Shown piece by piece: positions 1 through 64,000 of a stretch of 64,000 nt of DNA. The stretch is from Planctomycetaceae bacterium (GTDB taxonomy: Bacteria; Planctomycetota; Planctomycetia; Planctomycetales; Planctomycetaceae): positions 1 to 64,000 of the forward strand of contig JAHBXV010000007.1 of assembly GCA_019636285.1 (NCBI GenBank), read 5' to 3'. A program made the translations under genes and the position numbers. A model generated the notes under the pieces. It was not told the DNA's origin. It did no database searches and saw nothing but the letters and a program-made list of their open reading frames with translations. Within the stretch, counting starts at the first letter, position 1. The number at the start of each line of letters is the position of its first letter.

Positions 1-130
1 GGGGCTCCCACGAAAGTAAGGCTGCCAGGGGCGTGATATGTTTGGTTTTCCGTTCAAAACGTGGTGACAAAATTATCATTCGCAAGGGCGACAGCCGGAC
101 AGGATGCCTCCGCTTAGGAACACAAGATTC

Positions 131-195
131 GCGAGGCTCTGCCTCGCACTGATTGTCGTTACAGCGTAAGGGCGTTTCCAGGCGGAGCCTGGAAA
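131..195. repeat. Two dispersed hairpin repeats in the leading intergenic region
   Basis: Two perfect inverted repeats lie here. The first (131-147) has 7-base arms GCGAGGC/GCCTCGC around TCT. The second (175-195) has 9-base arms TTTCCAGGC/GCCTGGAAA around GGA and is followed by ACGAG. The same arm-GGA/TCT-arm layout recurs at 2470, 5355, 12379 and 21686, so these belong to a dispersed hairpin family. Bases 1-130 show no gene I can support. Confidence 0.6.
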
Positions 196-253
196 CGAGT
201 AGGAAGACGGGGAACGAGTGATTCGTATCCCCAATTACTCAGAAAGGAATCAG

Positions 254-1546
254 ATGACACTCGGGAAAATTCGTCTTTGGACGCCATTGTTGATCGCGGG
301 CGCAATTCCCTCGCTGGGTTGGTCGCAGGAAGCCCCTGCGGACGCAACATTGCCGACTCCTCCCACTGTGATTGAAGCGGCTCCCGGAACGCCCTCAGTT
401 GATCCGGCGCAGCCTGCGTCTCCAGTTGTGATTCGGTCGGTCCAAACCAGGTTGCTCTCCACCGAGACTGGATCTCCGCCCCCCGCATCGGGGCAGCCTG
501 AAGTCGTGCTGGGCTTGCGGAACGGCCGCCTCGTGACGACGGTGGTCAAGAGCGAGGATGGTACTTCGGCCGCCTCGACAAACCCGGCGTACTGGATCGG
601 CATCATCGCGCCGGAACCTCCGCCGGAATCGCTGAGGAATCAACTCGGATTGGCCGACAACGTAGGACTCCTGGTGCTGGAGATCGCGCCCGACAGCCCG
701 GCTGCGAAGGCGGGGCTTGAAAGGTTCGATGTGCTCGTCGAGGCCAAGGCGGGGGACGAAGTTTTCCCGATTCAGACGATTCAGTCGCTGATCACGGCGA
801 TTGAGAAGAGTGGCGAGCAGCCGTTCGCTGTCTCGCTTTTCCGGCGTGGCAAGAAGGAGACGGTCAGCGTCCAGCCCGTGCGCCGCGAAATTGCCGCTCA
901 ATTGCGGGCCGACCAACTGCACTTCCAGGCGAATGGCCAGGGTTTGACGGTAATTGGTCCGCTGGTCGCGCCATACTTGGGCGTTCCCGTCGCGATGCCG
1001 GGAGTGCATCATCTCGCGCCGTCTCTTCCTGATGGCTGGACGGTGACCGTGACCCAGCAGGGATCCGCTGATCCGCAGGTCGAAGTCCGTCAGGGAGACC
1101 AGACCTGGAAGGCCGACCTGAAGACGGTCAATGATCTGCCAGCGGTTGTGCGGCCGACGGTGCTGCGCATCCTGTCGTCCCTGACGCATCCCCATCCGAC
1201 AACGTTCTTTGTCAGGACGCCGCAGGCACCGGTCGCAGGTCCGGGGCCGGCGCACATGCCAGGCGTGGGAAATCCGCAAGCCACCATCTATCACTACCAG
1301 AAACCGATACCGACTCCTGGCGCCGCGGCACAGCCGCCGACGACGACCTACTCCACTCCTGCCGCGCCGCATTACGGCTTCCCTCATAGTATCGCGACGC
1401 CAAAAGACGACGTCCGGCAGGCGATCGAGGGGCTGCGAAAAGACATCGAGGCACAGGCGAAGCAACTGGAATCGACGCAGGCATTGATCGAAGAACTGCG
1501 GCAGTTGCGAATGGCGCTGGAGGCGAAGAAGGAGCCGATGAAGTGA
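254..1546 (+). CDS. Secreted PDZ-domain protein with C-terminal coiled coil
   Basis: 430-residue protein. The frame opens at 218, but the ATG at 254 is preceded by AGAAAGGA and starts directly into a signal peptide (MTLGKIRLW, a hydrophobic stretch, then a GWSQ cleavage region near residue 24), so 254 is preferred. After a Pro/Ala-rich linker, residues ~112-210 look like a PDZ domain: a carboxylate-loop-like stretch (NVGLLVLEIAPDSPAAKAGL) followed by RFDVLVEA. A second Pro-rich linker leads to a charged coiled coil (~385-428, DDVRQAIEGLRKDIEAQ and onward). No protease domain is seen, so it is probably a periplasmic scaffold or substrate-binding protein rather than a DegP-type protease. It stands alone, with a hairpin downstream. 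Confidence 0.75.
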   Translation: MTLGKIRLWTPLLIAGAIPSLGWSQEAPADATLPTPPTVIEAAPGTPSVDPAQPASPVVIRSVQTRLLSTETGSPPPASGQPEVVLGLRNGRLVTTVVKSEDGTSAASTNPAYWIGIIAPEPPPESLRNQLGLADNVGLLVLEIAPDSPAAKAGLERFDVLVEAKAGDEVFPIQTIQSLITAIEKSGEQPFAVSLFRRGKKETVSVQPVRREIAAQLRADQLHFQANGQGLTVIGPLVAPYLGVPVAMPGVHHLAPSLPDGWTVTVTQQGSADPQVEVRQGDQTWKADLKTVNDLPAVVRPTVLRILSSLTHPHPTTFFVRTPQAPVAGPGPAHMPGVGNPQATIYHYQKPIPTPGAAAQPPTTTYSTPAAPHYGFPHSIATPKDDVRQAIEGLRKDIEAQAKQLESTQALIEELRQLRMALEAKKEPMK

Positions 1547-1625
1547 ATGCAGTCGTCAGCGACTGAGGCTTATCAACACACGACAATCTTTTTGAACTCG
1601 ACGTTGAGAGCGGGTGCAAGCACTT

Positions 1626-1654
1626 CGAACCGGCCGAGTTTAGCGGCCGGTTCG
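1626..1654. terminator. GC-rich hairpin between convergent genes
   Basis: CGAACCGGCCG and CGGCCGGTTCG form an 11-bp perfect stem around a 7-base loop, between the end of the PDZ gene and the end of the convergent gene at 1684. There is no T-run, so it is only a possible bidirectional terminator. Confidence 0.4.
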
Positions 1655-1683
1655 ACCGCGAGTGGAGTTGTGTAAACTATTTC

Positions 1684-2328
1684 TCAGCAGTCAGACTGGT
1701 TGCCAGGCTTGATTAACTCGACCAGCGTTCGCCACCAAGTGCGGCGGGCTTCGTAGTAGTCCCAGTCTGTATCCATGTTGAATGAATCCGCGAGTATGGG
1801 AGCCTCAAGGCAGCAAATCTTGTCGAAGTCTCGCCAATAAATATGATGAAAAGACTTTAAATCGGTGGCGAAAAGATCGAGTTGATCGATATCGATCATA
1901 TATTGCCTGCAAGACGATGCCACATTCGCAAAATGTCTTCCTAATTGTTCATCCTTACAATAGATTTGGAGAGCCTCCTGGCCATGATCGGTGAAGCGGA
2001 CACCTTCGGAGCAGTATCGATCCCAGTTTGGCGCTCTCTCTGTTTCCCAGATTCTCCCGCCTTCGCGCGTCAGGTAGTAGCCGGAGTAGCCTTCCCTCGG
2101 GAAATAGGTCTCGGAAATCATTCCACGGGCCAAAAGCCGCGAGATCGTCGACCGGAGTTCCTCATCGGAAAGCCCGTGGTCGTACGAGCAGTTCATGTGG
2201 AAGGAATAACAAAGCTCACCCGAGGACAGCATGGTGAAGTTGGCCCCACCCTTGTCGAAGAGAAAGTCGAGAATGAGCAACTCGGGATCGAAGAGCCGTG
2301 TTTGATAGGTCCTCTTTGGCGGTCTCAT
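1684..2328 (-). CDS. Hypothetical protein with a possible winged-helix segment
   Basis: 214 residues, ATG start. I do not recognise a named family. Residues ~50-100 (DEELRSTISRLLARGMISE, then YYLTREGGRIWETER) read like a helix-turn-helix plus wing, where a short helix pair is followed by a 'T-x-x-G' strand. The C-terminal half is rich in aromatic and acidic residues. There is no signal peptide and no membrane segment, so it is probably cytoplasmic. Its base composition is less GC-rich than that of its neighbours, yet the reading frame is clean and amino-acid use is protein-like, so I take it as a real gene. It is transcribed toward the PDZ gene with no operon partner. Confidence 0.55.
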   Translation of the reverse strand: MRPPKRTYQTRLFDPELLILDFLFDKGGANFTMLSSGELCYSFHMNCSYDHGLSDEELRSTISRLLARGMISETYFPREGYSGYYLTREGGRIWETERAPNWDRYCSEGVRFTDHGQEALQIYCKDEQLGRHFANVASSCRQYMIDIDQLDLFATDLKSFHHIYWRDFDKICCLEAPILADSFNMDTDWDYYEARRTWWRTLVELIKPGNQSDC

Positions 2329-2469
2329 GGCGTTGTTCCAGGTGGAGTTGTCACCACGGTTCCGAGACTACGTGTCACCGCTTCGATAAGCCAGGGATGA
2401 TTCATGGTTAAGAGGCTGCTTGCCACAGGCTCCGCCCGAGAAGTGCTGTTAAGACCGATTTGGAATCTG

Positions 2470-2486
2470 CACTGGCGGAGCCAGTG
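2470..2486. repeat. Dispersed hairpin repeat (CACTGGC-GGA-GCCAGTG)
   Basis: Perfect 7-bp arms around GGA, followed by GCAC. The same 17-base core occurs in the two long elements in the nuo operon (5401-5417 and 12424-12440). The rest of 2329-2525 shows no gene. Confidence 0.6.
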
Positions 2487-2525
2487 GCACGCAGAACCAC
2501 GAGCGGGCGGCTGAATCTTTGTGGT

Positions 2526-4016
2526 TCAGTCGTCCGCGTCGCTGTTGTCCTTGATGACGAACCGGGCGCGTAGGCGGGCGACTTCGGTGGCGAGGCCGGC
2601 CAGTTCCACAGAGCGCAAGACTTCGTCGAAATTCTTATACGCGGCGGGGGCCTCGTCTTTCGGGTATTGGCGGCAATTCGTCAGAATGTCTGCCGTGTCG
2701 AACGACTGGTCGATGGCCTGTTGATCGAGCGTGCGGATCGCCTGTTTGCGGCCCAACACGCGCCCCGCGCCGTGGTTCACGCTGCAACACGACGCGCGGG
2801 CTCCTTCGTCGGCGACCATCACGCACGATCCGGCCTGCGGATTGCCGGGGAGCAGAATCGGGTGGCCGGTCTGAGCGAAGGGCGTTTCCTTCAACGCGGG
2901 ATGGCCGGCAGGAAAGGCGCGCGTGGCTCCCTTGCGATGAACCCAGGCAAACTGGTTGTTGATCAGTTCGCGGCGGGCGATGTTGTGGCTGATGAAATAG
3001 ACGAGTTGCCCCGTGACACCCGGCAGGACTTCCTGAAACGCTTCAAGGACCAGGGCGTTGATGAGCAGGTGATTGACGGTCGCGAAGTTCGCTCCCAGGG
3101 CCATGTCGTCGAGGTAGGCGTCGGCTTCGGGTGTCCCCAGCGGCGCATGAACCAGTTCGCGGTCGCCGCCAGGGAGGGGAATGCCCCAGCGCTCGAACTT
3201 GTGCTGCAGCGCGCGAAACTGGTGCGTGGCCAGCGCATGCCCGATTCCGCGCGAGCCGCAGTGCGACAGAAAGGCGACATGCCCCTGCTTGAGTCCGAAG
3301 ACCTCGGCTGTTCGTCGCGCGCGGTCATTGTCGACGATGTCGACGACTTCGCATTCGCCGAAGTGGTTGCCCCCGCCGTATGAGCCGAGCTGGCTCATCT
3401 TGTCGGCAAAGCGGGAGAACTCCGGCAATTCGAGGTGCTGTTCGAGTCGCGTCGCGAGGGAGTCGGCGGTGTCGTCGTGGCCGACATGGACGGCGTCTTC
3501 GCAGCGGTTGGCCCACGTCTCCGGAATTCCCAGTTCCCGGCAAACCTCGGGTGATGCTCCTTCCGCCAGAACCCGGCGTCCCAGGTCGGCCGAGACGGGG
3601 CGGGACTTCTTCGCGTGGCGCTGCCCGCGACCGGCTCCGGTGGGGGTGCGTTCGCAAATGGCATTGATGAGCGCGCGGCGGACGGGTTTGTCCACAATGG
3701 AGTCGGCCGGCAGGTCGAGCTGTAGGAGGCTCATCGAACACTTGATGTCGACGCCAACCGGGCCGGGATAGACATGGGTCGGCGAGACCAGGACACATCC
3801 GACCGGCGCGCCGTAGCCGCGATGCGCGTCGGGGTTGAGGACCAGATCGGTCACCCCTGGCGCGCGGCGTGAATTGATGGCCTGTTGCAGGCAGACTTCG
3901 TCGAACGTCTCGCGAATGGCGGCGGTGCCGATCACGGAAATTGGCTTGTCGCGGCCGCCGGTTGTCAGCATGGCCGTGGCTTCGCCGGTCGGAATGATCT
4001 GCGGTTCGCTCGACAC
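2526..4016 (-). CDS. rtcB: RtcB family RNA ligase
   Basis: RtcB joins RNA 2',3'-cyclic phosphate or 3'-phosphate ends to 5'-OH ends using GTP and Mn2+, in tRNA splicing or RNA repair. Visible family signatures in order are NPDAHRGYGAPVG, VGVDIKCSM (Mn-binding Asp and Cys), GSYGGGNHFGE, HCGSRGIGH, SHNIARRE, HRKGATRAF and VNHGAGRVLGR (the His that forms the GMP adduct). The open frame runs up to a TTG at 4166, but the first 50 residues are unconvincing. A GTG at 4016 preceded by GGGAG gives about 496 residues, close to long RtcB proteins; the start is therefore tentative. VDIKCSM differs from the usual VDIGCGM. There is no RtcA or archease neighbour. Confidence 0.85.
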   Translation of the reverse strand: MSSEPQIIPTGEATAMLTTGGRDKPISVIGTAAIRETFDEVCLQQAINSRRAPGVTDLVLNPDAHRGYGAPVGCVLVSPTHVYPGPVGVDIKCSMSLLQLDLPADSIVDKPVRRALINAICERTPTGAGRGQRHAKKSRPVSADLGRRVLAEGASPEVCRELGIPETWANRCEDAVHVGHDDTADSLATRLEQHLELPEFSRFADKMSQLGSYGGGNHFGECEVVDIVDNDRARRTAEVFGLKQGHVAFLSHCGSRGIGHALATHQFRALQHKFERWGIPLPGGDRELVHAPLGTPEADAYLDDMALGANFATVNHLLINALVLEAFQEVLPGVTGQLVYFISHNIARRELINNQFAWVHRKGATRAFPAGHPALKETPFAQTGHPILLPGNPQAGSCVMVADEGARASCCSVNHGAGRVLGRKQAIRTLDQQAIDQSFDTADILTNCRQYPKDEAPAAYKNFDEVLRSVELAGLATEVARLRARFVIKDNSDADD

Positions 4017-4259
4017 GGCGTGCTCCCGGGCTTTGAAGACTGGCAGGCAAACTCGCTGCCAAGAACGAGATTTGCGGATCAATTCACTGGGGGAAATCTC
4101 CGCGAACGGCCCATAAGTGGAGCCTGTCAGACCCCTTTCGAAAACCCCAGGTTCGCCTGAAGCCAAATCCTCGCGGGAATGTGAGTTTCGCGAAACCGGG
4201 AATCCGGGCGATGGGGGCCGGACCTCAAGTTGAAGTTTACCAATCCCACTTCTAGAATC

Positions 4260-4373
4260 CGGCGAGTCTGCACGATCGGCCGGGGGGAAAGTCCGTCCCG
4301 AGGGGACGACAGGGCGACCCTGCGGAAGCGATCAGCGTGCCTGTGGACCACGGTCGGAAACCGGGATTGATTG
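4260..4373 (+). other. Hairpin-rich leader upstream of nuoA
   Basis: Between the divergent rtcB and nuoA, several small perfect hairpins lie in a row: GTCCC-GAG-GGGAC (4295-4307) and AGGG-CGA-CCCT (4311-4321), plus a CGGT/ACCG stem just before the nuoA start. It may be the 5' leader of the complex I transcript. I cannot identify a known RNA family, and no clear -35/-10 pair was found. Confidence 0.3.
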
Positions 4374-4757
4374 ATGGACATTTCCGTATACGCCATCTTG
4401 CTTTACGCCGGCATGGTGGCTGGCTTCGTGGTGGTCAATCTGGCGCTGACTCACCTCCTGAGTCCCAACAAACGGACGGCCGTCAAACAGATGCCGTATG
4501 AATCGGGGATGGACCCGGTTGGCGATGCCCGGCAGCCGTTTGACGTGAAATTCTATATCGTGGCGATTCTGTTCCTCGTTTTTGACGTGGAACTGTTGTT
4601 CTTGTATCCGTGGGCCGTGAGTGCCTACATCGACGATGCTTCGGGCGTCCCGGCCGGTCTGCGCGACACCGTGTTCGGGGTGATGCTCGTCTTCATGGCG
4701 ACCCTGGCGATTGCCTACGTGTACGCCTGGCGAAAGGGTGTGTTCAAATGGCGGTGA
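4374..4757 (+). CDS. nuoA: NADH-quinone oxidoreductase subunit A
   Basis: 127 residues, first gene of a complete complex I operon. Subunit A is a three-helix inner-membrane protein beside the quinone cavity. The family signature is clear: YESGMDP, then [18 protein letters not shown] with the conserved acidic residues, and three hydrophobic helices (~8-30, ~60-82, ~92-115). A TTG directly precedes the ATG at 4374; the ATG is chosen. The last 10 bases overlap nuoB, which suggests translational coupling. Confidence 0.95.
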
Positions 4758-5320
4758 ATCTCCCTGAGAATGTCTTAATCACCCAGCTTGACCAGCTTGC
4801 CAACTGGGGCCGCAAATACAGCCTGTGGCCGATGCCGTTCGCGACGGCCTGCTGCGGCATCGAACTGATGGCGACCGCCTCCTCGCGGTTTGACATTGCC
4901 CGGTTCGGGGCCGAAGCCATGCGGTTTACCCCCCGGCAGTGCGACCTGATGATCGTTGCTGGCCGCGTGGTCATGAAGATGCTCCCCGTGCTGCAGCGCA
5001 TCTGGTTGCAGATGCCTGAGCCGAAGTGGTGCATTTCGATGGGGGCCTGTGCGAGTACGGGCGGGGTGTTTGACACCTATGCCGTCGTTCAGGGAATCGA
5101 CCGCTTCATTCCCGTCGACATTTACGTCCCCGGCTGCCCGCCACGACCGGAACAGCTTCTTGCGGCGGTGATCGAGATTCAGGACAAGGTGCAGAAAACC
5201 GGCACCTACAACGCGCGGGAGTTTGCCCGGCGAACCCAGGCAACCGGTCCTTCGCCATTCTCGCCGGACGAACTGATCCGGATTCGCGAGGCCAACGAGC
5301 AACTGCCGGTGCTGAGCTAG
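4748..5320 (+). CDS. nuoB: NADH-quinone oxidoreductase subunit B (N2 cluster)
   Basis: 190 residues. This peripheral-arm subunit carries the terminal 4Fe-4S cluster N2 that passes electrons to quinone. The ligand motifs are present: the CCGIE pair ([18 protein letters not shown]), [13 protein letters not shown] and [12 protein letters not shown]. The frame is open further upstream, but the ATG at 4748 gives the family-typical start (MAVNLPENV) and overlaps nuoA by 10 bases. Its TAG stop is the first triplet of a ~125-bp repeat element that is also found after nuoH. Confidence 0.95.
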
Positions 5321-5446
5321 TGCATGGTCAGTGTCGAAGATTCCGGTGTGTGCCACTGGCTCTGCCAGTGCATCTTTGTGTGGATGAGAGACTTAAGAGG
5401 CACTGGCGGAGCCAGTGGCACACGAATATGAAGCCATTACAAACCC
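5318..5446. repeat. Long hairpin element, copy 1, starting at the nuoB stop codon
   Basis: The element starts TAGTGCAT, the TAG being the nuoB stop. It contains outer arms GTGTGCCACTGGC (5348-5360) and GCCAGTGGCACAC (5411-5423), with two nested smaller palindromes, CACTGGC-TCT-GCCAGTG and CACTGGC-GGA-GCCAGTG. A homologous element of nearly the same length starts at the nuoH stop (12343). It may act as a REP/MITE-like element and as an mRNA processing or stability signal inside the operon. Confidence 0.65.
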
Positions 5447-5515
5447 TGGCCCCGCTGCCGGTTTGACGAGTTCGCGAACGATCGATCTTTCGAAGAGTGG
5501 ATCAAGGCTGACACG

Positions 5516-6028
5516 ATGGAAACCGACTCCACGGGCGTCTTTGTACCAGCCCTGCAGAAAGCCTTTCCGGACTTGGGACTGGCCCTGACGCTGTTTCGCG
5601 ACAATCGTCGCATGGTTGTCCCGGCCGATCGCCTCTTCGATGTGATGGCGACGCTCAAGTCGGTCGGAGCCGACTTTCTGTTCGAAATCACGGCTGTCGA
5701 CTACCTGGAATACGAGGGAGCCGGGCCGGACCGGTTCGCTGTCGTCTACGGAGTGTGCAGCACCGAGAGCGGCGAGCGGCTGATCGTCAAGACGTTCGTC
5801 AACGATCCCGATCCCGAATTGCCTTCGGTTTATGAATTGTGGAAGGCCGCCGACTGGCTCGAACGCGAAGTGTTCGACATGTACGGCATTCGTTTCCGGG
5901 GCCACCCGGACCTGCGTCGCGTTCTGTGCCCGGATGAATTCACGTCGTTCCCGCTGCGGAAAGATTATCCGCTCAAAGGCCGGGGCGAGCGCCACAACTT
6001 CCCGGTGATTACTCGTGCGGAGAGTTGA
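5516..6028 (+). CDS. nuoC: NADH-quinone oxidoreductase subunit C (30 kDa)
   Basis: 170 residues. This hydrophilic subunit packs against NuoD at the base of the peripheral arm and binds no cofactor. It is identified by LKSVGADFLFEITAVDYL, the WLEREVFDMYGIRFRGHPDLRR region and the RKDYPLKGRGER ending, all typical of the 30-kDa family. It is a separate gene here, not fused to nuoD as in Escherichia coli. The ATG at 5516 is 195 bases after nuoB, the gap being mostly the repeat element. Confidence 0.92.
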   Translation: METDSTGVFVPALQKAFPDLGLALTLFRDNRRMVVPADRLFDVMATLKSVGADFLFEITAVDYLEYEGAGPDRFAVVYGVCSTESGERLIVKTFVNDPDPELPSVYELWKAADWLEREVFDMYGIRFRGHPDLRRVLCPDEFTSFPLRKDYPLKGRGERHNFPVITRAES

Positions 6029-6091
6029 TTGGAAGCGATTCTTCCAGTCAGTACGCGTCGTCTCCCGGCTGTCAGCAAGGTGCTTTGAAAT

Positions 6092-7318
6092 ATGCCTCTG
6101 GAACTCGTCGACTATCAGGACGCCGAGCTCGATCATCCCGACAAGGATTATCTGTGGACGCTGAACTTCGGTCCGCAGCATCCGGCGACGCACACCACGT
6201 TGCGGCTGATTCTGACGCTGGACGGCGAGACGGTCATCAAGGCGGTTCCGCACATCGGGTACCTGCACAGCGGCTTTGAAAAGCTCGGCGAATACCTCGA
6301 CTACAACCAGTACGTCACCATCGTCGACCGGATGAACTACCTGTCGCCGCTGGCGAACGAAATCAGTTGGCATCACGCGGTCGAAAAGCTGCTGGGAATC
6401 GAGCTGACTCCGCGCGGCAAGTACCTGCGGACGATGCTCGCCGAGTTGATGCGGTTGCAGGACCATCTGCTCAACGTCGGAACCTGCGCCCTCGATCTGG
6501 GGGGCTTCACCGCCTTCCTGTACTTCTTCTACCAGCGCGAGCGGATTTACGAGCTGGTCGAGTACGCCTCGGGGCAGCGGTTCCACACCAGCTACACGCG
6601 CGTCGGCGGTTTCCTGTTCGATGTGAACGACGACTGGCTGCAGAAGGTGCGGGAGTTCGCCAACGACTTCCCGCGCGTGCACGATGAAGTCAACCGCATG
6701 CTGACGCGGAACAAGATCTTCATTGATCGCGTGAAGGGGGTGGGCGTTCTCACCAAGGAAGAAGCCATCAATCGCGGGGCGACCGGCCCGGTCGCGCGGG
6801 CCTCGGGCCTGTTGCGCGATCTGCGGAAGGAAGAGCCGTACCTGGCGTATCCGGAACTCGACTTCAAAGTCGTGGCGGCGACGGAAGGGGACTGCTACGC
6901 GCGGTATCTCGTCCGCATGGGTGAAATGCTGGAAAGCATCAAGATCATCAAGCAGTGCCTCGACAAGTTCCCAGGCGGACCGATCAACGTCAATTCGACC
7001 GAGAAAGCTGTCCTTCCGGCCAAGCCAGCCGTCTACCGCAGCATCGAAGGGCTGATTCAGCACTTTGAAGTCATCATGCCGAACCGGCAGTTCGACGGGC
7101 CGAAGGAAGAATTGTACGCGGCGACGGAATCGCCGAACGGTGAACTCGGTTACTACATCGTGAGTGACGGCGGGTTCAAGGCGTATCGAGCCCGCACGCG
7201 TCCGCCATCGTTCCTTCACTTTTCGCTGTTCCCCCACATTGTGAAGGGGGCACAGTTGAGCGACGTGGTGGCAATTCTGGGCAGTATCAACATCATCGCG
7301 GCGGAACTGGACCGGTAA
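6092..7318 (+). CDS. nuoD: NADH-quinone oxidoreductase subunit D (49 kDa)
   Basis: 408 residues, the usual family length. With NuoB it forms the quinone-reduction site. The family pattern is clear: FGPQHPATHTTLRL near the N-terminus (the quinone-binding His loop), then HIGYLHSGFEKLGEYLDYNQ, DRMNYLSPLANE and GELGYYIVSDGGFKAYRARTR, ending in the standard DVVAILGSINIIAAELDR. The ATG at 6092 lies 63 bases after nuoC. Confidence 0.95.
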   Translation: MPLELVDYQDAELDHPDKDYLWTLNFGPQHPATHTTLRLILTLDGETVIKAVPHIGYLHSGFEKLGEYLDYNQYVTIVDRMNYLSPLANEISWHHAVEKLLGIELTPRGKYLRTMLAELMRLQDHLLNVGTCALDLGGFTAFLYFFYQRERIYELVEYASGQRFHTSYTRVGGFLFDVNDDWLQKVREFANDFPRVHDEVNRMLTRNKIFIDRVKGVGVLTKEEAINRGATGPVARASGLLRDLRKEEPYLAYPELDFKVVAATEGDCYARYLVRMGEMLESIKIIKQCLDKFPGGPINVNSTEKAVLPAKPAVYRSIEGLIQHFEVIMPNRQFDGPKEELYAATESPNGELGYYIVSDGGFKAYRARTRPPSFLHFSLFPHIVKGAQLSDVVAILGSINIIAAELDR

Positions 7319-7382
7319 GCGAGTTCATCACTTCGGAACAGGCTGCATGCAGGCGGCCAAACCGGTTGAGAGGCGTGACGTC

Positions 7383-7856
7383 ATGGCGGTTTTGAGCGAA
7401 GAACTCAAAGAGAAGATTCGGGCCGAGTTCCCGAAGTATCCCAACAAGCGGGCGGTGACGCTGCCGGCGCTGCACATCGTGCAGGACGCGACGCGGAGCG
7501 TTTCGCTGGAAGCCATCCGCGAAATCGCCGAACTGCTGGAACTGCATCCGGCGGAAGTTCACGACACGATGAGCTTCTACGGGTACTTCCGCGACGAAAA
7601 GCACCCGCTCGGCAAGCACCGTGTGTGGGTCTGCCGCAGCATCAGTTGCATGTTGCGGGGCGGAGAAGACCTGCTCGCCGACCTCTGTGAAAAGTGGAAC
7701 GTGAAGCCCGGCGAAACGACCGAAGACGGCAAGATCACGCTGGAATTCGGCGAATGCCTCGGGGTCTGCGAAGGGGCTCCCTGCGTGCTGGTGGATGAAG
7801 ACTGCCACCCCTGCATGACGGCTCAGAAGGTAGACGAGATTCTGAAGAAGTCCTGA
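7383..7856 (+). CDS. nuoE: NADH-quinone oxidoreductase subunit E (2Fe-2S)
   Basis: 157 residues from the ATG at 7383, which follows a GAGAGG sequence. The frame is also open from an ATG at 7347, which would add 12 residues. This is the thioredoxin-fold subunit of the NADH-oxidising module and carries the 2Fe-2S cluster N1a. Ligand cysteines sit in CRSISCMLRGG and GECLGVCEGAPCVLVD, the normal C-x4-C ... C-x3-C layout. It works as a pair with NuoF. Confidence 0.93.
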   Translation: MAVLSEELKEKIRAEFPKYPNKRAVTLPALHIVQDATRSVSLEAIREIAELLELHPAEVHDTMSFYGYFRDEKHPLGKHRVWVCRSISCMLRGGEDLLADLCEKWNVKPGETTEDGKITLEFGECLGVCEGAPCVLVDEDCHPCMTAQKVDEILKKS

Positions 7857-7929
7857 GCGAACGGACTGGCGCCGGCTGGCGGCGGATTCAAAGAACACGA
7901 TTGGTTGGCTGACCTGGAAGCTGTTTCCC

Positions 7930-9267
7930 ATGCCAAAATGCGAACCGGTTCTCTTGGCGCGAGTGGGCAAGCCCGACAGCGCGTCATTGGCGACTTATCA
8001 GCGCGATGGAGGCTACGAAGCCTTCAAGAAGGCGCTGAAGATGTCGCCCGAAGAGATCATCAACGAGGTGAAGACATCCGGGCTGCGCGGCCGCGGCGGG
8101 GCCGGATTTCCGACCGGCCTCAAGTGGACGTTTTTGCCCAAGAACCACGCTGGCCCGATTTATCTCGCCATCAACGGCGATGAGAGCGAGCCTGGGACGT
8201 TCAACAACCGCATCCTCATGGAGGAAGACCCGCATCAGATCCTCGAAGGGATCATGATCTCGTGTCATGCGATCAAGTCGAACACCTCGTACATTTACCT
8301 GCGGGTTGAGTACGGCAAGAGCTATCGCGTTCTCAAGCAGGCCATCGAAGAGTTGTACGCGGCGGGCCTGCTGGGGAAGAACATCCTCGGCACCGGCTTC
8401 GACCTCGACATCTACCTGCATCGCGGAGCCGCGGCCTACATTTGCGGCGAAGAGACCGGGCTGATTGAAAGCCTGGAAGGGAAGCGGGCCTGGCCGCGCA
8501 TCAAGCCGCCGTTCCCAGCCATCGAAGGTCTGTTCCGCAAGCCGACCATCGTCAACAACATCGAGACGATGGCTTGCGTGACGCACATCATCAATCGCGG
8601 AGCCGATTGGTTTAAGTCGATGGGGGTTCCGCCCGATCCGAACAATCCGCGCGACGCGGGCAGCTATGGCCCGAAGCTGTACTGCCTGAGCGGGCACATC
8701 AATAAGCCGGGCTGCTACGAAATCCCGCTCGGTGTCACGTCGCGAGAGTTGATCGAAGAATACGGCGGCGGCGTTCCCAATGGCCGCAAGGTGAAAGCTG
8801 TGGTCCCAGGCGGGATCAGCATGGGCTTCATGAGTGCCGACGAACTCGACATTCCGCTGGACTTTAACGGTCCCGGCAAGGCTGGCTGCCTGGGACTGGG
8901 GACGGCGGCGGTCGTGGTTGTCGACGATGCGACAAGCATGGTCGATGTCCTATTCAACTGCGCCCGGTTCTTCGCACACGAGTCCTGCGGCCAGTGCACA
9001 CCCTGCCGGGAAGGGACCGCCTGGATGCAGAAGATTCTCTGGCGGATCCGTTCGGGCCAGGGCGAATTGCGGGATCTGGACCTGCTGACGGAAGTCGCCG
9101 GTTCGATGGGGATCATTCCCGGAACGACGATCTGCGGACTGTCGGACGGAGCGGGCTGGCCCGTGAAGAACGCCATCCAGAAGTTCCGTCCGGAATTTGA
9201 AGAGTTCATCAAGAGCGGCAAGAAGGTGATTCGGCACGCCGAGGAACTGATGGCGGCCGCGCACTGA
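7930..9267 (+). CDS. nuoF: NADH-quinone oxidoreductase subunit F (NADH/FMN site)
   Basis: 445 residues. This subunit binds NADH, FMN and the 4Fe-4S cluster N3 and is the entry point for electrons. Signatures are GLRGRGGAGFPTGLKW (NADH-binding Gly-rich loop), NGDESEPGTFNNR and the following FMN-binding stretch, CGEETGLIESLEGKR, and ESCGQCTPCREGTAW followed by a fourth Cys in TTICGLSDG for the cluster. The start MPKCEPVLL and the length match the family. A 78-bp hairpin lies 10 bases after the stop. Confidence 0.95.
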   Translation: MPKCEPVLLARVGKPDSASLATYQRDGGYEAFKKALKMSPEEIINEVKTSGLRGRGGAGFPTGLKWTFLPKNHAGPIYLAINGDESEPGTFNNRILMEEDPHQILEGIMISCHAIKSNTSYIYLRVEYGKSYRVLKQAIEELYAAGLLGKNILGTGFDLDIYLHRGAAAYICGEETGLIESLEGKRAWPRIKPPFPAIEGLFRKPTIVNNIETMACVTHIINRGADWFKSMGVPPDPNNPRDAGSYGPKLYCLSGHINKPGCYEIPLGVTSRELIEEYGGGVPNGRKVKAVVPGGISMGFMSADELDIPLDFNGPGKAGCLGLGTAAVVVVDDATSMVDVLFNCARFFAHESCGQCTPCREGTAWMQKILWRIRSGQGELRDLDLLTEVAGSMGIIPGTTICGLSDGAGWPVKNAIQKFRPEFEEFIKSGKKVIRHAEELMAAAH

Positions 9268-9276
9268 TAGAAATTT

Positions 9277-9354
9277 CCTGACACAACCTCTGTGCAATGT
9301 GGGGTTTTCCCGAAGTTCCCAAGGTGTTCGACGAGCACAACCGGTTGTGTCAGG
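9277..9354. repeat. Inverted repeat after nuoF
   Basis: CCTGACACAACC (9277-9288) and GGTTGTGTCAGG (9343-9354) are perfect 12-base arms around a 54-base loop. It lies inside the 259-base gap between nuoF and nuoG and could mark an mRNA processing or attenuation point. The arms differ from those of the other repeats. I see no gene in 9355-9526. Confidence 0.55.
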
Positions 9355-9526
9355 GGTCGTTCAAGCGTTTTGACAGACTTGGTTTCAGACCCTCCGGCTC
9401 TGAAACGTGATGCAGTTGACCGTGAAGAGATTTTGGACGGTTCACCCAGGTTGATGTGACCAGCACCTGGCCTCGAAGACCTGTCGCGGACTATCCCTCA
9501 ACACCACGTACGACGCGAAAAAGCAT

Positions 9527-11209
9527 ATGCCTACCGTCACCGTGAATGGCACGCCGGTTACCTTCGGCGAAAACGAGAAGCTCAACTGCGTTCAGGCGGC
9601 CCAGCGCGCCGGGATGGAGATTCCGCACTATTGCTGGCACCCGGAACTGAGCGTTGTCGCCAGTTGCCGCATGTGCCTCGTTGAAGTTGGCGATGTGAAG
9701 CCCGACGGCAGCGTGGCGATGCAGCCCAAGCTGTTTCCCGGCTGTCAGACACCCGTCAAGGACGGGATGGTGGTCGTCAGCAACAGCCCGAAGGTGGAAA
9801 CGGCGCAGAAGGCAACACTCGAATACCTGCTTCTCAACCATCCCCTCGACTGCCCCGTCTGCGATCAGGCCGGCGAATGCGGTTTGCAGGATTACAGCTA
9901 CGAGTATGGTCGCGGCTACAGCCGGTTGGACGAGCCGAAGAACCTCAAGCCCGACAAGGACTACATCGGCGAACAGATCACGCTGTTTACCGACCGCTGC
10001 ATTATGTGTACGCGGTGCGTGCGGTTCACTCGCGAATTCAGCGGCACGGGCGAATTGCAGGTCATCAATCGCGGGTCGAAGGAAGAGATCGACATTTTCC
10101 CGGGCGAGCCTTGCGACAACAAGCTGTCGGGGAATGTCGTCGACCTGTGCCCCGTGGGCGCGCTGTGCAGCAAGGACTTCCTGTATCAGCAGCGTGTCTG
10201 GTGGCTGAAGGGGAAAGACAGCGCGTGCGCCGGCTGCAGCAACAATTGCAGCATCCGCATCGATCAGAACAACGACACCGTTTACCGCGTGGTTCCGCGG
10301 CCGAATCCACGACTTCAGGCTGGCGGCCACTTCATGTGCGACGACGGCCGTTTCGGCTGGAAATACGTCCATTCCGAGAACCGCCTGACTCAGCCCTCCG
10401 GTCCCGGCGGAGTGACTGACTGGACGGCCGTGCTCACGGGCGTTCGCGAGACGCTCGTGAAAGGGGCGGCCGAGAGCCCGAAGCGCGTGGCAGCCATCAT
10501 TTCGCCGTGGGCTACCGTCGAAGAAGCTTACCTCCTCTGCTCGTATCTCAAGGGTCTGTCCCCGGACATTCGCATCGGGCTCGGGCCGGTGCGGGTCGTT
10601 GGCGAGGACGACACGTACCCGAAGGATCCCGCCGGTCGACCTGTCGAGCCCGTGCGGTTTACCATCCGGGCCGAGAAGTGTCCGAATCGCCGCGGCGTCG
10701 AAGCGGTTCTCCAGCACTTCCAGGGGACGATCCTTCAGGGAAGTCAACTCGTCAAGGCGGCCGGCGCGGGCGAACTCGATGTTGTCTACGTGCTCGGCGG
10801 CGACCCGGAACTGGGATACAGCGACGACGATGTCGCCGCGCTGTCCCGCGTGAAAACGCTGATCGTTGAAGACCTGCTGGCATCGCCGTTGACACGGGCG
10901 GCCACATATGTCCTCGCGGGAGGAAGCTGGGCCGAGAAAGACGGGACGATCGTCAATCACCAAGGCCTGGCCCAGGCAATCCGCCGGGCGATTCGTGGTC
11001 CCGGCGATGCACGCCAGGACGGACGCATTCTGAGCGAGCTTGCCCAACGACGCGGGCTGTACCATGCCACGACCGTCCGTCAGGAACTGGCCGGAGTGGT
11101 CCCTGCCCTCGCCGCCCTGATCGTGGGCGACCTGGGAGACGAAGGAATTGACCTGACGGGGCCGGCGGCTCCCGTCGCCACGCTGCAAACCGCCGGGAGT
11201 AGCAATTGA
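9527..11209 (+). CDS. nuoG: NADH-quinone oxidoreductase subunit G (iron-sulfur)
   Basis: 560 residues, clearly shorter than the ~900-residue Escherichia coli NuoG. The N-terminal ferredoxin domain holds the 2Fe-2S ligands (CWHPELSVVASCRMC and a later GCQTPV). Next come the His/Cys cluster HPLDCPVCDQAGECGLQ, the 4Fe-4S motif CIMCTRCVRF with a later LCPVGALC, and a CAGCSNNCSI motif at the start of the molybdopterin-oxidoreductase-like domain. That domain is truncated or compact, ending in VLAGGSWAEKDGTIVNHQG. It shares one base with nuoH (TGATG). Confidence 0.92.
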   Translation: MPTVTVNGTPVTFGENEKLNCVQAAQRAGMEIPHYCWHPELSVVASCRMCLVEVGDVKPDGSVAMQPKLFPGCQTPVKDGMVVVSNSPKVETAQKATLEYLLLNHPLDCPVCDQAGECGLQDYSYEYGRGYSRLDEPKNLKPDKDYIGEQITLFTDRCIMCTRCVRFTREFSGTGELQVINRGSKEEIDIFPGEPCDNKLSGNVVDLCPVGALCSKDFLYQQRVWWLKGKDSACAGCSNNCSIRIDQNNDTVYRVVPRPNPRLQAGGHFMCDDGRFGWKYVHSENRLTQPSGPGGVTDWTAVLTGVRETLVKGAAESPKRVAAIISPWATVEEAYLLCSYLKGLSPDIRIGLGPVRVVGEDDTYPKDPAGRPVEPVRFTIRAEKCPNRRGVEAVLQHFQGTILQGSQLVKAAGAGELDVVYVLGGDPELGYSDDDVAALSRVKTLIVEDLLASPLTRAATYVLAGGSWAEKDGTIVNHQGLAQAIRRAIRGPGDARQDGRILSELAQRRGLYHATTVRQELAGVVPALAALIVGDLGDEGIDLTGPAAPVATLQTAGSSN

Positions 11210-12345
11210 TGACTCTGAACGACTGGATCATCCTGCTCTTGGCGATGGCCATCCCGATGCACGTCATCCTCGGGGCGTGCGCCTATCTGATTCTGCTGGA
11301 GCGCAAGCTGTCGGCCTGGATGCAGGACCGGGTTGGCCCCAACCGGGCCGGCCCGATGGGGCTGTTGCAGCCTCTCGCGGACGGCATCAAGTTCATCCTC
11401 AAAGAGGAGATGATGCCGGGGCACATCAACAAGTTTCTCTACGTGCTCGCTCCGGGGATCACGTGTTTCACCGCGCTGTTCGCGTTCGCGGTCGTCCCTT
11501 ACGGGCCCACCAGTTCCGAGCCGGGGGTGTTTCCGTTCATCATCGCCCCGAATGTCGACCTGGGTCTGCTGTTTCTCTTCGCGGTCGGCAGCCTGAACGT
11601 TTACGGGATCATCCTGGGGGGCTGGGCGTCGAACAACAAGTACAGCGCGCTGGGCGCGCTGCGGGCGAGTGCCCAGGTGGTCAGCTACGAGATTCCGCTG
11701 GGGATGTCCGTGCTGGGGGTCATTCTGCTGGCCGGTTCGATGAATATCGAAACGATCATGAATCAGCAGATCGAACACGGCTTCATGGGCTGGAACATCT
11801 GGTATCAGCCGCTCGCGGCACTTCTGTTCTTCACGGCTGCGATGGCGGAATCGAATCGCTTGCCATTCGACCTCGCCGAATGCGAGCAGGAGCTCGTGGG
11901 TGGGTTCCACACCGAGTACAGCTCGATGAAGTTCGCGATGTTCGCCCTGGGCGAGTACGTGCACATTACGACGTTGGGATTCGTGCTGTCGTGCCTGTAC
12001 TTCGGCGGCTGGCACTTCCCGTGGATCGCGACGGCGGAATCGGCTTATCCGGGCGCGTGGGCTGTGAAGGTGCTGGTCCTGCTGACGAAGGTCTTCGCGG
12101 TGCTCGTCCTCATTCAGCTTCTGCGGTGGACGATTCCGCGGTTCCGGTTCGACCAACTGATGGGTCTCGCGTGGAAGGTGATGATTCCGCTGGCCACGGT
12201 GAATGTACTGATGGTGATGTGCTTCAAGCAGTTCGGCTGGGATCCCATGTGGATGCTGCCGGGCTCGCTGGCGATCTTTATCTGTGCCGGAGTGGTGGGC
12301 GTGCAGTCCGCGCGGTCGGGGCGAAGCCTGGCCGCGGCGGCATAG
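11209..12345 (+). CDS. nuoH: NADH-quinone oxidoreductase subunit H
   Basis: 378 residues, about eight membrane helices. It forms the membrane-side mouth of the quinone channel and links the arm to the pumping modules. Hallmarks are [32 protein letters not shown] and [20 protein letters not shown]. The ATG at 11209 shares its A with the nuoG stop; an in-frame TTG lies one codon earlier. The stop TAG is the first triplet of the second long hairpin element. Confidence 0.95.
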
Positions 12346-12468
12346 TGCATTGTCAATGTCAGGAATACGGGTGGGTGCCACTGGCTGTGCCAGTGCATCG
12401 CGATGCGAGATGAATGAGAGGCACACTGGCGGAGCCAGTGGCACACGAAGAATAGGCCGTGACAACCC
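12343..12468. repeat. Long hairpin element, copy 2, starting at the nuoH stop codon
   Basis: Homologous along its length to the element after nuoB. It starts TAGTGCAT (TAG is the nuoH stop), has arms GTGCCACTGGC (12375-12385) and GCCAGTGGCAC (12434-12444), nested palindromes with TGT and GGA loops, and a shared flank running CACACGAA and onward. The loop between the arms differs by several substitutions and small indels, so it is not a recent duplicate. Confidence 0.65.
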
Positions 12469-12543
12469 ATTAGCGTTTCGCGAAGCAGCGGGCTGGGTTT
12501 GTGGGTTGAGTTTTCAGACGCGGGAACGGACAGAGGCAGAACT

Positions 12544-13200
12544 ATGGCGGTCGCCGCTCAAGATGTGATCTGGGCAGAACCCCCGAAGATCGGGTTCTGG
12601 GAATCGACGTATCTGCCGGCGATTCTGACGGGGCTGGGGATCACCACCAAGCACGTCATCAACTATAAGCCGGTCACGCTGCAATATCCCGAAGTCGAGC
12701 CCGACCTGCCGGTGCATTACAAGGGCATTCACCGGCTCAATCGCGACGAAAAAGAACGGGTGAAGTGCGTTGCCTGCATGATGTGCGCGACGGCCTGCCC
12801 GGCCGATTGCATCACCATCGTCGCGGCCGCGGCTCCCAAGGACGACCCGTTATGGGTCGACCGCGACAAGTATCCGGCCAGCTTCGAGATCGACGAGCTG
12901 AAGTGCATTTACTGCGGGATGTGCGAAGAAGCCTGCCCCTGCGATGCCATTGAACTGACGCACATTTACGACGTCACCGGAACCACCCGCAGCGAGATGA
13001 TCTACGACAAGGAAAAGCTCCTGGCGGTGTATGACGAAACGAAGAATCACCCCAAGGATCCTCCCCGAACGCATCGCGGCGCGCTGAGTGGAACGAGCGA
13101 ATTTTCGACATTGCCGCCGTTGGGACCGGCCACTCCCGTCCTCAACGACGACCGTTCCGCCAAGGCCCCCACGCCAGGGGTCATTCGACCCACGCACTGA
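12544..13200 (+). CDS. nuoI: NADH-quinone oxidoreductase subunit I (two 4Fe-4S)
   Basis: 218 residues from the ATG at 12544 (MAVAAQDV); the frame opens 45 bases earlier. This ferredoxin-like subunit relays electrons through clusters N6a and N6b toward NuoB. The two motifs are CVACMMCATACPADC and CIYCGMCEEACPCDA. The second has an extra Cys where most relatives have Val (CPVDA). After the ferredoxin core there is a ~60-residue Pro/Thr-rich tail not needed for the fold. Confidence 0.93.
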   Translation: MAVAAQDVIWAEPPKIGFWESTYLPAILTGLGITTKHVINYKPVTLQYPEVEPDLPVHYKGIHRLNRDEKERVKCVACMMCATACPADCITIVAAAAPKDDPLWVDRDKYPASFEIDELKCIYCGMCEEACPCDAIELTHIYDVTGTTRSEMIYDKEKLLAVYDETKNHPKDPPRTHRGALSGTSEFSTLPPLGPATPVLNDDRSAKAPTPGVIRPTH

Positions 13201-13308
13201 CCGTTTGCCGAGCGATACGGCTTTGACCGTGTTCGAGGCGCACGTTAAAACGACACACAAAATTCCATCCCGATCGGCGGGACAGACTTCGGCGAGAGAA
13301 GACTTCGC

Positions 13309-14046
13309 ATGACGACGTGGATCACCGAACACTGGCGGCTCCTGCTTCCGCTCGCCTTGGGCTGGGTCTGTGTCTGGCTGCTGATGCCCCGCGGCCCGCA
13401 CCGCTCGCGAGCGCTGGCCGGAATCTTCGGTCTCGCAGGTCTGCTGGCCGTGAAGTTCTACTGGCTGCCTCCCTCCGGACCGTTGCTCCAGGATATCTTT
13501 TTCCTGACGTTCGCGGCGATGGCCATCATCGGCGGCGTGTTGATGATTACCGACCATAACCCGGTTTACGCGGCCTTATGGTTTGCCATCGTGACGCTGG
13601 CCGTGTGCGGACTGTTCTTGTTGAACAGCGCGCCGTTTCTGTCGGCGGCGACCGTGATTGTCTACGCCGGCGCGATCATCGTGACCTTCCTGTTCGTGAT
13701 CGCATTGGCCCAGCAGTCGGGGTCGGCGATGTATGATCGTCGGGCTTCGCATCCCACGCTGGCGACCCTGAGCGGTTTTCTGCTCCTGGGTTGCCTGATG
13801 TTCACGTTGCAGGAATGGGGCGGACAGGCGGCCGCCGAGGGTGGCAACGCGTTTCTGAAGGTTCCGGCGGGAACAACCGCCAACCTGGGGAGCGTGGCGA
13901 CGGAAGACCTTGGCTCGTTGCGATCCGTGGGCCGCTCGCTGTTCACCGACTATGTCTACGCCGTGGAAATTGCCGGAACCGTCTTGCTGATTGCCACCAT
14001 CGGGGCAATCTGCATGGCTCCGCGCCGCTCGCAGGGGAATCTGTAA
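13309..14046 (+). CDS. nuoJ: NADH-quinone oxidoreductase subunit J
   Basis: 245 residues with five predicted helices, two of them before the family core and a long loop before the last one. Subunit J sits in the membrane arm beside NuoK and contains the helix with the pi-bulge involved in coupling. Recognisable pieces are the FLTFAAMAIIGGVLMITDHNPVYAALWF core, split here across two helices, and the VIVYAGAIIVTFLFVIAL helix. The gene ends two bases before the nuoK start. Confidence 0.9.
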   Translation: MTTWITEHWRLLLPLALGWVCVWLLMPRGPHRSRALAGIFGLAGLLAVKFYWLPPSGPLLQDIFFLTFAAMAIIGGVLMITDHNPVYAALWFAIVTLAVCGLFLLNSAPFLSAATVIVYAGAIIVTFLFVIALAQQSGSAMYDRRASHPTLATLSGFLLLGCLMFTLQEWGGQAAAEGGNAFLKVPAGTTANLGSVATEDLGSLRSVGRSLFTDYVYAVEIAGTVLLIATIGAICMAPRRSQGNL

Positions 14047-14048
14047 AC

Positions 14049-14492
14049 ATGGGCGACCTTTCTCACTTGCAGGGCCAACTGGTCGTCGGCGCGATTCTCT
14101 TCGCGCTGGGAGCCATTGGATTCCTGACTCGACGCAACCTGATTCTGATCATGTTGTCGGCGGAACTGATGCTGCACGGCGTCTCGCTGAACCTGACCGC
14201 GTTCGGGCAGTACCACGGAACGGCGGCGGGCCAGGCCTTTACGGTCATGGTTCTCACGGTCTCGGCGTGCGAAGCCGGCCTGGCGCTGGCGCTCATTCTC
14301 ACGCTCTACCGGCGACGACGGTCGCTCGATGTCAACCTGTGGTCCAACCTGGGTGAACCCGACCTGCCCAAGCTCGCCCAGGACATTCTCGAAGTCTCTC
14401 CGGCGCCTCGCGAGCAGCCGCTGCCAAAGCTGACGCCTGCCGGTCCGCTGCCCCGCTATCCGAAGTCCGCGCCGCCCGCGGCCAAACCTTAA
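14049..14492 (+). CDS. nuoK: NADH-quinone oxidoreductase subunit K with long C-terminal tail
   Basis: 147 residues from the ATG at 14049; the open frame extends upstream inside nuoJ. The first ~100 residues are the three-helix, antiporter-like NuoK, with the conserved Glu in LIMLSAELMLHGVSLNL and a second Glu in TVSACEAGLALALIL. The usual family length is about 100 residues. Here ~45 extra residues follow, rich in Pro, Leu and Lys (SPAPREQPLPKLTPAGPL and onward), probably cytoplasmic and flexible. Confidence 0.92.
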   Translation: MGDLSHLQGQLVVGAILFALGAIGFLTRRNLILIMLSAELMLHGVSLNLTAFGQYHGTAAGQAFTVMVLTVSACEAGLALALILTLYRRRRSLDVNLWSNLGEPDLPKLAQDILEVSPAPREQPLPKLTPAGPLPRYPKSAPPAAKP

Positions 14493-14567
14493 CAGGTTCC
14501 GCAGGTGTGAATCCGGTTTTGGCCTCTTAGTCCTCGCATGTGTTGAAATCTTCGCGGAGTCTCATTC

Positions 14568-16859
14568 GTGTTCGACTGGCTCACGAAAGAATCGGTCCTG
14601 TGGATCGTTCCGGCGGCGCCCTTGGTGGCGTGCCTCTGGATCGTTGTCGTGAATCAGTTCGTGGGTCGGCAGCGGGCTCACCGTCCGCTGGTGGTCGCCA
14701 TGTTCATTTCATGGCTGGCCGCGATCTGCCTCGCAACCACGATCGTTCCGGAAAAATTCGCCAAGGGAGACCATGGCCACGGCGAGGAAAGTCACGGCGC
14801 CGCGGACCATGACCACGCGGCTGGCCATGAGCATGCCGATCACGAGCATGCGGACCACGAACACGCTGCCCCGGCCGAGGAGAAGACTCCCGCCGACGAG
14901 ACAACGCCCGAAGAAACGACTGACGAAGACGAAGAAGAATCAGGCGCAGAGAACGCGGCTGTTGCCGACTCAGCCCCCCCCCCGATGGCAGCGGGTGCGG
15001 CTGGCGACGCGGTTCCGGTACACGAAGAGTCTTCTTACGGAGGCGAACTCCCGCGCGGAGTGACGTACCCGGTCGGGAATCATGCGGTCGTCAAGTTTGT
15101 CTATCAGTGGATGAAAGTCGGCAAGGTCGATGTCGCCGTGACGCTGCGGGCCGATGCGATGTCCGCCCTGATGCTGGTGATGGTGACCAGTGTCAGTCTG
15201 CTTGTCGCGATCTTCGCCGGCGGGTACATGCACGGCGATCCCGGCTATCCCCGCTTCTTCGCGGCGATGGCATTGTTCGTCTTCTCGATGTGCATGCTCG
15301 TTCTGGCCGGTAACTTCCTCTTGATGTTCGTCTTCTGGGAAGCGGTCGGTCTGTGCAGCTATCTGCTCATTGGCTACTGGTACAAAAAGCCCAGCGCCGC
15401 GGCGGCCGCGAAGAAGGCGTTCGTCGTCAACCGGATTGGCGACTTCGGGTTCATCCTGGGCGTGTTCATGGTCTGGGTGACGTTTGGCACGCTCGACTTT
15501 GAAACTCTGTTCGGCAACCCGGCCTTCATTCCGCAAGTGCTCAACGGGATCGATCCGGCAATCATCACGACCATCTGCATCCTGCTGTTCATCGGGGCGA
15601 TCGGCAAATCGGCCCAGTTCCCGCTGCATGTCTGGTTGCCCGACGCGATGGAAGGTCCGACTCCGGTGTCGGCATTGATCCACGCCGCGACGATGGTCAC
15701 CGCCGGTGTTTATCTGGTCGCCCGCTGTGCCCCGCTGTTCGTTCTGTCGCAAACGGCTCTGGGTTTCGTCGCCATCATTGGCGCGATCACGGCGCTTCTG
15801 GCCGCGTTCACCGCGCTCACTCAATACGATCTGAAGCGGGTGCTCGCCTATTCGACGGTCAGCCAGCTCGGGTTCATGTTCATGTCGCTGGGAGCAGCCG
15901 CCGCCGATCCGGTGCACCTGATGCAACCAGCCGTCACGTTCGCCATGTTCCACATGTTTACCCACGCCTTCTTCAAGGCCGTGCTCTTCCTCTCGGCAGG
16001 TAGCGTCATGCACTCGATGGGCGACGTGATCGACATGCGGCGGTTCAGCGGGCTGAAGAAGGTGATGCCCGTGACGCACTGGACGTTCCTGGCTGGGGCC
16101 GCGGCGCTGGCGGGGCTGCCGCTGCTGTCGGGTTTCTGGAGCAAGGACGAAATTCTCGCGGTCATTTGGGATGCGGATCGGGTGCCCGGCTATGGATTGT
16201 TCTTCGGGGCCATTCTGGCCGTCGCGCTGCTCGCCTCGCTCATGACGGCGTTTTACACGTTCCGCGCGTACTTCCTGACGTTCCACGGCCCCGAGCGGTT
16301 TCCGGAAGAGGCGGGGCATCATCCGCACGAGGCTCCGCCGGCCATGGCCTGGCCGTTGCGGATTCTGGGTGTCGCGGCGCTCCTGGTGGGTGCCATCGCC
16401 GGACCCACGCATCTCTACGCCCACTATTTGCACCACACGCCTGGCCTGCCGGTCAGCGAACCGCATGGCCTGAATTACGTGATGATGGCCGTTTCCTCGA
16501 TCATCGCGATCGCGGGGGTGGGCTTCGCGTGGATGGTTTACGGCAAAGCCGACCGCAAAGCCTATAACGTCCAGGAACGCTACTCACCGGCTTACGAGCT
16601 ATCACTGCAAGGGCTGCACCTGGACGCCGTGTACCAGGCGCTGGTGGTGCGACCGATGCAGGCCCTGTCGGAACTTTCCGAGACATTGGATCGGCTGTTC
16701 GTCGACAAGCTCGTCGATGCCGTTGGGTATCTTCCGGGCATCTTCGGGAGCCTGGTGCGCCCGATCCAGAACGGATTCCTGCAAAGTTACGCGCTGGTCA
16801 TGCTCCTGGGACTTGTGATTTTCGTCTTCGGTGTCCTGCGGGCCATCGCGGGCATGTAG
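14568..16859 (+). CDS. nuoL: NADH-quinone oxidoreductase subunit L with His/acid-rich insertion
   Basis: 763 residues, GTG start, longer than the usual ~620-660. This is the distal antiporter-like proton-pumping subunit. The core is intact: FWEAVGLCSYLLIGYWY, the VNRIGDFGF region, HVWLPDAMEGPTPVSALIHAATMV, LAAFTALTQYDLKRVLAYST and LPLLSGFWSKDEIL. Between helix 2 (~44-62) and the VDVAVTLRADAMSALM segment there is a ~100-residue insertion. It is first His/Asp-rich (repeats of HADHEH), then Glu/Thr-rich, then Pro/Ala. A run of ten C (14984-14993) lies in this insertion. The insertion sits in the loop normally facing the periplasm. Confidence 0.92.
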   Translation: MFDWLTKESVLWIVPAAPLVACLWIVVVNQFVGRQRAHRPLVVAMFISWLAAICLATTIVPEKFAKGDHGHGEESHGAADHDHAAGHEHADHEHADHEHAAPAEEKTPADETTPEETTDEDEEESGAENAAVADSAPPPMAAGAAGDAVPVHEESSYGGELPRGVTYPVGNHAVVKFVYQWMKVGKVDVAVTLRADAMSALMLVMVTSVSLLVAIFAGGYMHGDPGYPRFFAAMALFVFSMCMLVLAGNFLLMFVFWEAVGLCSYLLIGYWYKKPSAAAAAKKAFVVNRIGDFGFILGVFMVWVTFGTLDFETLFGNPAFIPQVLNGIDPAIITTICILLFIGAIGKSAQFPLHVWLPDAMEGPTPVSALIHAATMVTAGVYLVARCAPLFVLSQTALGFVAIIGAITALLAAFTALTQYDLKRVLAYSTVSQLGFMFMSLGAAAADPVHLMQPAVTFAMFHMFTHAFFKAVLFLSAGSVMHSMGDVIDMRRFSGLKKVMPVTHWTFLAGAAALAGLPLLSGFWSKDEILAVIWDADRVPGYGLFFGAILAVALLASLMTAFYTFRAYFLTFHGPERFPEEAGHHPHEAPPAMAWPLRILGVAALLVGAIAGPTHLYAHYLHHTPGLPVSEPHGLNYVMMAVSSIIAIAGVGFAWMVYGKADRKAYNVQERYSPAYELSLQGLHLDAVYQALVVRPMQALSELSETLDRLFVDKLVDAVGYLPGIFGSLVRPIQNGFLQSYALVMLLGLVIFVFGVLRAIAGM

Positions 16860-16917
16860 GGCTTGAGCGGTAGACACGGCGCGCTCTCGGTTCGCCGACA
16901 GACTGGATAGTTTGCAA

Positions 16918-18666
16918 ATGTTGATGCTGGTCACCATCTTTCTGCCGCTGGTCGCAGCCGGCCTGATGCTGTTCCTCGACATCCGCGCGACTCCCACGCG
17001 GGCTCGCTGGACGGCACTCATCGCCACGCTGGCCACGTTCTTCGCATCGCTGGGACTGGCGGGCGAATTCCTGCGGTTGCCTTCGGCCGAAGGGGTCGCG
17101 CGGGCACCCGTTCAGCCTCGCATGGAACTGAGACACGATTGGCTGACGCTCGAACGGACCGATGCCGAAGGAAACAGCCAGCCCATGCGGCTCGAGTTTT
17201 ACCTCGGGGTCGACGGCATCAGCATCACGATGATCGTCCTGACCACGCTTTTGTGCGTGTGCGGGGTGCTCGTCTCGTGGACTTCGATCACCGAACGGGC
17301 GGCCGAGTTCTTCGCGATACTCATGGTGCTTGAGACGGGCCTCATCGGGGTATTTTGCGCCTTCGACCTGGTCCTGTTCTATGTCTTCTTCGAATTCACG
17401 CTGATTCCGCTCTTCTTCCTGGTGGGCATCTGGGGCGGACCGCTTCGCCGCTATGCGGCGGGCAAGTTCTTCGTGTACACGCTGGCCGGCAGTCTCATCA
17501 CGCTGCTCGGGCTGGTTTCTCTGGTCTGGCAGGCGACCCTGCAAACCGGACTCGAAACGCCGTTCTCGCTGCCCGCCCTGTCGGAGGCCCTGCGGTCGAA
17601 TCCGCTGCCGGACTCGGTCCAGACGGCGCTGTTCCTGGCGATCGCGGCGGGTTTCATGGTGAAGGTGCCGCTGGTCCCGTTCCATACGTGGTTGCCGCTG
17701 GCCCACGTCGAAGCCCCCACCGCCGGTTCGGTCCTTCTGGCCGGGGTCTTGCTGAAGCTGGGTTCCTACGGTTTCCTTCGCCTGTTGATGCCCATGCTTC
17801 CGTCCGGTTGCTGGGATGTCGGCGTGCCGCTCATTGCCGTGATGTCGGTCGTGGGCATCATCTACGGTTCGCTGTGTGCCCTGGCCCAGGACGACATCAA
17901 GAAGCTGGTCGCCTATAGCTCGGTGGCGCACCTGGGCTTCTGCATGCTGGGGCTTTTCGCCCTGAACGTGGAAGGAATCAGCGGCGGCGTCTTGCAGATG
18001 ATTAATCACGGCCTGTCGACCGGGGCGCTCTTCTGCCTGGTCGGCATGTTTTATGAGCGATACCACACCCGCTCGCTGTCCCAATTGGGTGGACTGGCCA
18101 CCCGTTTGCCGCGCCTGGCGACGGCGATGGTGCTGATTACCTTCGCCAGCATTGGCTTGCCTGGCCTGAACGGCTTCGTGGGCGAAATCCTGGCCCTGAT
18201 GGGGATGTTCGATGCCCAGCACGAGTTCGGCCGGGTTTACGCCGCGCTCGGCGCGACCGGTGTCGTTCTCGGGGCCTGGTACATGCTGGCAATGCTGCAA
18301 ACAGCCTTCTTCGGCGAACTGAAGGAACCCCATCACGACGACCATGCCGAGCCCGTTCAGGATCTGGGTTTCCGGGAAATCGTGACATTGGCGCCGCTCG
18401 CGACCCTGTGCGTGGTGATCGGGCTGTTTCCGCAGCCGCTGCTCGACATTATCAATCCCGACGTGAAGGCCCTGGTCACCGTGCTGAATAACGTGTCGCA
18501 CCCCTCAACCCGGGCCACTCAGGCCGCAGCCGAGGATCAGTCGCAGTTCCCGGCCACGAGCAGCGCGTCGTTCGGAATTCCCGCCGACGAATCGGTGGCG
18601 GTCCTCCATCTCGTGAATCCCTCGCCCGCACAGCCCCGCCCCGCCAATCCGGGCATCGGAGAATAA
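16918..18666 (+). CDS. nuoM: NADH-quinone oxidoreductase subunit M
   Basis: 582 residues from the ATG at 16918 (a TTG lies two codons earlier). Antiporter-like pump subunit with about 14 helices. Signatures are FYVFFEFTLIPLFFLVGIWG (conserved Glu), VKVPLVPFHTWLPLAHVEAP, QDDIKKLVAYSSVAHLGF and GLPGLNGFVGEIL. About 75 extra residues follow the last helix, rich in Ala, Ser and Pro. The stop TAA shares its last A with the nuoN ATG. Confidence 0.93.
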   Translation: MLMLVTIFLPLVAAGLMLFLDIRATPTRARWTALIATLATFFASLGLAGEFLRLPSAEGVARAPVQPRMELRHDWLTLERTDAEGNSQPMRLEFYLGVDGISITMIVLTTLLCVCGVLVSWTSITERAAEFFAILMVLETGLIGVFCAFDLVLFYVFFEFTLIPLFFLVGIWGGPLRRYAAGKFFVYTLAGSLITLLGLVSLVWQATLQTGLETPFSLPALSEALRSNPLPDSVQTALFLAIAAGFMVKVPLVPFHTWLPLAHVEAPTAGSVLLAGVLLKLGSYGFLRLLMPMLPSGCWDVGVPLIAVMSVVGIIYGSLCALAQDDIKKLVAYSSVAHLGFCMLGLFALNVEGISGGVLQMINHGLSTGALFCLVGMFYERYHTRSLSQLGGLATRLPRLATAMVLITFASIGLPGLNGFVGEILALMGMFDAQHEFGRVYAALGATGVVLGAWYMLAMLQTAFFGELKEPHHDDHAEPVQDLGFREIVTLAPLATLCVVIGLFPQPLLDIINPDVKALVTVLNNVSHPSTRATQAAAEDQSQFPATSSASFGIPADESVAVLHLVNPSPAQPRPANPGIGE

Positions 18667-20168
18667 TGTTGGACGCTTTGGTTGAAGCCCTGAAGGGCAG
18701 TCTCTCGCTGGTTCTGCCCGATATCGTGCTGCTGGCGACGGTAGCCGTCGTTTTCTTCGGCGCGCCATTCCTGACGGACGAGCGCGGCCGTTCCGAAGCA
18801 GGGTTGCGCCATCGCTGGTCGTGGCTGGCTTTGGCAGCCGTCGGGTTTTCGGGCTGGCTCTGGTATCAGAGCACGCCGGTTGAAGTGGGCGACGGTCCGT
18901 TCCGTCTCGATGGGCTGGCATGGTTCGTGCGAGGGTTGTCGCTGGCGACGCTCGTCGTGCTGCTGCTGGTCAACTGGAACCAGGTTCCCGATGGAGCCTC
19001 CGCCGAGAGCATCGGTTCGCTTCTGGCCATCGGGGCCGGGGTCAACCTGATCGCCGCCAGCAATGACCTGGTCTATCTGTTTCTCGCGCTCGAACTGGTG
19101 AGCATTCCGACCTACCTGTTCCTGTTTCTTCCGCGTCGCGACGCCGCCGCCCAGGAGGCGACCACCAAGTATTTCCTGCTGTCGGCGTTCTCGTCGGGCC
19201 TAGTTCTGTTCGGCATGAGCTACGTCTTTGGCGTGGTCGGCTCGACCAACCTGCAAGTGATTGGCCAGGCGCTCGCCGCCGGACAGAACGGCCCTCTGCC
19301 AATGCTGCTTCCGGTCGCGGCCATCCTGCTGATCGCGGGGCTGGGCTTCCGCATCACGGCCGTCCCGTTTCATTTCTATGCTCCCGACGTCTTCCAGGGA
19401 GCGGGAACTTCGGGCGCGGCGATGCTCAGCTTCGTGCCGAAGGTCGCCGGGTTTGTCGCGCTGATTCGCCTCTTGATTCCCTCGGGCTGGATGGGCCCGG
19501 ATGCCCAGACGCTGGCGAACCTGACCGGTCCGACCGTCTGGTGGCTGGCTGTTATCACCATGTTCGTGGGTAACTTGCTCGCCATTCTGCAGACCGATGT
19601 CCGCCGCTTGCTGGCGTTTTCCAGCATCGCGCACGCGGGCTACATGCTGGTCGGCTTCCAGATTGGCCGCGAAACGCACGCGGGGATCGATGGCATCGAT
19701 GCCCTGCTGTTCTATCTGACCGTCTATGGCGCGATGTCGCTCGGCGCTTTCGCCGCCCTCATCGCGACGTCGGATGAATCGAAGCGGTACGAGACCATTG
19801 ATGATCTGGGCGGGCTCAGCCGGACCCGGCCCGCGGTGGCCCTGCTGATGACGCTCTTCCTGTTCAGCATGATGGGTTTGCCCCCCACGGCCGGATTCCT
19901 CGCGAAGCTGAATCTGTTCTTCGCGGCCTGGTCGCAAGGGACGGAATCGGGACGCTGGCTGGCGATCTTCCTGGCGGTCAACGCGGCGATCGCCGCCTGG
20001 TACTACCTGCGCATCATCGCGGCGATGTACCTCCGGGAGCCCGCCCATGCGGAAAATCGCCATCAGGAACCAGCCGCCAGCGTCGCCATGGCCTGTTGTG
20101 CCCTGGTCGTCCTGGGCCTGTTCTTCGCGCCCGACTGGCTGTGGCGAGCGATCTCGGTCGTTTCCTAG
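18666..20168 (+). CDS. nuoN: NADH-quinone oxidoreductase subunit N
   Basis: 500 residues, last gene of the operon. Antiporter-like pump subunit with about 14 helices. It is identified by DLVYLFLALELVSIPTYLF, TAVPFHFYAPDVFQGAGTSG, the TDVRRLLAFSSIAHAGYMLVG region and MMGLPPTAGFLAKLNLF. Its start overlaps the nuoM stop by one base, so the pair is very likely translationally coupled. Confidence 0.94.
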   Translation: MLDALVEALKGSLSLVLPDIVLLATVAVVFFGAPFLTDERGRSEAGLRHRWSWLALAAVGFSGWLWYQSTPVEVGDGPFRLDGLAWFVRGLSLATLVVLLLVNWNQVPDGASAESIGSLLAIGAGVNLIAASNDLVYLFLALELVSIPTYLFLFLPRRDAAAQEATTKYFLLSAFSSGLVLFGMSYVFGVVGSTNLQVIGQALAAGQNGPLPMLLPVAAILLIAGLGFRITAVPFHFYAPDVFQGAGTSGAAMLSFVPKVAGFVALIRLLIPSGWMGPDAQTLANLTGPTVWWLAVITMFVGNLLAILQTDVRRLLAFSSIAHAGYMLVGFQIGRETHAGIDGIDALLFYLTVYGAMSLGAFAALIATSDESKRYETIDDLGGLSRTRPAVALLMTLFLFSMMGLPPTAGFLAKLNLFFAAWSQGTESGRWLAIFLAVNAAIAAWYYLRIIAAMYLREPAHAENRHQEPAASVAMACCALVVLGLFFAPDWLWRAISVVS

Positions 20169-20757
20169 GGTTTACCAGAAACCGTCACCGATCACCGATG
20201 TCCACGCCCGCCTTTTGATTCGCGACACGAGTGCCGCCTACTGCTTCCAGCCGGTACAACCGGTCCACGGCTGTCTCGACCGTTCCCTCCCGTGAATCTT
20301 CCGTTCAAACGGCAGGGTTCGTAAGCGCGCGCTTCCGAACCGTGAATTAGCCCCGAGAGTCGGGAAGTTCCTTCTCAAGACTCGGCTGGCCGTCCGATGA
20401 AAATTCGGGTCAATCGAGGTTTGCAGTCGAGCATTTCTCGTGGCGTGAACGTCCGTCTCGTGATTTCGCGACATGAGGCACCGACGCCGACAGACCCGTG
20501 ATTCTCGAAACACGGAATCGCGGGGAGTGCGGAGCTGGTGGTGGTCGCAGGTGACTTTCCAGAATCTCCTGGCGGCGGCAAACTGTAGGGACTTAAGCGA
20601 TTGAGTCGACTGTCATGCTCTCGGCGGTTTCCCCGTCGGAAGTTGGAACGCCAGCAGTTGAGACTCGGGCCGCAATTTGTACGTGAGTTTTGGCTCGGTC
20701 TTCCGCCCGGTCACTCGGTGCTGGTGGATTGGAATCGCGTGACAGAGGACTGACTCG
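20169..20757. other. Intergenic region after nuoN with one strong hairpin
   Basis: No gene is supported in these 589 bases. A near-perfect palindrome (20316-20341: GGTTCG, t, AAGCG around CG, CGCTT, c, CGAACC) could end the nuo transcript, though no T-run follows. A smaller CCGTG/CACGG hairpin lies near 20500. Confidence 0.4.
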
Positions 20758-21606
20758 ATGAGTCTGGGAGTGTTTTCAGACGTGGCGCCAGCGGCTCGGC
20801 ACCCGAAGCAATCGGCGGCTCCGTCGGCGAAGCCGTCCCCGGCCAGCAACACCGAACGACTGGTGGCGCTGGAGGTCTTTCACGCCTTCGAAGCCGGATT
20901 CCGGAAGCGGTTTCCGATTGTCTGGTGGAGCACGCTCATCGGACCGTTTCTGGCGACCGCCGCCGTACTGGTCCTGCTGTACCTCAATTCGTCGACGGAA
21001 TTCTTCCGTTCGCTGATGTGGGCGGCGGCCATCTCGTTCGCGGTCGCGGGTCGGTTCATCATCCTCATGCAAGGTCTGGGAGACTGGGCCAAGTCCCTCT
21101 CGCCCGAGATCATGTTCTGGATGGTGACCTGGCAGGACGTGATGGTGGCGCTCTTCATGGCGTTTCACGTCGGTTTCCTGTTTCGGCTGCCCTGGATCGG
21201 CCCCAAGATCGAAGAACTGGTCGTCGACGGGGAAATGATTCTGTCATTCAACCCCTGGATGAAACACGTGACATTCGCCGGGCTGGTGGCGTTCATCGCC
21301 TTCCCGCTGGCCGCGACGGGGAGCGTCGGAGGAGCCATCTTCGGGCGACTCCTGGGACTGAGCCGGATGGCGACGTTCGCCGGGAGCGTGATCGGCGCGG
21401 TGCTGGGCAACGCGGCCATGATGTACCTGGCCGAGGTCGTGCTGGTCTATCTGCCGCAGGACTCGCTGATCGTCCAGTACGGCGGTCTGGCCTCGATCGT
21501 GCTCATCGTGGTGGTGCTCGAACGGCGTTATCGCGCGATGAAGCGTCAGTTCGTCGCGGCCCGGAAAGAACGCGTCGAAGGGCCTTCCGGCACCGACGCT
21601 GCCTGA
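20758..21606 (+). CDS. Polytopic membrane protein, possibly small multidrug export (DUF/Sm_multidrug_ex) type
   Basis: 282 residues. An Ala/Pro/Ser-rich cytoplasmic N-terminus (~1-50) is followed by about six hydrophobic helices. A Gly-rich re-entrant-like stretch, FPLAATGSVGGAIFGRLLGL, resembles the P-x-x-G-x-G segment of the small multidrug-export family, but the match is weak and I would not assign transport. The C-terminus is a basic cytoplasmic tail (ERRYRAMKRQFVAARKERVE). It follows the nuo operon after a 589-base gap and is probably expressed separately. Confidence 0.6.
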   Translation: MSLGVFSDVAPAARHPKQSAAPSAKPSPASNTERLVALEVFHAFEAGFRKRFPIVWWSTLIGPFLATAAVLVLLYLNSSTEFFRSLMWAAAISFAVAGRFIILMQGLGDWAKSLSPEIMFWMVTWQDVMVALFMAFHVGFLFRLPWIGPKIEELVVDGEMILSFNPWMKHVTFAGLVAFIAFPLAATGSVGGAIFGRLLGLSRMATFAGSVIGAVLGNAAMMYLAEVVLVYLPQDSLIVQYGGLASIVLIVVVLERRYRAMKRQFVAARKERVEGPSGTDAA

Positions 21607-21622
21607 GGCACCGTCCGTGCTT

Positions 21623-21700
21623 CTCGTTCCCAAGCTCCCGCCTCACTCAACCGGGAACGAGGCAGAGTTTCGGGCCGGGGTGTTCCCAAGCGGAGCTTGG
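21623..21700. repeat. Dispersed hairpin repeats between convergent genes
   Basis: Outer arms CTCGTTCCC (21623-21631) and GGGAACGAG (21653-21661), then a small palindrome CCAAGC-GGA-GCTTGG (21686-21700). This is the same GGA-loop layout as the repeats at 175 and 2470. It lies between the convergent membrane protein gene and pabB and may serve as a transcript end. Confidence 0.55.
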
Positions 21701-21714
21701 CAACAAGTGCAATC

Positions 21715-23145
21715 TCAGACGTCCGCTTTCAGCGAGGCGAGCGCGCGCAACATACCGGCTGCTTTGTGCAGGGTTTCGTCGTACTCGGCGGCGGGTTGCG
21801 AGGCGGCGACAATGCCGCCCCCCACGCCCAGTTGCAGCCAGCCGTGACGCTCGACAAACGTCCTGATGAGGAGATTGCTGTCGAGCCGGCCGTCGGGGCC
21901 CAGGTAGAACAGGCTTCCGGTATAGGGACCGCGCGTGGTTGGTTCGAGTTCCGCGATGATTTCGAGCGCGCGAATTTTGGGAGCGCCCGAGATGGACCCT
22001 CCCGGCCAGGCTGTCGCGAGCACGTCCCAGGGCGTGACGTCGGGACGCAGCCGGCCATGGATTTCCGAGACGAGGTGCTGGACCGTCGCATAGGTTTCGA
22101 CGCGACACAACTGGGAGACGGCGACCGATCCCGGCAGGCAGGTCCGCGAAAGGTCGTTGCGCAACAGGTCGACAATCATGACGTTCTCGGCCCGGTCCTT
22201 CAGGCTTTCCCGCAGTTCATCGCGAGTGAACAGATCGGCTTCCGGACGGCGCCGTCGTCGTCGGGTTCCCTTGATCGGCCGGGTCTCGACCGCATTGCCG
22301 TCAATCTTCAGGAATCGTTCCGGCGAAGCAGAAATGATCGACCAGTCGTCATGGCGCATGAGACCGGCGAAGGGGGCGGGGTTGTCTCGCAGCAATTGCT
22401 CGAACAGCGCGAGCGGTTCGCTGACGCTCGGATGAAGCAGTCGCTGCGTCATGTTCGCCTGGAAGATGTCTCCGGCGTGGATGTAGTCGACGACCCGCGC
22501 GACGGCATCAAGGTAGCCCGGCCGCGTGAAGTTGCTGAACAGATCGGGATTTCCGGGGACGGGATATCGTTCTGCGAGAAAGTTCATCGAACCTGCTGGT
22601 GGCGACGGGTGGGTTGCGATGGGAGCCTCTTGCGTCAGAGCGGCAAGGACTTCGTCGCGCCGTTCTTCGGCCCGCCGACGGCGCGGCGCGGGCTCGCGTT
22701 CGGGATAGCCTTGCGTGACGAGCCATGCCTCATGGCGGCGATGGTCCCACGCCAAAACCCAGTCGTACCAGCCGACAAGCATGTCCGGGATGCGAAACTC
22801 GTCGTGTCGGGCGAGCGGATACTTCTCCCAGGCGCGGCCCAGTTCATAACCCAACAGGCCCGCGAAGCCAGCCTGAAACGGCGGGCCCTCGGCGAGCGGG
22901 CTCGCCGGCCACTCCCGCCACAGCGCTTTCAATTTGGCAAACGGGTCGACACCCAACTCGGCGTGTGGCAGCGCCCAGGTTCGCACTGGATCGGCGGTCA
23001 GGAACGACCAGCGCGCCACGTCCGGATCGCGTCCGGCGCTAAACAATGCCAGGAGGCCCGGCCAGTCGGCCAGCGCGCGCAGCGCCCGCGTCGGCGAGTG
23101 CGATTCGGGAATCCGGCAGACCAGGGGAAGTCCGTCGTCGGTCAT
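21715..23145 (-). CDS. pabB: Aminodeoxychorismate synthase component I (PabB)
   Basis: 476 residues. PabB aminates chorismate to aminodeoxychorismate, the precursor of p-aminobenzoate (pABA) for folate and methanopterin. The chorismate-binding domain is clear: YIHAGDIFQANMTQRL, then ETRPIKGTRRRRRRPEADLF, ENVMIVDLLRNDLSR and WPGGSISGAPKIRALEIIAE. The Lys in PIKGT, rather than Ala as in TrpE, is the catalytic residue that marks PabB over anthranilate synthase. A run of six Arg follows PIKGT. It overlaps the upstream dihydropteroate synthase-like gene by four bases (ATGA). No pabA or pabC is in the window. Confidence 0.85.
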   Translation of the reverse strand: MTDDGLPLVCRIPESHSPTRALRALADWPGLLALFSAGRDPDVARWSFLTADPVRTWALPHAELGVDPFAKLKALWREWPASPLAEGPPFQAGFAGLLGYELGRAWEKYPLARHDEFRIPDMLVGWYDWVLAWDHRRHEAWLVTQGYPEREPAPRRRRAEERRDEVLAALTQEAPIATHPSPPAGSMNFLAERYPVPGNPDLFSNFTRPGYLDAVARVVDYIHAGDIFQANMTQRLLHPSVSEPLALFEQLLRDNPAPFAGLMRHDDWSIISASPERFLKIDGNAVETRPIKGTRRRRRRPEADLFTRDELRESLKDRAENVMIVDLLRNDLSRTCLPGSVAVSQLCRVETYATVQHLVSEIHGRLRPDVTPWDVLATAWPGGSISGAPKIRALEIIAELEPTTRGPYTGSLFYLGPDGRLDSNLLIRTFVERHGWLQLGVGGGIVAASQPAAEYDETLHKAAGMLRALASLKADV

Positions 23146-24566
23146 TTGAGATCATCCGGGGAACCGGCATCCGGTGAATCGGCCGATCGATGGTCTCGCC
23201 GACGTTCCAGCGCGCTGGTTTCGTCAACGGTCAGGAAACCCCAGCGCAACGCTTCATCCTGCACATAGTTCTTTCCCAGCGTCAACGCCGTCCGGGCCTT
23301 GTGCAGTTCCATTCCCAAGTAGAAGGCATGTTGCGCGGAGAGGTTCGCCTGGGCCGACATCTGGTCGAACAGTTCGTAGGGATCCTGCCCCTGCCAGTAG
23401 CCATCGCGGTTCATGACATGGATCGCACCGCGCTCGGCGAAGATGCGAAAGTTGGGATCGCGGATCTGGCTGGCGAGCAGGTTCAGTTCGTCGTCTCCGC
23501 GCACCGTCAGCCGCGGGTCGCGGAGCGTCACCAGTTGGGCTCCGAGATGTTTGGGCAGGGCTCGTTCGCGCGCCGCGTAATGGACCAGACGCCGTGCTTC
23601 ATCGAATTCGCGGACCGAGGTCCGGCACCAGTTGATGACCTGGGTGGTGAGGACACTGCCGATGCGGAGTTCCTGGCAGAACGCCGCCAGCAGAAAATTG
23701 ACTCCCGCGCTGTCGACCTCCGTCAATTCGGTCACATTGCCGATCCCCATCATCATGGCCGCGTCGGGATGCTGTTCGCGCGTTTGATAATAGCGTCGCA
23801 GCGACTCGGTAAAGCCGTAGCCGATTGGCTCGAGAATCGGGTCGAGTCGAAACGGATGCGAGCGCGCGGCTAGATAAGCAGACGCTTCGTCGAGAGTTTC
23901 GAGACGATCGGGAACCGTGGGAATGACGACGAACTCAGCGGGCACATCAGCGGCCCATGCGACGTTCTCGGCGCTGCAGCTTAGGACGAGTTCGGCTCCG
24001 GCGGCCACGGCGTCTTCGACTTCATCCCGATCGAAACTATCGACCGAAACGCGCAACCCTGCTTCACGCAAACGTCGAACAGCCGCTCCAATTCCCTGCC
24101 ACCGTTCGCCTGGAATACAGCCAAGGTCGATCAGATCCGCGCCGTCTCGCCCCAGTTCGATGGCCATCGCGACGAGCTCGGCGTCCTCAAGACCGGGGGC
24201 GTGATTGATCTCCGCCAGGATGTCGATCGAGTAGGGGGTCAAGTCGGGCGGCTCCTTCGATCCTCGTCCCAGGTAGGCGGGCAGATCAAACACATCCTTG
24301 GGACCGCGCTCGAACGGAACACCGTATTGCCGCGACAACTGCTGGAGATCCCCCTGGCACCATCCGGGCAGAATCACGCGTTCTATCCCGTCGGGGATCG
24401 TCAGCTTCCGGGAAATCCACCGCACCTGAAGCAGGGCCGCGACCGTGATGGGCAAGACCGCGATGTGAGCGTCGATGGACTGGGCGATTCCTGGTTGTTC
24501 GAGTACGCGCCGCAGCGAGGGCTCGGCCAGCTTGCCGGTCACGAACAGGATTCGAGGTCGCGCCAT
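23142..24566 (-). CDS. Dihydropteroate synthase-like protein (methanopterin type)
   Basis: 474 residues. This resembles the long dihydropteroate synthase-related proteins found with tetrahydromethanopterin genes in archaea, methylotrophs and planctomycetes. An N-terminal domain (~1-125, MARPRILFVTGKLAEPSLRR) precedes a pterin-binding TIM barrel (~135-330). Barrel landmarks are DGADLIDLGCIPGER, VSVDSFDRDEVEDAVAAGAELVLS (a DSFD version of the classical sheet) and MMMGIGNVTELTEVDSAGVN. A ~110-residue C-terminal domain follows. It would couple a pABA derivative to a pterin. It lies 46 bases after the SDR gene and overlaps pabB by four bases, so the three form an operon. The exact substrate is inferred. 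Confidence 0.75.
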   Translation of the reverse strand: MARPRILFVTGKLAEPSLRRVLEQPGIAQSIDAHIAVLPITVAALLQVRWISRKLTIPDGIERVILPGWCQGDLQQLSRQYGVPFERGPKDVFDLPAYLGRGSKEPPDLTPYSIDILAEINHAPGLEDAELVAMAIELGRDGADLIDLGCIPGERWQGIGAAVRRLREAGLRVSVDSFDRDEVEDAVAAGAELVLSCSAENVAWAADVPAEFVVIPTVPDRLETLDEASAYLAARSHPFRLDPILEPIGYGFTESLRRYYQTREQHPDAAMMMGIGNVTELTEVDSAGVNFLLAAFCQELRIGSVLTTQVINWCRTSVREFDEARRLVHYAARERALPKHLGAQLVTLRDPRLTVRGDDELNLLASQIRDPNFRIFAERGAIHVMNRDGYWQGQDPYELFDQMSAQANLSAQHAFYLGMELHKARTALTLGKNYVQDEALRWGFLTVDETSALERRRDHRSADSPDAGSPDDLK

Positions 24567-24612
24567 CAGTGTTCAGAAAGTCCAATTGAGGGCGGGCCGC
24601 ACCGCATGGGCC

Positions 24613-25431
24613 TCAACGAACGGCTCCACCATTCGCATTGATGACTTGCCCGGTCAGATAGCTCGCATCCTGGCTCAACAGAAATCGTGCGAGTTTGGCG
24701 ATGTCTTCGGGTTCACCCCAGCGCGCGAGCGGAGTCTCGCGAATGACTCGCTCCTGCCACGACGGTCCGGCCTTCTCGCCCCACGCTGTCCGAATCCAGC
24801 CGGGGGCAATGCAATTGACGCGGACCCGCGGTGCGACGCTGAGCGCCAGCGATCGCGTGAAACCCATCAGGCTGTTCTTGGCGGCCGCGAAGAGCTCTCC
24901 GCTGTCCCCTTCCATGCCGCGATCGGCCTGATCCCAGCCGATCAGCAGGATGGTCCCTCGCCCCTGGGCGATCATGCGCTGGGCGACTTCCTTCGTGGCG
25001 AGAACGGCGGCACGCACATCAATGTCGAGGAGTCGTTGCAGTTTCGCGGCATAGTCCAGTTTCGCCTCGGGCGTGGTCAGCAGGTCGACGCCGGCATTGT
25101 GGACCCAGAAGTCGAGTGGCCCGAATTGCTCCCAACATTCGGCGACCAGCCGAGGCCCGGCCTCGGCGGATGACAGGTCCGCGACGAGGCTATGCGACCG
25201 GCGGCCCAACCGACGGACCTCCTCGGCCACGTCGTCGGCCAGCGATTTCCGACGGCCGGCATGAACGAGCACATCGGCGCCGGCACGCCCCAATTCCAGG
25301 GCGATGGCGCGTCCGATACCGGACGACCCACCCACCACGGCACCGCGATTCCCGCGAAGAGTGGCAAAATCAAACAATTCCGATGCGATTTGCGCCAACG
25401 GAACCTCTCGCTCAGTCGTTGGTTGAATCAA
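24613..25431 (-). CDS. SDR-fold protein lacking catalytic Ser and Tyr
   Basis: 272 residues, apparently TTG start. Rossmann fold with a cofactor loop GGSSGIGRA (~34-42), R60-R61 placed where NADP-specific SDRs bind phosphate, NAG at 112-114 and the late GQVINANGGAVR ending. The active-site signature is altered. The YxxxK position reads FAAAK (F181, K185), and the preceding strand that normally carries Ser reads LLIGWDQAD. So Lys is kept while Ser and Tyr are gone. Being first in an operon with the dihydropteroate synthase-like gene and pabB suggests a pterin reductase or binding role, but the altered site could also mean a non-catalytic protein. Confidence 0.75.
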   Translation of the reverse strand: MIQPTTEREVPLAQIASELFDFATLRGNRGAVVGGSSGIGRAIALELGRAGADVLVHAGRRKSLADDVAEEVRRLGRRSHSLVADLSSAEAGPRLVAECWEQFGPLDFWVHNAGVDLLTTPEAKLDYAAKLQRLLDIDVRAAVLATKEVAQRMIAQGRGTILLIGWDQADRGMEGDSGELFAAAKNSLMGFTRSLALSVAPRVRVNCIAPGWIRTAWGEKAGPSWQERVIRETPLARWGEPEDIAKLARFLLSQDASYLTGQVINANGGAVR

Positions 25432-25633
25432 GGGATGGACATTCCTGCCACTGAAAATGGATTCTTAGGGGAAACAAACGGATCGGCATGCAGGTTGCAT
25501 ACATGTTGAATTGCGAATGTCTCAGCCGTTAGTGGCCCCGTGAGATGCCTGTTCATGTTGGGTTCAAAACTGAGAACGAATTCTCGAATCTGAAAACTCT
25601 GTAATGGTTTACATCAATTTCAGATGAGGGTCG

Positions 25634-25662
25634 TTGACGGTTCAACCTGTCGGCGGCATAAT
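25634..25662 (+). promoter_or_regulatory. Predicted sigma-70-type promoter
   Basis: TTGACG (25634-25639), 17-base spacer, CATAAT (25657-25662). The match to the housekeeping consensus is good at 10 of 12 positions with ideal spacing. It points toward the arsR-carA-ndk genes, which would have a ~380-base leader. Confidence 0.55.
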
Positions 25663-25689
25663 GTGCCGACGTCCTTATATTTTACAGGA

Positions 25690-25718
25690 GCCTCCGGATT
25701 TCACAAAAAATCGGAGGC
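25690..25718 (+). promoter_or_regulatory. Hairpin that can cover a ribosome-binding site
   Basis: GCCTCCG (25690-25696) pairs with CGGAGGC (25712-25718), and ATTT/AAAT extends the inner stem with one bulged G. The 3' arm contains GGAGG (25713-25717), correctly spaced (8 bases) from an ATG at 25726. Thus the stem would hide this ribosome-binding site when folded. Confidence 0.4.
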
Positions 25719-25725
25719 ACGACGT

Positions 25726-25845
25726 ATGCAATCTCTTCTTCCCGTCTTTTGTTTGCGTTCACCACGTTTCCCATCGCCGGGTACTCGTACGCCATTGTGT
25801 CGTCCGGGCTCCCTCAATCACAGGGCCATGTTCATGGCTTGGTGA
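25726..25845 (+). CDS. Possible 39-residue leader peptide upstream of arsR-carA
   Basis: A short frame follows a perfect GGAGG with 8-base spacing. It has five Arg and many Pro/Ser (LRSPRFPSPGTRTPLCRPG) and ends in W followed by TGA. It has no hydrophobic domain and resembles no known protein. The position between a promoter and the carbamoyl-phosphate synthase gene makes an Arg-sensing leader conceivable, but this is inference, and the frame could be accidental. The remainder of 25432-26051 holds no other gene I can support. Confidence 0.25.
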   Translation: MQSLLPVFCLRSPRFPSPGTRTPLCRPGSLNHRAMFMAW

Positions 25846-26051
25846 TGAATTCCTGACCGCATCAAATTTGTGTCTGCCAACAATCCGCAAGCGGAGTGCG
25901 GAAGGTTCTCGCGGTCCGTCAGGCGTTCCGCAGAGCTTCCTCGGGAAGACAGGAAGGATTGTGAACATTGCCTGAACAAAACCCCACGCCAAACCCGGGA
26001 GCCGATTTGTTTCCGCATGGCTCTCCCGATCCCCAGAAAGGTGAATCTCCC

Positions 26052-26444
26052 ATGGTTGCAAGTGCATTGGAAATGGAAACTCGCGATTCCGGAGCCGTGG
26101 CTCCGGAATTATCCGATCAGCTTGAAAAAGACTTGGTCCAGGTCTTCAAACTGCTTGCCGACGAAACCCGGCTGCGAATCCTGATGTACCTCATGAAGGA
26201 CAACGAACTGCACGTCACCGCGCTGTGCGAGCGTTTGCAGCAGAGCCAGCCGGCCGTCAGCCATCACCTGGCGCTCCTCCGCGTCGCCGGTCTGATCGAG
26301 GCCCGTCGCGACGGCAAGCACAACTTCTACTCGGTCCGCACGAAGCACTTCCATCGCATCATGGGCGAGCTGTTCAGCAGCATCGCGTCCGGCGACAAGG
26401 ATTCGATTCGCTTCAAGGATTTTATCCTCTCGCAGGCCCGCTAG
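26052..26444 (+). CDS. ArsR-family winged-helix transcription regulator
   Basis: 130 residues from the ATG at 26052, which has AAAGGTG nine bases upstream. The frame is open to a TTG at 25968, but those residues are Pro-rich and unconvincing. The ArsR/SmtB fold is clear: VFKLLADETRLRILMYLM (helix 1-2), LHVTALCERLQQSQPAVSHHLALLRVAGLIEARRDGKHNFYSV (recognition helix and wing). I see no CxC or His-rich metal site, so the signal is probably not a heavy metal. It precedes carA by 189 bases in the same direction and may control that cluster or distant targets. Confidence 0.85.
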   Translation: MVASALEMETRDSGAVAPELSDQLEKDLVQVFKLLADETRLRILMYLMKDNELHVTALCERLQQSQPAVSHHLALLRVAGLIEARRDGKHNFYSVRTKHFHRIMGELFSSIASGDKDSIRFKDFILSQAR

Positions 26445-26633
26445 AAGCATCATCATGGTGTCTCGGAGGGTAAATTTGCCCTCGGTCCCGTGAAGAATTG
26501 ACATCGAGGGATCGGCCATTCGGCCGGTCCCTTTTTCTTGCGCGGCGCCTCTGATAAATTTTTTGTGCGGTCGTCCGCGATGCCGACGACCGGAAACCCG
26601 CCTCCACGCTTCCTCGCCCCGAGACCCCGTCCC

Positions 26634-27782
26634 GTGAATGCCCGTATCGCGAAACTTGCCTTGGCCGATGGATCGCTGTACGTCGGACGCGCCTGGGGAG
26701 CCGAAGGCGAAGTCGCCGGTGAAGTGGTCTTCAACACCAGCATGACCGGCTACCAGGAGATCCTCACCGATCCGTCCTACTGCGGGCAGATCGTGACGAT
26801 GACCTATCCGCTGATTGGCAACTATGGAGTCAATCTCGAGGATGTCGAAAGCCGCGGGCTCTCTTTGCGCGGTTTCGTGGTCCGCGAACTCTGCCGGGCT
26901 CCAAGCAACTTCCGCTCGGGAGAATCGCTCGACGACTATCTGCGGCGTTACGGCATCGTGGCCATTGAAGGGGTTGATACGCGGGCCATCGTTCGCCGCC
27001 TGCGCAATCGCGGCGCGATGCCGGGGGTTCTCTCGACAACCGACCTGGACGATGCGTCTTTGCTGGCCAAGGCCGCCGGAAGCCCGTCGATCGTTGGCCA
27101 GGATCTCATCCGCGAGGTCATGCCCGCCGAACCGTTTGCCTGGGAGCAGAGCCTGGGCGACTGGGCTCCTGTCGGCCTTGCGCAATCCGGCCAGGGCGAC
27201 CGCCGGCTGAAAGTCGTCGCCGTGGATTACGGCATGAAGTGGAACATTCTGCGACACTTGCAGACGGCGGGCTGCGACGTGACCGTCGTTCCGGGAACAG
27301 CGACCGCCGCCGAGATTCTGGAACGCAACCCCGATGGTGTCTTTCTTTCCAATGGTCCCGGCGACCCTGAACCGCTGGACTATGCGGTCGACGCCATCCG
27401 CGGAATTCTCGGCAAAGTGCCCGTCTTCGGCATCTGCCTGGGTCACCAGTTGATGGGGCTGGCTTGCGGCGCCAAGACGTTCAAACTGAAATTTGGGCAT
27501 CGCGGGGCGAACCAGCCCGTCCTCAACCGGCGCACGGGCCGTGTCGAAATCACCTCGCAGAACCACGGCTTCGCGATCTCCTCCGAGAATCTGCCCGATT
27601 GCCTCGAAGTGACCCACCTCAACCTCAACGATCGGACGATCGAGGGGATGCGTCATCGCGATGTTCCGGCGTTCTGCGTTCAGTACCATCCCGAAGCGGC
27701 CGCGGGCCCGCACGACAGCGGCTACCTGTTTGACGAATTCCGCCAGATGATGCTCAATCGGCAGCCCTTGGCCGCCGTGTAA
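26634..27782 (+). CDS. carA: Carbamoyl-phosphate synthase small subunit
   Basis: 382 residues from a GTG at 26634, exactly the Escherichia coli length; an ATG at 26580 in the same frame would add 18 Pro-rich residues. The glutaminase subunit supplies ammonia to CarB for carbamoyl phosphate (arginine and pyrimidines). The N-terminal domain has VVFNTSMTGYQEILTDPSY. The class I amidotransferase domain has VFGICLGHQLMGLA (Cys nucleophile) and CVQYHPEAAAGPHDS (His and Glu). carB is not in the window, so the two subunits are separated on this chromosome. Confidence 0.93.
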   Translation: MNARIAKLALADGSLYVGRAWGAEGEVAGEVVFNTSMTGYQEILTDPSYCGQIVTMTYPLIGNYGVNLEDVESRGLSLRGFVVRELCRAPSNFRSGESLDDYLRRYGIVAIEGVDTRAIVRRLRNRGAMPGVLSTTDLDDASLLAKAAGSPSIVGQDLIREVMPAEPFAWEQSLGDWAPVGLAQSGQGDRRLKVVAVDYGMKWNILRHLQTAGCDVTVVPGTATAAEILERNPDGVFLSNGPGDPEPLDYAVDAIRGILGKVPVFGICLGHQLMGLACGAKTFKLKFGHRGANQPVLNRRTGRVEITSQNHGFAISSENLPDCLEVTHLNLNDRTIEGMRHRDVPAFCVQYHPEAAAGPHDSGYLFDEFRQMMLNRQPLAAV

Positions 27783-27842
27783 GGCGGTTTCGCTCTTGAA
27801 TCCTCGGAATCCCGCTCAAAGTCTTTCCTCCAAAGAACCATC

Positions 27843-28310
27843 ATGCCTCTTGAACGAACGCTGGTCCTGTTGAAGCCCGATGCCGTGGCTCGTCGTCTTG
27901 TCGGCGACATCCTGGCTCGATTCGATCGCAAGGGGCTGAAGTTTGTCGGCCTGAAACTCATTCAGGTCACCCCGGAGTTGTCTCGGGCTCATTACGCCGA
28001 GCACGTCAATAAACCGTTCTATCCGCAGCTCGAGTCGTTCATTACGTCGGGGCCGGTGGTGGCCGTCGCTCTCGAAGGGCCGGACGCCATCGCCGTCGTA
28101 CGCGGCATGATGGGCCCCACGAATGGCCGCAGCGCCGCTCCCGGAACCATTCGCGGCGACTTCGGTGTCAGTCGTCAGATGAACCTCGTGCACGGCAGCG
28201 ATGGCCCGGAGGCGGCGACTCGCGAACTGGAACTGTATTTCCAGCCCCACGAATTGGTGGACGGTAAGTCTCCGCTCACCGATTGGCTGTATGCCGCCGA
28301 CGAGGCTTAG
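27843..28310 (+). CDS. ndk: Nucleoside diphosphate kinase
   Basis: 155 residues. It transfers the gamma phosphate from ATP to other NDPs through a phosphohistidine. The family pattern is complete: RTLVLLKPDAVARR at the start, HYAEHVNKPFYPQLESFITSGPVV, MGPTNGRSAAPGTIRGDFG, and the active-site His in NLVHGSDGPEAA. A ~15-residue tail (HELVDGKSPLTDWLYAADEA region) follows, slightly longer than the usual ~140. It lies 60 bases after carA, probably co-transcribed, and a terminator follows. Confidence 0.94.
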   Translation: MPLERTLVLLKPDAVARRLVGDILARFDRKGLKFVGLKLIQVTPELSRAHYAEHVNKPFYPQLESFITSGPVVAVALEGPDAIAVVRGMMGPTNGRSAAPGTIRGDFGVSRQMNLVHGSDGPEAATRELELYFQPHELVDGKSPLTDWLYAADEA

Positions 28311-28350
28311 GCGGCGAAGAGCCTGCGTCAAAACCCGGCTGGCGGCTCGG

Positions 28351-28395
28351 AAACCCCTACGAATTCAGGGATGTTTCGGAGGTCCAGGGGTTTTT
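28351..28395 (+). terminator. Rho-independent terminator after ndk
   Basis: AAACCCCT (28351-28358) pairs with AGGGGTTTTT (28386-28395), leaving a T-run on the + strand. The loop is long (~27 bases) and may contain a second small stem. Confidence 0.6.
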
Positions 28396-28443
28396 GACGG
28401 TATGACATGACAAGAGACTCACGCTGAGCGGCTCATCGCCGTG

Positions 28444-30612
28444 CTATCGACCGGTCGGTGGCTGGGGTCGTTGGGTCAGTAAGTTGGCGGGTGGACTTTG
28501 GCCATCCGCTGGTGGCCCGGCCACGGAGATTCCGTCGGGCCTGGCGACAACCAGGTATCCGTCAGCGGCGACGAGGTTTCCACCCCCATCCTGATTGATG
28601 ACCGTCCCCCATGGTCGGCGATCGACCACGCGACCGCTGACCGATTCGATTTCCAGACACTCGTCGCGCGTGCTCCACAGGACGCGCTCGCCGGAGAGGA
28701 CTCCTAGTCCGTAGCCTTGAAGTGCCGGTTCGTGGCTCGACAGGGTCCACAGGAGTCGTCCCGTGGAAACATCGCGCGCCTCCAGCGACTTTCCTCCCAC
28801 GACGAGCGCCTGAACGTCGCCCCTCTCCACCACTCCGTAGAGCTGACGCGGCGGTCCTTTCGACGGCACGCTCCACAGGATCCTGCCGTCGTCGGCAGCC
28901 AGGCACTTCAGTTCGTTCGCGTCCCCGGCAACGGCATACAATCGATCGTGATCGAACAGCACGGGCAACGGGCAACTCCAACTCTGACGGCGGGGTGTGG
29001 TGTCTGTCGTTCGTCGTGAGGAAAACTCCGTGATCCAGACAACATCGCCGCGATCCTGATCGATGGCGACGACGGCTTCGTGCTCCTGGACCAGGTAAAC
29101 TCGCCCGGCACCCGAGGTGAGCAGCGTGTGCGCGATCTGGTTCACTCGCTCAAGTTCCGGGGGTTTCAAATGGAATAGATGCGTCCGCCAGATCAGTCCC
29201 CCCGCGGCTACGTCGAGACAAACGAGCTGCGTGGAGCGCTGTGGCCGTTGCGAATGAATGAGCTGATAGAGTCGACCGCGTTCGATGAGCGGATCGCCCA
29301 GGAAGGTCCAGATTTCCCCTTGCTCGGACAATTCCTCCATGCCGACTCGCCAGACAAGACGTCCCTGTTCGACGCCCGTATCGAGGCAGACCAGTTCCTG
29401 CCGTAGATCACGAAACTCGCCGGGCGCGGGACTGGTCATTGGCGAACCGAGTCGCGCGAAGAGTCGTCTGCCCGCGATGGTGAGCGTGTTTTGCGGCGAC
29501 CCCGTGCTGGGAATGTCGGAAGCCTGAACGGCGGGCGGTTCCAGCGGCGGATAAAGCCGCCCACGATCGGCCTCCCACAGCGCGCTGCCGTCCGAAAGAT
29601 TCCAACCCCATACCGAGAGGCCGTCGCTCACGAAGACTCGGTCTCGATCGATGATGGGATAGCGATCGATGGGAGGCATGCCGAAATGCGCGGGATCATC
29701 GAACGACGCTCCCCAACGAACGGTCGGAAGTTCGACCGACCAGCGGGGGGAAAGTCCCGCCAGGTGGATTGAGCGCGCGGGTGGCTGGCGGCTATTCGAT
29801 CCCTGAAAGGTCACGACGTCGGGCGCTGGCTCGGCCGATCGTTCGAGTCCCGCCAGGATCTCGGTCAATCGCTCGTGGAGCACTCCCTCTTCCCCGCCCA
29901 GGCTCCCTCGTGCATTCGGCCAGCGCTCGCGAAAGCCTTCGTGCGCGCGTCGCGCGCGGACCACGCGGCCATCCAGCGCGGCACAGAGAATCAGCCGCGC
30001 CGCGATCATCTCGGCGCCGGGCGAGGCATGGACCTGGCGAACCGTCAGCCACGGGAGCGGCCCCTCGTCATCCAGGGGTAAGAGTTCCGACCACAACCGG
30101 CTCGCCAGGGCGAAGTCGCCGCGGCTCCAGGCGGCTTCCCCCAGTAGCAGCGTTGCGGCTTCGCCGTGCGAGCTTCCTGGAGCCCAGCGAACAAGCTGCC
30201 GGAGCGACTCCAGTTCTCCCGACGACTCCCAGTCCTGCCACCACGCTTCGGCCCGACGATCGAATCGTTCGCGATAGGCAACGCGACCCGCTTCCGGAAG
30301 CTGGCTTAGAAGTGCCTGGCACCGCGGCAAAACGCTGCCATACCGCGTGACGCCATCGCTGGTTTTCGGGCCGGGGACGAGTTCGCGACTCGACTCATCC
30401 ATCAGCTTCATGACGAGATCGATTCCCGCATCCCAGCGGCCTTCGGCGAAACAGTCCTCGGCCGTCGCCAGCCAGCGGGCAGCCTCGGCACTCACGGGGA
30501 CCACGAGCCCGGACCTCGAACCGGAAACAGGCGGTTGCGCGCGGGCCGGACATTCGACGAAACACGCCATGACAACCAGTGGCAGGATGGCGCGCGAGAG
30601 CCGATCGATCAT
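28444..30612 (-). CDS. Secreted PQQ-like beta-propeller repeat protein
   Basis: 722 residues from an ATG at 30612 with a strong GGAGGGGAG ribosome-binding site; the frame extends 16 codons upstream. Signal peptide at 1-25 (RAILPLVVMACFVECPARAQ). Residues ~35-240 are helical and rich in Trp/Ala/Arg, compatible with TPR-like repeats. From ~290 on there are repeated propeller blades with patterns such as 'VSDGLSVWGWNLSDGSALWE', 'LVCLDVAAGGLIWRT' and 'LKCLAADDGRILWSVPS', as in PQQ-binding or BamB-like proteins. I see no catalytic quinoprotein motif, so a structural or binding role is more likely. It is the second gene of a two-gene unit with the GDSL hydrolase 11 bases upstream. Confidence 0.75.
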   Translation of the reverse strand: MIDRLSRAILPLVVMACFVECPARAQPPVSGSRSGLVVPVSAEAARWLATAEDCFAEGRWDAGIDLVMKLMDESSRELVPGPKTSDGVTRYGSVLPRCQALLSQLPEAGRVAYRERFDRRAEAWWQDWESSGELESLRQLVRWAPGSSHGEAATLLLGEAAWSRGDFALASRLWSELLPLDDEGPLPWLTVRQVHASPGAEMIAARLILCAALDGRVVRARRAHEGFRERWPNARGSLGGEEGVLHERLTEILAGLERSAEPAPDVVTFQGSNSRQPPARSIHLAGLSPRWSVELPTVRWGASFDDPAHFGMPPIDRYPIIDRDRVFVSDGLSVWGWNLSDGSALWEADRGRLYPPLEPPAVQASDIPSTGSPQNTLTIAGRRLFARLGSPMTSPAPGEFRDLRQELVCLDTGVEQGRLVWRVGMEELSEQGEIWTFLGDPLIERGRLYQLIHSQRPQRSTQLVCLDVAAGGLIWRTHLFHLKPPELERVNQIAHTLLTSGAGRVYLVQEHEAVVAIDQDRGDVVWITEFSSRRTTDTTPRRQSWSCPLPVLFDHDRLYAVAGDANELKCLAADDGRILWSVPSKGPPRQLYGVVERGDVQALVVGGKSLEARDVSTGRLLWTLSSHEPALQGYGLGVLSGERVLWSTRDECLEIESVSGRVVDRRPWGTVINQDGGGNLVAADGYLVVARPDGISVAGPPADGQSPPANLLTQRPQPPTGR

Positions 30613-30623
30613 GGGCTCCCCTC

Positions 30624-31280
30624 CTAGTCGACCAGCATTGGTCCCACGACTTTGTTCCAAGCCGCGTATCCTTCCGGCGTCAGATGCAGCTTGTCCTTCT
30701 CGTAGAACTCGGCTCTGGGTTCCCCATTGGCATCCAGCAGGACCGACCAGGTATCGGCATACTTCACTCGCGGATTCGACTCGGAAATCTCGTGCAGCAA
30801 TTTGTTGGTCGCGAGATACTGTTCGCGCAGCCTCCAGCGGGACGGACTCGGTTTGACGGCAAGGATGATGACCTCGGCACTGGGGGCGGCTTCGGCGAGA
30901 TAGTCGACCAGCTTCTCGAAATCGGCGGCCACGGTTTTCGGCTCGATTTCCCGGACTAGATCATTGTCGCCCGCGTAGACGATGACACGCCGCGGGTGAG
31001 AGGCCGGAAGCAGCCGCGGCGCGTACCGGGTCACTTCTTCCATCACCGCTCCGCCGAAGCCGTAGTTGATGCACGGCTGTTCCGGAAACGCTTCCGCCAG
31101 ATCCCACAGCCGGATGCTCGAACTTCCGATGAAGACATTCCCGTTTCGCGGGGGAGGATTGGCGACGCGGTCCGCCTCGAACTTCGCGATCGCGGCCTCG
31201 AAACGGTCCGGTTTCAAGGGCTCGGCAGCAGAGAGAAGGCCGGTCAACGCGACCAAAAACAGCGGTAGACAACGAAACAT
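30624..31280 (-). CDS. Secreted GDSL/SGNH-family hydrolase
   Basis: 218 residues from an ATG at 31280 that starts a signal peptide (MFRCLPLFLVALTGLLSAAE); the open frame extends much further upstream without protein-like sequence. It shows the SGNH blocks: GSSSIRLWD (Ser nucleophile block), NYGFGGAVMEEV (Gly block), YAGDNDLV (Asn block) and DKLHLTPEGYAAW (Asp/His block). This family hydrolyses esters, often acetyl groups on carbohydrates. The substrate cannot be read from sequence. It is followed 11 bases later by the PQQ-repeat gene. Confidence 0.82.
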   Translation of the reverse strand: MFRCLPLFLVALTGLLSAAEPLKPDRFEAAIAKFEADRVANPPPRNGNVFIGSSSIRLWDLAEAFPEQPCINYGFGGAVMEEVTRYAPRLLPASHPRRVIVYAGDNDLVREIEPKTVAADFEKLVDYLAEAAPSAEVIILAVKPSPSRWRLREQYLATNKLLHEISESNPRVKYADTWSVLLDANGEPRAEFYEKDKLHLTPEGYAAWNKVVGPMLVD

Positions 31281-31461
31281 CCAGTTTTCTCCCCGCAGAA
31301 AATCCAGCGGATTCAAACAGCCTTCACCCGAAAAGTCGTCAGAATTCCCCCCGATTAGGAGCCCTGACAGAATCTCGAGCAACTCTTTTGTCGACCGACT
31401 TGCCTTCGGCGGTCTCCCGGATATCATACTGTTCCGGCACGAAACCGTCGCCGATACCCTG

Positions 31462-31538
<77 letters not shown>

Positions 31539-31582
31539 TGTTTGGACGGTATCGAAACGAGATACCCCAGGGTTTTGAGAGA

Positions 31583-31610
31583 GGCCGCCATCTTCGGATG
31601 GCGGCCTTTT
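31583..31610 (+). terminator. Rho-independent terminator after the tRNA
   Basis: GGCCGCCA-TCTTCGGA-TGGCGGCC followed by TTTT. Perfect 8-bp GC-rich stem. It would end the initiator tRNA transcript. Confidence 0.85.
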
Positions 31611-31848
31611 CGCGTTCTATCGCCAGTTCTGGCAACGACTTCGAGCACGAATTGAGTCTCAAAGTCTCCGTCTCGGCCCGTCGCGCGACGTAGCGTCGCC
31701 ACGGCTGCATCGGCTATACGGCCCGATCTCGCCCGAAACTCTCGGTTGTCTCTGTGTCTCGCCCCGTCCGGGTCAACGACCGTTGCGAGCGCTCGACCGG
31801 TTGCGTGAGACATGGTTGTGAGCGGTATGCGAAACGAACCTTCCAAGA

Positions 31849-32064
31849 GTGATCGAACTGTTCATCCAGACGCTGCAGCAGGAGTGTCTCGATTACTTCG
31901 TGGTGTTCGGCGAGCAGCACATGAACTGCGTGGTTTCAGAGATGGTCGCCCACTATCACGAGGAGCGGCCGCATCAGGGGAAGAGGAATGACCCGCTAAT
32001 TCGAGGATCGACGAAACCTGCAATGCAGCTTGATACCGTCACGGATTGGGTGATGTACAGATAG
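31849..32064 (+). pseudogene. Transposase integrase-core remnant (left end of island)
   Basis: Only the C-terminal part of a DDE transposase/integrase core remains ([20 protein letters not shown], then [15 protein letters not shown]). The glutamate of the DDE triad and the YH-x-ERPHQG ending are typical of IS3/IS481-like integrase cores. The N-terminal catalytic Asp residues are missing. About 115 bases are close to 90% identical at DNA level (by eye) to the remnant near 55370. Upstream bases 31611-31848 hold no gene. Confidence 0.7.
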
Positions 32065-32173
32065 TGTCGACGATCAAAGATGCCTGCTTTGAGATTTTGC
32101 CGTTTCCCAAATCCACACGCGCCATGGAGATCAGCTCCTGTGAACGAGCACCAATCTCGTTCTTCAAAGGGCG

Positions 32174-32950
32174 CTACTTCATGCCGAGTCGAAAGCAGGT
32201 GAGATCCCAGAGGATCCGGCGGCCGTCGCGAAAGACGCGGATGGCGGAGACGCCACCGCGGCGGGCATCCGTGGTGACCGGGACGTCGATGACCCGAAAA
32301 CCCGCGGCGACCGCCTTCACCGGGAGTTCGGCGTCATACGAACAGGTTTCGCAGGTCAGCGAGATGGTTTCATTCACCTGACGACGCCAAGCCTTCATTC
32401 CGGCGAGCACGTCGGTCATCCGATGGAAGAACAGCAGCGAGGCGTACCAACTGGTGAGCCAGTTGCCAAAGGTCCGCAACGGGGGAGTGCTGCCGGGAAG
32501 ACGTTTCGCGCCGCGAAGGAAGCGGCTTCCCAGGACTAGATCAGCCTGGTCGGAAGTCAGTGGTTCCAGCAGCCGGGGCATCTCTTCCGGAAGGAATTGC
32601 AGATCGGCGTCAATCTGGAGCAGCAAACTTCCCAGTGCCGCCGCGAGGCCAACATGAACGGCATGTCCTTTCCCGCGATCATTTTCATTTTTGATGTAGC
32701 GAATCATCGGAAATTCTTCCGAGAGCCGCTGAACGATCTCGCCCGTCCGGTCCGAGCCGCCATCGACGACCAGAACTTCGGCATCGGCCGGCAGTACCGC
32801 AACAACTCGCCGCAAACAGTTCTCGATCGCCGACTCTTCGTTGAGAGTGGTGATGATGACCGTGACCAATGGCGTTGCTGATGATGGAACGGGGGCGATG
32901 TCAGGCACTCGTGGATTGATCCGAAAATTTCCTGAAGACGTGTTTATCAA
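32174..32950 (-). CDS. Family 2 glycosyltransferase
   Basis: 258 residues, apparently TTG start, six bases after the epimerase stop. GT-A fold with VTVIITTLNEESAIENCLRR (nucleotide-binding start), VLVVDGGSDRTGE, IDADLQFLPEEMPRL (DxD-like DAD) and LVLGSRFLRG, like dolichyl-phosphate mannose synthase-type enzymes. No membrane helices at the C-terminus. It would transfer a sugar from a nucleotide sugar to a lipid carrier or glycan. Last gene of the glycan operon, ending 110 bases before the transposase remnant. Confidence 0.85.
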   Translation of the reverse strand: MINTSSGNFRINPRVPDIAPVPSSATPLVTVIITTLNEESAIENCLRRVVAVLPADAEVLVVDGGSDRTGEIVQRLSEEFPMIRYIKNENDRGKGHAVHVGLAAALGSLLLQIDADLQFLPEEMPRLLEPLTSDQADLVLGSRFLRGAKRLPGSTPPLRTFGNWLTSWYASLLFFHRMTDVLAGMKAWRRQVNETISLTCETCSYDAELPVKAVAAGFRVIDVPVTTDARRGGVSAIRVFRDGRRILWDLTCFRLGMK

Positions 32951-32956
32951 CCGTTT

Positions 32957-34036
32957 CTACTGTTTGTCCGATACGCCGTCCGCGGCTTGATCCAGATTCG
33001 TCTGCGTCCATAAATACCATTCGACGGTTTCCTGAAGCCCTTCGCGCAAGGGTGTGGACGCCTTGAAGCCAAACTCGTTCCAGGCCCGCGACGTGTCGAG
33101 ACAACGACGCGGTTGACCATCGGGACGACTGGGATCCCAGCGAATCTCGCCGTCAAAGTCACAGACATTACAGATCCTTGCGGCCAGTTCGCGAATCGAG
33201 ATTTCTTCGCCGGAACCGATGTTGACGGGAGCCGCGCCATCGTAATGCTCGGCAGCTTGAACAATCGCACGAGCCGCGTCTCGCACGAACAGAAACTCGC
33301 GCGTCGCCGATCCGGAACCCCAGACTTCGATCGATGGCGAGCGATTCCGTTTGGCGTCGACAGCTTTGCGAATCAGTGCGGGAATCACATGGCTGGATTC
33401 GAGGTCGAAGTTGTCACCCGGTCCATACAGGTTCGTCGGCAACAGATAGATCGCATTCAGGCCGTACTGCTCTCGGTACGCCTGAGACTGCACGAGCAGC
33501 AGTTTCTTCGCCAGGCCATACGGGGCATTCGTCTCTTCGGGGTAGCCGTTCCAGAGATTGTCTTCCCGAAACGGAGCGGGCGTGAACTTGGGATAGGCAC
33601 AGATGGTGCCAATAATGACGACCTTTTCGACGTCCGCCATGCGGGCCGCTTCGATCAGATTGAGGCCCATGATCGCGTTTTCGTAGAGGAATCGTCCCGG
33701 ACTGGCTCGATTCGCGCCGATACCGCCAACGGTTGCCGCAAGATGAAAAATGACGTTCGGGCGGCTCTCTCGCATCAGTCGAGTGACATTGTTTGGCTCA
33801 AGCAAATCGAACTCGCGCTTGCGGGGAACGATGATCGCCGCTGGTTCGCGAGTCTGAAGTTCGCGACAGAGATGCTGCCCGAGAAACCCGGCTCCACCCG
33901 TGACCAGCACACGCTTCTGGCGCAGCCGAGACGGCGGAACACGCGAGTCTTCGCGCGGACTTCGTGGAGAGTGTCCACCTTGACCGTTCGCGATCGACGG
34001 ACAGCCGTCGTCGAAGGTGTGACTCGTCGGATTCAA
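32957..34036 (-). CDS. GDP-L-fucose synthase-like epimerase/reductase
   Basis: 359 residues, probably from a TTG at 34036 preceded by AGGGAAGG. The ~38-residue N-terminal extension is Ser/Arg-rich. Extended [21 protein letters not shown] (NADP loop), [31 protein letters not shown] (Tyr-x3-Lys) and [18 protein letters not shown] and the CAYP pattern are typical of GDP-4-keto-6-deoxymannose epimerase/reductase (Fcl, WcaG). No GDP-mannose dehydratase gene is in the window, so the substrate must come from elsewhere. It works with the adjacent glycosyltransferase. Confidence 0.85.
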
Positions 34037-34090
34037 GGGCCTTCCCTTTGTGTTGCTTGCCAGGAACTTCGCGGGGCTTTGGTGTGCCGG

Positions 34091-35884
34091 CTATTGTTTG
34101 GAAAGAGAGTGTCGTTCGTTCAATTGTTCGAGTTGCCGTGCCGCCAAGCTGAAGGTGGGGTCTTGTTGGAGGACCGCGAGATACGCCTCCCGGGCGTTCT
34201 TCCAATGGCCCTGCATTTCGTCGATCAGCCCGAGATTGAATCGCGCGTGGAGATCGTGCGGGTCGATGGCGAGCGCCTGTTGAAAGTTCTGTTTGGCCAG
34301 ATCGAACTGCCCGGCCTGGCCAAGCAGACCGCCGCGTCGGACCCAGGCGCTCCCATTTCCTGGATCCAGCGAGATCGACTTTTCGAAATTCTCCAGCGCG
34401 GCCTGTGTGTTGCCAAGCTGTCCCTGCAAAACGCCCAGATTGTAATAGGCGAGCGCGTAATCGGGGTAGAACCGGATCGCGGCCCGCAAGTGCTCCTCGG
34501 CTGCGGGAAGTTGCCCGGTCGTCAAGAGCGCTTCGCCCAGGTTGAGATGCGCGACCGGATTCCGCGGATCGACCAAAAGCGCCTGCTCGAACAGTGTCTG
34601 ACTCGATCGCCAGACTCCCACTTGAAGTGAGGCCGTCACGGCGAAACCGGTGATGACGATCGCGATGCCGATCCGCGGCAGATGCCTTGTCCGGAACGCG
34701 GCCTTGTCCCAGGGGAGCGAAGCCGCGATGCCAAGAATCAGTCCCAGGCCAGGCAGATACATATAGCGATCGGCCCGCTGCTGGAGGCCAACCTGGAACA
34801 GGCCGATCATGGGGACCATCGTCCCCAGAAACCAGAGCCAGCCCACAAGCAGCCAAGGGAACTTCGCCCGCTGCCTCCAGAATGCGACGGTCGCGACAAG
34901 AATCATCGCCGCCGAAAGGGTCGCCAGCCACGCGTCCGGCAGCAGTCCCGGAGGGGAGCCATACAATGCGGGATGGGGATAAAAGACCGAAAGCCATGCC
35001 GGCCAGATGGCATCGCGCAGGTAATAAAGCACGGCGAGCAGAGCGTTGGTGATTCGCGCGGAGAACGGAATCGCCGCGAACGAACTGACGACTCCGGCCT
35101 CCTGCTGGCACAAGATGGTCAGCCAGGAGCAGATGCCCGAAATGACGAACAGTGGAAGCTTTTCGACAAAAAGCGGAATTGCGGCCCGAAGACTCTCGCG
35201 GACCTTATGCGTTTGACTGACCAAGTCGAGCCGTCGCAGCGGCCAGACATCGATCAGCAGCAAGACGCACGGAAAGGTGACCGCCAGCGGCTTTGCCATT
35301 CCGGCTAAGGCATAGAGTGCGATCACGCTCCACGAGACGGGGCGCTTTCCCCTATGGACATTGTCGAGATAAACAATCATCGCCCACAGAAAGAAGAACA
35401 GACAGAGGACGTTGCGGCGTTCTGACACCCAGGCGACCGATTCGACATTCAATGGATGTATTCCGAAAATCGCCGCCACCAGTAGCGCGGGCTCGCCTCG
35501 GCCGGTCAATCTCCGCGTCAGTAAGTAGACCAGGACGACATTCGCCAGATGGACTGCCAGATTGACTAGGTGATGTCCACCGGCCCCACTAACGCCGAAC
35601 AGGGAGACGTCGACCTGGTGCGACAACCATGATAAGGGGTGCCACTGACTGGGCCCATGAATGCCAAAAGCCCAGACCATGTTGTCGAGCGTCAGGCCGG
35701 TTCTGACCGACGGATTGTCGAAGACGTGAACATCATCGTCGAAATTGACGAAATCGAACCCGATGACTGGCCAATAGACGATCGCGGTCAGGGCCAGCAC
35801 CCCCAACAACCAGCCTCTCTCCCCGATCAATTCCGACCGGTTACCCTGGGTCGACAAGCGCCGGCGCGCGTCGTGCGGCGTCAT
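34091..35884 (-). CDS. Membrane protein with C-terminal TPR repeats (TMTC/O-mannosyltransferase-like)
   Basis: 597 residues from the ATG at 35884, which overlaps the SGNH gene stop (ATGA). About 10-11 hydrophobic helices (residues ~20-400) include FVNFDDDVHVFDNPSV in the first periplasmic loop; this Asp pair is a hallmark of GT-C/PMT-like glycosyltransferases. HPLNVESVAWVSERRNVL is a conserved block in bacterial TMTC-like proteins. Residues ~410-590 form about five TPR units (AHLNLGEALLTTGQLPAAEE and others). It probably transfers sugars from a lipid-linked donor to periplasmic targets bound by the TPR. Confidence 0.75.
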   Translation of the reverse strand: MTPHDARRRLSTQGNRSELIGERGWLLGVLALTAIVYWPVIGFDFVNFDDDVHVFDNPSVRTGLTLDNMVWAFGIHGPSQWHPLSWLSHQVDVSLFGVSGAGGHHLVNLAVHLANVVLVYLLTRRLTGRGEPALLVAAIFGIHPLNVESVAWVSERRNVLCLFFFLWAMIVYLDNVHRGKRPVSWSVIALYALAGMAKPLAVTFPCVLLLIDVWPLRRLDLVSQTHKVRESLRAAIPLFVEKLPLFVISGICSWLTILCQQEAGVVSSFAAIPFSARITNALLAVLYYLRDAIWPAWLSVFYPHPALYGSPPGLLPDAWLATLSAAMILVATVAFWRQRAKFPWLLVGWLWFLGTMVPMIGLFQVGLQQRADRYMYLPGLGLILGIAASLPWDKAAFRTRHLPRIGIAIVITGFAVTASLQVGVWRSSQTLFEQALLVDPRNPVAHLNLGEALLTTGQLPAAEEHLRAAIRFYPDYALAYYNLGVLQGQLGNTQAALENFEKSISLDPGNGSAWVRRGGLLGQAGQFDLAKQNFQQALAIDPHDLHARFNLGLIDEMQGHWKNAREAYLAVLQQDPTFSLAARQLEQLNERHSLSKQ

Positions 35885-37416
35885 GGGTTGCTCACCCGCA
35901 CGGTGGAATCCCGTAGCTGGCTTGCCACCGCCTCCGCAGCGCGCTGTACTCCCGTTTCCGACCAGTGTCCGTCGAGATTCAAGTACGCCCCGGCGACTCC
36001 CTCTAGCGAAGCGGTCAGGTTGAAAACAGGAATCTGTTCGTCTTCCAGAATCTTCTGAATGCGGAGTCCGGCCTGTTTCGTGGGTTCGGTTAACCGGCTC
36101 ATTTCGGCCAGCGGACGCCACATCTCCTGCATTCGCGGATCGACCGAAAAGCCATCCGGAATCAGCGCGACGCGAAACTCGACACCCTGGCTTCGGCACA
36201 GGGCCGCCGACTGCCGCAGCCAGTGCAGCACGAAATCGGTCTCGTCGATGACCTGGGGTGGTACGTCCGACACGGCCATCCAGAGTCCGTCCTCGATGAA
36301 GTACGAGCGAAATCGACCGCCATCCGGCTCGCGCAGCATCTGATAGAAGGGGGCCATTTCGGGCCGTCGCAGACGCTTCTCGGCCGCTCCCAGGTCGACG
36401 GTTCCCCAATTCATGAACCGCAGCAGCACATTCGCCGCCTGTTCGTCGGGGCTCCCGATCATCAGTTCGTGGAGTTGCCGCTCATAATCGGCAAGACCGC
36501 CCGCTGTCTGCCAGATTTCGATGACCGGCCGTCGATTGTTGGTCAACAGGTGGTTCCAGCCGCGCAGCCCGCAATCGGTCAGCCACGACTGCCGTGGCGT
36601 CACCGCCGCGATGCCGCCGTAACTGGTCAAGGTCCGGGCATCGGCGGCGAGATCGTTCCCCAGATAGACGAACATGACGCACGTACTCGCCCCCAGCGGA
36701 AGCGCGACGTTCTTGAGTCGATAGAAATACTCATCGGGTCCTGTTGCGGAGACTCCCAGGTTAATGACCTCGACATCTTCGGTCGCCGACGGGCCCTGAC
36801 CGCGTAGCAGATCTTCGACAACGATCGACAATGGCTGTCCGGACCCTTCTTCGAGAAAGGAATCGCCGATCAAGGCGATGCGGCGGCAACCCTTCGCCGG
36901 AACTCGCGTCCGCTCCCGATCGCGTTGCCCCCATGAGTTTCTCGACGAATCTGTCGATGGAGATGTTGTTTGGTTTGGATCGGGCGGATTCTTGGGAGCG
37001 TTCGGCAGCGACCGTGGATCGATCCCATGCAGATCGGCCGCTGGCCAGGGAGGAAGGGAAACGCGTGCGACTCCCTCGGAGATCACGAGCGCCACGACTC
37101 CAGTCAGGCCGCACAACCCGGCGAACAGTAGGGCGCGCCGCCAGTTGAGCCATGCGAGTGCCGCCAGACTGGCCGCCGCCCCCACCAAGGTCATCGACAC
37201 GAGCCAGATCATGCGATCAAGCTGCGCGGCATCCTCCCGGCCAGGTCCGGGTGTTTCGAGAAATGCCAGGTGCAAAGTGCCGCCAACCAGAAAGAAGCTG
37301 ACCCAGAGCAGGATTGTGAACAGGAGTCGCAACGCGGCAACCCGTAAGTCGGGGCTCCGCGAATGATCGTTGCTGTCGGCGTGCGGCCAATCGAGCGAGG
37401 GATCGGTGGAACTCAT
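35881..37416 (-). CDS. Membrane-anchored SGNH hydrolase
   Basis: 511 residues from the ATG at 37416; the frame upstream of it is not protein-like. Three to four N-terminal helices (~25-125) are followed by a periplasmic SGNH domain: RIALIGDSFLEEGSG (Ser block), VINLGVSATGPDEYFY (Gly block), VYLGND (Asn block) and LNLDGHWSETGVQ (Asp/His block). The layout resembles AlgX/AlgJ- or DltD-like enzymes that add or remove O-acetyl groups on glycans. First gene of the four-gene glycan operon. Confidence 0.8.
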   Translation of the reverse strand: MSSTDPSLDWPHADSNDHSRSPDLRVAALRLLFTILLWVSFFLVGGTLHLAFLETPGPGREDAAQLDRMIWLVSMTLVGAAASLAALAWLNWRRALLFAGLCGLTGVVALVISEGVARVSLPPWPAADLHGIDPRSLPNAPKNPPDPNQTTSPSTDSSRNSWGQRDRERTRVPAKGCRRIALIGDSFLEEGSGQPLSIVVEDLLRGQGPSATEDVEVINLGVSATGPDEYFYRLKNVALPLGASTCVMFVYLGNDLAADARTLTSYGGIAAVTPRQSWLTDCGLRGWNHLLTNNRRPVIEIWQTAGGLADYERQLHELMIGSPDEQAANVLLRFMNWGTVDLGAAEKRLRRPEMAPFYQMLREPDGGRFRSYFIEDGLWMAVSDVPPQVIDETDFVLHWLRQSAALCRSQGVEFRVALIPDGFSVDPRMQEMWRPLAEMSRLTEPTKQAGLRIQKILEDEQIPVFNLTASLEGVAGAYLNLDGHWSETGVQRAAEAVASQLRDSTVRVSNP

Positions 37417-38070
37417 CTCGCCACGGGTCTTTGAAAATCGAAATGGGTGTCGCGCCTGAACGACTGCCGGACGAACCGATGCGGCAGCTCGGTCCGGTCC
37501 TGACGAACCGGGGATCGCTGAAGGATCGCCGCGATTCAAATCGTCGCGCCGGGTGGATCGATCGACTATTGAAGCAAATCGCGAACCGCCATGCCCGCCC
37601 GAGAGGTTCAACTTCCGGGGGATTGGACGAAACCGGGGCTACCGGGAGAGAGTCTGTCATCACGCCGGCATGACTAGTGAACTTGTCCACGTAAGCAGCC
37701 GCTCGTGAATCGCGAGCGAATGCCCGTTTCCGTCGCAGATTGGCGCGAGGTTCGGGCACGCCCTTCGATATCTCGCCGGAGAGTTTGTCGAGACGCCCTG
37801 AACCGGAAGGAGGCTTGGCGATGGCGAAACTGTTTGCACAATCACGGCTTAGTGCGGAGGTATGGCGGCGGAAAGGGAGTTGGCATTCAGCGGCACGTCA
37901 GTTGCTGCCAGGAAAAAATTCTGTCGGCCAAGGAACTCATGCTGGATTGACAGACAAATCCTGTTTAATATTTGGTCACACTTCTCTCGTGGATGTATTC
38001 ACATCCAGATCATGCGTTCCGTCGGCTTCAACAACTTTTCTGCTTCCACCTTATTTCGGGGGGCCTCCTC
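37417..38070. other. Divergent intergenic region
   Basis: 654 bases between the divergent glycan operon and the DUF1559 gene. An ATG at 37821 with a strong GGAAGGAGG upstream opens a ~95-codon frame that overlaps the DUF1559 start in another frame and has no recognisable features; I do not call it a gene. AT-rich bases near 37947-37975 (TTGACA then TTTAATATT) may contain a promoter with non-standard spacing. Confidence 0.35.
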
Positions 38071-39039
<969 letters not shown>

Positions 39040-39205
39040 CATTCTGCCGATTTCGATTTTCTTGACTGCCCGCGAGTATGTGTTCGTTCGTGTCGCCGGA
39101 CTGCCCGATCTTTTGGGCCTCGCGGCTACGACTTGGCTTCTCGCGATCTGGTTTCTGGTTTGGTGTGTTCGATCTGGAAGGTGCAGTGCCTTGAGACCAT
39201 TTGCC

Positions 39206-39649
39206 ATGAGTCGATTCGCAGCTTGCGGGGTTCTGCTGGCCGTCGGAGTTACGGTGGGATGTGGTGGTGGATCGACAACCCCCGAACTCGCTCAAGTGAG
39301 CGGAACGGTGCTGATCAACGGAGCCCCGCCGTCCGGCCCTTTACGCGTCGTCTATGAGCCGCAGTCGAGCGGATCGAACAAGACGGGGGGAACGTCCTCC
39401 GAGGGAATGACTGATCCCAGCGGAAAGTTCGAATTGAGATATCGTGGCGAGACGCCTGGTGCAGTACCCGGTTCGCACGTGGTGAGAATTTATCCGAATG
39501 CAGGCGGCGGTCCCGCCGGCGGCGAAATGGCAGTGCCGCAAGACTTGATGATTCCAGCTTCCTACAACGACCTAAGCACCCTCACGCGGACCGTGGAAAA
39601 AGGGAAAAAGAACGAGCACACGATCGAGATTGAGTTGAAGAAGAAATAG
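39206..39649 (+). CDS. Small secreted lipoprotein paired with DUF1559
   Basis: 147 residues from the ATG at 39206, which begins a lipoprotein signal (RFAACGVLLAVGVTVGCGGG, lipobox VGCG). The mature part starts LAQVSGTVLINGAPPSGPLRVVYEP and has a DPSGKFELRYRGETPGAVPGSH stretch split by turns, like a carboxypeptidase-regulatory or transthyretin-type beta-sandwich. It ends in EIELKKK. Probably anchored to a membrane and associated with the DUF1559 protein. Confidence 0.8.
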   Translation: MSRFAACGVLLAVGVTVGCGGGSTTPELAQVSGTVLINGAPPSGPLRVVYEPQSSGSNKTGGTSSEGMTDPSGKFELRYRGETPGAVPGSHVVRIYPNAGGGPAGGEMAVPQDLMIPASYNDLSTLTRTVEKGKKNEHTIEIELKKK

Positions 39650-39698
39650 AGTTTTGCACGGACTTCTCGATCACGGTGTGCGACGTCCAAGTTCGAGA

Positions 39699-39750
39699 GA
39701 CGAGAGGCGAAGAAGCCTGAATCAGGCGACTTCACCTCTCGTCTTCTTCG
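39699..39750 (+). terminator. Long hairpin terminator after the lipoprotein gene
   Basis: GACGAGAGG (39699-39707) pairs with CCTCTCGTC (39735-39743). Inner pairs GAAG/CTTC and GCCTGA/TCAGGC extend the stem, and the pyrimidine-rich TTCTTCGTTCTTCC follows. The remaining bases to 40066 hold no supported gene. Confidence 0.6.
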
Positions 39751-40066
39751 TTCTTCCACTACCTTTGTGGCGACTGTTCTCCACCCACTCTCCGGGCATC
39801 ATTGTCACTTCGCACTTCTGGCCGCGGCACTCGAAAGCTTTGCTCCATCGACGAAGCATGGTCGCGAAATGCAAATGCCGTGGCATGACGCTTGCCTCCG
39901 CGCACTGTCGGTTGGGGACGTTTAACGATTTCGCCGACTCGAATTGCCTCCCGGGTCACATGCCGCCGGTCGAGGTCGCGCCGCATCTGATGCTGACCGA
40001 TCACTGGGTGCGCGTTCAACGTTCGGCCGAGACAAGCGAATGAGTGGCCGTTCGTCAGCACTTCGA

Positions 40067-41917
40067 TCATGGGCCGATCGTTTGTCGATACCGGTAGAGG
40101 ATCGACAAACGATCGCGATCGGCCGGTGAGGGTGGACGTCCCCGTTGTTCTTCGAGTGCGAGCTTGCGTTCCAGGTAACGAGGGCGGTCAGGCGCCAACT
40201 GGACTGCCATACACGCGGCTGCGACAGCCTTCTCACTGTCTCCCACGTGTTGGTAGCAGTCGCAGAGCATGATCCAGACATCGGCCATGGGGCGAGCACG
40301 GACCGCCTGTTCCAGGTGCTCGATCGCCGCTCGCGGCTGATTCTGCTGATAGAGGGTCGCCCCTTTCGTGAAAGCCGCCGTGGCGAGCGCGTCGAGACTC
40401 GATCTTGGATTGCCGATGACAGAGTCCGCGAAGCGGATGGTTTGCGCGGGATTGTTACCCCATGACAGTCGCGCGAGCCCGGCGGCGACTTCGGGGTCGT
40501 CGCGCCAGGCCTTTGAAGCCAGCAGCAGTTCCTCGGCCTTCTGGCGATGAAGCCCGGCCTGGGGACCGCCTTCGGCCGTGTCGGAAAACTGCAAGTGAGC
40601 CAGGCCGAGATTGCGATCCGATTCGATCGGGGACATTCCGTCCGGCTGATCGACCGGGATCAGTTGAGCCGATGACAACGGCTCGGGAGCGGCAGCGGAC
40701 TGTGTATGAACCGCGATGCGGTGATGGGTGAAGGCGAAGTGGGGGATGTCGGTCTTGCCGGACGGCATGTGGCAGCGCACGCAGTCATCGAAACCGGTGG
40801 AGTCGAGCCGCGTTTGCCGCGGGCTTTGGCAGGAATCCGGCGTATGGCAGGCCAGGCACTTTTCCTGGTAGTAATCGCGATTCTCTTGCATGGGGCGGGA
40901 TACATGCGGGTCGTGGCAGGTAATGCATGTCATCGTCCCGCTGTCGATGTAGCAGCGGCTCAATTTCATCTGTTCGCCATGCCCGGTGACCGTCATCCCC
41001 GCGTTGTCGGTGGCCCGCGAATAGTGAATGACATAGTCGGACAGCGAGTCACCCGGACGAAAGGCCTCCAGCGTTCGTCCCGGTCTTTCGACGGTGGCGG
41101 CACCGTGAAGATGGCATTGCAGGCAGATGTCTTCCGAAATCGTTCGTTCCAGACGCCCAGGATGGGCGATCGTCGGGTCCCCCTCGCGATCGGCAAACGG
41201 AGTCAGCTTGTCAACGGGTTTGCCCGCGTGCTTTGCCTGGTGCAGGCCGCCCGGGCCGTGGCAGCGTTCGCAGTCGATCGCTTCCGTCGGGAAAGCCAGT
41301 TTCTGCGGGCTGCTGTCGAGCGATTCGACGCGACCGGCGTGACACTGCATGCAACGGTTGTCGATGGGGCGCTGAAAGCCGACGTTATTGGCTTCGTAAC
41401 CCGGCGAAAGCCCCCACGCTGACTTGCCCGTGTACCAGGTGACGGGCGATTCAAACAGGTAGCCATCCTGTTCGATCAGGTAGCTGCGGGAAAAATGCCC
41501 CGAGCCGACGACGTATGCCATCGCATGATCGGCGAGGATCAGCGGCTCGCCGGACGGCGTTTGGATGGACTCTTCATGGCGCAATTCATTGTCGCCGCGA
41601 TAGATGCGATACCACCGCTGGCTGGCCTCATGGTGAAACTCTCCGTCCGGCGGCTCTTCATCGATCGAGACTTTGGCGAGGGCGTGCCGATGGGCCGTCT
41701 TGTGGTAAGTTGCGTGTTGGTCCTGATGGCATTTGGCGCACGCATCGGAGCCGATGTAGGCAACGTCGGGAGCCATGTTGGCAAACCGCGGCGGCGTTTC
41801 GGCCATCGCGGGATTTTGAACGGGGGGACGCGGCCAGTACAACCAGCCAGCGAGCAGCAATGCGGCGCACGCCAACGAGACGACGATTTGTCCAGCAAAA
41901 CGACGGGGTAAGACCAT
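40067..41917 (-). CDS. Seven-heme cytochrome c with TPR C-terminus
   Basis: 616 residues. An N-terminal membrane anchor or signal (IVVSLACAALLLAGWLYW) precedes seven CxxCH heme-binding motifs: CAKCH, CMQCH, CERCH, CLQCH, CITCH, CLACH and CVRCH, resembling cytochrome c554-type proteins. Residues ~430-610 form TPR-like repeats (for example AFTKGATLYQQNQPRAAIEH). It probably carries electrons in the periplasm while binding partners. Last gene of the six-gene operon, three bases after the sulfotransferase. A redox enzyme active site cannot be assigned. Confidence 0.85.
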   Translation of the reverse strand: MVLPRRFAGQIVVSLACAALLLAGWLYWPRPPVQNPAMAETPPRFANMAPDVAYIGSDACAKCHQDQHATYHKTAHRHALAKVSIDEEPPDGEFHHEASQRWYRIYRGDNELRHEESIQTPSGEPLILADHAMAYVVGSGHFSRSYLIEQDGYLFESPVTWYTGKSAWGLSPGYEANNVGFQRPIDNRCMQCHAGRVESLDSSPQKLAFPTEAIDCERCHGPGGLHQAKHAGKPVDKLTPFADREGDPTIAHPGRLERTISEDICLQCHLHGAATVERPGRTLEAFRPGDSLSDYVIHYSRATDNAGMTVTGHGEQMKLSRCYIDSGTMTCITCHDPHVSRPMQENRDYYQEKCLACHTPDSCQSPRQTRLDSTGFDDCVRCHMPSGKTDIPHFAFTHHRIAVHTQSAAAPEPLSSAQLIPVDQPDGMSPIESDRNLGLAHLQFSDTAEGGPQAGLHRQKAEELLLASKAWRDDPEVAAGLARLSWGNNPAQTIRFADSVIGNPRSSLDALATAAFTKGATLYQQNQPRAAIEHLEQAVRARPMADVWIMLCDCYQHVGDSEKAVAAACMAVQLAPDRPRYLERKLALEEQRGRPPSPADRDRLSILYRYRQTIGP

Positions 41918-41920
41918 CGG

Positions 41921-42490
41921 CTATTGCTCCGGTTCGCTGCGTTGCCGATAGAGTTCCGGTCGGATCACGTCCCGCATCGCTTGCCGGCCCAGCGGGACGC
42001 CGAGGAAGTCGCAGACCGAGTCGACGCCGCTCGCGGGATCGGCGACGAGTCGTGCGTAGTCGCAATCGAGCACCGTGAAGCGATCCTGCTTCCGGATCCA
42101 TTGGCGAATTTCCGTCAGGTGCCGCGAGAAGTGATCGGCCATGGCCGAGTCATTCAGCCCGTCATCGATCCCTCTGCGGATCAGCATGGTCTTTTGTGAT
42201 CGCAACGTCTCGCGGAGATCACGGGCCATGAAGATCAGTCGATAGTCCTGGCTGGCTGGCAAATAGCGGAGCAGCGGGGAAACAACCTTGACGGCTTTTC
42301 CCTCGGCTAGCGCGAGCCATGACTGATCGCGGTCGATACGCCGGATCGGTTCGAATTCGAAGTAACCCGCCGGGTTCGAGTCATCGGCGGGACGCTGGTC
42401 GTCGCACAGCACGGGGAATCCCCCGGCGTGGAGCATCTGCATCATCAGGGATGTCCCGGAACGGGGCAGGCCCGTGACGACGACAATCAT
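41921..42490 (-). CDS. Sulfotransferase family protein
   Basis: 189 residues, shorter than typical (~250-300). The N-terminal P-loop-like PAPS site is VTGLPRSGTSLMMQML (5'-phosphosulfate loop), and the 3'-phosphate-binding region is ARDLRETLRSQKTML. The end (CDYARLVADPASGVDSVCDFLG) is the usual C-terminal helix of bacterial sulfotransferases. It would transfer sulfate from PAPS to a hydroxyl on a glycan or lipid. The middle, which fixes the acceptor, is compressed. It is followed three bases later by the cytochrome gene. Confidence 0.85.
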   Translation of the reverse strand: MIVVVTGLPRSGTSLMMQMLHAGGFPVLCDDQRPADDSNPAGYFEFEPIRRIDRDQSWLALAEGKAVKVVSPLLRYLPASQDYRLIFMARDLRETLRSQKTMLIRRGIDDGLNDSAMADHFSRHLTEIRQWIRKQDRFTVLDCDYARLVADPASGVDSVCDFLGVPLGRQAMRDVIRPELYRQRSEPEQ

Positions 42491-42510
42491 CTAAAGACCT
42501 CAAACTTGAT

Positions 42511-43344
42511 TCAGAACAGCGAAACACCCAGCGGGCGCGCCAGCAACAGGGCGAACGCAAAAATGATGACCAGTACCGCTTCCAGCCAGGAAGCATCGTA
42601 CGGACCAAACTCCAGAATACGTTCCGGATACTGCACATGAATTCGCGTGATGGGGCTGGGAGCATCCAGGGGCGGCGCGCCGGGATGCCAGAATTCGCGC
42701 GACAACCCGGCCCGGACACGCATGGGCGTGACGCGGCACAATGTCGCGCCGACGGCAATGTCTGCTCGTTCAACTGTCGAACCGACTCCGACATCCAGGC
42801 GCCCGTATCCTTCCTCCACAGCAGCGATCCGAAAGGCGACCGCGTTGCGAGAGGCAATCCGGACGATCGGGGAATCGAGTCGCAAGCCGGGCGACAATTC
42901 AATCGCCACGTCGGTGGTGTCGACGGGATAATCGCGGGCCAGGGTAACGTCCACTGCCGTTCGTTCCCCCACGGCGAGCGGACGCCGTTCAAACCAGCCT
43001 TCAAATTGCACCAGCAGCGGAACGACGATGATCGTGGCCGCCAGAATCGGCAGCGCCAAGCAGGCGAGATAGCGGACGTTCGCCGCGAGGAGCCGCACGA
43101 AAGAGACCGCGTTCGCTTTCAGGCTGTGTCGATAGAGAACGAGTTCCAGCGCCCGGGCGAGAAAGATATTCCGACATTTTTCCAGCTCGTTCGACTTCGT
43201 CAACCAGCGGAACAGCCCCAGCATCAAGAGGGCGACAATCGCACCACCGACGATGAGCGCGGGCCATGGCGAAACGCCGCGGAAGAGCGCGAAAACGCCA
43301 TCCACCGCAGCGGTCAGGCCATCGCGTAGGGCTCTCGCGATCAT
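42511..43344 (-). CDS. Membrane protein of unknown function in the sulfotransferase operon
   Basis: 277 residues. Helices at ~30-48, ~83-110 and ~252-272 enclose a ~140-residue periplasmic, beta-rich part (VDVTLARDYPVDTTDVAIEL, then GYGRLDVGVGSTVERADI). I do not recognise the family. The start overlaps the stop of the small RHH gene by four bases, and the sulfotransferase follows 20 bases later, so it is expressed with them. The domain layout fits a periplasmic binding or scaffold protein. Confidence 0.7.
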   Translation of the reverse strand: MIARALRDGLTAAVDGVFALFRGVSPWPALIVGGAIVALLMLGLFRWLTKSNELEKCRNIFLARALELVLYRHSLKANAVSFVRLLAANVRYLACLALPILAATIIVVPLLVQFEGWFERRPLAVGERTAVDVTLARDYPVDTTDVAIELSPGLRLDSPIVRIASRNAVAFRIAAVEEGYGRLDVGVGSTVERADIAVGATLCRVTPMRVRAGLSREFWHPGAPPLDAPSPITRIHVQYPERILEFGPYDASWLEAVLVIIFAFALLLARPLGVSLF

Positions 43345-43532
43345 TCGATGTACCCCAGCCCCTTCAGGCGTTGGCGGACATCCTGCTCGGATTGCGATTG
43401 CCGCGCATCGGCGACGGCTTTTTCCAGCAGATGCGTGACGAACTCCTCGACCGAGGAATATCCCGCCTGGCGCGCGACCTCCTCGACCTGTCGATGCAGC
43501 TCCCGATCGATCCGGATCCTGGGTTCAAACAT
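43341..43532 (-). CDS. Small ribbon-helix-helix-like protein with LGYIE tail
   Basis: 63 residues. The core MFEPRIRIDRELHRQVEEVA followed by GYSSVEEFVTHLLEKAV looks like a ribbon-helix-helix strand and two helices. The tail ends RLKGLGYIE. A similar LRSLGYIGG sequence occurs in the sulfatase-like protein encoded on the other side of the operon, right after its catalytic domain. This makes a role at the alkaline-phosphatase-superfamily proteins as likely as a DNA-binding role. It overlaps the membrane protein gene by four bases and follows the phosphatase gene by 30 bases. Confidence 0.75.
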   Translation of the reverse strand: MFEPRIRIDRELHRQVEEVARQAGYSSVEEFVTHLLEKAVADARQSQSEQDVRQRLKGLGYIE

Positions 43533-43562
43533 GGCTGAGTCCTGAGGGACGATGGGGTTCGA

Positions 43563-45563
43563 TCATGCAAACTCCAAAGGTTGGCCGGTCATTTCCACGG
43601 GAATCGCTGCGCCCATCGCCGCCAGAATCGTGGGAGCCAGATCTTCCAGTCGCGGCGAAGCGACGTCGAGTGCCCGGCTGCTGAGCAGAACGCCCGGGAC
43701 CAGGCTGGGATCGATGCAGTGGTCTCCGCTCCACGGATCGAGATTGTCGAGAATCTGCTGTCGGGGAAACCCGCCAAGAATCGTGTCCCACGACGCCCGA
43801 TAGCCCCGCTGGTAGCCGACAATCAGATCCGGCGCGTTCACGGCCTGCGGTCCCTGGTAGATGTCTTCCGACCGGAAAACATTGGCGATTACCGCTTCTC
43901 CAGTTTCGGGATCGCGAATCGCTTCGAGACGCTCCTTCAATTTGGCAGTCAGTTCGGGAACCCGCTCCGGGTCGACACATCCGGGATTTTCGCGTCCCTT
44001 GCGATTGAGGTACAGCCCATTGAGGCCGACGCCATAGGCGAGCGTGCGCGACCAGTCGACGCCCTGGAAGGGAATCTCGCCGGTCCGGATCGGAGGGCCA
44101 TCCGTCTGGAGATAGCCCTCGTCGAGCAGCCACGAGTTGAGATTGAACTGCCGCCGGAACGGGGCAAAACCATGATCGGAGAGAACGATCAGCCAGTCGC
44201 CGTCGTTGAGCCGCTCGAGCGCGAGACCAATCGCTTCATCGACCTTGTGGTACAGGTCTCCCAGGTGGCCGCCGAAACCACGGGCCAGGTCGGGTGTATA
44301 CAACGGATGTTTCTCATCCAGACTTCGCCAGAACATGTGCGAAGCCAGGTCGAGCGTGGAAAAGTAATAAAACAGAAAACCCCGGTCGAAGCGGGCGAGT
44401 TCGTGCTGGAAGAACTTCAGGCGTTCTTCGTGAACGAACAGGGCCTGCTGGCAATATTCCTCGTTCGACAGCACGCCGGCAGACAGCGCGCGTGTGTCCT
44501 CGATAATTCCCTGCGTGTAGAAGTAGCCCAGTTCGCGGACCAGCGATCGCGAATAGTCGGGCGGCATCGAGATAGGGACCGCAGGATCGCGCGGATCGAT
44601 ATTCACCGGGGAGACATACAGCCCGAAGGCGCCGTGGGTCTTCTTGAGATACAGCCGAACAATCCCGGCCGCGTCGACCGCCATGGGGAGCAGCGGAAAT
44701 CGCACGTTGATCCAGTCGCTCCATTCCCCCTCGGCAAGGACGACTGTCGTGCTGTCAATCGTGATCACCGCGGCCCCGCGCGCCATGTCGCGTTCGATGA
44801 CAATGGGAACGGTCGCTGGCTCCGGTTGTACGGAGAATTCATTGACCGGGCCCTTCAATTGGCACGTCGCGCGATCGTTCTCGAACTCAATTCGCTCGAT
44901 CCGACCGCCGCCTGCGTCGCGCGTGCGCTGGGATGGGTCGTCGGTGAAATACGAGAAGGTTCCGTAGCCGCCCGCGAGATCGGGTGTGCCCATTCCGGAC
45001 AGCGTAACAGCCTCCGATTTGTCCGGAGGAAACGTCGCCGGCATCCGCAGGATCGTGCAGTCGATGCCGATGGCTTCCAGCGAGTCCCAGAACGTCGGTC
45101 CCTGACGCAGGTTCCTGACAGGGGGAGAGGAAACGGGAAGCACGTATTTGCCGATGGTGAGCTTCGTGGCTCGTCCTGGTTCCTGGCGAGCCGTCGAGTG
45201 ATACGGCTGCATCGATTCGGGATCGCGGGCGACGAAATCGAAGATCCCATGCACCCCGGGATTGCACCCGGAGATAAAGTTCGACCACGCGACAGGACTT
45301 TGCGGCGGATTGCTGGTCGCGAGCGTGTAGAACGACCCGCGCGCGATGAGCCGCTGGCAGTTGGGCATCCGGCCCGCATCCAGAAACTGCCGCAGGAGGT
45401 TCGGGTCCATCCCGTCAATACCCAGCACGAGGACTCGACCAGGCTGGTCTGTCGACGGGGCTCGTGTCTTGAAACAGCCTGCCAGCCCCGTCATGCCGGC
45501 CGCCACGGCAGAACCGACGAGCCAGTCTCGCCGCGACAGACGATGCTGTTGGTCATGACTCAT
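43563..45563 (-). CDS. Alkaline-phosphatase-superfamily enzyme, Tat-type lipoprotein signal
   Basis: 666 residues from the ATG at 45563 (overlaps the upstream gene by ATGA). The N-terminus has a twin-arginine pattern (HRLSRRDWLVGSA) and a lipobox-like LAGC. Superfamily metal sites are visible: LGIDGMDPNLL (Asp), LDLASHMFW, LSDHGFAPF and WSGDHCIDP. The position of the nucleophile reads QSPVAWSNF, so Ser is the likely nucleophile and it is not a formylglycine sulfatase. It is a type I phosphodiesterase/nucleotide-pyrophosphatase relative; the substrate is unknown. A close paralogue is directly upstream. Confidence 0.85.
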   Translation of the reverse strand: MSHDQQHRLSRRDWLVGSAVAAGMTGLAGCFKTRAPSTDQPGRVLVLGIDGMDPNLLRQFLDAGRMPNCQRLIARGSFYTLATSNPPQSPVAWSNFISGCNPGVHGIFDFVARDPESMQPYHSTARQEPGRATKLTIGKYVLPVSSPPVRNLRQGPTFWDSLEAIGIDCTILRMPATFPPDKSEAVTLSGMGTPDLAGGYGTFSYFTDDPSQRTRDAGGGRIERIEFENDRATCQLKGPVNEFSVQPEPATVPIVIERDMARGAAVITIDSTTVVLAEGEWSDWINVRFPLLPMAVDAAGIVRLYLKKTHGAFGLYVSPVNIDPRDPAVPISMPPDYSRSLVRELGYFYTQGIIEDTRALSAGVLSNEEYCQQALFVHEERLKFFQHELARFDRGFLFYYFSTLDLASHMFWRSLDEKHPLYTPDLARGFGGHLGDLYHKVDEAIGLALERLNDGDWLIVLSDHGFAPFRRQFNLNSWLLDEGYLQTDGPPIRTGEIPFQGVDWSRTLAYGVGLNGLYLNRKGRENPGCVDPERVPELTAKLKERLEAIRDPETGEAVIANVFRSEDIYQGPQAVNAPDLIVGYQRGYRASWDTILGGFPRQQILDNLDPWSGDHCIDPSLVPGVLLSSRALDVASPRLEDLAPTILAAMGAAIPVEMTGQPLEFA

Positions 45564-47689
45564 GGGGCACTCCCAGCCATCGCCGGTTCGTGCTGGACAG
45601 GAGTCTTCGCCTTCGCTGTCGCGGCGCGAGATTCGTTGATCGGAATCACGCGGCCATCCATATGACCCGGAACCGGAACGCCAAACTGCTGGAGAATCGT
45701 GGGGGCCAGGTCGATGAGTGCCGGCGACTCGCCAGGTTCGAGTGCGAGACGCCGATTGATCAGCAGCACGCCCGGCACAATCTCCGGGTCGACGCAATGA
45801 TCGCCGCTCCAGGCGCGTGTGTTATCGCTGAACAGCGGCCCATCGACGCGGCCAACCGCATTCTCCCACGAGGCGCGATACCCGGCTTCGTAGCCCACGA
45901 TCAGGTCTGGCCCCTCGTTGACGTACGGGCCCGTGTAAGCTTCGCGACTGTCATACACACGGCGGATGGCAACCGATTGCCGCTCGGGGTCGATGATCCC
46001 TGTCAGTCGCTCGCAGATCTCTGCCCGCAGAGTCGCTGCATCGCCAGGAGCGACGATTCCCTGGTGTTCACGCCCCGCCAGATTGATGTAAATGCCGTTG
46101 AGTCCGAACGCATACGCCCTTGTCTTTTCCCAATCAACACCGGCCAGATAGTCCTCAGTTTCCGCGCCCGCGCGCGTCGTCAGATAGCCATGATCGCGGA
46201 GCCAGATATTCAGATTCACGCCCCGGCTGAAGTCGCAAAAGCCGTGATCGGAAATCACCATGAGAAGCGCATCATCGTGTAGCGTCTTCGCGACTCGTCC
46301 GACGAGGTCATCCATTCGGGCATACATTTCGTCGATTGCTCGCGCGTGCGGTGAGTTCTCTCGACCGAGATTCGCCGGGTGTCCAGGTACGTCGTGGCGA
46401 TAGAACATGTGCTGAATGCGGTCGGGACCGTCGAAGACACAGATCGTCAGCCCGTCGGGGGACGTCTTCAAGCTCTCGAACAGCATCCGTTCGCGTTCGT
46501 CGTGAATCCGCCAGGCCTGGTCAAGAAAGTCTGCCTCCGAAAGAACATCGCTGTTAAGTCCCCAGGTGTCTTCGGCCAGCCCCAGCGTCGCGAACGGGCC
46601 GTGCAGCTTGCGGAGGTAGATCGAATACAGCGGCGGATGGGCGATCGGCATCACCGGCTGCCCCGCGTCGATCTGGATGGGAGACACATACACGCGCAGC
46701 TCGGGGGAGATCGACAACAAGCGAAACTCACACAGGCCGGAGATCGATCGACCCCACTCACAGGGAAACCGGACCGCTTGCCAACCCGACGATTCCCCCG
46801 GCTTCAAGGAGAACCGCGTCTTTCCGATCTGAAACTGAACCGTCGCGTCGGAGCTCTTCCGTCGTAGCAGTACCCGTACGCGAGATTCCGAGCTGCTGCT
46901 GGAACCGTTTCGATTTGATGACTGACCAAGCGGCGGCCCGGGCAGCCAGGCTTCCGTGCGACTTCCGCGCCGATCCATGAGAATCGAGATGCCACCCGTT
47001 CGCGACCGGCACTCGGCGGCGTCGGTTGTCAGCAGCGTGAAAGTCCCCTGCGTGCCGCGCAGATCGGGCGTACACATAGCCGAGAGCGAAACGCCGCGGA
47101 ACGGTTCGGGCGGAAACGAGATCGGCACGCGCAAAATCGTGCTGAACAAGCCGTGGTCCCCGAGAATCTTCCAGAACGGCTTGCTCTTGCGAAGCATGCG
47201 CACGGAAGCGCGCGTTCCTGGAATCCACTTCCGCCAGCCTCGCCGGTCGGGTTCGGTGATGCGCGCGGATGACAGATACGGCCGATACGTTCGCAGGTCG
47301 CGATTCAGAAAGTCGAAGATCGCATGTTTTCCGGGGTTCGTCCCCGTCTGAAACGAGGACCAGGCCACCGGCGACATCGGCGGCAGGGTCGTTTTCAAAT
47401 CAGTGAATGTGCCCCGCGCGGCCAGTGCCTCGAAATTCGGCATCTTTCCTTCATCGATCAGCCGCCGGGTACGGCCGGGATCAAGACCATCGAGTCCGAT
47501 CACGACAATCTGCCGAACAGTCCCTTTTGGTGCCCGTCGACCCGTCGACAGGAGCGCGAGCAAAAGGCGAATCGGCCAGGTCGCGACAAGCACCAGCAGC
47601 AGCAGGACGGCAGAGAGGATGACGAACAGCGACCCCGCGAAGGTCAGGCCGGCTCCCGGACCGATGTACAGAAAGATCATCGACTTCAA
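45560..47689 (-). CDS. Alkaline-phosphatase-superfamily enzyme, membrane-anchored paralogue
   Basis: 709 residues; an ATG three codons later (MIFLYIGPG) is an equally good start. Two hydrophobic N-terminal segments (~5-50) anchor it. The catalytic pattern parallels the next gene: VIGLDGLDPGR, MSPVAWSSFQTGTNPG (Ser nucleophile position), FDGPDRIQHMFY, ISDHGFCDF and WSGDHCVDPEIVPG. It is probably a periplasmic phosphodiesterase or phosphotransferase. First gene of the six-gene operon; promoters for both directions must lie in 47690-47961. Confidence 0.85.
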   Translation of the reverse strand: MKSMIFLYIGPGAGLTFAGSLFVILSAVLLLLVLVATWPIRLLLALLSTGRRAPKGTVRQIVVIGLDGLDPGRTRRLIDEGKMPNFEALAARGTFTDLKTTLPPMSPVAWSSFQTGTNPGKHAIFDFLNRDLRTYRPYLSSARITEPDRRGWRKWIPGTRASVRMLRKSKPFWKILGDHGLFSTILRVPISFPPEPFRGVSLSAMCTPDLRGTQGTFTLLTTDAAECRSRTGGISILMDRRGSRTEAWLPGPPLGQSSNRNGSSSSSESRVRVLLRRKSSDATVQFQIGKTRFSLKPGESSGWQAVRFPCEWGRSISGLCEFRLLSISPELRVYVSPIQIDAGQPVMPIAHPPLYSIYLRKLHGPFATLGLAEDTWGLNSDVLSEADFLDQAWRIHDERERMLFESLKTSPDGLTICVFDGPDRIQHMFYRHDVPGHPANLGRENSPHARAIDEMYARMDDLVGRVAKTLHDDALLMVISDHGFCDFSRGVNLNIWLRDHGYLTTRAGAETEDYLAGVDWEKTRAYAFGLNGIYINLAGREHQGIVAPGDAATLRAEICERLTGIIDPERQSVAIRRVYDSREAYTGPYVNEGPDLIVGYEAGYRASWENAVGRVDGPLFSDNTRAWSGDHCVDPEIVPGVLLINRRLALEPGESPALIDLAPTILQQFGVPVPGHMDGRVIPINESRAATAKAKTPVQHEPAMAGSAP

Positions 47690-47961
47690 ACTGCCATCAC
47701 GAGGGAAAGCGTCTCATTCGATTCGCGGTTCCGGAGTCATGTTTCGTAGTTGGAGAGAATGCCGAGCGCGGGTGGTCCATCAATTGCAATGGGCCTCTGG
47801 ACAGCCGACGATAGCTTCTTGAGCACGCCTTGAGTCAAGCGAACCGTCTCTCTATCTTCGCGAGTCGCGGGCCGCGAGGCCAGAGTCGAGAGTGGAGAAA
47901 AGCGCGGAAACTCTTCGGCCGGAAACGCTCGCTTCTCGACCCGGAAAGGCCGATCTCGAAG

Positions 47962-50079
47962 ATGAGTGTTTTGCGACGGTACTGGTGGCTCGCGGGAGTG
48001 GTCATTGTCGTCGGCCTCGCGGCATGGTGGCTTGTTCCGCGAACGCCGCAAATCGACCTCATCGTCATTACTCTCGACACGACGCGCGCCGATCGCCTGG
48101 GTTGTTACGGCTACGACGCTGCCGATACGCCGACACTCGACAAGTTGGCGCGAGAAGGGGTGGTTTTCGACCGTTGCTTTTCACCCGCCCCGCTGACGTT
48201 GCCAGTCCACGCGACCCTGTGGACCGGGCTCAATCCGCCGGAGCACGGGCTGCGAACGAATGGCCGTGGCGCCTTGCCGAAGCGTGTTGCGACCTTCGCG
48301 GGAGTCTTGAAGCAGGCTGGTTACCAGACGGCGGCGATGACGTCGTCGTTCGTGCTCGATTCGCGCTTCGGACTCAACCGGGGATTCGATGTCTACGACG
48401 ACGATCTTCCCGCCGCGGAGGGAGACGATGTCCAGTTGCATCAGCAGCGGGATGGTCGGGACACGGTCGACCAGGCTCTGAAGTGGCTGAGTTCAATTGG
48501 CTCACAACCGTATTTCTGCTGGGTCCATCTGTACGATCCGCACTACCCGTACCTGCCGCACGAGGATATTTTTGGCGAGACATTTCGCGATCGTCCGTAT
48601 GACGCGGAACTGGCTTACGTCGATCGGCAAATTGCCCGGCTGCTCGACTACGTCGCCAGCAGCGGCCGGGCCGATCGAACCGTGGTCGTGATCGTCGGCG
48701 ATCACGGCGAAGGACTCGGCGACCACGTCGAACGAACACACGGCTACACGCTGTATAACGTCACGCAGCGTGTGCCGCTGATCGTTCATGCCCCCGGTCG
48801 TGTTCAGGGCGGAAATCGACTGGCCGCCAGTTTTCCCCTGTCGGACCTGCCGGCGACTCTGCTTGACGTTCTGGGGATCCGGAATCGGCTGGCTGAGAGT
48901 TCCCGGAGCGCGATGCCTGCCTTGAACGGCGGCGAACTCGCCGATCGAGCCTGTTACTTCGCGACGGACGACCCCTATCTGCAGAATGGCTGGTCACCGC
49001 TGCGCGGCATTTGCCTGGGCGACTGGAAGTACATCCGTACCACGGAGCCGGAGCTGTACGACCTGGGGACTGACTTCGGTGAGATGCGGAACCTTGCCGA
49101 TACGAATACCGAGAAACTCGCCGAGTTTGATGGCCGGCTGAAAGAACTCGAATCCGGAATGTCTGTCGGCACGGCCGATCAGGTGCAACTTTCGACGGGC
49201 GAAATCAACGCCCTGCGCAGTCTGGGATACATCGGCGGAGCGAGTACCTCGGAACCGACGGGCGCGCTGAACGTCGACACGCTTCCTGACGTCAAGGAAA
49301 TGCTGCCGCTCGATGTTCGCGCGGAAGAAGCCCTGAAGCGGCTTGCCGAAGGACAGGTCGACGAAGCAATCGCCGAGCTGCGACGGAATGTTGAACAGTC
49401 TCGCTGGCATCTGGCATCGCAGGTTTTTCTGGGCGAAGCGCTGGAAAAGGCGGGGAAACCCGACGAGTCGATCGAGTTGTACAAACAGGTGCTGAGTCTC
49501 AAGCCCGACCACACCGACGCGCTGATTCACCTGGGGGCCATCCTGTCGGCTCGCGGCGAGTACGAACGGGCGATTCCCTACTTCGACGAGGCCCTGCGCG
49601 TCGACCCGTCGTCCTCCCCCGCGCGCTTCAACGTCGCTCTTTCGCTGGCCCGGTTGGGCAACTTGCGCGAATCGATCCAGCATCTGGAAAAACTGCTCGA
49701 CGCTGACCCATACTTCCCCGACGCTTTGACGGCGCTCGGAAATGCCCTGCTGGCCATGGGAGACCGTACGGGCGCGATCGCCGCGTTCCGGCGTGAGGCA
49801 AAGCAGAATTCCAAGTCCGTCGAGGCCAGGATCAATCTCGCGGTTCTCACGGCCGATTCCGACGCGAAGCAAGCCCGGGAGTTGCTCAACGAGGCGCTGC
49901 AAATTGCTCCCGACAATCCGAACGTCCACTTCAACCTGGGAGCGCTCTGCCTGATGCGGGGTGACCCCCAAGAGGCCATCGAGCATCTCACCGAAACATT
50001 ACGGCTTCAGCCCAACCATCCCCGCGCGGCATCGGAACTCGAACGAGCCGAAAAGGCCCTTAAACCGCCTGGCCGCTGA
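47962..50079 (+). CDS. Sulfatase-like hydrolase with TPR C-terminus, threonine at the nucleophile site
   Basis: 705 residues from the ATG at 47962. N-terminal membrane anchor (YWWLAGVVIVVGLAAWW), then the alkaline-phosphatase superfamily domain: ITLDTTRADRLGCYGY, VIVGDHGEGLGDH and a C-terminal INALRSLGYIGG boundary near residue 420. The position where true sulfatases carry C-x-P-x-R (formylglycine) reads PLTLPVHATLWTG, so Thr replaces Cys, as in nucleotide pyrophosphatase-type enzymes (TFPNH). Residues ~450-700 are about seven TPR units (IELYKQVLSLKPDHTDALIH and similar). It diverges from the six-gene operon by 272 bases. Confidence 0.85.
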   Translation: MSVLRRYWWLAGVVIVVGLAAWWLVPRTPQIDLIVITLDTTRADRLGCYGYDAADTPTLDKLAREGVVFDRCFSPAPLTLPVHATLWTGLNPPEHGLRTNGRGALPKRVATFAGVLKQAGYQTAAMTSSFVLDSRFGLNRGFDVYDDDLPAAEGDDVQLHQQRDGRDTVDQALKWLSSIGSQPYFCWVHLYDPHYPYLPHEDIFGETFRDRPYDAELAYVDRQIARLLDYVASSGRADRTVVVIVGDHGEGLGDHVERTHGYTLYNVTQRVPLIVHAPGRVQGGNRLAASFPLSDLPATLLDVLGIRNRLAESSRSAMPALNGGELADRACYFATDDPYLQNGWSPLRGICLGDWKYIRTTEPELYDLGTDFGEMRNLADTNTEKLAEFDGRLKELESGMSVGTADQVQLSTGEINALRSLGYIGGASTSEPTGALNVDTLPDVKEMLPLDVRAEEALKRLAEGQVDEAIAELRRNVEQSRWHLASQVFLGEALEKAGKPDESIELYKQVLSLKPDHTDALIHLGAILSARGEYERAIPYFDEALRVDPSSSPARFNVALSLARLGNLRESIQHLEKLLDADPYFPDALTALGNALLAMGDRTGAIAAFRREAKQNSKSVEARINLAVLTADSDAKQARELLNEALQIAPDNPNVHFNLGALCLMRGDPQEAIEHLTETLRLQPNHPRAASELERAEKALKPPGR

Positions 50080-50336
50080 CTGAAAGTCAAAGCCGTGCCT
50101 CGTATGACCGGCCATCTGCGTGGACGCGGGTCGCCGCGGAAGGCAACGTGATAAATTCCCCATTAGTCCGTTGTCTCGCCGGGCGTTGGGTGCCGTCAGC
50201 TTCATCTTTTCGCGCATTCGCCACGAAACCCGCGGTAACTGACCTGACCGGTCGCCGATCGCAGTGTTGACGCTGGACAGTACGCGATGGTCGCCCCGAC
50301 GGACTATACGGAACGACCTCGGGTACCAATGGCTCG

Positions 50337-51071
50337 ATGGAACAGTGTCCGGTCCACAGTGAACCCTATGTTCCCGATGATGAACCGCGATTGATCCTAG
50401 AGCTGATCGAACTGGCGACGCGGTATGGCCGGTATGGATATCGGCGGATTACGCAGTTGCCACGAGACCGGGGCTGGCGTCAGGAAGGACTGAAAGTGCC
50501 GCAGAAACAGCCGAAACGGAGACGATTATGGTTCAACGATGGCTCCTGTGTGCGGCTGCGTCCGCAGCATCGGAATCACGTGTGGAGTTATGATTTCTTG
50601 CAGTCGTGCACGCACGATGGTCGGTCGTTTCGCGCTTTGACGATCATCGATGAATTCATACGGGAGTGCCTGGCGATCGATGTGGCGCGAAGGCTGCGGA
50701 GCGAAGATGTCCTGGAGCGATTGTCGGATCTGTTCATTCAGCGCGGTGTGCCGAACCACATCCGCAGTGATAATGGTCCGGGGTTCACGGCGAAGTGTGT
50801 GCGCGAGTGGTTAAGTCGCGTGGAGGTGAAGACGTTGTTCATCGAGCCGGGCAGTCCTTGGGAAAACGGTTACATCGAGTCGTTCAACGGAAAGCCGCGC
50901 GATGAGCTCTTGAACGGAGAAATCTTCGACACGCTTCTGGAAGCGAAAGTACTGATCGAACAGTGGCGGTGGAGTACAACACCATCCGTCCGCACAGTTC
51001 GCTGGGGTACCGGTCACTCGGGTACCGGCCCCCCGCCCCCGGAAGCGATTCAGGCCGAAGAACTAATTTAA
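50337..51071 (+). pseudogene. IS3-family transposase remnant
   Basis: Integrase-core (rve) remnant with WSYDF, RSDNGPGF and YIESFNGKPRDELL, the three DDE residues in place. Compared with complete IS3 OrfB proteins, the N-terminal segment lacks ~14 residues between DRGWR and RQEGLKVPQK. The C-terminus is frameshifted near 50965: the proper ending (AVEYNTIRPHSSLGYR) continues in another frame (50963 onward). Not functional. I saw no terminal inverted repeats. The flanks 50080-50336 and 51072-51274 hold no other gene. Confidence 0.8.
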
Positions 51072-51274
51072 CGACTGGTTCCACCCACTGGTGCAGTTCA
51101 ACAGGACTTCTATGGAACTTTTTCCGGCTCGATTGGCGAGTAGACGAAGCCGTTAATTACAGCAACACAAACACACGCAAATTAATGCCACAGAGCAGAC
51201 AAGAAAAGATGACATGGCTCATTCGGGCGAATAGATGTTAGGCAGTCTGTTTTCAGAAGCTCGCCCAGTGCGTC

Positions 51275-52960
51275 CTACTGCGAATCACTTGGTCCCAACT
51301 CGATCAATACAAGGTCATCAAACCATGCCGATCCTTTGGCAACACTTCCGTTGTGGCCAAGGCGAGCGCCAACCTCGAAGTCGGACTGAGTACCGGAGTC
51401 GAACACCAGTGTTAAGTACATCCAGTCCTGATCTCCGGTGAGTGAATCGCTCGTCTCCTGTCGACCGAAAATGCCGAGGCTCGCTCCGGTGACACCACCC
51501 TTTTCGGTAACGACCACGTTCTTCGTCTTGGCCCACCCGCTCAGCAAGTAACGCGTGTTGGGCGTGGCCGTTATCTTCTGAACAAATGCGATGTCGTTCC
51601 CCTGGGTGTTGTCGGTGCGGATACGCAACGATTTCCTTCCCTGCTTGGCCTCATCGTTCAGGCGTCTCGCGGCGTCACGCTCTTCCCGGTAAGAGTGGAC
51701 GGTCCATCTCCCGCCGGGTCCATCCTCGAACGTACCACCGGTCAGGAGGTTCTGCTTCCGTCGCTCCGACGTGAGAAACTCTGGTCGCTGCATCGCGAAT
51801 TCGCGATCGGCCTCAATGAAAGGCCGCAAATCCGGTCGCTTTTCCTCATCGATCCGATAGCGGAAGACGAAGTTGCGAGCCTCGCCATTGTCACCAATTG
51901 TCGCGAGCCGCAAGTCGTATTCGCCCGGCTTCAACTCGCCAACATTCATCCGGAAACTGCCGTCGGCACCGACGGTACAGACCCAGCCGACGGCGTCATA
52001 GTCACCCACGGTTTCCGTGGAATCGTTGCGTGCTACGATTCCGACCGGCCGCGGGCTCCCCTGGAGGCGGCCAGTCAACATCAGCTTGCCATCGTCATGG
52101 GTTGCCTTCAGCTCTGCAAACCGACAGGTGTTCGGCGAGGCGGGCATACGCTTGCCAGTGAACAGCGGATGAACGGACAAGGGGAACGCCGAGGCTGCCG
52201 ACAGGAATGCCCCCCTTCCCTCACCGCGCAGCTCGTTGCCATAGGTGTGATTTCCGCCGCCCATAAGTGAAAGCCCTCGCCCTGGCCGATCCCTTTCAGG
52301 CTCGCAGTCGTGCGGCAGGCCGAAGGCGTGACCCAGTTCGTGGATGACGCCTCCAATGTAGTGCGTGTTGAACTGCCCGAGAGTGCAAGGACCTTGGTAG
52401 TAGCCGCCCGCCTTGCGCGAGGAAAGGAATTGGGGATCGATCTTCACATCATCGTATACCCAGGCCGTCCCACCACGTGGCCCGCCGCCACCGACGAAGG
52501 GTCCGATTTCCTCGGCCGTGTTGCCGTGCCACTCCAGAAGAAGTTGGAAAATGATGACGGTTTCGTCATCGATATCCAATTTCTCCTTCGCCAGGCCTTC
52601 CTTCACCTCACGGCGCACTTTGTCGGCATCGTTGCGACCGTACTCGCGCATGGAGAGCTTACCTGGCACCTCGTAGATGCGTAGCGCCCCTTTCGCATCG
52701 CGATCGAGCTCGAAGGTTACTTTCCCATAGCCGTTCTGATCCATGCCCATGCGGTAAAACCGCTGGACTTCGCTCATCACGCGGTCCAGTCGAGACGCAT
52801 AACCAGGCTCAGGCTTGCGATCTTTCGGTATGAAGTAGACGACTCGCACAACCGGGCGGTCGGAAGCTGGGCCTGCTGACTCCGGGCCGGCCGCGAAAAG
52901 CAGGGATTGCGACCAGACAACCGCTAACAGACTCGTTACTCGCATACAGTTGGAGATCAT
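51275..52960 (-). CDS. Secreted metzincin-type metalloprotease with C-terminal beta-domains
   Basis: 561 residues with an N-terminal signal peptide (MRVTSLLAVVWSQSLLFAAG). The zinc site is HELGHAFGLPHD (HExxHxxGxxH) at residues ~212-223, followed by a Met in LSLMGGG that may be the Met-turn. After that come a ~100-residue beta-rich part (GRLQGSPRPVGIVARND and onward) and a jelly-roll-like carbohydrate-binding module (NLLTGGTFEDGPGGRWTVHS, later ending WFDDLVLIELG). Probably a periplasmic or surface protease. It follows the arylsulfatase with a strong hairpin between, so it may be co-transcribed or separately ended. Confidence 0.78.
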   Translation of the reverse strand: MISNCMRVTSLLAVVWSQSLLFAAGPESAGPASDRPVVRVVYFIPKDRKPEPGYASRLDRVMSEVQRFYRMGMDQNGYGKVTFELDRDAKGALRIYEVPGKLSMREYGRNDADKVRREVKEGLAKEKLDIDDETVIIFQLLLEWHGNTAEEIGPFVGGGGPRGGTAWVYDDVKIDPQFLSSRKAGGYYQGPCTLGQFNTHYIGGVIHELGHAFGLPHDCEPERDRPGRGLSLMGGGNHTYGNELRGEGRGAFLSAASAFPLSVHPLFTGKRMPASPNTCRFAELKATHDDGKLMLTGRLQGSPRPVGIVARNDSTETVGDYDAVGWVCTVGADGSFRMNVGELKPGEYDLRLATIGDNGEARNFVFRYRIDEEKRPDLRPFIEADREFAMQRPEFLTSERRKQNLLTGGTFEDGPGGRWTVHSYREERDAARRLNDEAKQGRKSLRIRTDNTQGNDIAFVQKITATPNTRYLLSGWAKTKNVVVTEKGGVTGASLGIFGRQETSDSLTGDQDWMYLTLVFDSGTQSDFEVGARLGHNGSVAKGSAWFDDLVLIELGPSDSQ

Positions 52961-52980
52961 GCGAAATGCTCTTTAGAAGA

Positions 52981-53006
52981 AGCGGCGGCGCGTGAGCGCC
53001 GCCGCT
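52981..53006. terminator. GC hairpin between arylsulfatase and protease genes
   Basis: AGCGGCGGCGC-GTGA-GCGCCGCCGCT, 11-bp perfect stem with a tetraloop. No T-run. It could attenuate or process the minus-strand transcript. Confidence 0.45.
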
Positions 53007-53038
53007 GTAACCCATCGACAACCGGTGGGCGCTATCTG

Positions 53039-54661
53039 CTACTTGCCGGCGCCCCGGGAGCCCTGCTCCAGGGCTTGTAGCGCCTTGTCGACACCAAAAT
53101 TCGATGGCGGCGTGCTGGGCGGATATTCCTTGAACGACTCTAGGAACGTCCCCACGATCTCGGTGGCGGGAAGAAAGGTCCACATGTTCTCGCCCCACCA
53201 TCGGCCGTACAGCATGCTCTGCGACTGGTAACGCTCCCACGGGTCCATCCGCAGATTTGTCACCAGTGGCGCGTTGGTGCTGGCCTCGTGACCATTGAAG
53301 AGGTTGCCCTCGACCGTCTTGAAGCTCACCTTCCAGTCGTTATAGCGCAACGCGTTGAGTTCCCCACTGTCGGTGAAATAGAAGACTTCATGGCGCGGCG
53401 AGGTTTTTTCCTCCCCCTTGAAAAACGGCATGAAGTTGTAGCCGTCGAGATGGTTCTTGAAGGTCTTGTCGCCAACTGGCATCCCCTTGAGCAGTTTGTC
53501 CTTCACGTTAGGATCGCCCGCGGCCGCGACGAGGGTTGGCATCCAATCCTCGTGTGCCATGACGTCGTTGATAATCACACCGGGCTTGATGACGCCGGGC
53601 CACCGCACGAGCATCGGCACGCGAAAGCCGCCCTCGTAGGTGGTTCCCTTTTCGCCCCGAAACGGCTGATTGCCACCGTCGGGCCAGGTGAAAATCTCAG
53701 GTCCGTTGTCGCTCGTCAGGAGCACAATGGTATTGTCGGCAATTCCCAATTCGTCGAGCTGCTTGAGCAGCTCACCGACCGCCCAGTCGAGTTCCATCAT
53801 GCCGTCGGCATACAGGCCATAACCGCTCTTGCCTTTCCACTTTTCGGAAAGGTGCGTCCAGACGTGCATCCGCGTGCAATTGTGCCAGAGAAAGAACGGG
53901 TTGCCGGCCTTCACCGAGCGACTCATAAAGTCGTTGGAGCGACGAACCAGTTCGATCTCGACATCCTGCATGCTGACTTTGGCTGCCGGATCCATTCCCT
54001 GCTGCGGCGGCAGCGGCCCGGCGTCGGCGATCGTCTGCCTGCCCACGCGCCCCCAGCGTGGATCAGTGGTGGGATCGTCCTTGTCGGTGGCTTTGCTGTC
54101 GATGATGTTGCGCGGGCCGTAGCGTGCACGGAATTCGGGGCTCTTCGGATAGCTTTCCTCGTACGGCTCCTGCATGGCGTTGAGGTGATAGAGGATGCCG
54201 TAGAACTCATCGAAGCCATGCACCGTGGGCAGGAACTCGTTGCGGTCGCCCAAGTGGTTCTTGCCGATCTGCGCGGTGGCGTAGCCCAGGGGTTTGAGCA
54301 ACTCGGCGATCGTCGGATCCTTTGCCTGCACGCCTTGCTTGGCGGCTGGCAGCCCGACCTTCAGCAGGCCGGTGCGGAAGGGCGTCTGCCCGAGGATGAA
54401 GGCGGCGCGGCCCGCGGTACACGACTGCTGCGCGTAATAGTCGGTGAACAGTGCCCCTTGCTGGGCGATCCGATCGATATTGGGCGTGCGTCCGCCCATC
54501 ATTCCGCGGTGATAGGCGCTGACGTTCCACGTGCCCAGGTCGTCCACCATGATGGTGAGAATGTTGGGCTTGCCCGACTTCCCCGCATGCTGGGCATGAA
54601 CCGCGACCGTCGAGAGTGCTACTGCGGCGACGGCCGCCAGGGATGCCAAGATGCTCGTCAT
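53039..54661 (-). CDS. Arylsulfatase with formylglycine motif
   Basis: 540 residues from the ATG at 54661 (GGAG upstream), starting a signal peptide (SILASLAAVAAVALSTVAVH). Classical sulfatase: NILTIMVDDLGTWN (metal-binding Asp pair), QQSCTAGRAAFILGQTPFRT with C-x-A-x-R, where Cys is converted to formylglycine, then GKNHLGDRNEF, LTSDNGPEIFTWPDGG and KGTTYEGGFRVPMLVRWPG. Related to secreted planctomycete sulfatases acting on sulfated polysaccharides; the substrate cannot be fixed. In contrast to the protein at 47962, the catalytic Cys is intact. No maturase gene is in the window. Confidence 0.92.
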   Translation of the reverse strand: MTSILASLAAVAAVALSTVAVHAQHAGKSGKPNILTIMVDDLGTWNVSAYHRGMMGGRTPNIDRIAQQGALFTDYYAQQSCTAGRAAFILGQTPFRTGLLKVGLPAAKQGVQAKDPTIAELLKPLGYATAQIGKNHLGDRNEFLPTVHGFDEFYGILYHLNAMQEPYEESYPKSPEFRARYGPRNIIDSKATDKDDPTTDPRWGRVGRQTIADAGPLPPQQGMDPAAKVSMQDVEIELVRRSNDFMSRSVKAGNPFFLWHNCTRMHVWTHLSEKWKGKSGYGLYADGMMELDWAVGELLKQLDELGIADNTIVLLTSDNGPEIFTWPDGGNQPFRGEKGTTYEGGFRVPMLVRWPGVIKPGVIINDVMAHEDWMPTLVAAAGDPNVKDKLLKGMPVGDKTFKNHLDGYNFMPFFKGEEKTSPRHEVFYFTDSGELNALRYNDWKVSFKTVEGNLFNGHEASTNAPLVTNLRMDPWERYQSQSMLYGRWWGENMWTFLPATEIVGTFLESFKEYPPSTPPSNFGVDKALQALEQGSRGAGK

Positions 54662-54934
54662 CGTTTCTCCGTTTCGTTGTCTTATTGGTGTTTCAAACAA
54701 GCTACCGCCCCCAGCTCACCTCCCGGCCCCCAAGGAAACGTTCGGACGTGCGCGACCGTCATACGGCCCCAGTCGCGTGCCTTTGCGAGAGCGTTAACAG
54801 GATTTGAAGTCAACAATTTGATGCGGGAAAATGCTTTGTGCTCGACGGCACAACGTCACATGAGGTGCGGTGGTCATTTTGAACGACCTCGCGGGACTTG
54901 CAAGTCTGGCACAAAGTGTTCGTCCTAAATGACA

Positions 54935-54972
54935 AACGGCTCCCCGCAGACAATTTCGAGGAGCCGTTTTAT
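54935..54972. terminator. Hairpin terminator
   Basis: AACGGCTCC (54935-54943) and GGAGCCGTT (54960-54968) with TT and ATT following. 9-bp stem, usable on the + strand. It lies upstream of the arylsulfatase in a gene-free stretch (54662-55320). Confidence 0.6.
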
Positions 54973-55319
54973 TGTTGAGAGTCGAGAGAACAAGCCGTCG
55001 CTTAAACTTTTCACCGCTGGCCTCCGAGCCTGGGATTTCGAGTTGTGGCACCACCATGACAACAGAAGTCCAGGCCCGCATTGCGCTTGAGTCGCTTCCG
55101 GCCGATCAAAGAATGCGAGGGTTAAATAACCCGAACGCCGAGAGCGGCCCTCCTCAAGAATCGACTTCGATATCACCTTGGACCTTCGACTGACATGCCA
55201 GGATGTACCCCTCAACCCTGTCTTGATCGGTCAGCGGATTGCCGACGGCCATTCAGTGCGATCCTCGCTTCAAAGAGCGAGCACTGACGAGGGCGCGATC
55301 CCGGCAGCGAGGGCGCACA

Positions 55320-55500
55320 AGGCAGCCCTCTGCTCGCCGAACACCTGCGCGTTCGTGGAACGTTTTATTCAGACACTGCAGCAGGAGTGTCTCGACGACT
55401 TCGTGGTGTTCGGTGAGAAGCACATGAACCACGTGGTTTCGGAGATGGTCGCCCACTATCACGAGGAGCGGCCGCACCAAGCCGAGGAGAGCAACGCATT
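55320..55500 (+). pseudogene. Transposase integrase-core remnant (right end of island)
   Basis: Encodes [39 protein letters not shown] and [10 protein letters not shown], the C-terminal part of a DDE integrase core. Compared with full-length relatives it lacks the two catalytic Asp. It is very similar to the remnant at 31849-32064 and in the same orientation, 23.5 kb apart. The frame is open from 55178 to 55594, but only this middle part is recognisable. Confidence 0.7.
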
Positions 55501-55870
55501 TTTGGGCTTCATCGGGACAGGAGAAAACGAAAACAGCGAGGGGAGAATGCTTGACTGGTGGCCACTTTCCGGGACGATGCACTGCACCGGATGATACCCT
55601 CGCCAGTTCCCGCGGGGTCACCCCCGGTCCCCTGGCCCCCCACAGTAGGCTGCTCACCTGCCCCATTTGGCCCGTTAAGGCCGAGAGTCGAAATTGTCAG
55701 CGAATTTCCGGCCACTTGCGTTAACACTTGAACCCGCACGCAAAGTTAAGCCGGATTGAAACTCGCAGCGGCCTCGCGGAGATGATTGCCCTCAGTGGGA
55801 CTCACATGAAAACCAGAGTAGACTCCTGCGGGCACAATATCAGGTCTTACCATGTTGAATGTCCTGGACA

Positions 55871-57190
55871 ATGAGTGACAAACGGCGGCTTCAGCTCGCA
55901 GTTTTTGGCATCGGCCTCCTGGCCGGCATCGCGATTCCCGTGGCGGTCTTGGTGCTTCTAGCACGGACGCCCCCCCAACGAGTTCTCCCTGTTCCACCCA
56001 GCGGCGGCTCGACATTTGATTTGTCTCAGTTGCCTGTCACTCAAGTCCGGATGGGTTCGGATACCGATACGCCGCCGTGGATCACGAACACGCAGATCGT
56101 TGACTGGAACGGCGATGGTGTTCTGGATGTCCTGGTGTGTGACGCGCGGCGACACCGGGTCGTAGGATTTTCGCGCGATGGCGAGGGAGCCTGGCAGGAA
56201 CACGTGCTGGCAACCGATCTCCCCGCTCCGGCCCATGCGACCGTCATTGATTTTGAGAATGATGGCGATCTGGATCTCCTGGTATCGCTACTGGGTCGAC
56301 TCTGGCCCGAAGATGAAGCGATCGGGAGCCTGGTGTTGCTGGAGAAGACGGCGAACGGTTACGAGCGGCACCAGCTGCTGACCGATGTCCGTCGTGTGGC
56401 CGACGCGCAACCAGCCGACTTCGATGGCGATGGCGATCTGGACATCGCAGTTGCCGTCTTTGGCTACGCCCGGGGAGCGATTCTCTGGCTGGAGAATCAT
56501 GGCGACTGGCGCTTCGAGCAGCACACGTTGCTCGATGGGGCCGGTGCCATTCATGTGTTGCCGGCTGATTTTGATGGAGACGGCGACCTCGATCTGGTCT
56601 CCCACCTGACTCAGGACGACGAAGAGGTCTATGGCTTCGAGAACGTTGGCGGCGGGAAGTTCGAGCGACATCGACTTTTTGGTTCGCTCAACTTCGATTT
56701 GGGTGGCGCGGGACTCGTACTCGACGACCTCGATCAGGATGGCGACTTTGACTTGCTGCTGCCGGTGGGCGACAACCTGGAAGATTCGTACAGCTACCCG
56801 CAGCCGTACCACGGGGTTTTTTGGTTGGAAAACCGCGGAAATTGGGAATTCACGACTCACCGCATCGCCCACTTTGGCGGAACGTATGCTGCCGCGGCCG
56901 GCGACCTGGATGGGGACGGAGACCGCGATGTCGTGCTGGTCAGTTTAACCAACGACTGGGATACACCCGATCGCGCTAGCGTGGTCTGGCTCGAAAACAA
57001 CGGCAAACAGGAATTTACTCCCTGGCAGCTCGCGAGCCAGCCAACTCACCTTGTCACGGTGGCCTGTGGCGACCTGAATTCCGACGGCCGCGACGATGTT
57101 CTCGCGGGCTGCCTCAATTTGATGACCCCCTACACACCGTCGTCGGGCATCGTGGCGTGGATGAGCAAGCCGGGAAAGGAGCATCCATGA
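55871..57190 (+). CDS. Membrane-anchored FG-GAP/VCBS repeat protein
   Basis: 439 residues from the ATG at 55871 (MSDKRRL); an in-frame ATG at 55859 is possible. One N-terminal helix (AVFGIGLLAGIAIPVAVLVLL) anchors it in the membrane. The rest is a beta-propeller of FG-GAP type with repeated calcium-binding-like Asp strings: DWNGDGVLDVLV, DFENDGDLDLLVS, DFDGDGDLDIAV, DFDGDGDLDLVS, DLDQDGDFDLLL, DLDGDGDRDVVLV and DLNSDGRDDVLAG. Similar to ASPIC/CRTAC1-like surface proteins. It overlaps the TPR gene by four bases, so they are expressed together. Confidence 0.88.
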   Translation: MSDKRRLQLAVFGIGLLAGIAIPVAVLVLLARTPPQRVLPVPPSGGSTFDLSQLPVTQVRMGSDTDTPPWITNTQIVDWNGDGVLDVLVCDARRHRVVGFSRDGEGAWQEHVLATDLPAPAHATVIDFENDGDLDLLVSLLGRLWPEDEAIGSLVLLEKTANGYERHQLLTDVRRVADAQPADFDGDGDLDIAVAVFGYARGAILWLENHGDWRFEQHTLLDGAGAIHVLPADFDGDGDLDLVSHLTQDDEEVYGFENVGGGKFERHRLFGSLNFDLGGAGLVLDDLDQDGDFDLLLPVGDNLEDSYSYPQPYHGVFWLENRGNWEFTTHRIAHFGGTYAAAAGDLDGDGDRDVVLVSLTNDWDTPDRASVVWLENNGKQEFTPWQLASQPTHLVTVACGDLNSDGRDDVLAGCLNLMTPYTPSSGIVAWMSKPGKEHP

Positions 57191-58548
57191 AGTCGTGGAT
57201 GATGGGGATACTGGTGGCGGCGATGCTCGTTGCAGAGTTGTGCTGGGGAGCTTGGGTGCTGCGATCCGCGCGCGAAAGTCCCATGCCGCCTCCGGTGGCA
57301 CTGTCGCGGCTGCCCCCGGCAACTGCGAACGATTTGACGAAACTGCAGGAAGCGACTCGTGGCAATCGTGCCAAGGATTGGCACGCCCTCGGTGCGGCCT
57401 ATCTGGCGTATGGCTATTTTCCGGAGGGAGCGGCCTGCCTGGAACATGCTAATTCACTGAAGCCGAACGACGCGATCATTCTGTCGGATTGGGCGCGTTG
57501 CGAAGAGCGATTCGGGCGGTTGAAAGAAGCGAACAATCACTACGAACAAGCGGCTCGCATCGACCCAACTGCTCTGGGGCGGAACAACTGGTATCGCATC
57601 GGCAGGAATCAATTGCGTATGGAGGACGCCGGCGCAGCAGAAGCGTCTTTTCGCCGTGCTTTACCACTTATCACGGCACAGCACGAACTCGCGCGGCTAC
57701 TCATTCAGATCGGGAGGGTCGAAGAAGCTCGCCCGCTCATCGATGAACTGCTTCGGAGCGAAGAGATTGAAGTCCGATCCGCGATGCTGGCGGCGCGACT
57801 TCATCGAGAGTTGGGAGATCAGCGCGGCCTCACGATCGCTTTGGAACGGGCAGAACGCGCCACCGGGCGGGAGAATCTCGAGGACTATTGGACGTACCTT
57901 CAGCCCATCCGCGAAAGATACGGCTTACAGCGGCAGTTCGCCGAAGCCGAAAGCCTCGCACGGCTCAACCAGTTGCCCGCTGCCGCGAAGACAATCCGGA
58001 AGTTGTTCTCGGAGACTCCGATCGACCATCTGGACTCGCTGTTTCCTGCCGCTGTCGAAGTGAGTTTGCGAGCGGGAAACATCGATGAGGCGGCGGCTCT
58101 GTGCGAACGCTTCGCCAAGCGACGCCCCCCGGCGCTGGTGGAGCTGGTAGGAGTGGCTCAAATCAAGAGTCATCAAGGTGACCGCTCAGCGGCGATAGAA
58201 TTCTGGCAACGCTCGATGGAACATTTGCCAACGCCCGATGCCGCGCGGGAACTGTCGCAGGAACTTGCGAATCGGGGAGACCGTGAGGGTGCACGTGTGC
58301 TCGAGTTGGAGTCGGTCATATTGCAGGGCATCTCCGCGTATCGCCGCAACGAATTGGAATCGGCAAAACAACTGCTCGACCAGGCGAGGGAGGTGAACCC
58401 GCGCGACCCACGCGTCGAGTTCTACCTGGGATCGATCGCGATGGCGCTTGAAAACTGGAACGCGGCCCTGCGCCATTTTGAGCGCTGCCTGGAACTCGAT
58501 CCACACTACGGGTTGGCCAAGGAGCGCCTGTTGGGGTTGACGGAGTAA
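57187..58548 (+). CDS. Membrane-anchored TPR protein
   Basis: 453 residues from the ATG at 57187 (ATGA overlap with the FG-GAP gene). N-terminal anchor or signal (WMMGILVAAMLVAELCWGAW). From residue ~60 to the end it is made of TPR units: WHALGAAYLAYGYFPEGAAC, HYEQAARIDPTALGRNNWYR, ASFRRALPLITAQHELARLL and ALRHFERCLELDPHYGLAKE are clear. No catalytic domain. It probably assembles a complex with the FG-GAP protein in the periplasm. Confidence 0.85.
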   Translation: MKSWMMGILVAAMLVAELCWGAWVLRSARESPMPPPVALSRLPPATANDLTKLQEATRGNRAKDWHALGAAYLAYGYFPEGAACLEHANSLKPNDAIILSDWARCEERFGRLKEANNHYEQAARIDPTALGRNNWYRIGRNQLRMEDAGAAEASFRRALPLITAQHELARLLIQIGRVEEARPLIDELLRSEEIEVRSAMLAARLHRELGDQRGLTIALERAERATGRENLEDYWTYLQPIRERYGLQRQFAEAESLARLNQLPAAAKTIRKLFSETPIDHLDSLFPAAVEVSLRAGNIDEAAALCERFAKRRPPALVELVGVAQIKSHQGDRSAAIEFWQRSMEHLPTPDAARELSQELANRGDREGARVLELESVILQGISAYRRNELESAKQLLDQAREVNPRDPRVEFYLGSIAMALENWNAALRHFERCLELDPHYGLAKERLLGLTE

Positions 58549-58829
58549 TCGGAGGTTCGCCGCCGCCGAGAGATCATGTCCCGTTCGTTCCGGATATCAA
58601 AATCGACTTGAGCAAGTCGGACCAGGATGCGGGTGCACGATGCCGCTGTAAGCGTCGAGTTGAGAAGCACCTCGGTAGAATCCGGCTGGCGAGCCGCGCC
58701 AATCATCAGCGAGAGGGGCCAGGGCGGGGGGAGCAGGCCAGGCCTGATCTGTCGTCAGCGAATTCGGCATGTCGAAATTTACGTCGCCCTCACTGTTGTC
58801 TGCGGTTTTACAATTGGTTTCAGGCGATT

Positions 58830-58852
58830 GTTCAAATCCTGCCCCCGCTACT
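58830..58852 (+). repeat. Right attachment site: duplicated tRNA 3' end
   Basis: Exact 23-base copy of the 3' end of the initiator tRNA (31516-31538). No 5' half of a tRNA precedes it, so it is not a second gene. A strong terminator follows eight bases later. Bases 58549-58829 hold no supported gene. Confidence 0.75.
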
Positions 58853-58860
58853 GATTCAGA

Positions 58861-58891
58861 CGAAAAACCCCTGTTCTGCAGGGGTTTTTTC
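58861..58891 (+). terminator. Rho-independent terminator after the att copy
   Basis: AAAAACCCCT-GTTCTGC-AGGGGTTTTTT, a strong stem with T-run. Probably the original terminator of the initiator tRNA gene, displaced by the island. Confidence 0.85.
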
Positions 58892-59455
58892 GTTTCAGGG
58901 GTCTCGTACCTCCCCTCCAGCCACCTGATTCCGCCTGGCGATCATCCGATGAGTTGCGTCCCAGATACGCTACTCGCCAACGCGAAATCGAGATGCTGGT
59001 GAGTCGTTTGCGGGTTTGTGATTCCCGCGTACCCCCGGCCCGGTCGACATGGAGCGGGCTTGGGGCTGACAGATCGTCAAGTGTTCTCACAACCAGGAAG
59101 GAATCGAGAAAGCGTGGCAAACATTGATTGACAGTTCGGAATATTCCGATATCTTTGAATACGTGAGGAGCCTTCTCGTGAGTAAGTTCGAGCCTCGCTG
59201 GTGGATCGTGAGGCGTTGGGACAAGGCGATGGCCTCCGGTTATTTGAGGTGCGTGCAGCAACTCGGGAAAAACGTTCTTTGCGCCAATTAGATCGATAGA
59301 TTCCGACATGTCGAACATAAAAACAGGAACTCGGACGGAGGATTCTTCGTGAGCGTCAAAGCGCTCGATCGCCTCGTCGACGCCGGAACGGTCTCCAATC
59401 ACCGTCCCAATGCCTGTCGAATTCAAGGTCATCCCTCAATCCAGGAGAGCCAACC
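58892..59455. other. Gene-free stretch before the sulfide cassette
   Basis: 564 bases. A minus-strand frame (58848-59432) exists but runs across the terminator and shows no family features, so I do not call it. No clear promoter was found for the cassette that starts at 59456. Confidence 0.35.
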
Positions 59456-60862
59456 ATGTTCCTCAAATACTTCTATGACCCGCACTTGGCACACGCCTCC
59501 TATCTGGTCGGTTGTCAGAAAACCGGTGAAGCCGTGGTGATCGACCCCGGCCGGAACGTCGAACCGTACCTGGAAGAGGCCCGGCGCGAGGGGCTACGGA
59601 TCGTCGGCTCGGCCGAGACGCATATCCACGCCGACTTCGTTTCCGGCTCCCGCGAACTGGCCGACCGCGTTGGCGCGAAGCTCTACCTGTCGGATGAAGG
59701 GCCGGCGGACTGGAAGTACCTCTATGCCGATCAATACCACTCGCAACTCCTGAAGCACGGGGACGTGTTCCGCGTCGGCAACGTCAAGCTGGAAGCCGTT
59801 CATACGCCGGGGCACACGCCGGAGCACCTGTCGTTCCTTCTCACTGACGAAGGAGGGGGAGCGACGGAGCCGATGGGGATCTTCACCGGCGACTTCGTGT
59901 TCGTCGGCTCGATCGGACGCCCCGACTTGCTGGAGACCGCGGCGGGCGTCGCCGGCAGCGCGGAGGCGGGAGCACGGCAACTCTATCACTCGATGCGCCG
60001 CTTCCACGAGCTTCCCGATTATCTGCAAGTCTGGCCGGCCCACGGAGCGGGCAGCGCCTGCGGCAAGGGGCTGGGAGCGATCCCCTCCAGCACGGTCGGG
60101 TACGAGAAGCGGTTCAATCCGGCGCTGCAGTACCACGATGAGCAGCGGTTCGTCGACTACATCCTCTCCGAGCAACCGGAGACGCCGTATTACTTCGCGG
60201 TCATGAAGCGGGTGAACAAGGTCGGACCGGAACTGATCCGCAACCTGGTTCCTGTCGCGGCCATTTCACAGACGGAACTCGCACAGACTGCCGAGCGATA
60301 CCTGGTGATTGACCCATCGCCGTCGGCGGAATTCGCGAACGCCCACGTTCCCGGGACGATCAACATTCCGTCTGGTTCTCTCGTCCAGTGGGCGGGATTC
60401 CTGGTCGACTACTCGCAGCCGATTTACCTGCTCATCGATGAGAAGGCGCTGCCGGAACACTTGCGCCGCGTACGGTCCATCGGGATCGACAATGTTGGCG
60501 GTTACTTCGGCGTCCAGGCAGGTTTGCGAACGCAATCGTATGTGTCACTCGCCCCGCAAGAGTTGCAGCCCCGTATCGAACACGGTGAGGCAACGCTGCT
60601 GGACGTTCGGGCGCTCACCGAATTCCAGGCGGGGCACATCCCCGGTGCCGAGCACCGGTTTCTCGGCAAGTTGCCGCGAGAGATCGAGAACATAAATCGG
60701 TCGAAACCGGTGGTCGTGCAATGTCAGGGCGGAGGACGCTCGGCGATTGCCACGAGCCTGCTGCAACGGGCCGGATTCGACGTCACGAACATGTCGGGGG
60801 GATTGAATGCCTGGAAAGCAGCCGGCCTCCCCGTCGTCGGTCTCCAGGCATCATGCCTGTAA
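59456..60862 (+). CDS. Persulfide dioxygenase-rhodanese fusion (MBL-fold)
   Basis: 468 residues. N-terminal metallo-beta-lactamase fold (~1-240): ETHIHADFVSGSRELA (HxHxD metal motif), HTPGHTPEHLSFLL and FTGDFVFVGSIGRPDL, as in ETHE1/Blh-type persulfide dioxygenases. Then two rhodanese-like domains. The first (~270-350) has LLIDEKAL where the active Cys would be, so it is inactive. The second (~365-465) has VVVQCQGGGRSAIATSLL with the active Cys. It oxidises glutathione persulfide to sulfite and transfers sulfane sulfur, i.e. sulfide detoxification. It precedes the ferritin-like and TauE genes. Confidence 0.88.
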   Translation: MFLKYFYDPHLAHASYLVGCQKTGEAVVIDPGRNVEPYLEEARREGLRIVGSAETHIHADFVSGSRELADRVGAKLYLSDEGPADWKYLYADQYHSQLLKHGDVFRVGNVKLEAVHTPGHTPEHLSFLLTDEGGGATEPMGIFTGDFVFVGSIGRPDLLETAAGVAGSAEAGARQLYHSMRRFHELPDYLQVWPAHGAGSACGKGLGAIPSSTVGYEKRFNPALQYHDEQRFVDYILSEQPETPYYFAVMKRVNKVGPELIRNLVPVAAISQTELAQTAERYLVIDPSPSAEFANAHVPGTINIPSGSLVQWAGFLVDYSQPIYLLIDEKALPEHLRRVRSIGIDNVGGYFGVQAGLRTQSYVSLAPQELQPRIEHGEATLLDVRALTEFQAGHIPGAEHRFLGKLPREIENINRSKPVVVQCQGGGRSAIATSLLQRAGFDVTNMSGGLNAWKAAGLPVVGLQASCL

Positions 60863-60897
60863 TGGACCTTCACCACCAACCCCATGGGAGACCAATC

Positions 60898-61338
60898 ATG
60901 TCTCAGCAGCAACAACTGACTGCGAAACTTAACGAACAATTGAATCGCGAAGTGACAACCTTCCCGCGGTACATGGTCCAGGGGGCTTCGATCCAAGGAG
61001 CGGAGTGGGAGAGCGTGCGGGCCATGTACCTCGCCGAAGTGACCGATGAAGTCGGTCACGCCCAATACCTGGCCAATCAGATCGTGGCGCTCGGATCGAC
61101 GCCCGACATCCAGCCGGAACTGGCGGCCCCGCTCGCGACTCCTCAAGACATGCTGGAGCGCGACATCGTTGAAGAGCAAACCGACGTGGCCAACTACGTC
61201 GCTCTGGCGGAACTGGCCGGAAAGCAGGGTTTGTACGCCCTCAAGATGGCGATGGAACAGCAGGCGGCGGACGAAGACGAACACCGGCAGACCATGCAGC
61301 GACTGCTGGGGAAATTACTGGCGTGGGGATGTCCATGA
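60898..61338 (+). CDS. Ferritin-like di-iron protein
   Basis: 146 residues from the ATG at 60898 (GGGAGACC upstream); the frame is open from 60721 within the previous gene. Four-helix ferritin-like fold with repeating E/ExxH pairs: RYMVQGASIQGAEWESVRAM, LAEVTDEVGHAQYLANQ (E-x6-E..H), ERDIVEEQTDVANYV and ADEDEHRQTMQRLL. Close to bacterioferritin/Dps-like proteins; iron storage or peroxide handling is likely. Its place between sulfide genes suggests protection in a sulfide or metal response. It overlaps the next gene by four bases. Confidence 0.8.
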   Translation: MSQQQQLTAKLNEQLNREVTTFPRYMVQGASIQGAEWESVRAMYLAEVTDEVGHAQYLANQIVALGSTPDIQPELAAPLATPQDMLERDIVEEQTDVANYVALAELAGKQGLYALKMAMEQQAADEDEHRQTMQRLLGKLLAWGCP

Positions 61339-62153
61339 CCGCCTTGAGCCTCGCGTTTGGCGTTTTAATCGGCCTGTCGCTCGGTCTGACAGGTGGCGGC
61401 GGGGCGATCTTCGCCGTGCCGCTGTTGGTCTACGGACTTGGTGTTTCGGCCAAAGACGCGGTCGTGACCTCCTTGGCCGCCGTCGGAACGATCTCCGCCG
61501 TGGGATTTCTGACCTATTGGAGACGGGGTCTTGTCGAACCGCGGACGGGGCTCTTCTTCGCCATCGCGGGAATGCTCGGTGCTCCGGCAGGAACCTGTAT
61601 CGCCAGCCGGATGCCTGAAACGGTGCTCCTGTTACTGTTCGCGGGGTTGATGGCGGTGGTCGCCGTTCGGCTCTGGCGTCAAGCAACCAATCGGAGGCCC
61701 GAACCTTCACCCGCTGGAACGAACGACTGCCGCGATGCCCCGACTTGCCAGCGCGACGCGACTGGCGAACTGATTCCGACCTCTCGCTGTGCGATCCTGC
61801 TGGTTTTCGTCGGCGTCATGGCCGGCGTGCTGTCGGGATTGTTCGGGGTCGGCGGCGGCTTCATCATCGTCCCGGCCCTCGTTCTATTCAGTGGCATGCA
61901 GATCCACAAAGCCGTCGGCACCTCTCTCCTGGTGATTGTCCTCGTGAGCGCGGCGGGACTCGTTTCGCAATGGTACGCGGGACGGACGGCCTCGGCCGCT
62001 GTCACACTCTGGTTTGTTCTTGGAGGAACGGCCGGATTGCTCGCCGGGCAGCAGATCGGCCGACGGCTCCCCGCGCCGGTTCTGCAAAGAGTGTTCGCCG
62101 TCGCCATCCTCGCGGTCGCCCTCTTCTTAGTTTTTCGAAACACCCTTGCCTGA
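61335..62153 (+). CDS. TauE/SafE family sulfite exporter
   Basis: 272 residues from the ATG at 61335 (ATGA overlap); ATG at 61329 and GTG at 61323 are also in frame. About eight helices in two homologous halves, each starting with a Gly-rich helix: FGVLIGLSLGLTGGGGAIFA and AGVLSGLFGVGGGFIIVPAL. A short polar loop separates the halves (~120-145, containing several Cys). It probably exports sulfite formed by the persulfide dioxygenase upstream. Confidence 0.88.
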   Translation: MTALSLAFGVLIGLSLGLTGGGGAIFAVPLLVYGLGVSAKDAVVTSLAAVGTISAVGFLTYWRRGLVEPRTGLFFAIAGMLGAPAGTCIASRMPETVLLLLFAGLMAVVAVRLWRQATNRRPEPSPAGTNDCRDAPTCQRDATGELIPTSRCAILLVFVGVMAGVLSGLFGVGGGFIIVPALVLFSGMQIHKAVGTSLLVIVLVSAAGLVSQWYAGRTASAAVTLWFVLGGTAGLLAGQQIGRRLPAPVLQRVFAVAILAVALFLVFRNTLA

Positions 62154-62239
62154 TCCCAACTCAGGAGAAGCTCTCCATGCCGCCCCCCATCATCAAGTCC
62201 TGACCGTCTGCGGTGACGAAGTTTCTCCCCTATCAGAAT

Positions 62240-62634
62240 GCCGTCCTGACAGGGGACGGCTGGCGCACTGCCTATGACTGGCTCATGGTCGCTGCGGGAA
62301 CACAACAAGTTCCCCAATGTCTTTGCCTTGGGAGATTACGGAGTCTTCCGACATCCGAGACAGGAGCCGCCATTCGCAAGCAGGCATCGGTTGTCGCTCA
62401 GAATTTGCTGTCCGCGATGCGAAGCGAGCCCTTGTCCATCCGCTACAATGGCTACACCTCCTGCCCCCTGGTCATGGGCATTGGCAGGTTCGTTCTCGCG
62501 GGTTCGATTCCGGCAAACAACCAGCCCGAACCTTTCCGATCGACCAGTCGAAGGAGCGCTGGAGCATGTGGTTGCTGAAGCGGTATCTCCTGCCGGCCCT
62601 TTACTGGCGAGGCATGCTTAACGGGCCTATTTGA
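62240..62634 (+). pseudogene. Decayed sulfide:quinone oxidoreductase C-terminus
   Basis: Three reading frames carry consecutive parts of a sulfide:quinone oxidoreductase (SQR) C-terminus. HNKFPNVFALGD is in frame with 62274. SLPTSETGAAIRKQASVVAQ and RYNGYTSCPLVMGIGRFVLA are in frame with 62213. FPIDQSKERWSMWLLKRYLL is in frame with 62317. Together they match the order in full SQR proteins, so at least two frameshifts have occurred. The FAD-binding N-terminus is missing. It follows the TauE gene, so it likely belonged to the same sulfide cassette. Confidence 0.75.
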
Positions 62635-62687
62635 ACCGGCTGGCAACCATTTTTTTCTCCCGACCCATGCAACAAGGAATTTCCGAG

Positions 62688-63863
62688 ATGTCCCGTCCGA
62701 CCGTTCTGACGACCACGATGTTTTGCCTGCTTGCCTGGATCGCGGCAGGGACTGCCCAGGAGAAAAGCGTCAAGCCGGGTATCAACGACTCATTCCGGAA
62801 TCCGAACCCGCGAGAGTTCGTCGAGCGATTCGAAATCGAAAGCCGCGAGGTCTTCCTTCACCGCCGGAAGATTCTGGAAGCCTGCCGAATCGAACCGGGA
62901 CAGACGGTGGCCGACATCGGCGCCGGGACTGGTCTGTTTACTCGAATGTTTTCCGAAGCGGTCGGCGACAAAGGGCGCGTCATCGCCGTCGACATCGCGA
63001 AGGAGTTCCTCGATCACATCGAGGCGACCAGCCGTGAACGGGAGGTAAAGAACGTGGATACCTTGCTCTGCACCGCCGACTCGACGGAACTGCCGGAGAA
63101 CTCCATCGACATGGCTTTCATTTGCGACACCTATCACCACTTTGAATTCCCGCTGAAGACGATGGCGTCACTCCGACGCGCTTTGAAACCCGGGGGCCGC
63201 GTCATCGTGGTGGACTACCATCGTATTCCGGGAAAGACGAGGGAATGGGCGATGAATCATATCCGCGCCGGTCAGGAAGTTTTCGAGAGCGAGATCGTCG
63301 AAAGCGGGTTTCAGAAAACGCGAGAGGTCGGTGGTTTTCTCGAAGAGAACTACCTGGTCGAATTCACTAAAAGCCCCACGCCCGGCTTGAAGCCGCTGCA
63401 ATTCCCCATCATCGCGGACTACGGAGGAGTTGTCTCGGTCATCAACGCCGTGGAGAAACCTCGCGCCGGAGCCAAACTGCTGCTCGACGTAACGGCTGCC
63501 GCGTCAACGGACGCCGTCCATAAGGGATTGGCACGGGCGGCCCGTCTCATCAACCTGTATGGCGCGTCCGGACTGAAGGCGTCGGATATAAAACTTGTGG
63601 TCGTCCTTCATGGCGAAGCGACCAAATCGGTCTTGAAGGATGAATTCTATCAGGCCCGGTTCGGCGTCGAACGAAATCCCAATCTGCCGCTGATTCAACG
63701 GCTTCAAGACGCGGGGGTCGAAGTGTTCGTTTGCGGTCAGGCGCTCAACTACAAAGGGTTCCCGGAGTCCACCGTCGAGCCATCAATCCCCATTGCCGAT
63801 TCCGCTCTTTCCGTCATCGCCAACCGGCAGATGGATGGCTATGGGTATTTGCCGATCCCTTAA
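62688..63863 (+). CDS. Exported SAM methyltransferase-DsrE fusion
   Basis: 391 residues from the ATG at 62688 (AAGGA upstream); the frame is open from 62631. Signal peptide (VLTTTMFCLLAWIAAGTAQ). Residues ~45-200 form a class I methyltransferase: VADIGAGTGLFTRMFSEAVG (SAM loop), VIAVDIAKEFLDHIE, DMAFICDTYHHFEFP and RRALKPGGRVIVVDYHR. Residues ~255-390 form a DsrE/YchN-like domain (DIKLVVVLHGEATKSVLKDE, VEVFVCGQALNYKGF with Cys) ending MDGYGYLPIP. Exporting a SAM enzyme is odd because SAM is cytoplasmic. The DsrE part fits the neighbouring sulfur genes. Confidence 0.82.
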   Translation: MSRPTVLTTTMFCLLAWIAAGTAQEKSVKPGINDSFRNPNPREFVERFEIESREVFLHRRKILEACRIEPGQTVADIGAGTGLFTRMFSEAVGDKGRVIAVDIAKEFLDHIEATSREREVKNVDTLLCTADSTELPENSIDMAFICDTYHHFEFPLKTMASLRRALKPGGRVIVVDYHRIPGKTREWAMNHIRAGQEVFESEIVESGFQKTREVGGFLEENYLVEFTKSPTPGLKPLQFPIIADYGGVVSVINAVEKPRAGAKLLLDVTAAASTDAVHKGLARAARLINLYGASGLKASDIKLVVVLHGEATKSVLKDEFYQARFGVERNPNLPLIQRLQDAGVEVFVCGQALNYKGFPESTVEPSIPIADSALSVIANRQMDGYGYLPIP

Positions 63864-63918
63864 TCGAACGCAAAAAAGCATAGCTTCGATTTTTCCTGAA
63901 AACAGAGAGACGCGAGGG

Positions 63919-64000
63919 ATGCGAAGACGACACAGGAAACTGGCGGGATGGTTCTCCGTCAGTGGCGGCGCCCTGGTTTTGCTCGGGCTCGTCACGGCGG
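63919..64000 (+). CDS. Start of an exported or membrane protein, cut by the window
   Basis: 27 residues visible (MRRRHRKLAGWFSVSGGALV then LLGLVTA). GAGGG lies directly upstream of the ATG. Basic start followed by a hydrophobic stretch: signal or anchor. No domain can be seen. Confidence 0.55.
   Translation, partial: MRRRHRKLAGWFSVSGGALVLLGLVTA

Follow-up and report, generated by a model that had tools for sequence, protein, structure and literature searches.

The window analysed here, a stretch of 64,000 nucleotides at the start of contig JAHBXV010000007.1 of a Planctomycetaceae bacterium, holds six tightly packed minus-strand genes, A to F, and a seventh gene, G, that diverges from them (Table 1). 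Which of these genes belong together, and what would they do? The preliminary description of the locus took all six to be strictly linked in one pathway, possibly for a sulfated or phosphorylated surface lipid or glycan, with the cytochrome supplying a redox step. Its gene list is correct: the coordinates, the 4-base overlaps, the seven CXXCH motifs and the divergent sulfatase-like/TPR gene were verified. The start of B was placed at 45563, and for G a start at 47962 scores better than the one at 47830.

Table 1. Genes and motifs of the locus, in positions of the window
Feature	Position	Strand	Length (aa)	Description
A (PDE1)	47689-45560	minus	709	NPP-type AP-superfamily enzyme, PF01663
B (PDE2)	45563-43563	minus	666	Paralogue of A; 4-base overlap with A
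C	43532-43341	minus	63	Ribbon-helix-helix-type protein; gap of 30 after B
D	43344-42511	minus	277	Membrane protein; overlaps C by 4
E	42490-41921	minus	189	Compact PAPS-type sulfotransferase; gap of 20 after D
F	41917-40067	minus	616	Heptaheme TPR cytochrome; gap of 3 after E
G	47830-50079	plus		Membrane-anchored sulfatase-fold/TPR protein, divergent from A
LGY tail of C (LKGLGYIE)	43344..43367	minus		C-terminal end of C
LGY motif of G (ALRSLGYIGG)	49213..49233	plus		Between sulfatase-like domain and TPR

The conserved core consists of four genes, A-B-C-D, and not of six. Among planctomycete loci chosen by D alone, A, B, C and D are consecutive in 35 of 39, a linkage beyond chance, and C directly precedes D in nearly all relatives. 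Within the phylum, 41 of 294 genomes encode a member of the D family. Searching with a profile of A brings up the module in over 10 bacterial phyla, including Planctomycetota, Acidobacteriota, Desulfobacterota, Dadabacteria, Omnitrophota, Eisenbacteria, Calditrichota, Gemmatimonadota, Aminicenantes, Poribacteria and Spirochaetes; 65 of its best 80 matches also hold D, and all 65 have C. E, too, is a genuine and recurrent partner: in seven of the eight new loci of the window's class it follows D, likewise beyond chance, with the order ASST-A-B-C-D-E (ASST preceding A in 7/8), and the same position is seen in 5 of 8 loci from Desulfobacterota. E stands after D in several phyla; in many lineages it is not beside D. 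The linked unit of two phosphodiesterase-like enzymes, RHH protein, membrane protein and sulfotransferase is thus upheld, whereas the six-gene neighbourhood, searched for in planctomycetes and other phyla, breaks down at F.

Both A and B match PF01663 (1e-29 and 1e-30; 104 and 108 bits against a cut-off of 23), and the two are 40% identical. A has a short N-terminus with a YIGPGAG motif, followed by one long membrane helix; in its AF2 model (pLDDT 89.7) the single helix spans residues 11-49, and the modelled fold is that of the NPP family, with ENPP5 (Z 28.0, rmsd 3.8, 340 residues aligned) and Xac NPP (Z 27.9) aligning over 340-350 residues. Solved structures included no close homologue of A in a single-sequence search, and the plasmid matches to A were limited to distant AP-superfamily proteins of haloarchaea and rhizobia, at 25-30% identity and without the module. 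Residues D67, S106, D423, H427, D481, H482 and H631 of A, and D50, S89, D405, H409, D463, H464 and H615 of B, are either invariant among 50-60 relatives or conserved to 90% or more; motif spacing, together with general knowledge, leads us to match them with the Xac NPP sites. A and B would then have the two-metal ligand set and the Ser/Thr nucleophile of NPP enzymes, and they are putative phosphodiesterases. The stretch after the helix of A is strongly positive in 79 relatives, and the positive-inside rule, our one guide in this, places its catalytic domain probably in the cytoplasm. B carries a Tat/lipoprotein-type signal (SRRDWL...LAGC), from which export is predicted.

C appears to be a ribbon-helix-helix-type protein, judging from weak profile matches: RHH_1 is found with an E of 0.007, below the Pfam cut-off, and NikR structures match weakly. 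All C proteins close with an invariant LxGLGY-type tail, in which residues L56, G58, L59, G60 and Y61 do not vary among 47 relatives that span many phyla. The motif recurs in the associated CysC, ASST-like, sulfatase-like and TPR proteins, which suggests a shared interaction motif; in the called genes of the window, the only one found beyond that of C is in G. In the literature searched, the LGY motif is not described. The tail offers a searchable marker that ties together otherwise unrelated protein families.

No Pfam family matches D. Structure prediction, as the preliminary description had advised, gave an AF2 model (pLDDT 95.7) with about three membrane helices, a cytoplasmic helical hairpin and an Ig-like periplasmic domain (residues 121-201). 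Its fold matches are weak and of the Ig/filamin type, with Z up to 6.9. By eye, the modelled topology is similar to the three-helix core of Oxa1/YidC/EMC3 with its cytoplasmic coiled coil; among the matches listed, which the Ig-like domain fills, there is no Oxa1/YidC. A scan of genome contigs for D only, by exact peptide patterns, gave no hits, D having diverged too far for such patterns to work.

E matches PF13469 (1.4e-14, 55 bits against a cut-off of 27) and PF00685 (2e-9, 38 bits against 22), and its N-terminus has the P-loop-like sequence TGLPRSGTS. It therefore has the Pfam domains and 5'-phosphosulfate loop of a PAPS-dependent sulfotransferase, a putative activity. In place of E, some lineages have PAPS-making genes, either Sat and CysC or CysD/CysN/CysC. 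Of the 39 loci chosen by D, 21 have Sat and/or CysC in the stretch, against none of 9 control stretches. In two loci (L120 and L128), A-B-C-D is immediately preceded by RHH-(Sat)-PDE-CysC-PDE; another (L136) has CysC-CysD-CysN directly after D, plus a divergent E, and the idea that E and PAPS-synthesis genes exclude each other was dropped on its account. In L123, TauE comes after A. The ASST-like gene that precedes A in relatives matches PF05935 and keeps the HVNS and QH histidine stretches. The genome of the window has no ASST (PF05935) gene, and its Sat (ATP sulfurylase) and APS kinase are on contigs outside the window (C48 and C45). In the wider set of the best 80 loci selected by A, E, Sat, CysC or ASST is in the stretch in only 30, which means that the link does not hold everywhere or that the PAPS genes often lie apart from the module.

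PAPS synthesis is cytoplasmic, and envelope sulfation in bacteria is largely unexplained beyond a few model systems. The link to sulfation that the preliminary description had suggested is now strongly supported, as relatives carry Sat/CysC, CysD/CysN/CysC, ASST or the same sulfotransferase. Since the four genes recur beside makers and users of activated sulfate, the module probably belongs to an undescribed sulfation of a membrane or surface molecule. We propose, at odds a little better than even (roughly 0.55), that A-B-C-D, with E in some lineages, is a membrane-spanning module for the PAPS-dependent sulfation of a membrane-linked molecule, such as a lipid, a lipid-linked glycan or a similar carrier. 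Sat/CysC or CysDNC would make PAPS in the cytoplasm, from genes in the operon (several lineages) or elsewhere (this genome), and the cytoplasmic E, as its family implies, would transfer the sulfuryl group to the acceptor. A, held in the inner membrane by its helix, most likely with the NPP domain on the cytoplasmic side, and the exported B may work on opposite sides of the membrane, where they would cut or transfer a phosphodiester of the carrier or an ester like it. D would link both sides through its predicted membrane helices, cytoplasmic hairpin and Ig-like outer domain. Exported ASST-like or sulfatase-fold proteins, where present, could pass the group to the final acceptor or trim it from there, and C, by way of its LGY motif, might dock partners, or it might regulate the operon.

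It is tempting to go further and to see a pan-bacterial trans-envelope system of sulfuryl transfer, in which cytoplasmic PAPS chemistry (E, A) is coupled via D to extracytoplasmic B, ASST-like or sulfatase-fold proteins, with the LGY motif of the RHH, CysC, ASST-like and TPR proteins as the common docking signal. This extension we hold only tentatively. A relay through ASST cannot be general because the present genome lacks that gene.

Could A and B simply be nucleotide pyrophosphatases that clear away what sulfate activation leaves behind (PPi, APS, PAP or PAPS) and have no substrate among lipids or surface molecules? The NPP fold of A and the probably cytoplasmic position of its domain agree with such housekeeping, and an archaeal copG-Sat-pApase-PDE-APS kinase cluster has been read in this way, as speculation (PMC8268124). 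B, however, bears export signals that would carry it away from the site of PAPS synthesis, the model of D includes an extracytoplasmic domain, and L120 and L128 already possess smaller PDE paralogues beside Sat/CysC, in addition to A and B; we regard this explanation as unlikely. We would put at similarly low odds a phosphotransfer to membrane headgroups or teichoic-like polymers, in principle like that of LtaS or EptA, with sulfation genes nearby only because both processes decorate the envelope. Two AP-superfamily enzymes with intact metal sites next to a membrane protein would suit it, as would the many loci without any sulfur gene nearby, yet three unrelated kinds of PAPS genes recur in the same operon and none occurs in the 9 control stretches.

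Scavenging is less probable still. Here the enzymes would take sulfate or phosphate off esters in the environment, a role that many planctomycete sulfatases have, and sulfatase-like genes such as G do lie within the stretch in 25 of the best 80 loci selected by A, which makes G a frequent but not constant neighbour. G is a protein with PF00884 and TPR; it has Thr at the nucleophile position (TLPVH), and a formylglycine-dependent sulfatase function was rejected for it as the C/S-x-P-x-R motif (CxPxR) is absent. Moreover, the recurrent partners make or use PAPS, and A appears to be cytoplasmic. Least probable of all, and largely refuted, is the six-gene pathway in which the heptaheme cytochrome gives a redox step. 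F, with its seven CXXCH motifs and Pfam matches to Paired_CXXCH/Cytochrome_C554 and TPR (solved structures gave short or TPR matches only in a single-sequence search), is probably co-transcribed with its neighbours, given 3 bases between E and F, and in one locus (L078) a homologue lies 59 bp before A, so that occasional adjacency exists. Against this, the nearest orthologue of F (52%; genome G216) is on contig C39 whereas A-D are on C42, its homologues usually adjoin other genes, and F was found in 0 of 16 further loci selected by D. F is a bystander, outside the conserved module. Independent neighbours elsewhere, which would speak against the linkage of cytochrome and sulfotransferase, are thus seen for F, while E recurs after D.

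If the module does make sulfated lipids or glycans, as we favour, these may be far commoner than has been assumed, with Planctomycetota, Acidobacteriota and Desulfobacterota among the bacteria that have them. In any case, a four-gene unit whose order is kept across more than 10 phyla, with a membrane protein outside Pfam, is a defined target.

How does the module compare with known systems? Rhizobial nodPQ-nodH dedicate PAPS synthesis and a sulfotransferase to an exported molecule, and L136, with CysC-CysD-CysN and E around A-B-C-D, resembles them in this; we know of no locus of the nodPQ-nodH type with an NPP-type pair, an RHH-LGY protein or D. To E. coli AssT (3elq), the ASST-like gene of relatives is weakly matched (E 5e-4), and the present genome is without such a gene. 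With the NPP family (Xac NPP, ENPPs), A shares the fold, at Z about 28, and both A and B appear to have the full metal-ligand set; the structural alignments of A show only about 14-18% identity, and A differs in its large insertion, its membrane anchor and a Ser instead of Thr at the nucleophile position. Literature searches for the gene combination and for COG3379 found no description. The statement that no such system had been described was nearly right, except that a partly similar archaeal cluster has been reported. This closest counterpart is the sulfate-activation cluster copG-Sat-pApase-PDE-APS kinase of Pyrococcus yayanosii (PYCH_17520-17560; Thermococcales), whose related PDE was read as a pyrophosphate-degrading enzyme and the whole as sulfate assimilation with PPi removal (PMC8268124). 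It brings together a small copG/RHH-type gene, ATP sulfurylase, APS kinase and a type I phosphodiesterase, like the upstream genes of L120 and L128. As described, it has a DHH pApase and one PDE, with neither the paired large PDEs A and B nor D (PMC8268124). The window differs from it also in that Sat and CysC lie elsewhere in the genome, while in relatives such as L128 both are in the cluster.

Every gene listed in the preliminary description was found, at the tight spacing it had given: A/B, B/C, C/D, D/E and E/F are separated by -4, 30, -4, 20 and 3 bases. The genome containing the window (6.4 Mb, 99.8% complete) carries A, B and C in single copy each, and planctomycetes are its closest named relatives. 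Fragments of IS3-type transposases flank the operon region on both sides (31849-32064, 50337-51071, 55355-55594), those at 31849 and 55355 being closely alike by eye. A prepilin-like N-terminal methylation protein and then a small lipoprotein lie at 37993-39649, and this pair (clusters 6 and 14) also adjoins genes of the G and F types elsewhere among planctomycetes. At 59456-62153, some 9 kb from G, are more putative sulfur-related genes, metallo-beta-lactamase/rhodanese-like and TauE/SafE-type transporter-like (named by eye only).

Genes of the operon and its divergent neighbor
Gene	Product	Position	Strand	Pfam
A	NPP-type enzyme	47689-45560	minus	PF01663
B	NPP-type enzyme, paralogue of A	45563-43563	minus	PF01663
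C	ribbon-helix-helix (RHH)-type protein	43532-43341	minus	weak RHH hint
D	membrane protein	43344-42511	minus	no match
E	PAPS-type sulfotransferase	42490-41921	minus	sulfotransferase
F	heptaheme TPR cytochrome	41917-40067	minus	multiheme + TPR
G	sulfatase-fold/TPR protein	47830-50079	plus, divergent from A-F	sulfatase fold + TPR

The most specific marker of the module is D, which, searched for alone, is present in 41 of 294 genomes of the window's phylum. In 35 of the 39 planctomycete loci fetched around D matches and fit for gene calling, A-B-C-D are consecutive; the exceptions include two contigs that start inside B. The best 80 loci from a profile search with A come, by record titles that belong mostly to metagenome bins and may be wrong, from Planctomycetota, Acidobacteriota (in which the genes often run B-C-D-A), Desulfobacterota/Deltaproteobacteria, Dadabacteria, Omnitrophota, Eisenbacteria, Calditrichota, Gemmatimonadota, Aminicenantes, Poribacteria, Spirochaetes and a few others. 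D occurs in 65 of these 80, and C in all 65. About 10 of the 16 incomplete loci are truncated by contig ends; A stands alone in three Acidobacteriota loci (L133, L134, L143), L081 has no recognizable D, and L071 and L075 have A-B with no recognizable C or D. Downstream of B in the latter two, unassigned genes of 330-343 and ~190-200 aa occupy the expected places of D and E, and are possibly very divergent versions of them. Since D is found in 8/148 genomes sampled across the phylum to which a Thermodesulfobacteriota-named bin belongs and 12/118 of the window's class, the module is widespread but patchy. In L136, from a metagenome bin, D (14294-15166) appears in two pieces with an internal TAG, either through an error in sequencing or because the gene is broken. 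Haloarchaeal megaplasmids (matches H1-H20) hold several distant alkaline-phosphatase-superfamily paralogues, one (L198) beside surface-glycan-type genes.

Which of E and F belongs with this core? The order ASST-A-B-C-D-E, led by an arylsulfate sulfotransferase-type gene, recurs in 7 of 8 new loci of the window's class, chosen by D, and E lies within 1 kb after D in 5 of 8 Desulfobacterota loci. Thus, the linkage proposed earlier for the sulfotransferase is borne out, and E is a genuine module partner. The strict six-gene linkage that was to include the cytochrome is not supported, since F is absent from all 16 of these loci and its best orthologue (52%), in genome G216, is on a different contig from the module. 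Elsewhere, F homologues adjoin members of an unrelated gene family that recurs beside them (cluster 23, by eye CRTAC1-like), stand alone or face a sulfatase-like gene. The sole exception, a single relative (L078) in which a homologue of F precedes A by 59 bp, makes F at most an occasional passenger; its participation in the module is unlikely.

A and B are 40% identical, and in both families the Asp/His ligands and the nucleophilic serine are fully or almost fully conserved. The model of A (pLDDT 89.7) has one long membrane helix and then an NPP-type domain, matching ENPP5 and Xac NPP with Z 28 and rmsd 3.8 over 340-350 residues. The 30 residues after the helix have a mean net charge of +7 in 79 relatives, so, by the positive-inside rule, the enzyme domain would be cytoplasmic. 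B bears signals of Tat or lipoprotein type, both in the window and in many relatives; together with the charge pattern of A, this suggests that the paralogues probably act on opposite membrane faces. The very confident model of D (pLDDT 95.7) predicts membrane helices at 26-48, up to 118 and at 253-269. A cytoplasmic hairpin is placed between the first two, and an Ig-like domain at 121-201, with weak structural matches only (Z up to 6.9), between the second and the last.

An LxxLGY-type tail ends 53/53 and 68/68 RHH proteins in two locus sets, and 0/258 and 4/714 of the unclustered proteins encoded there; two of the four are members of a TPR lipoprotein family in which the tail is also present. 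L56, G58, L59, G60 and Y61 are invariant across 47 C proteins. The LGY motif is also C-terminal in some operon APS kinases (CysC) and TPR lipoproteins, and internal in ASST-like proteins (LRSLGYVGG) and in G (LRSLGYIGG). Because its bearers sit on both membrane sides, no single docking partner is obvious. The APS kinases L120:8707-9315 and L128:8769-9371 have an extra RLKALGYI/RLHDLGYI end, as in RHH proteins; many others in the set do not. The RHH profile tail matches the VAKQLAALGYM end of yeast ribosomal protein uL13 (4v91_O, residues 174-201), probably by chance.

Genes for activated sulfate recur around the core. ATP sulfurylase (Sat) occurs in 16 and CysC in 19 of the 39 D-selected planctomycete loci, typically as RHH2-Sat-sulfatase-like-CysC-A-B-C-D, and neither was found in nine comparably long control stretches of that phylum. 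Other phyla arrive at the same end through different genes: by Pfam, L136 has CysC and subunits of the CysD/CysN type immediately following D, plus a divergent E, and L120 and L128 have RHH-(Sat)-PDE-CysC-PDE before A. The ASST-type gene preceding A in the window's class is weakly similar to E. coli AssT, and in L123 the gene after A encodes a TauE-type transporter. In the window's genome, Sat and CysC are encoded elsewhere, outside the module, and no ASST was found. Since only 30 of the 80 A-selected loci carry one of the sulfate-linked genes, the link, though strong, is not universal.

The most economical reading, to which we give slightly better than even odds (about 0.55), is a PAPS-linked sulfation module that spans the membrane and acts on a lipid or on a molecule attached to a carrier. 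Its gene order and breadth, the fold and metal site of A, the metal ligands of B, the structure prediction for D and the recurring PAPS genes are directly observed; its chemistry and substrate are putative, as are the sidedness of A and the roles C and D would have. The rivals are a phosphotransfer system with incidental sulfation neighbors, a scavenging module, and nucleotide clean-up, as proposed for a Pyrococcus cluster.

The literature searched, which covered few subscription journals, yielded no account of the four-gene core. Loci that pair PAPS synthesis with a dedicated sulfotransferase, such as nodPQ-nodH, are analogous in function, and as generally described they are without the A/B pair, D and the LGY-tailed RHH protein. 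The closest described arrangement is the archaeal (Pyrococcus) copG-Sat-pApase-PDE-APS kinase cluster (PMC8268124), which, as described, likewise lacks these components.
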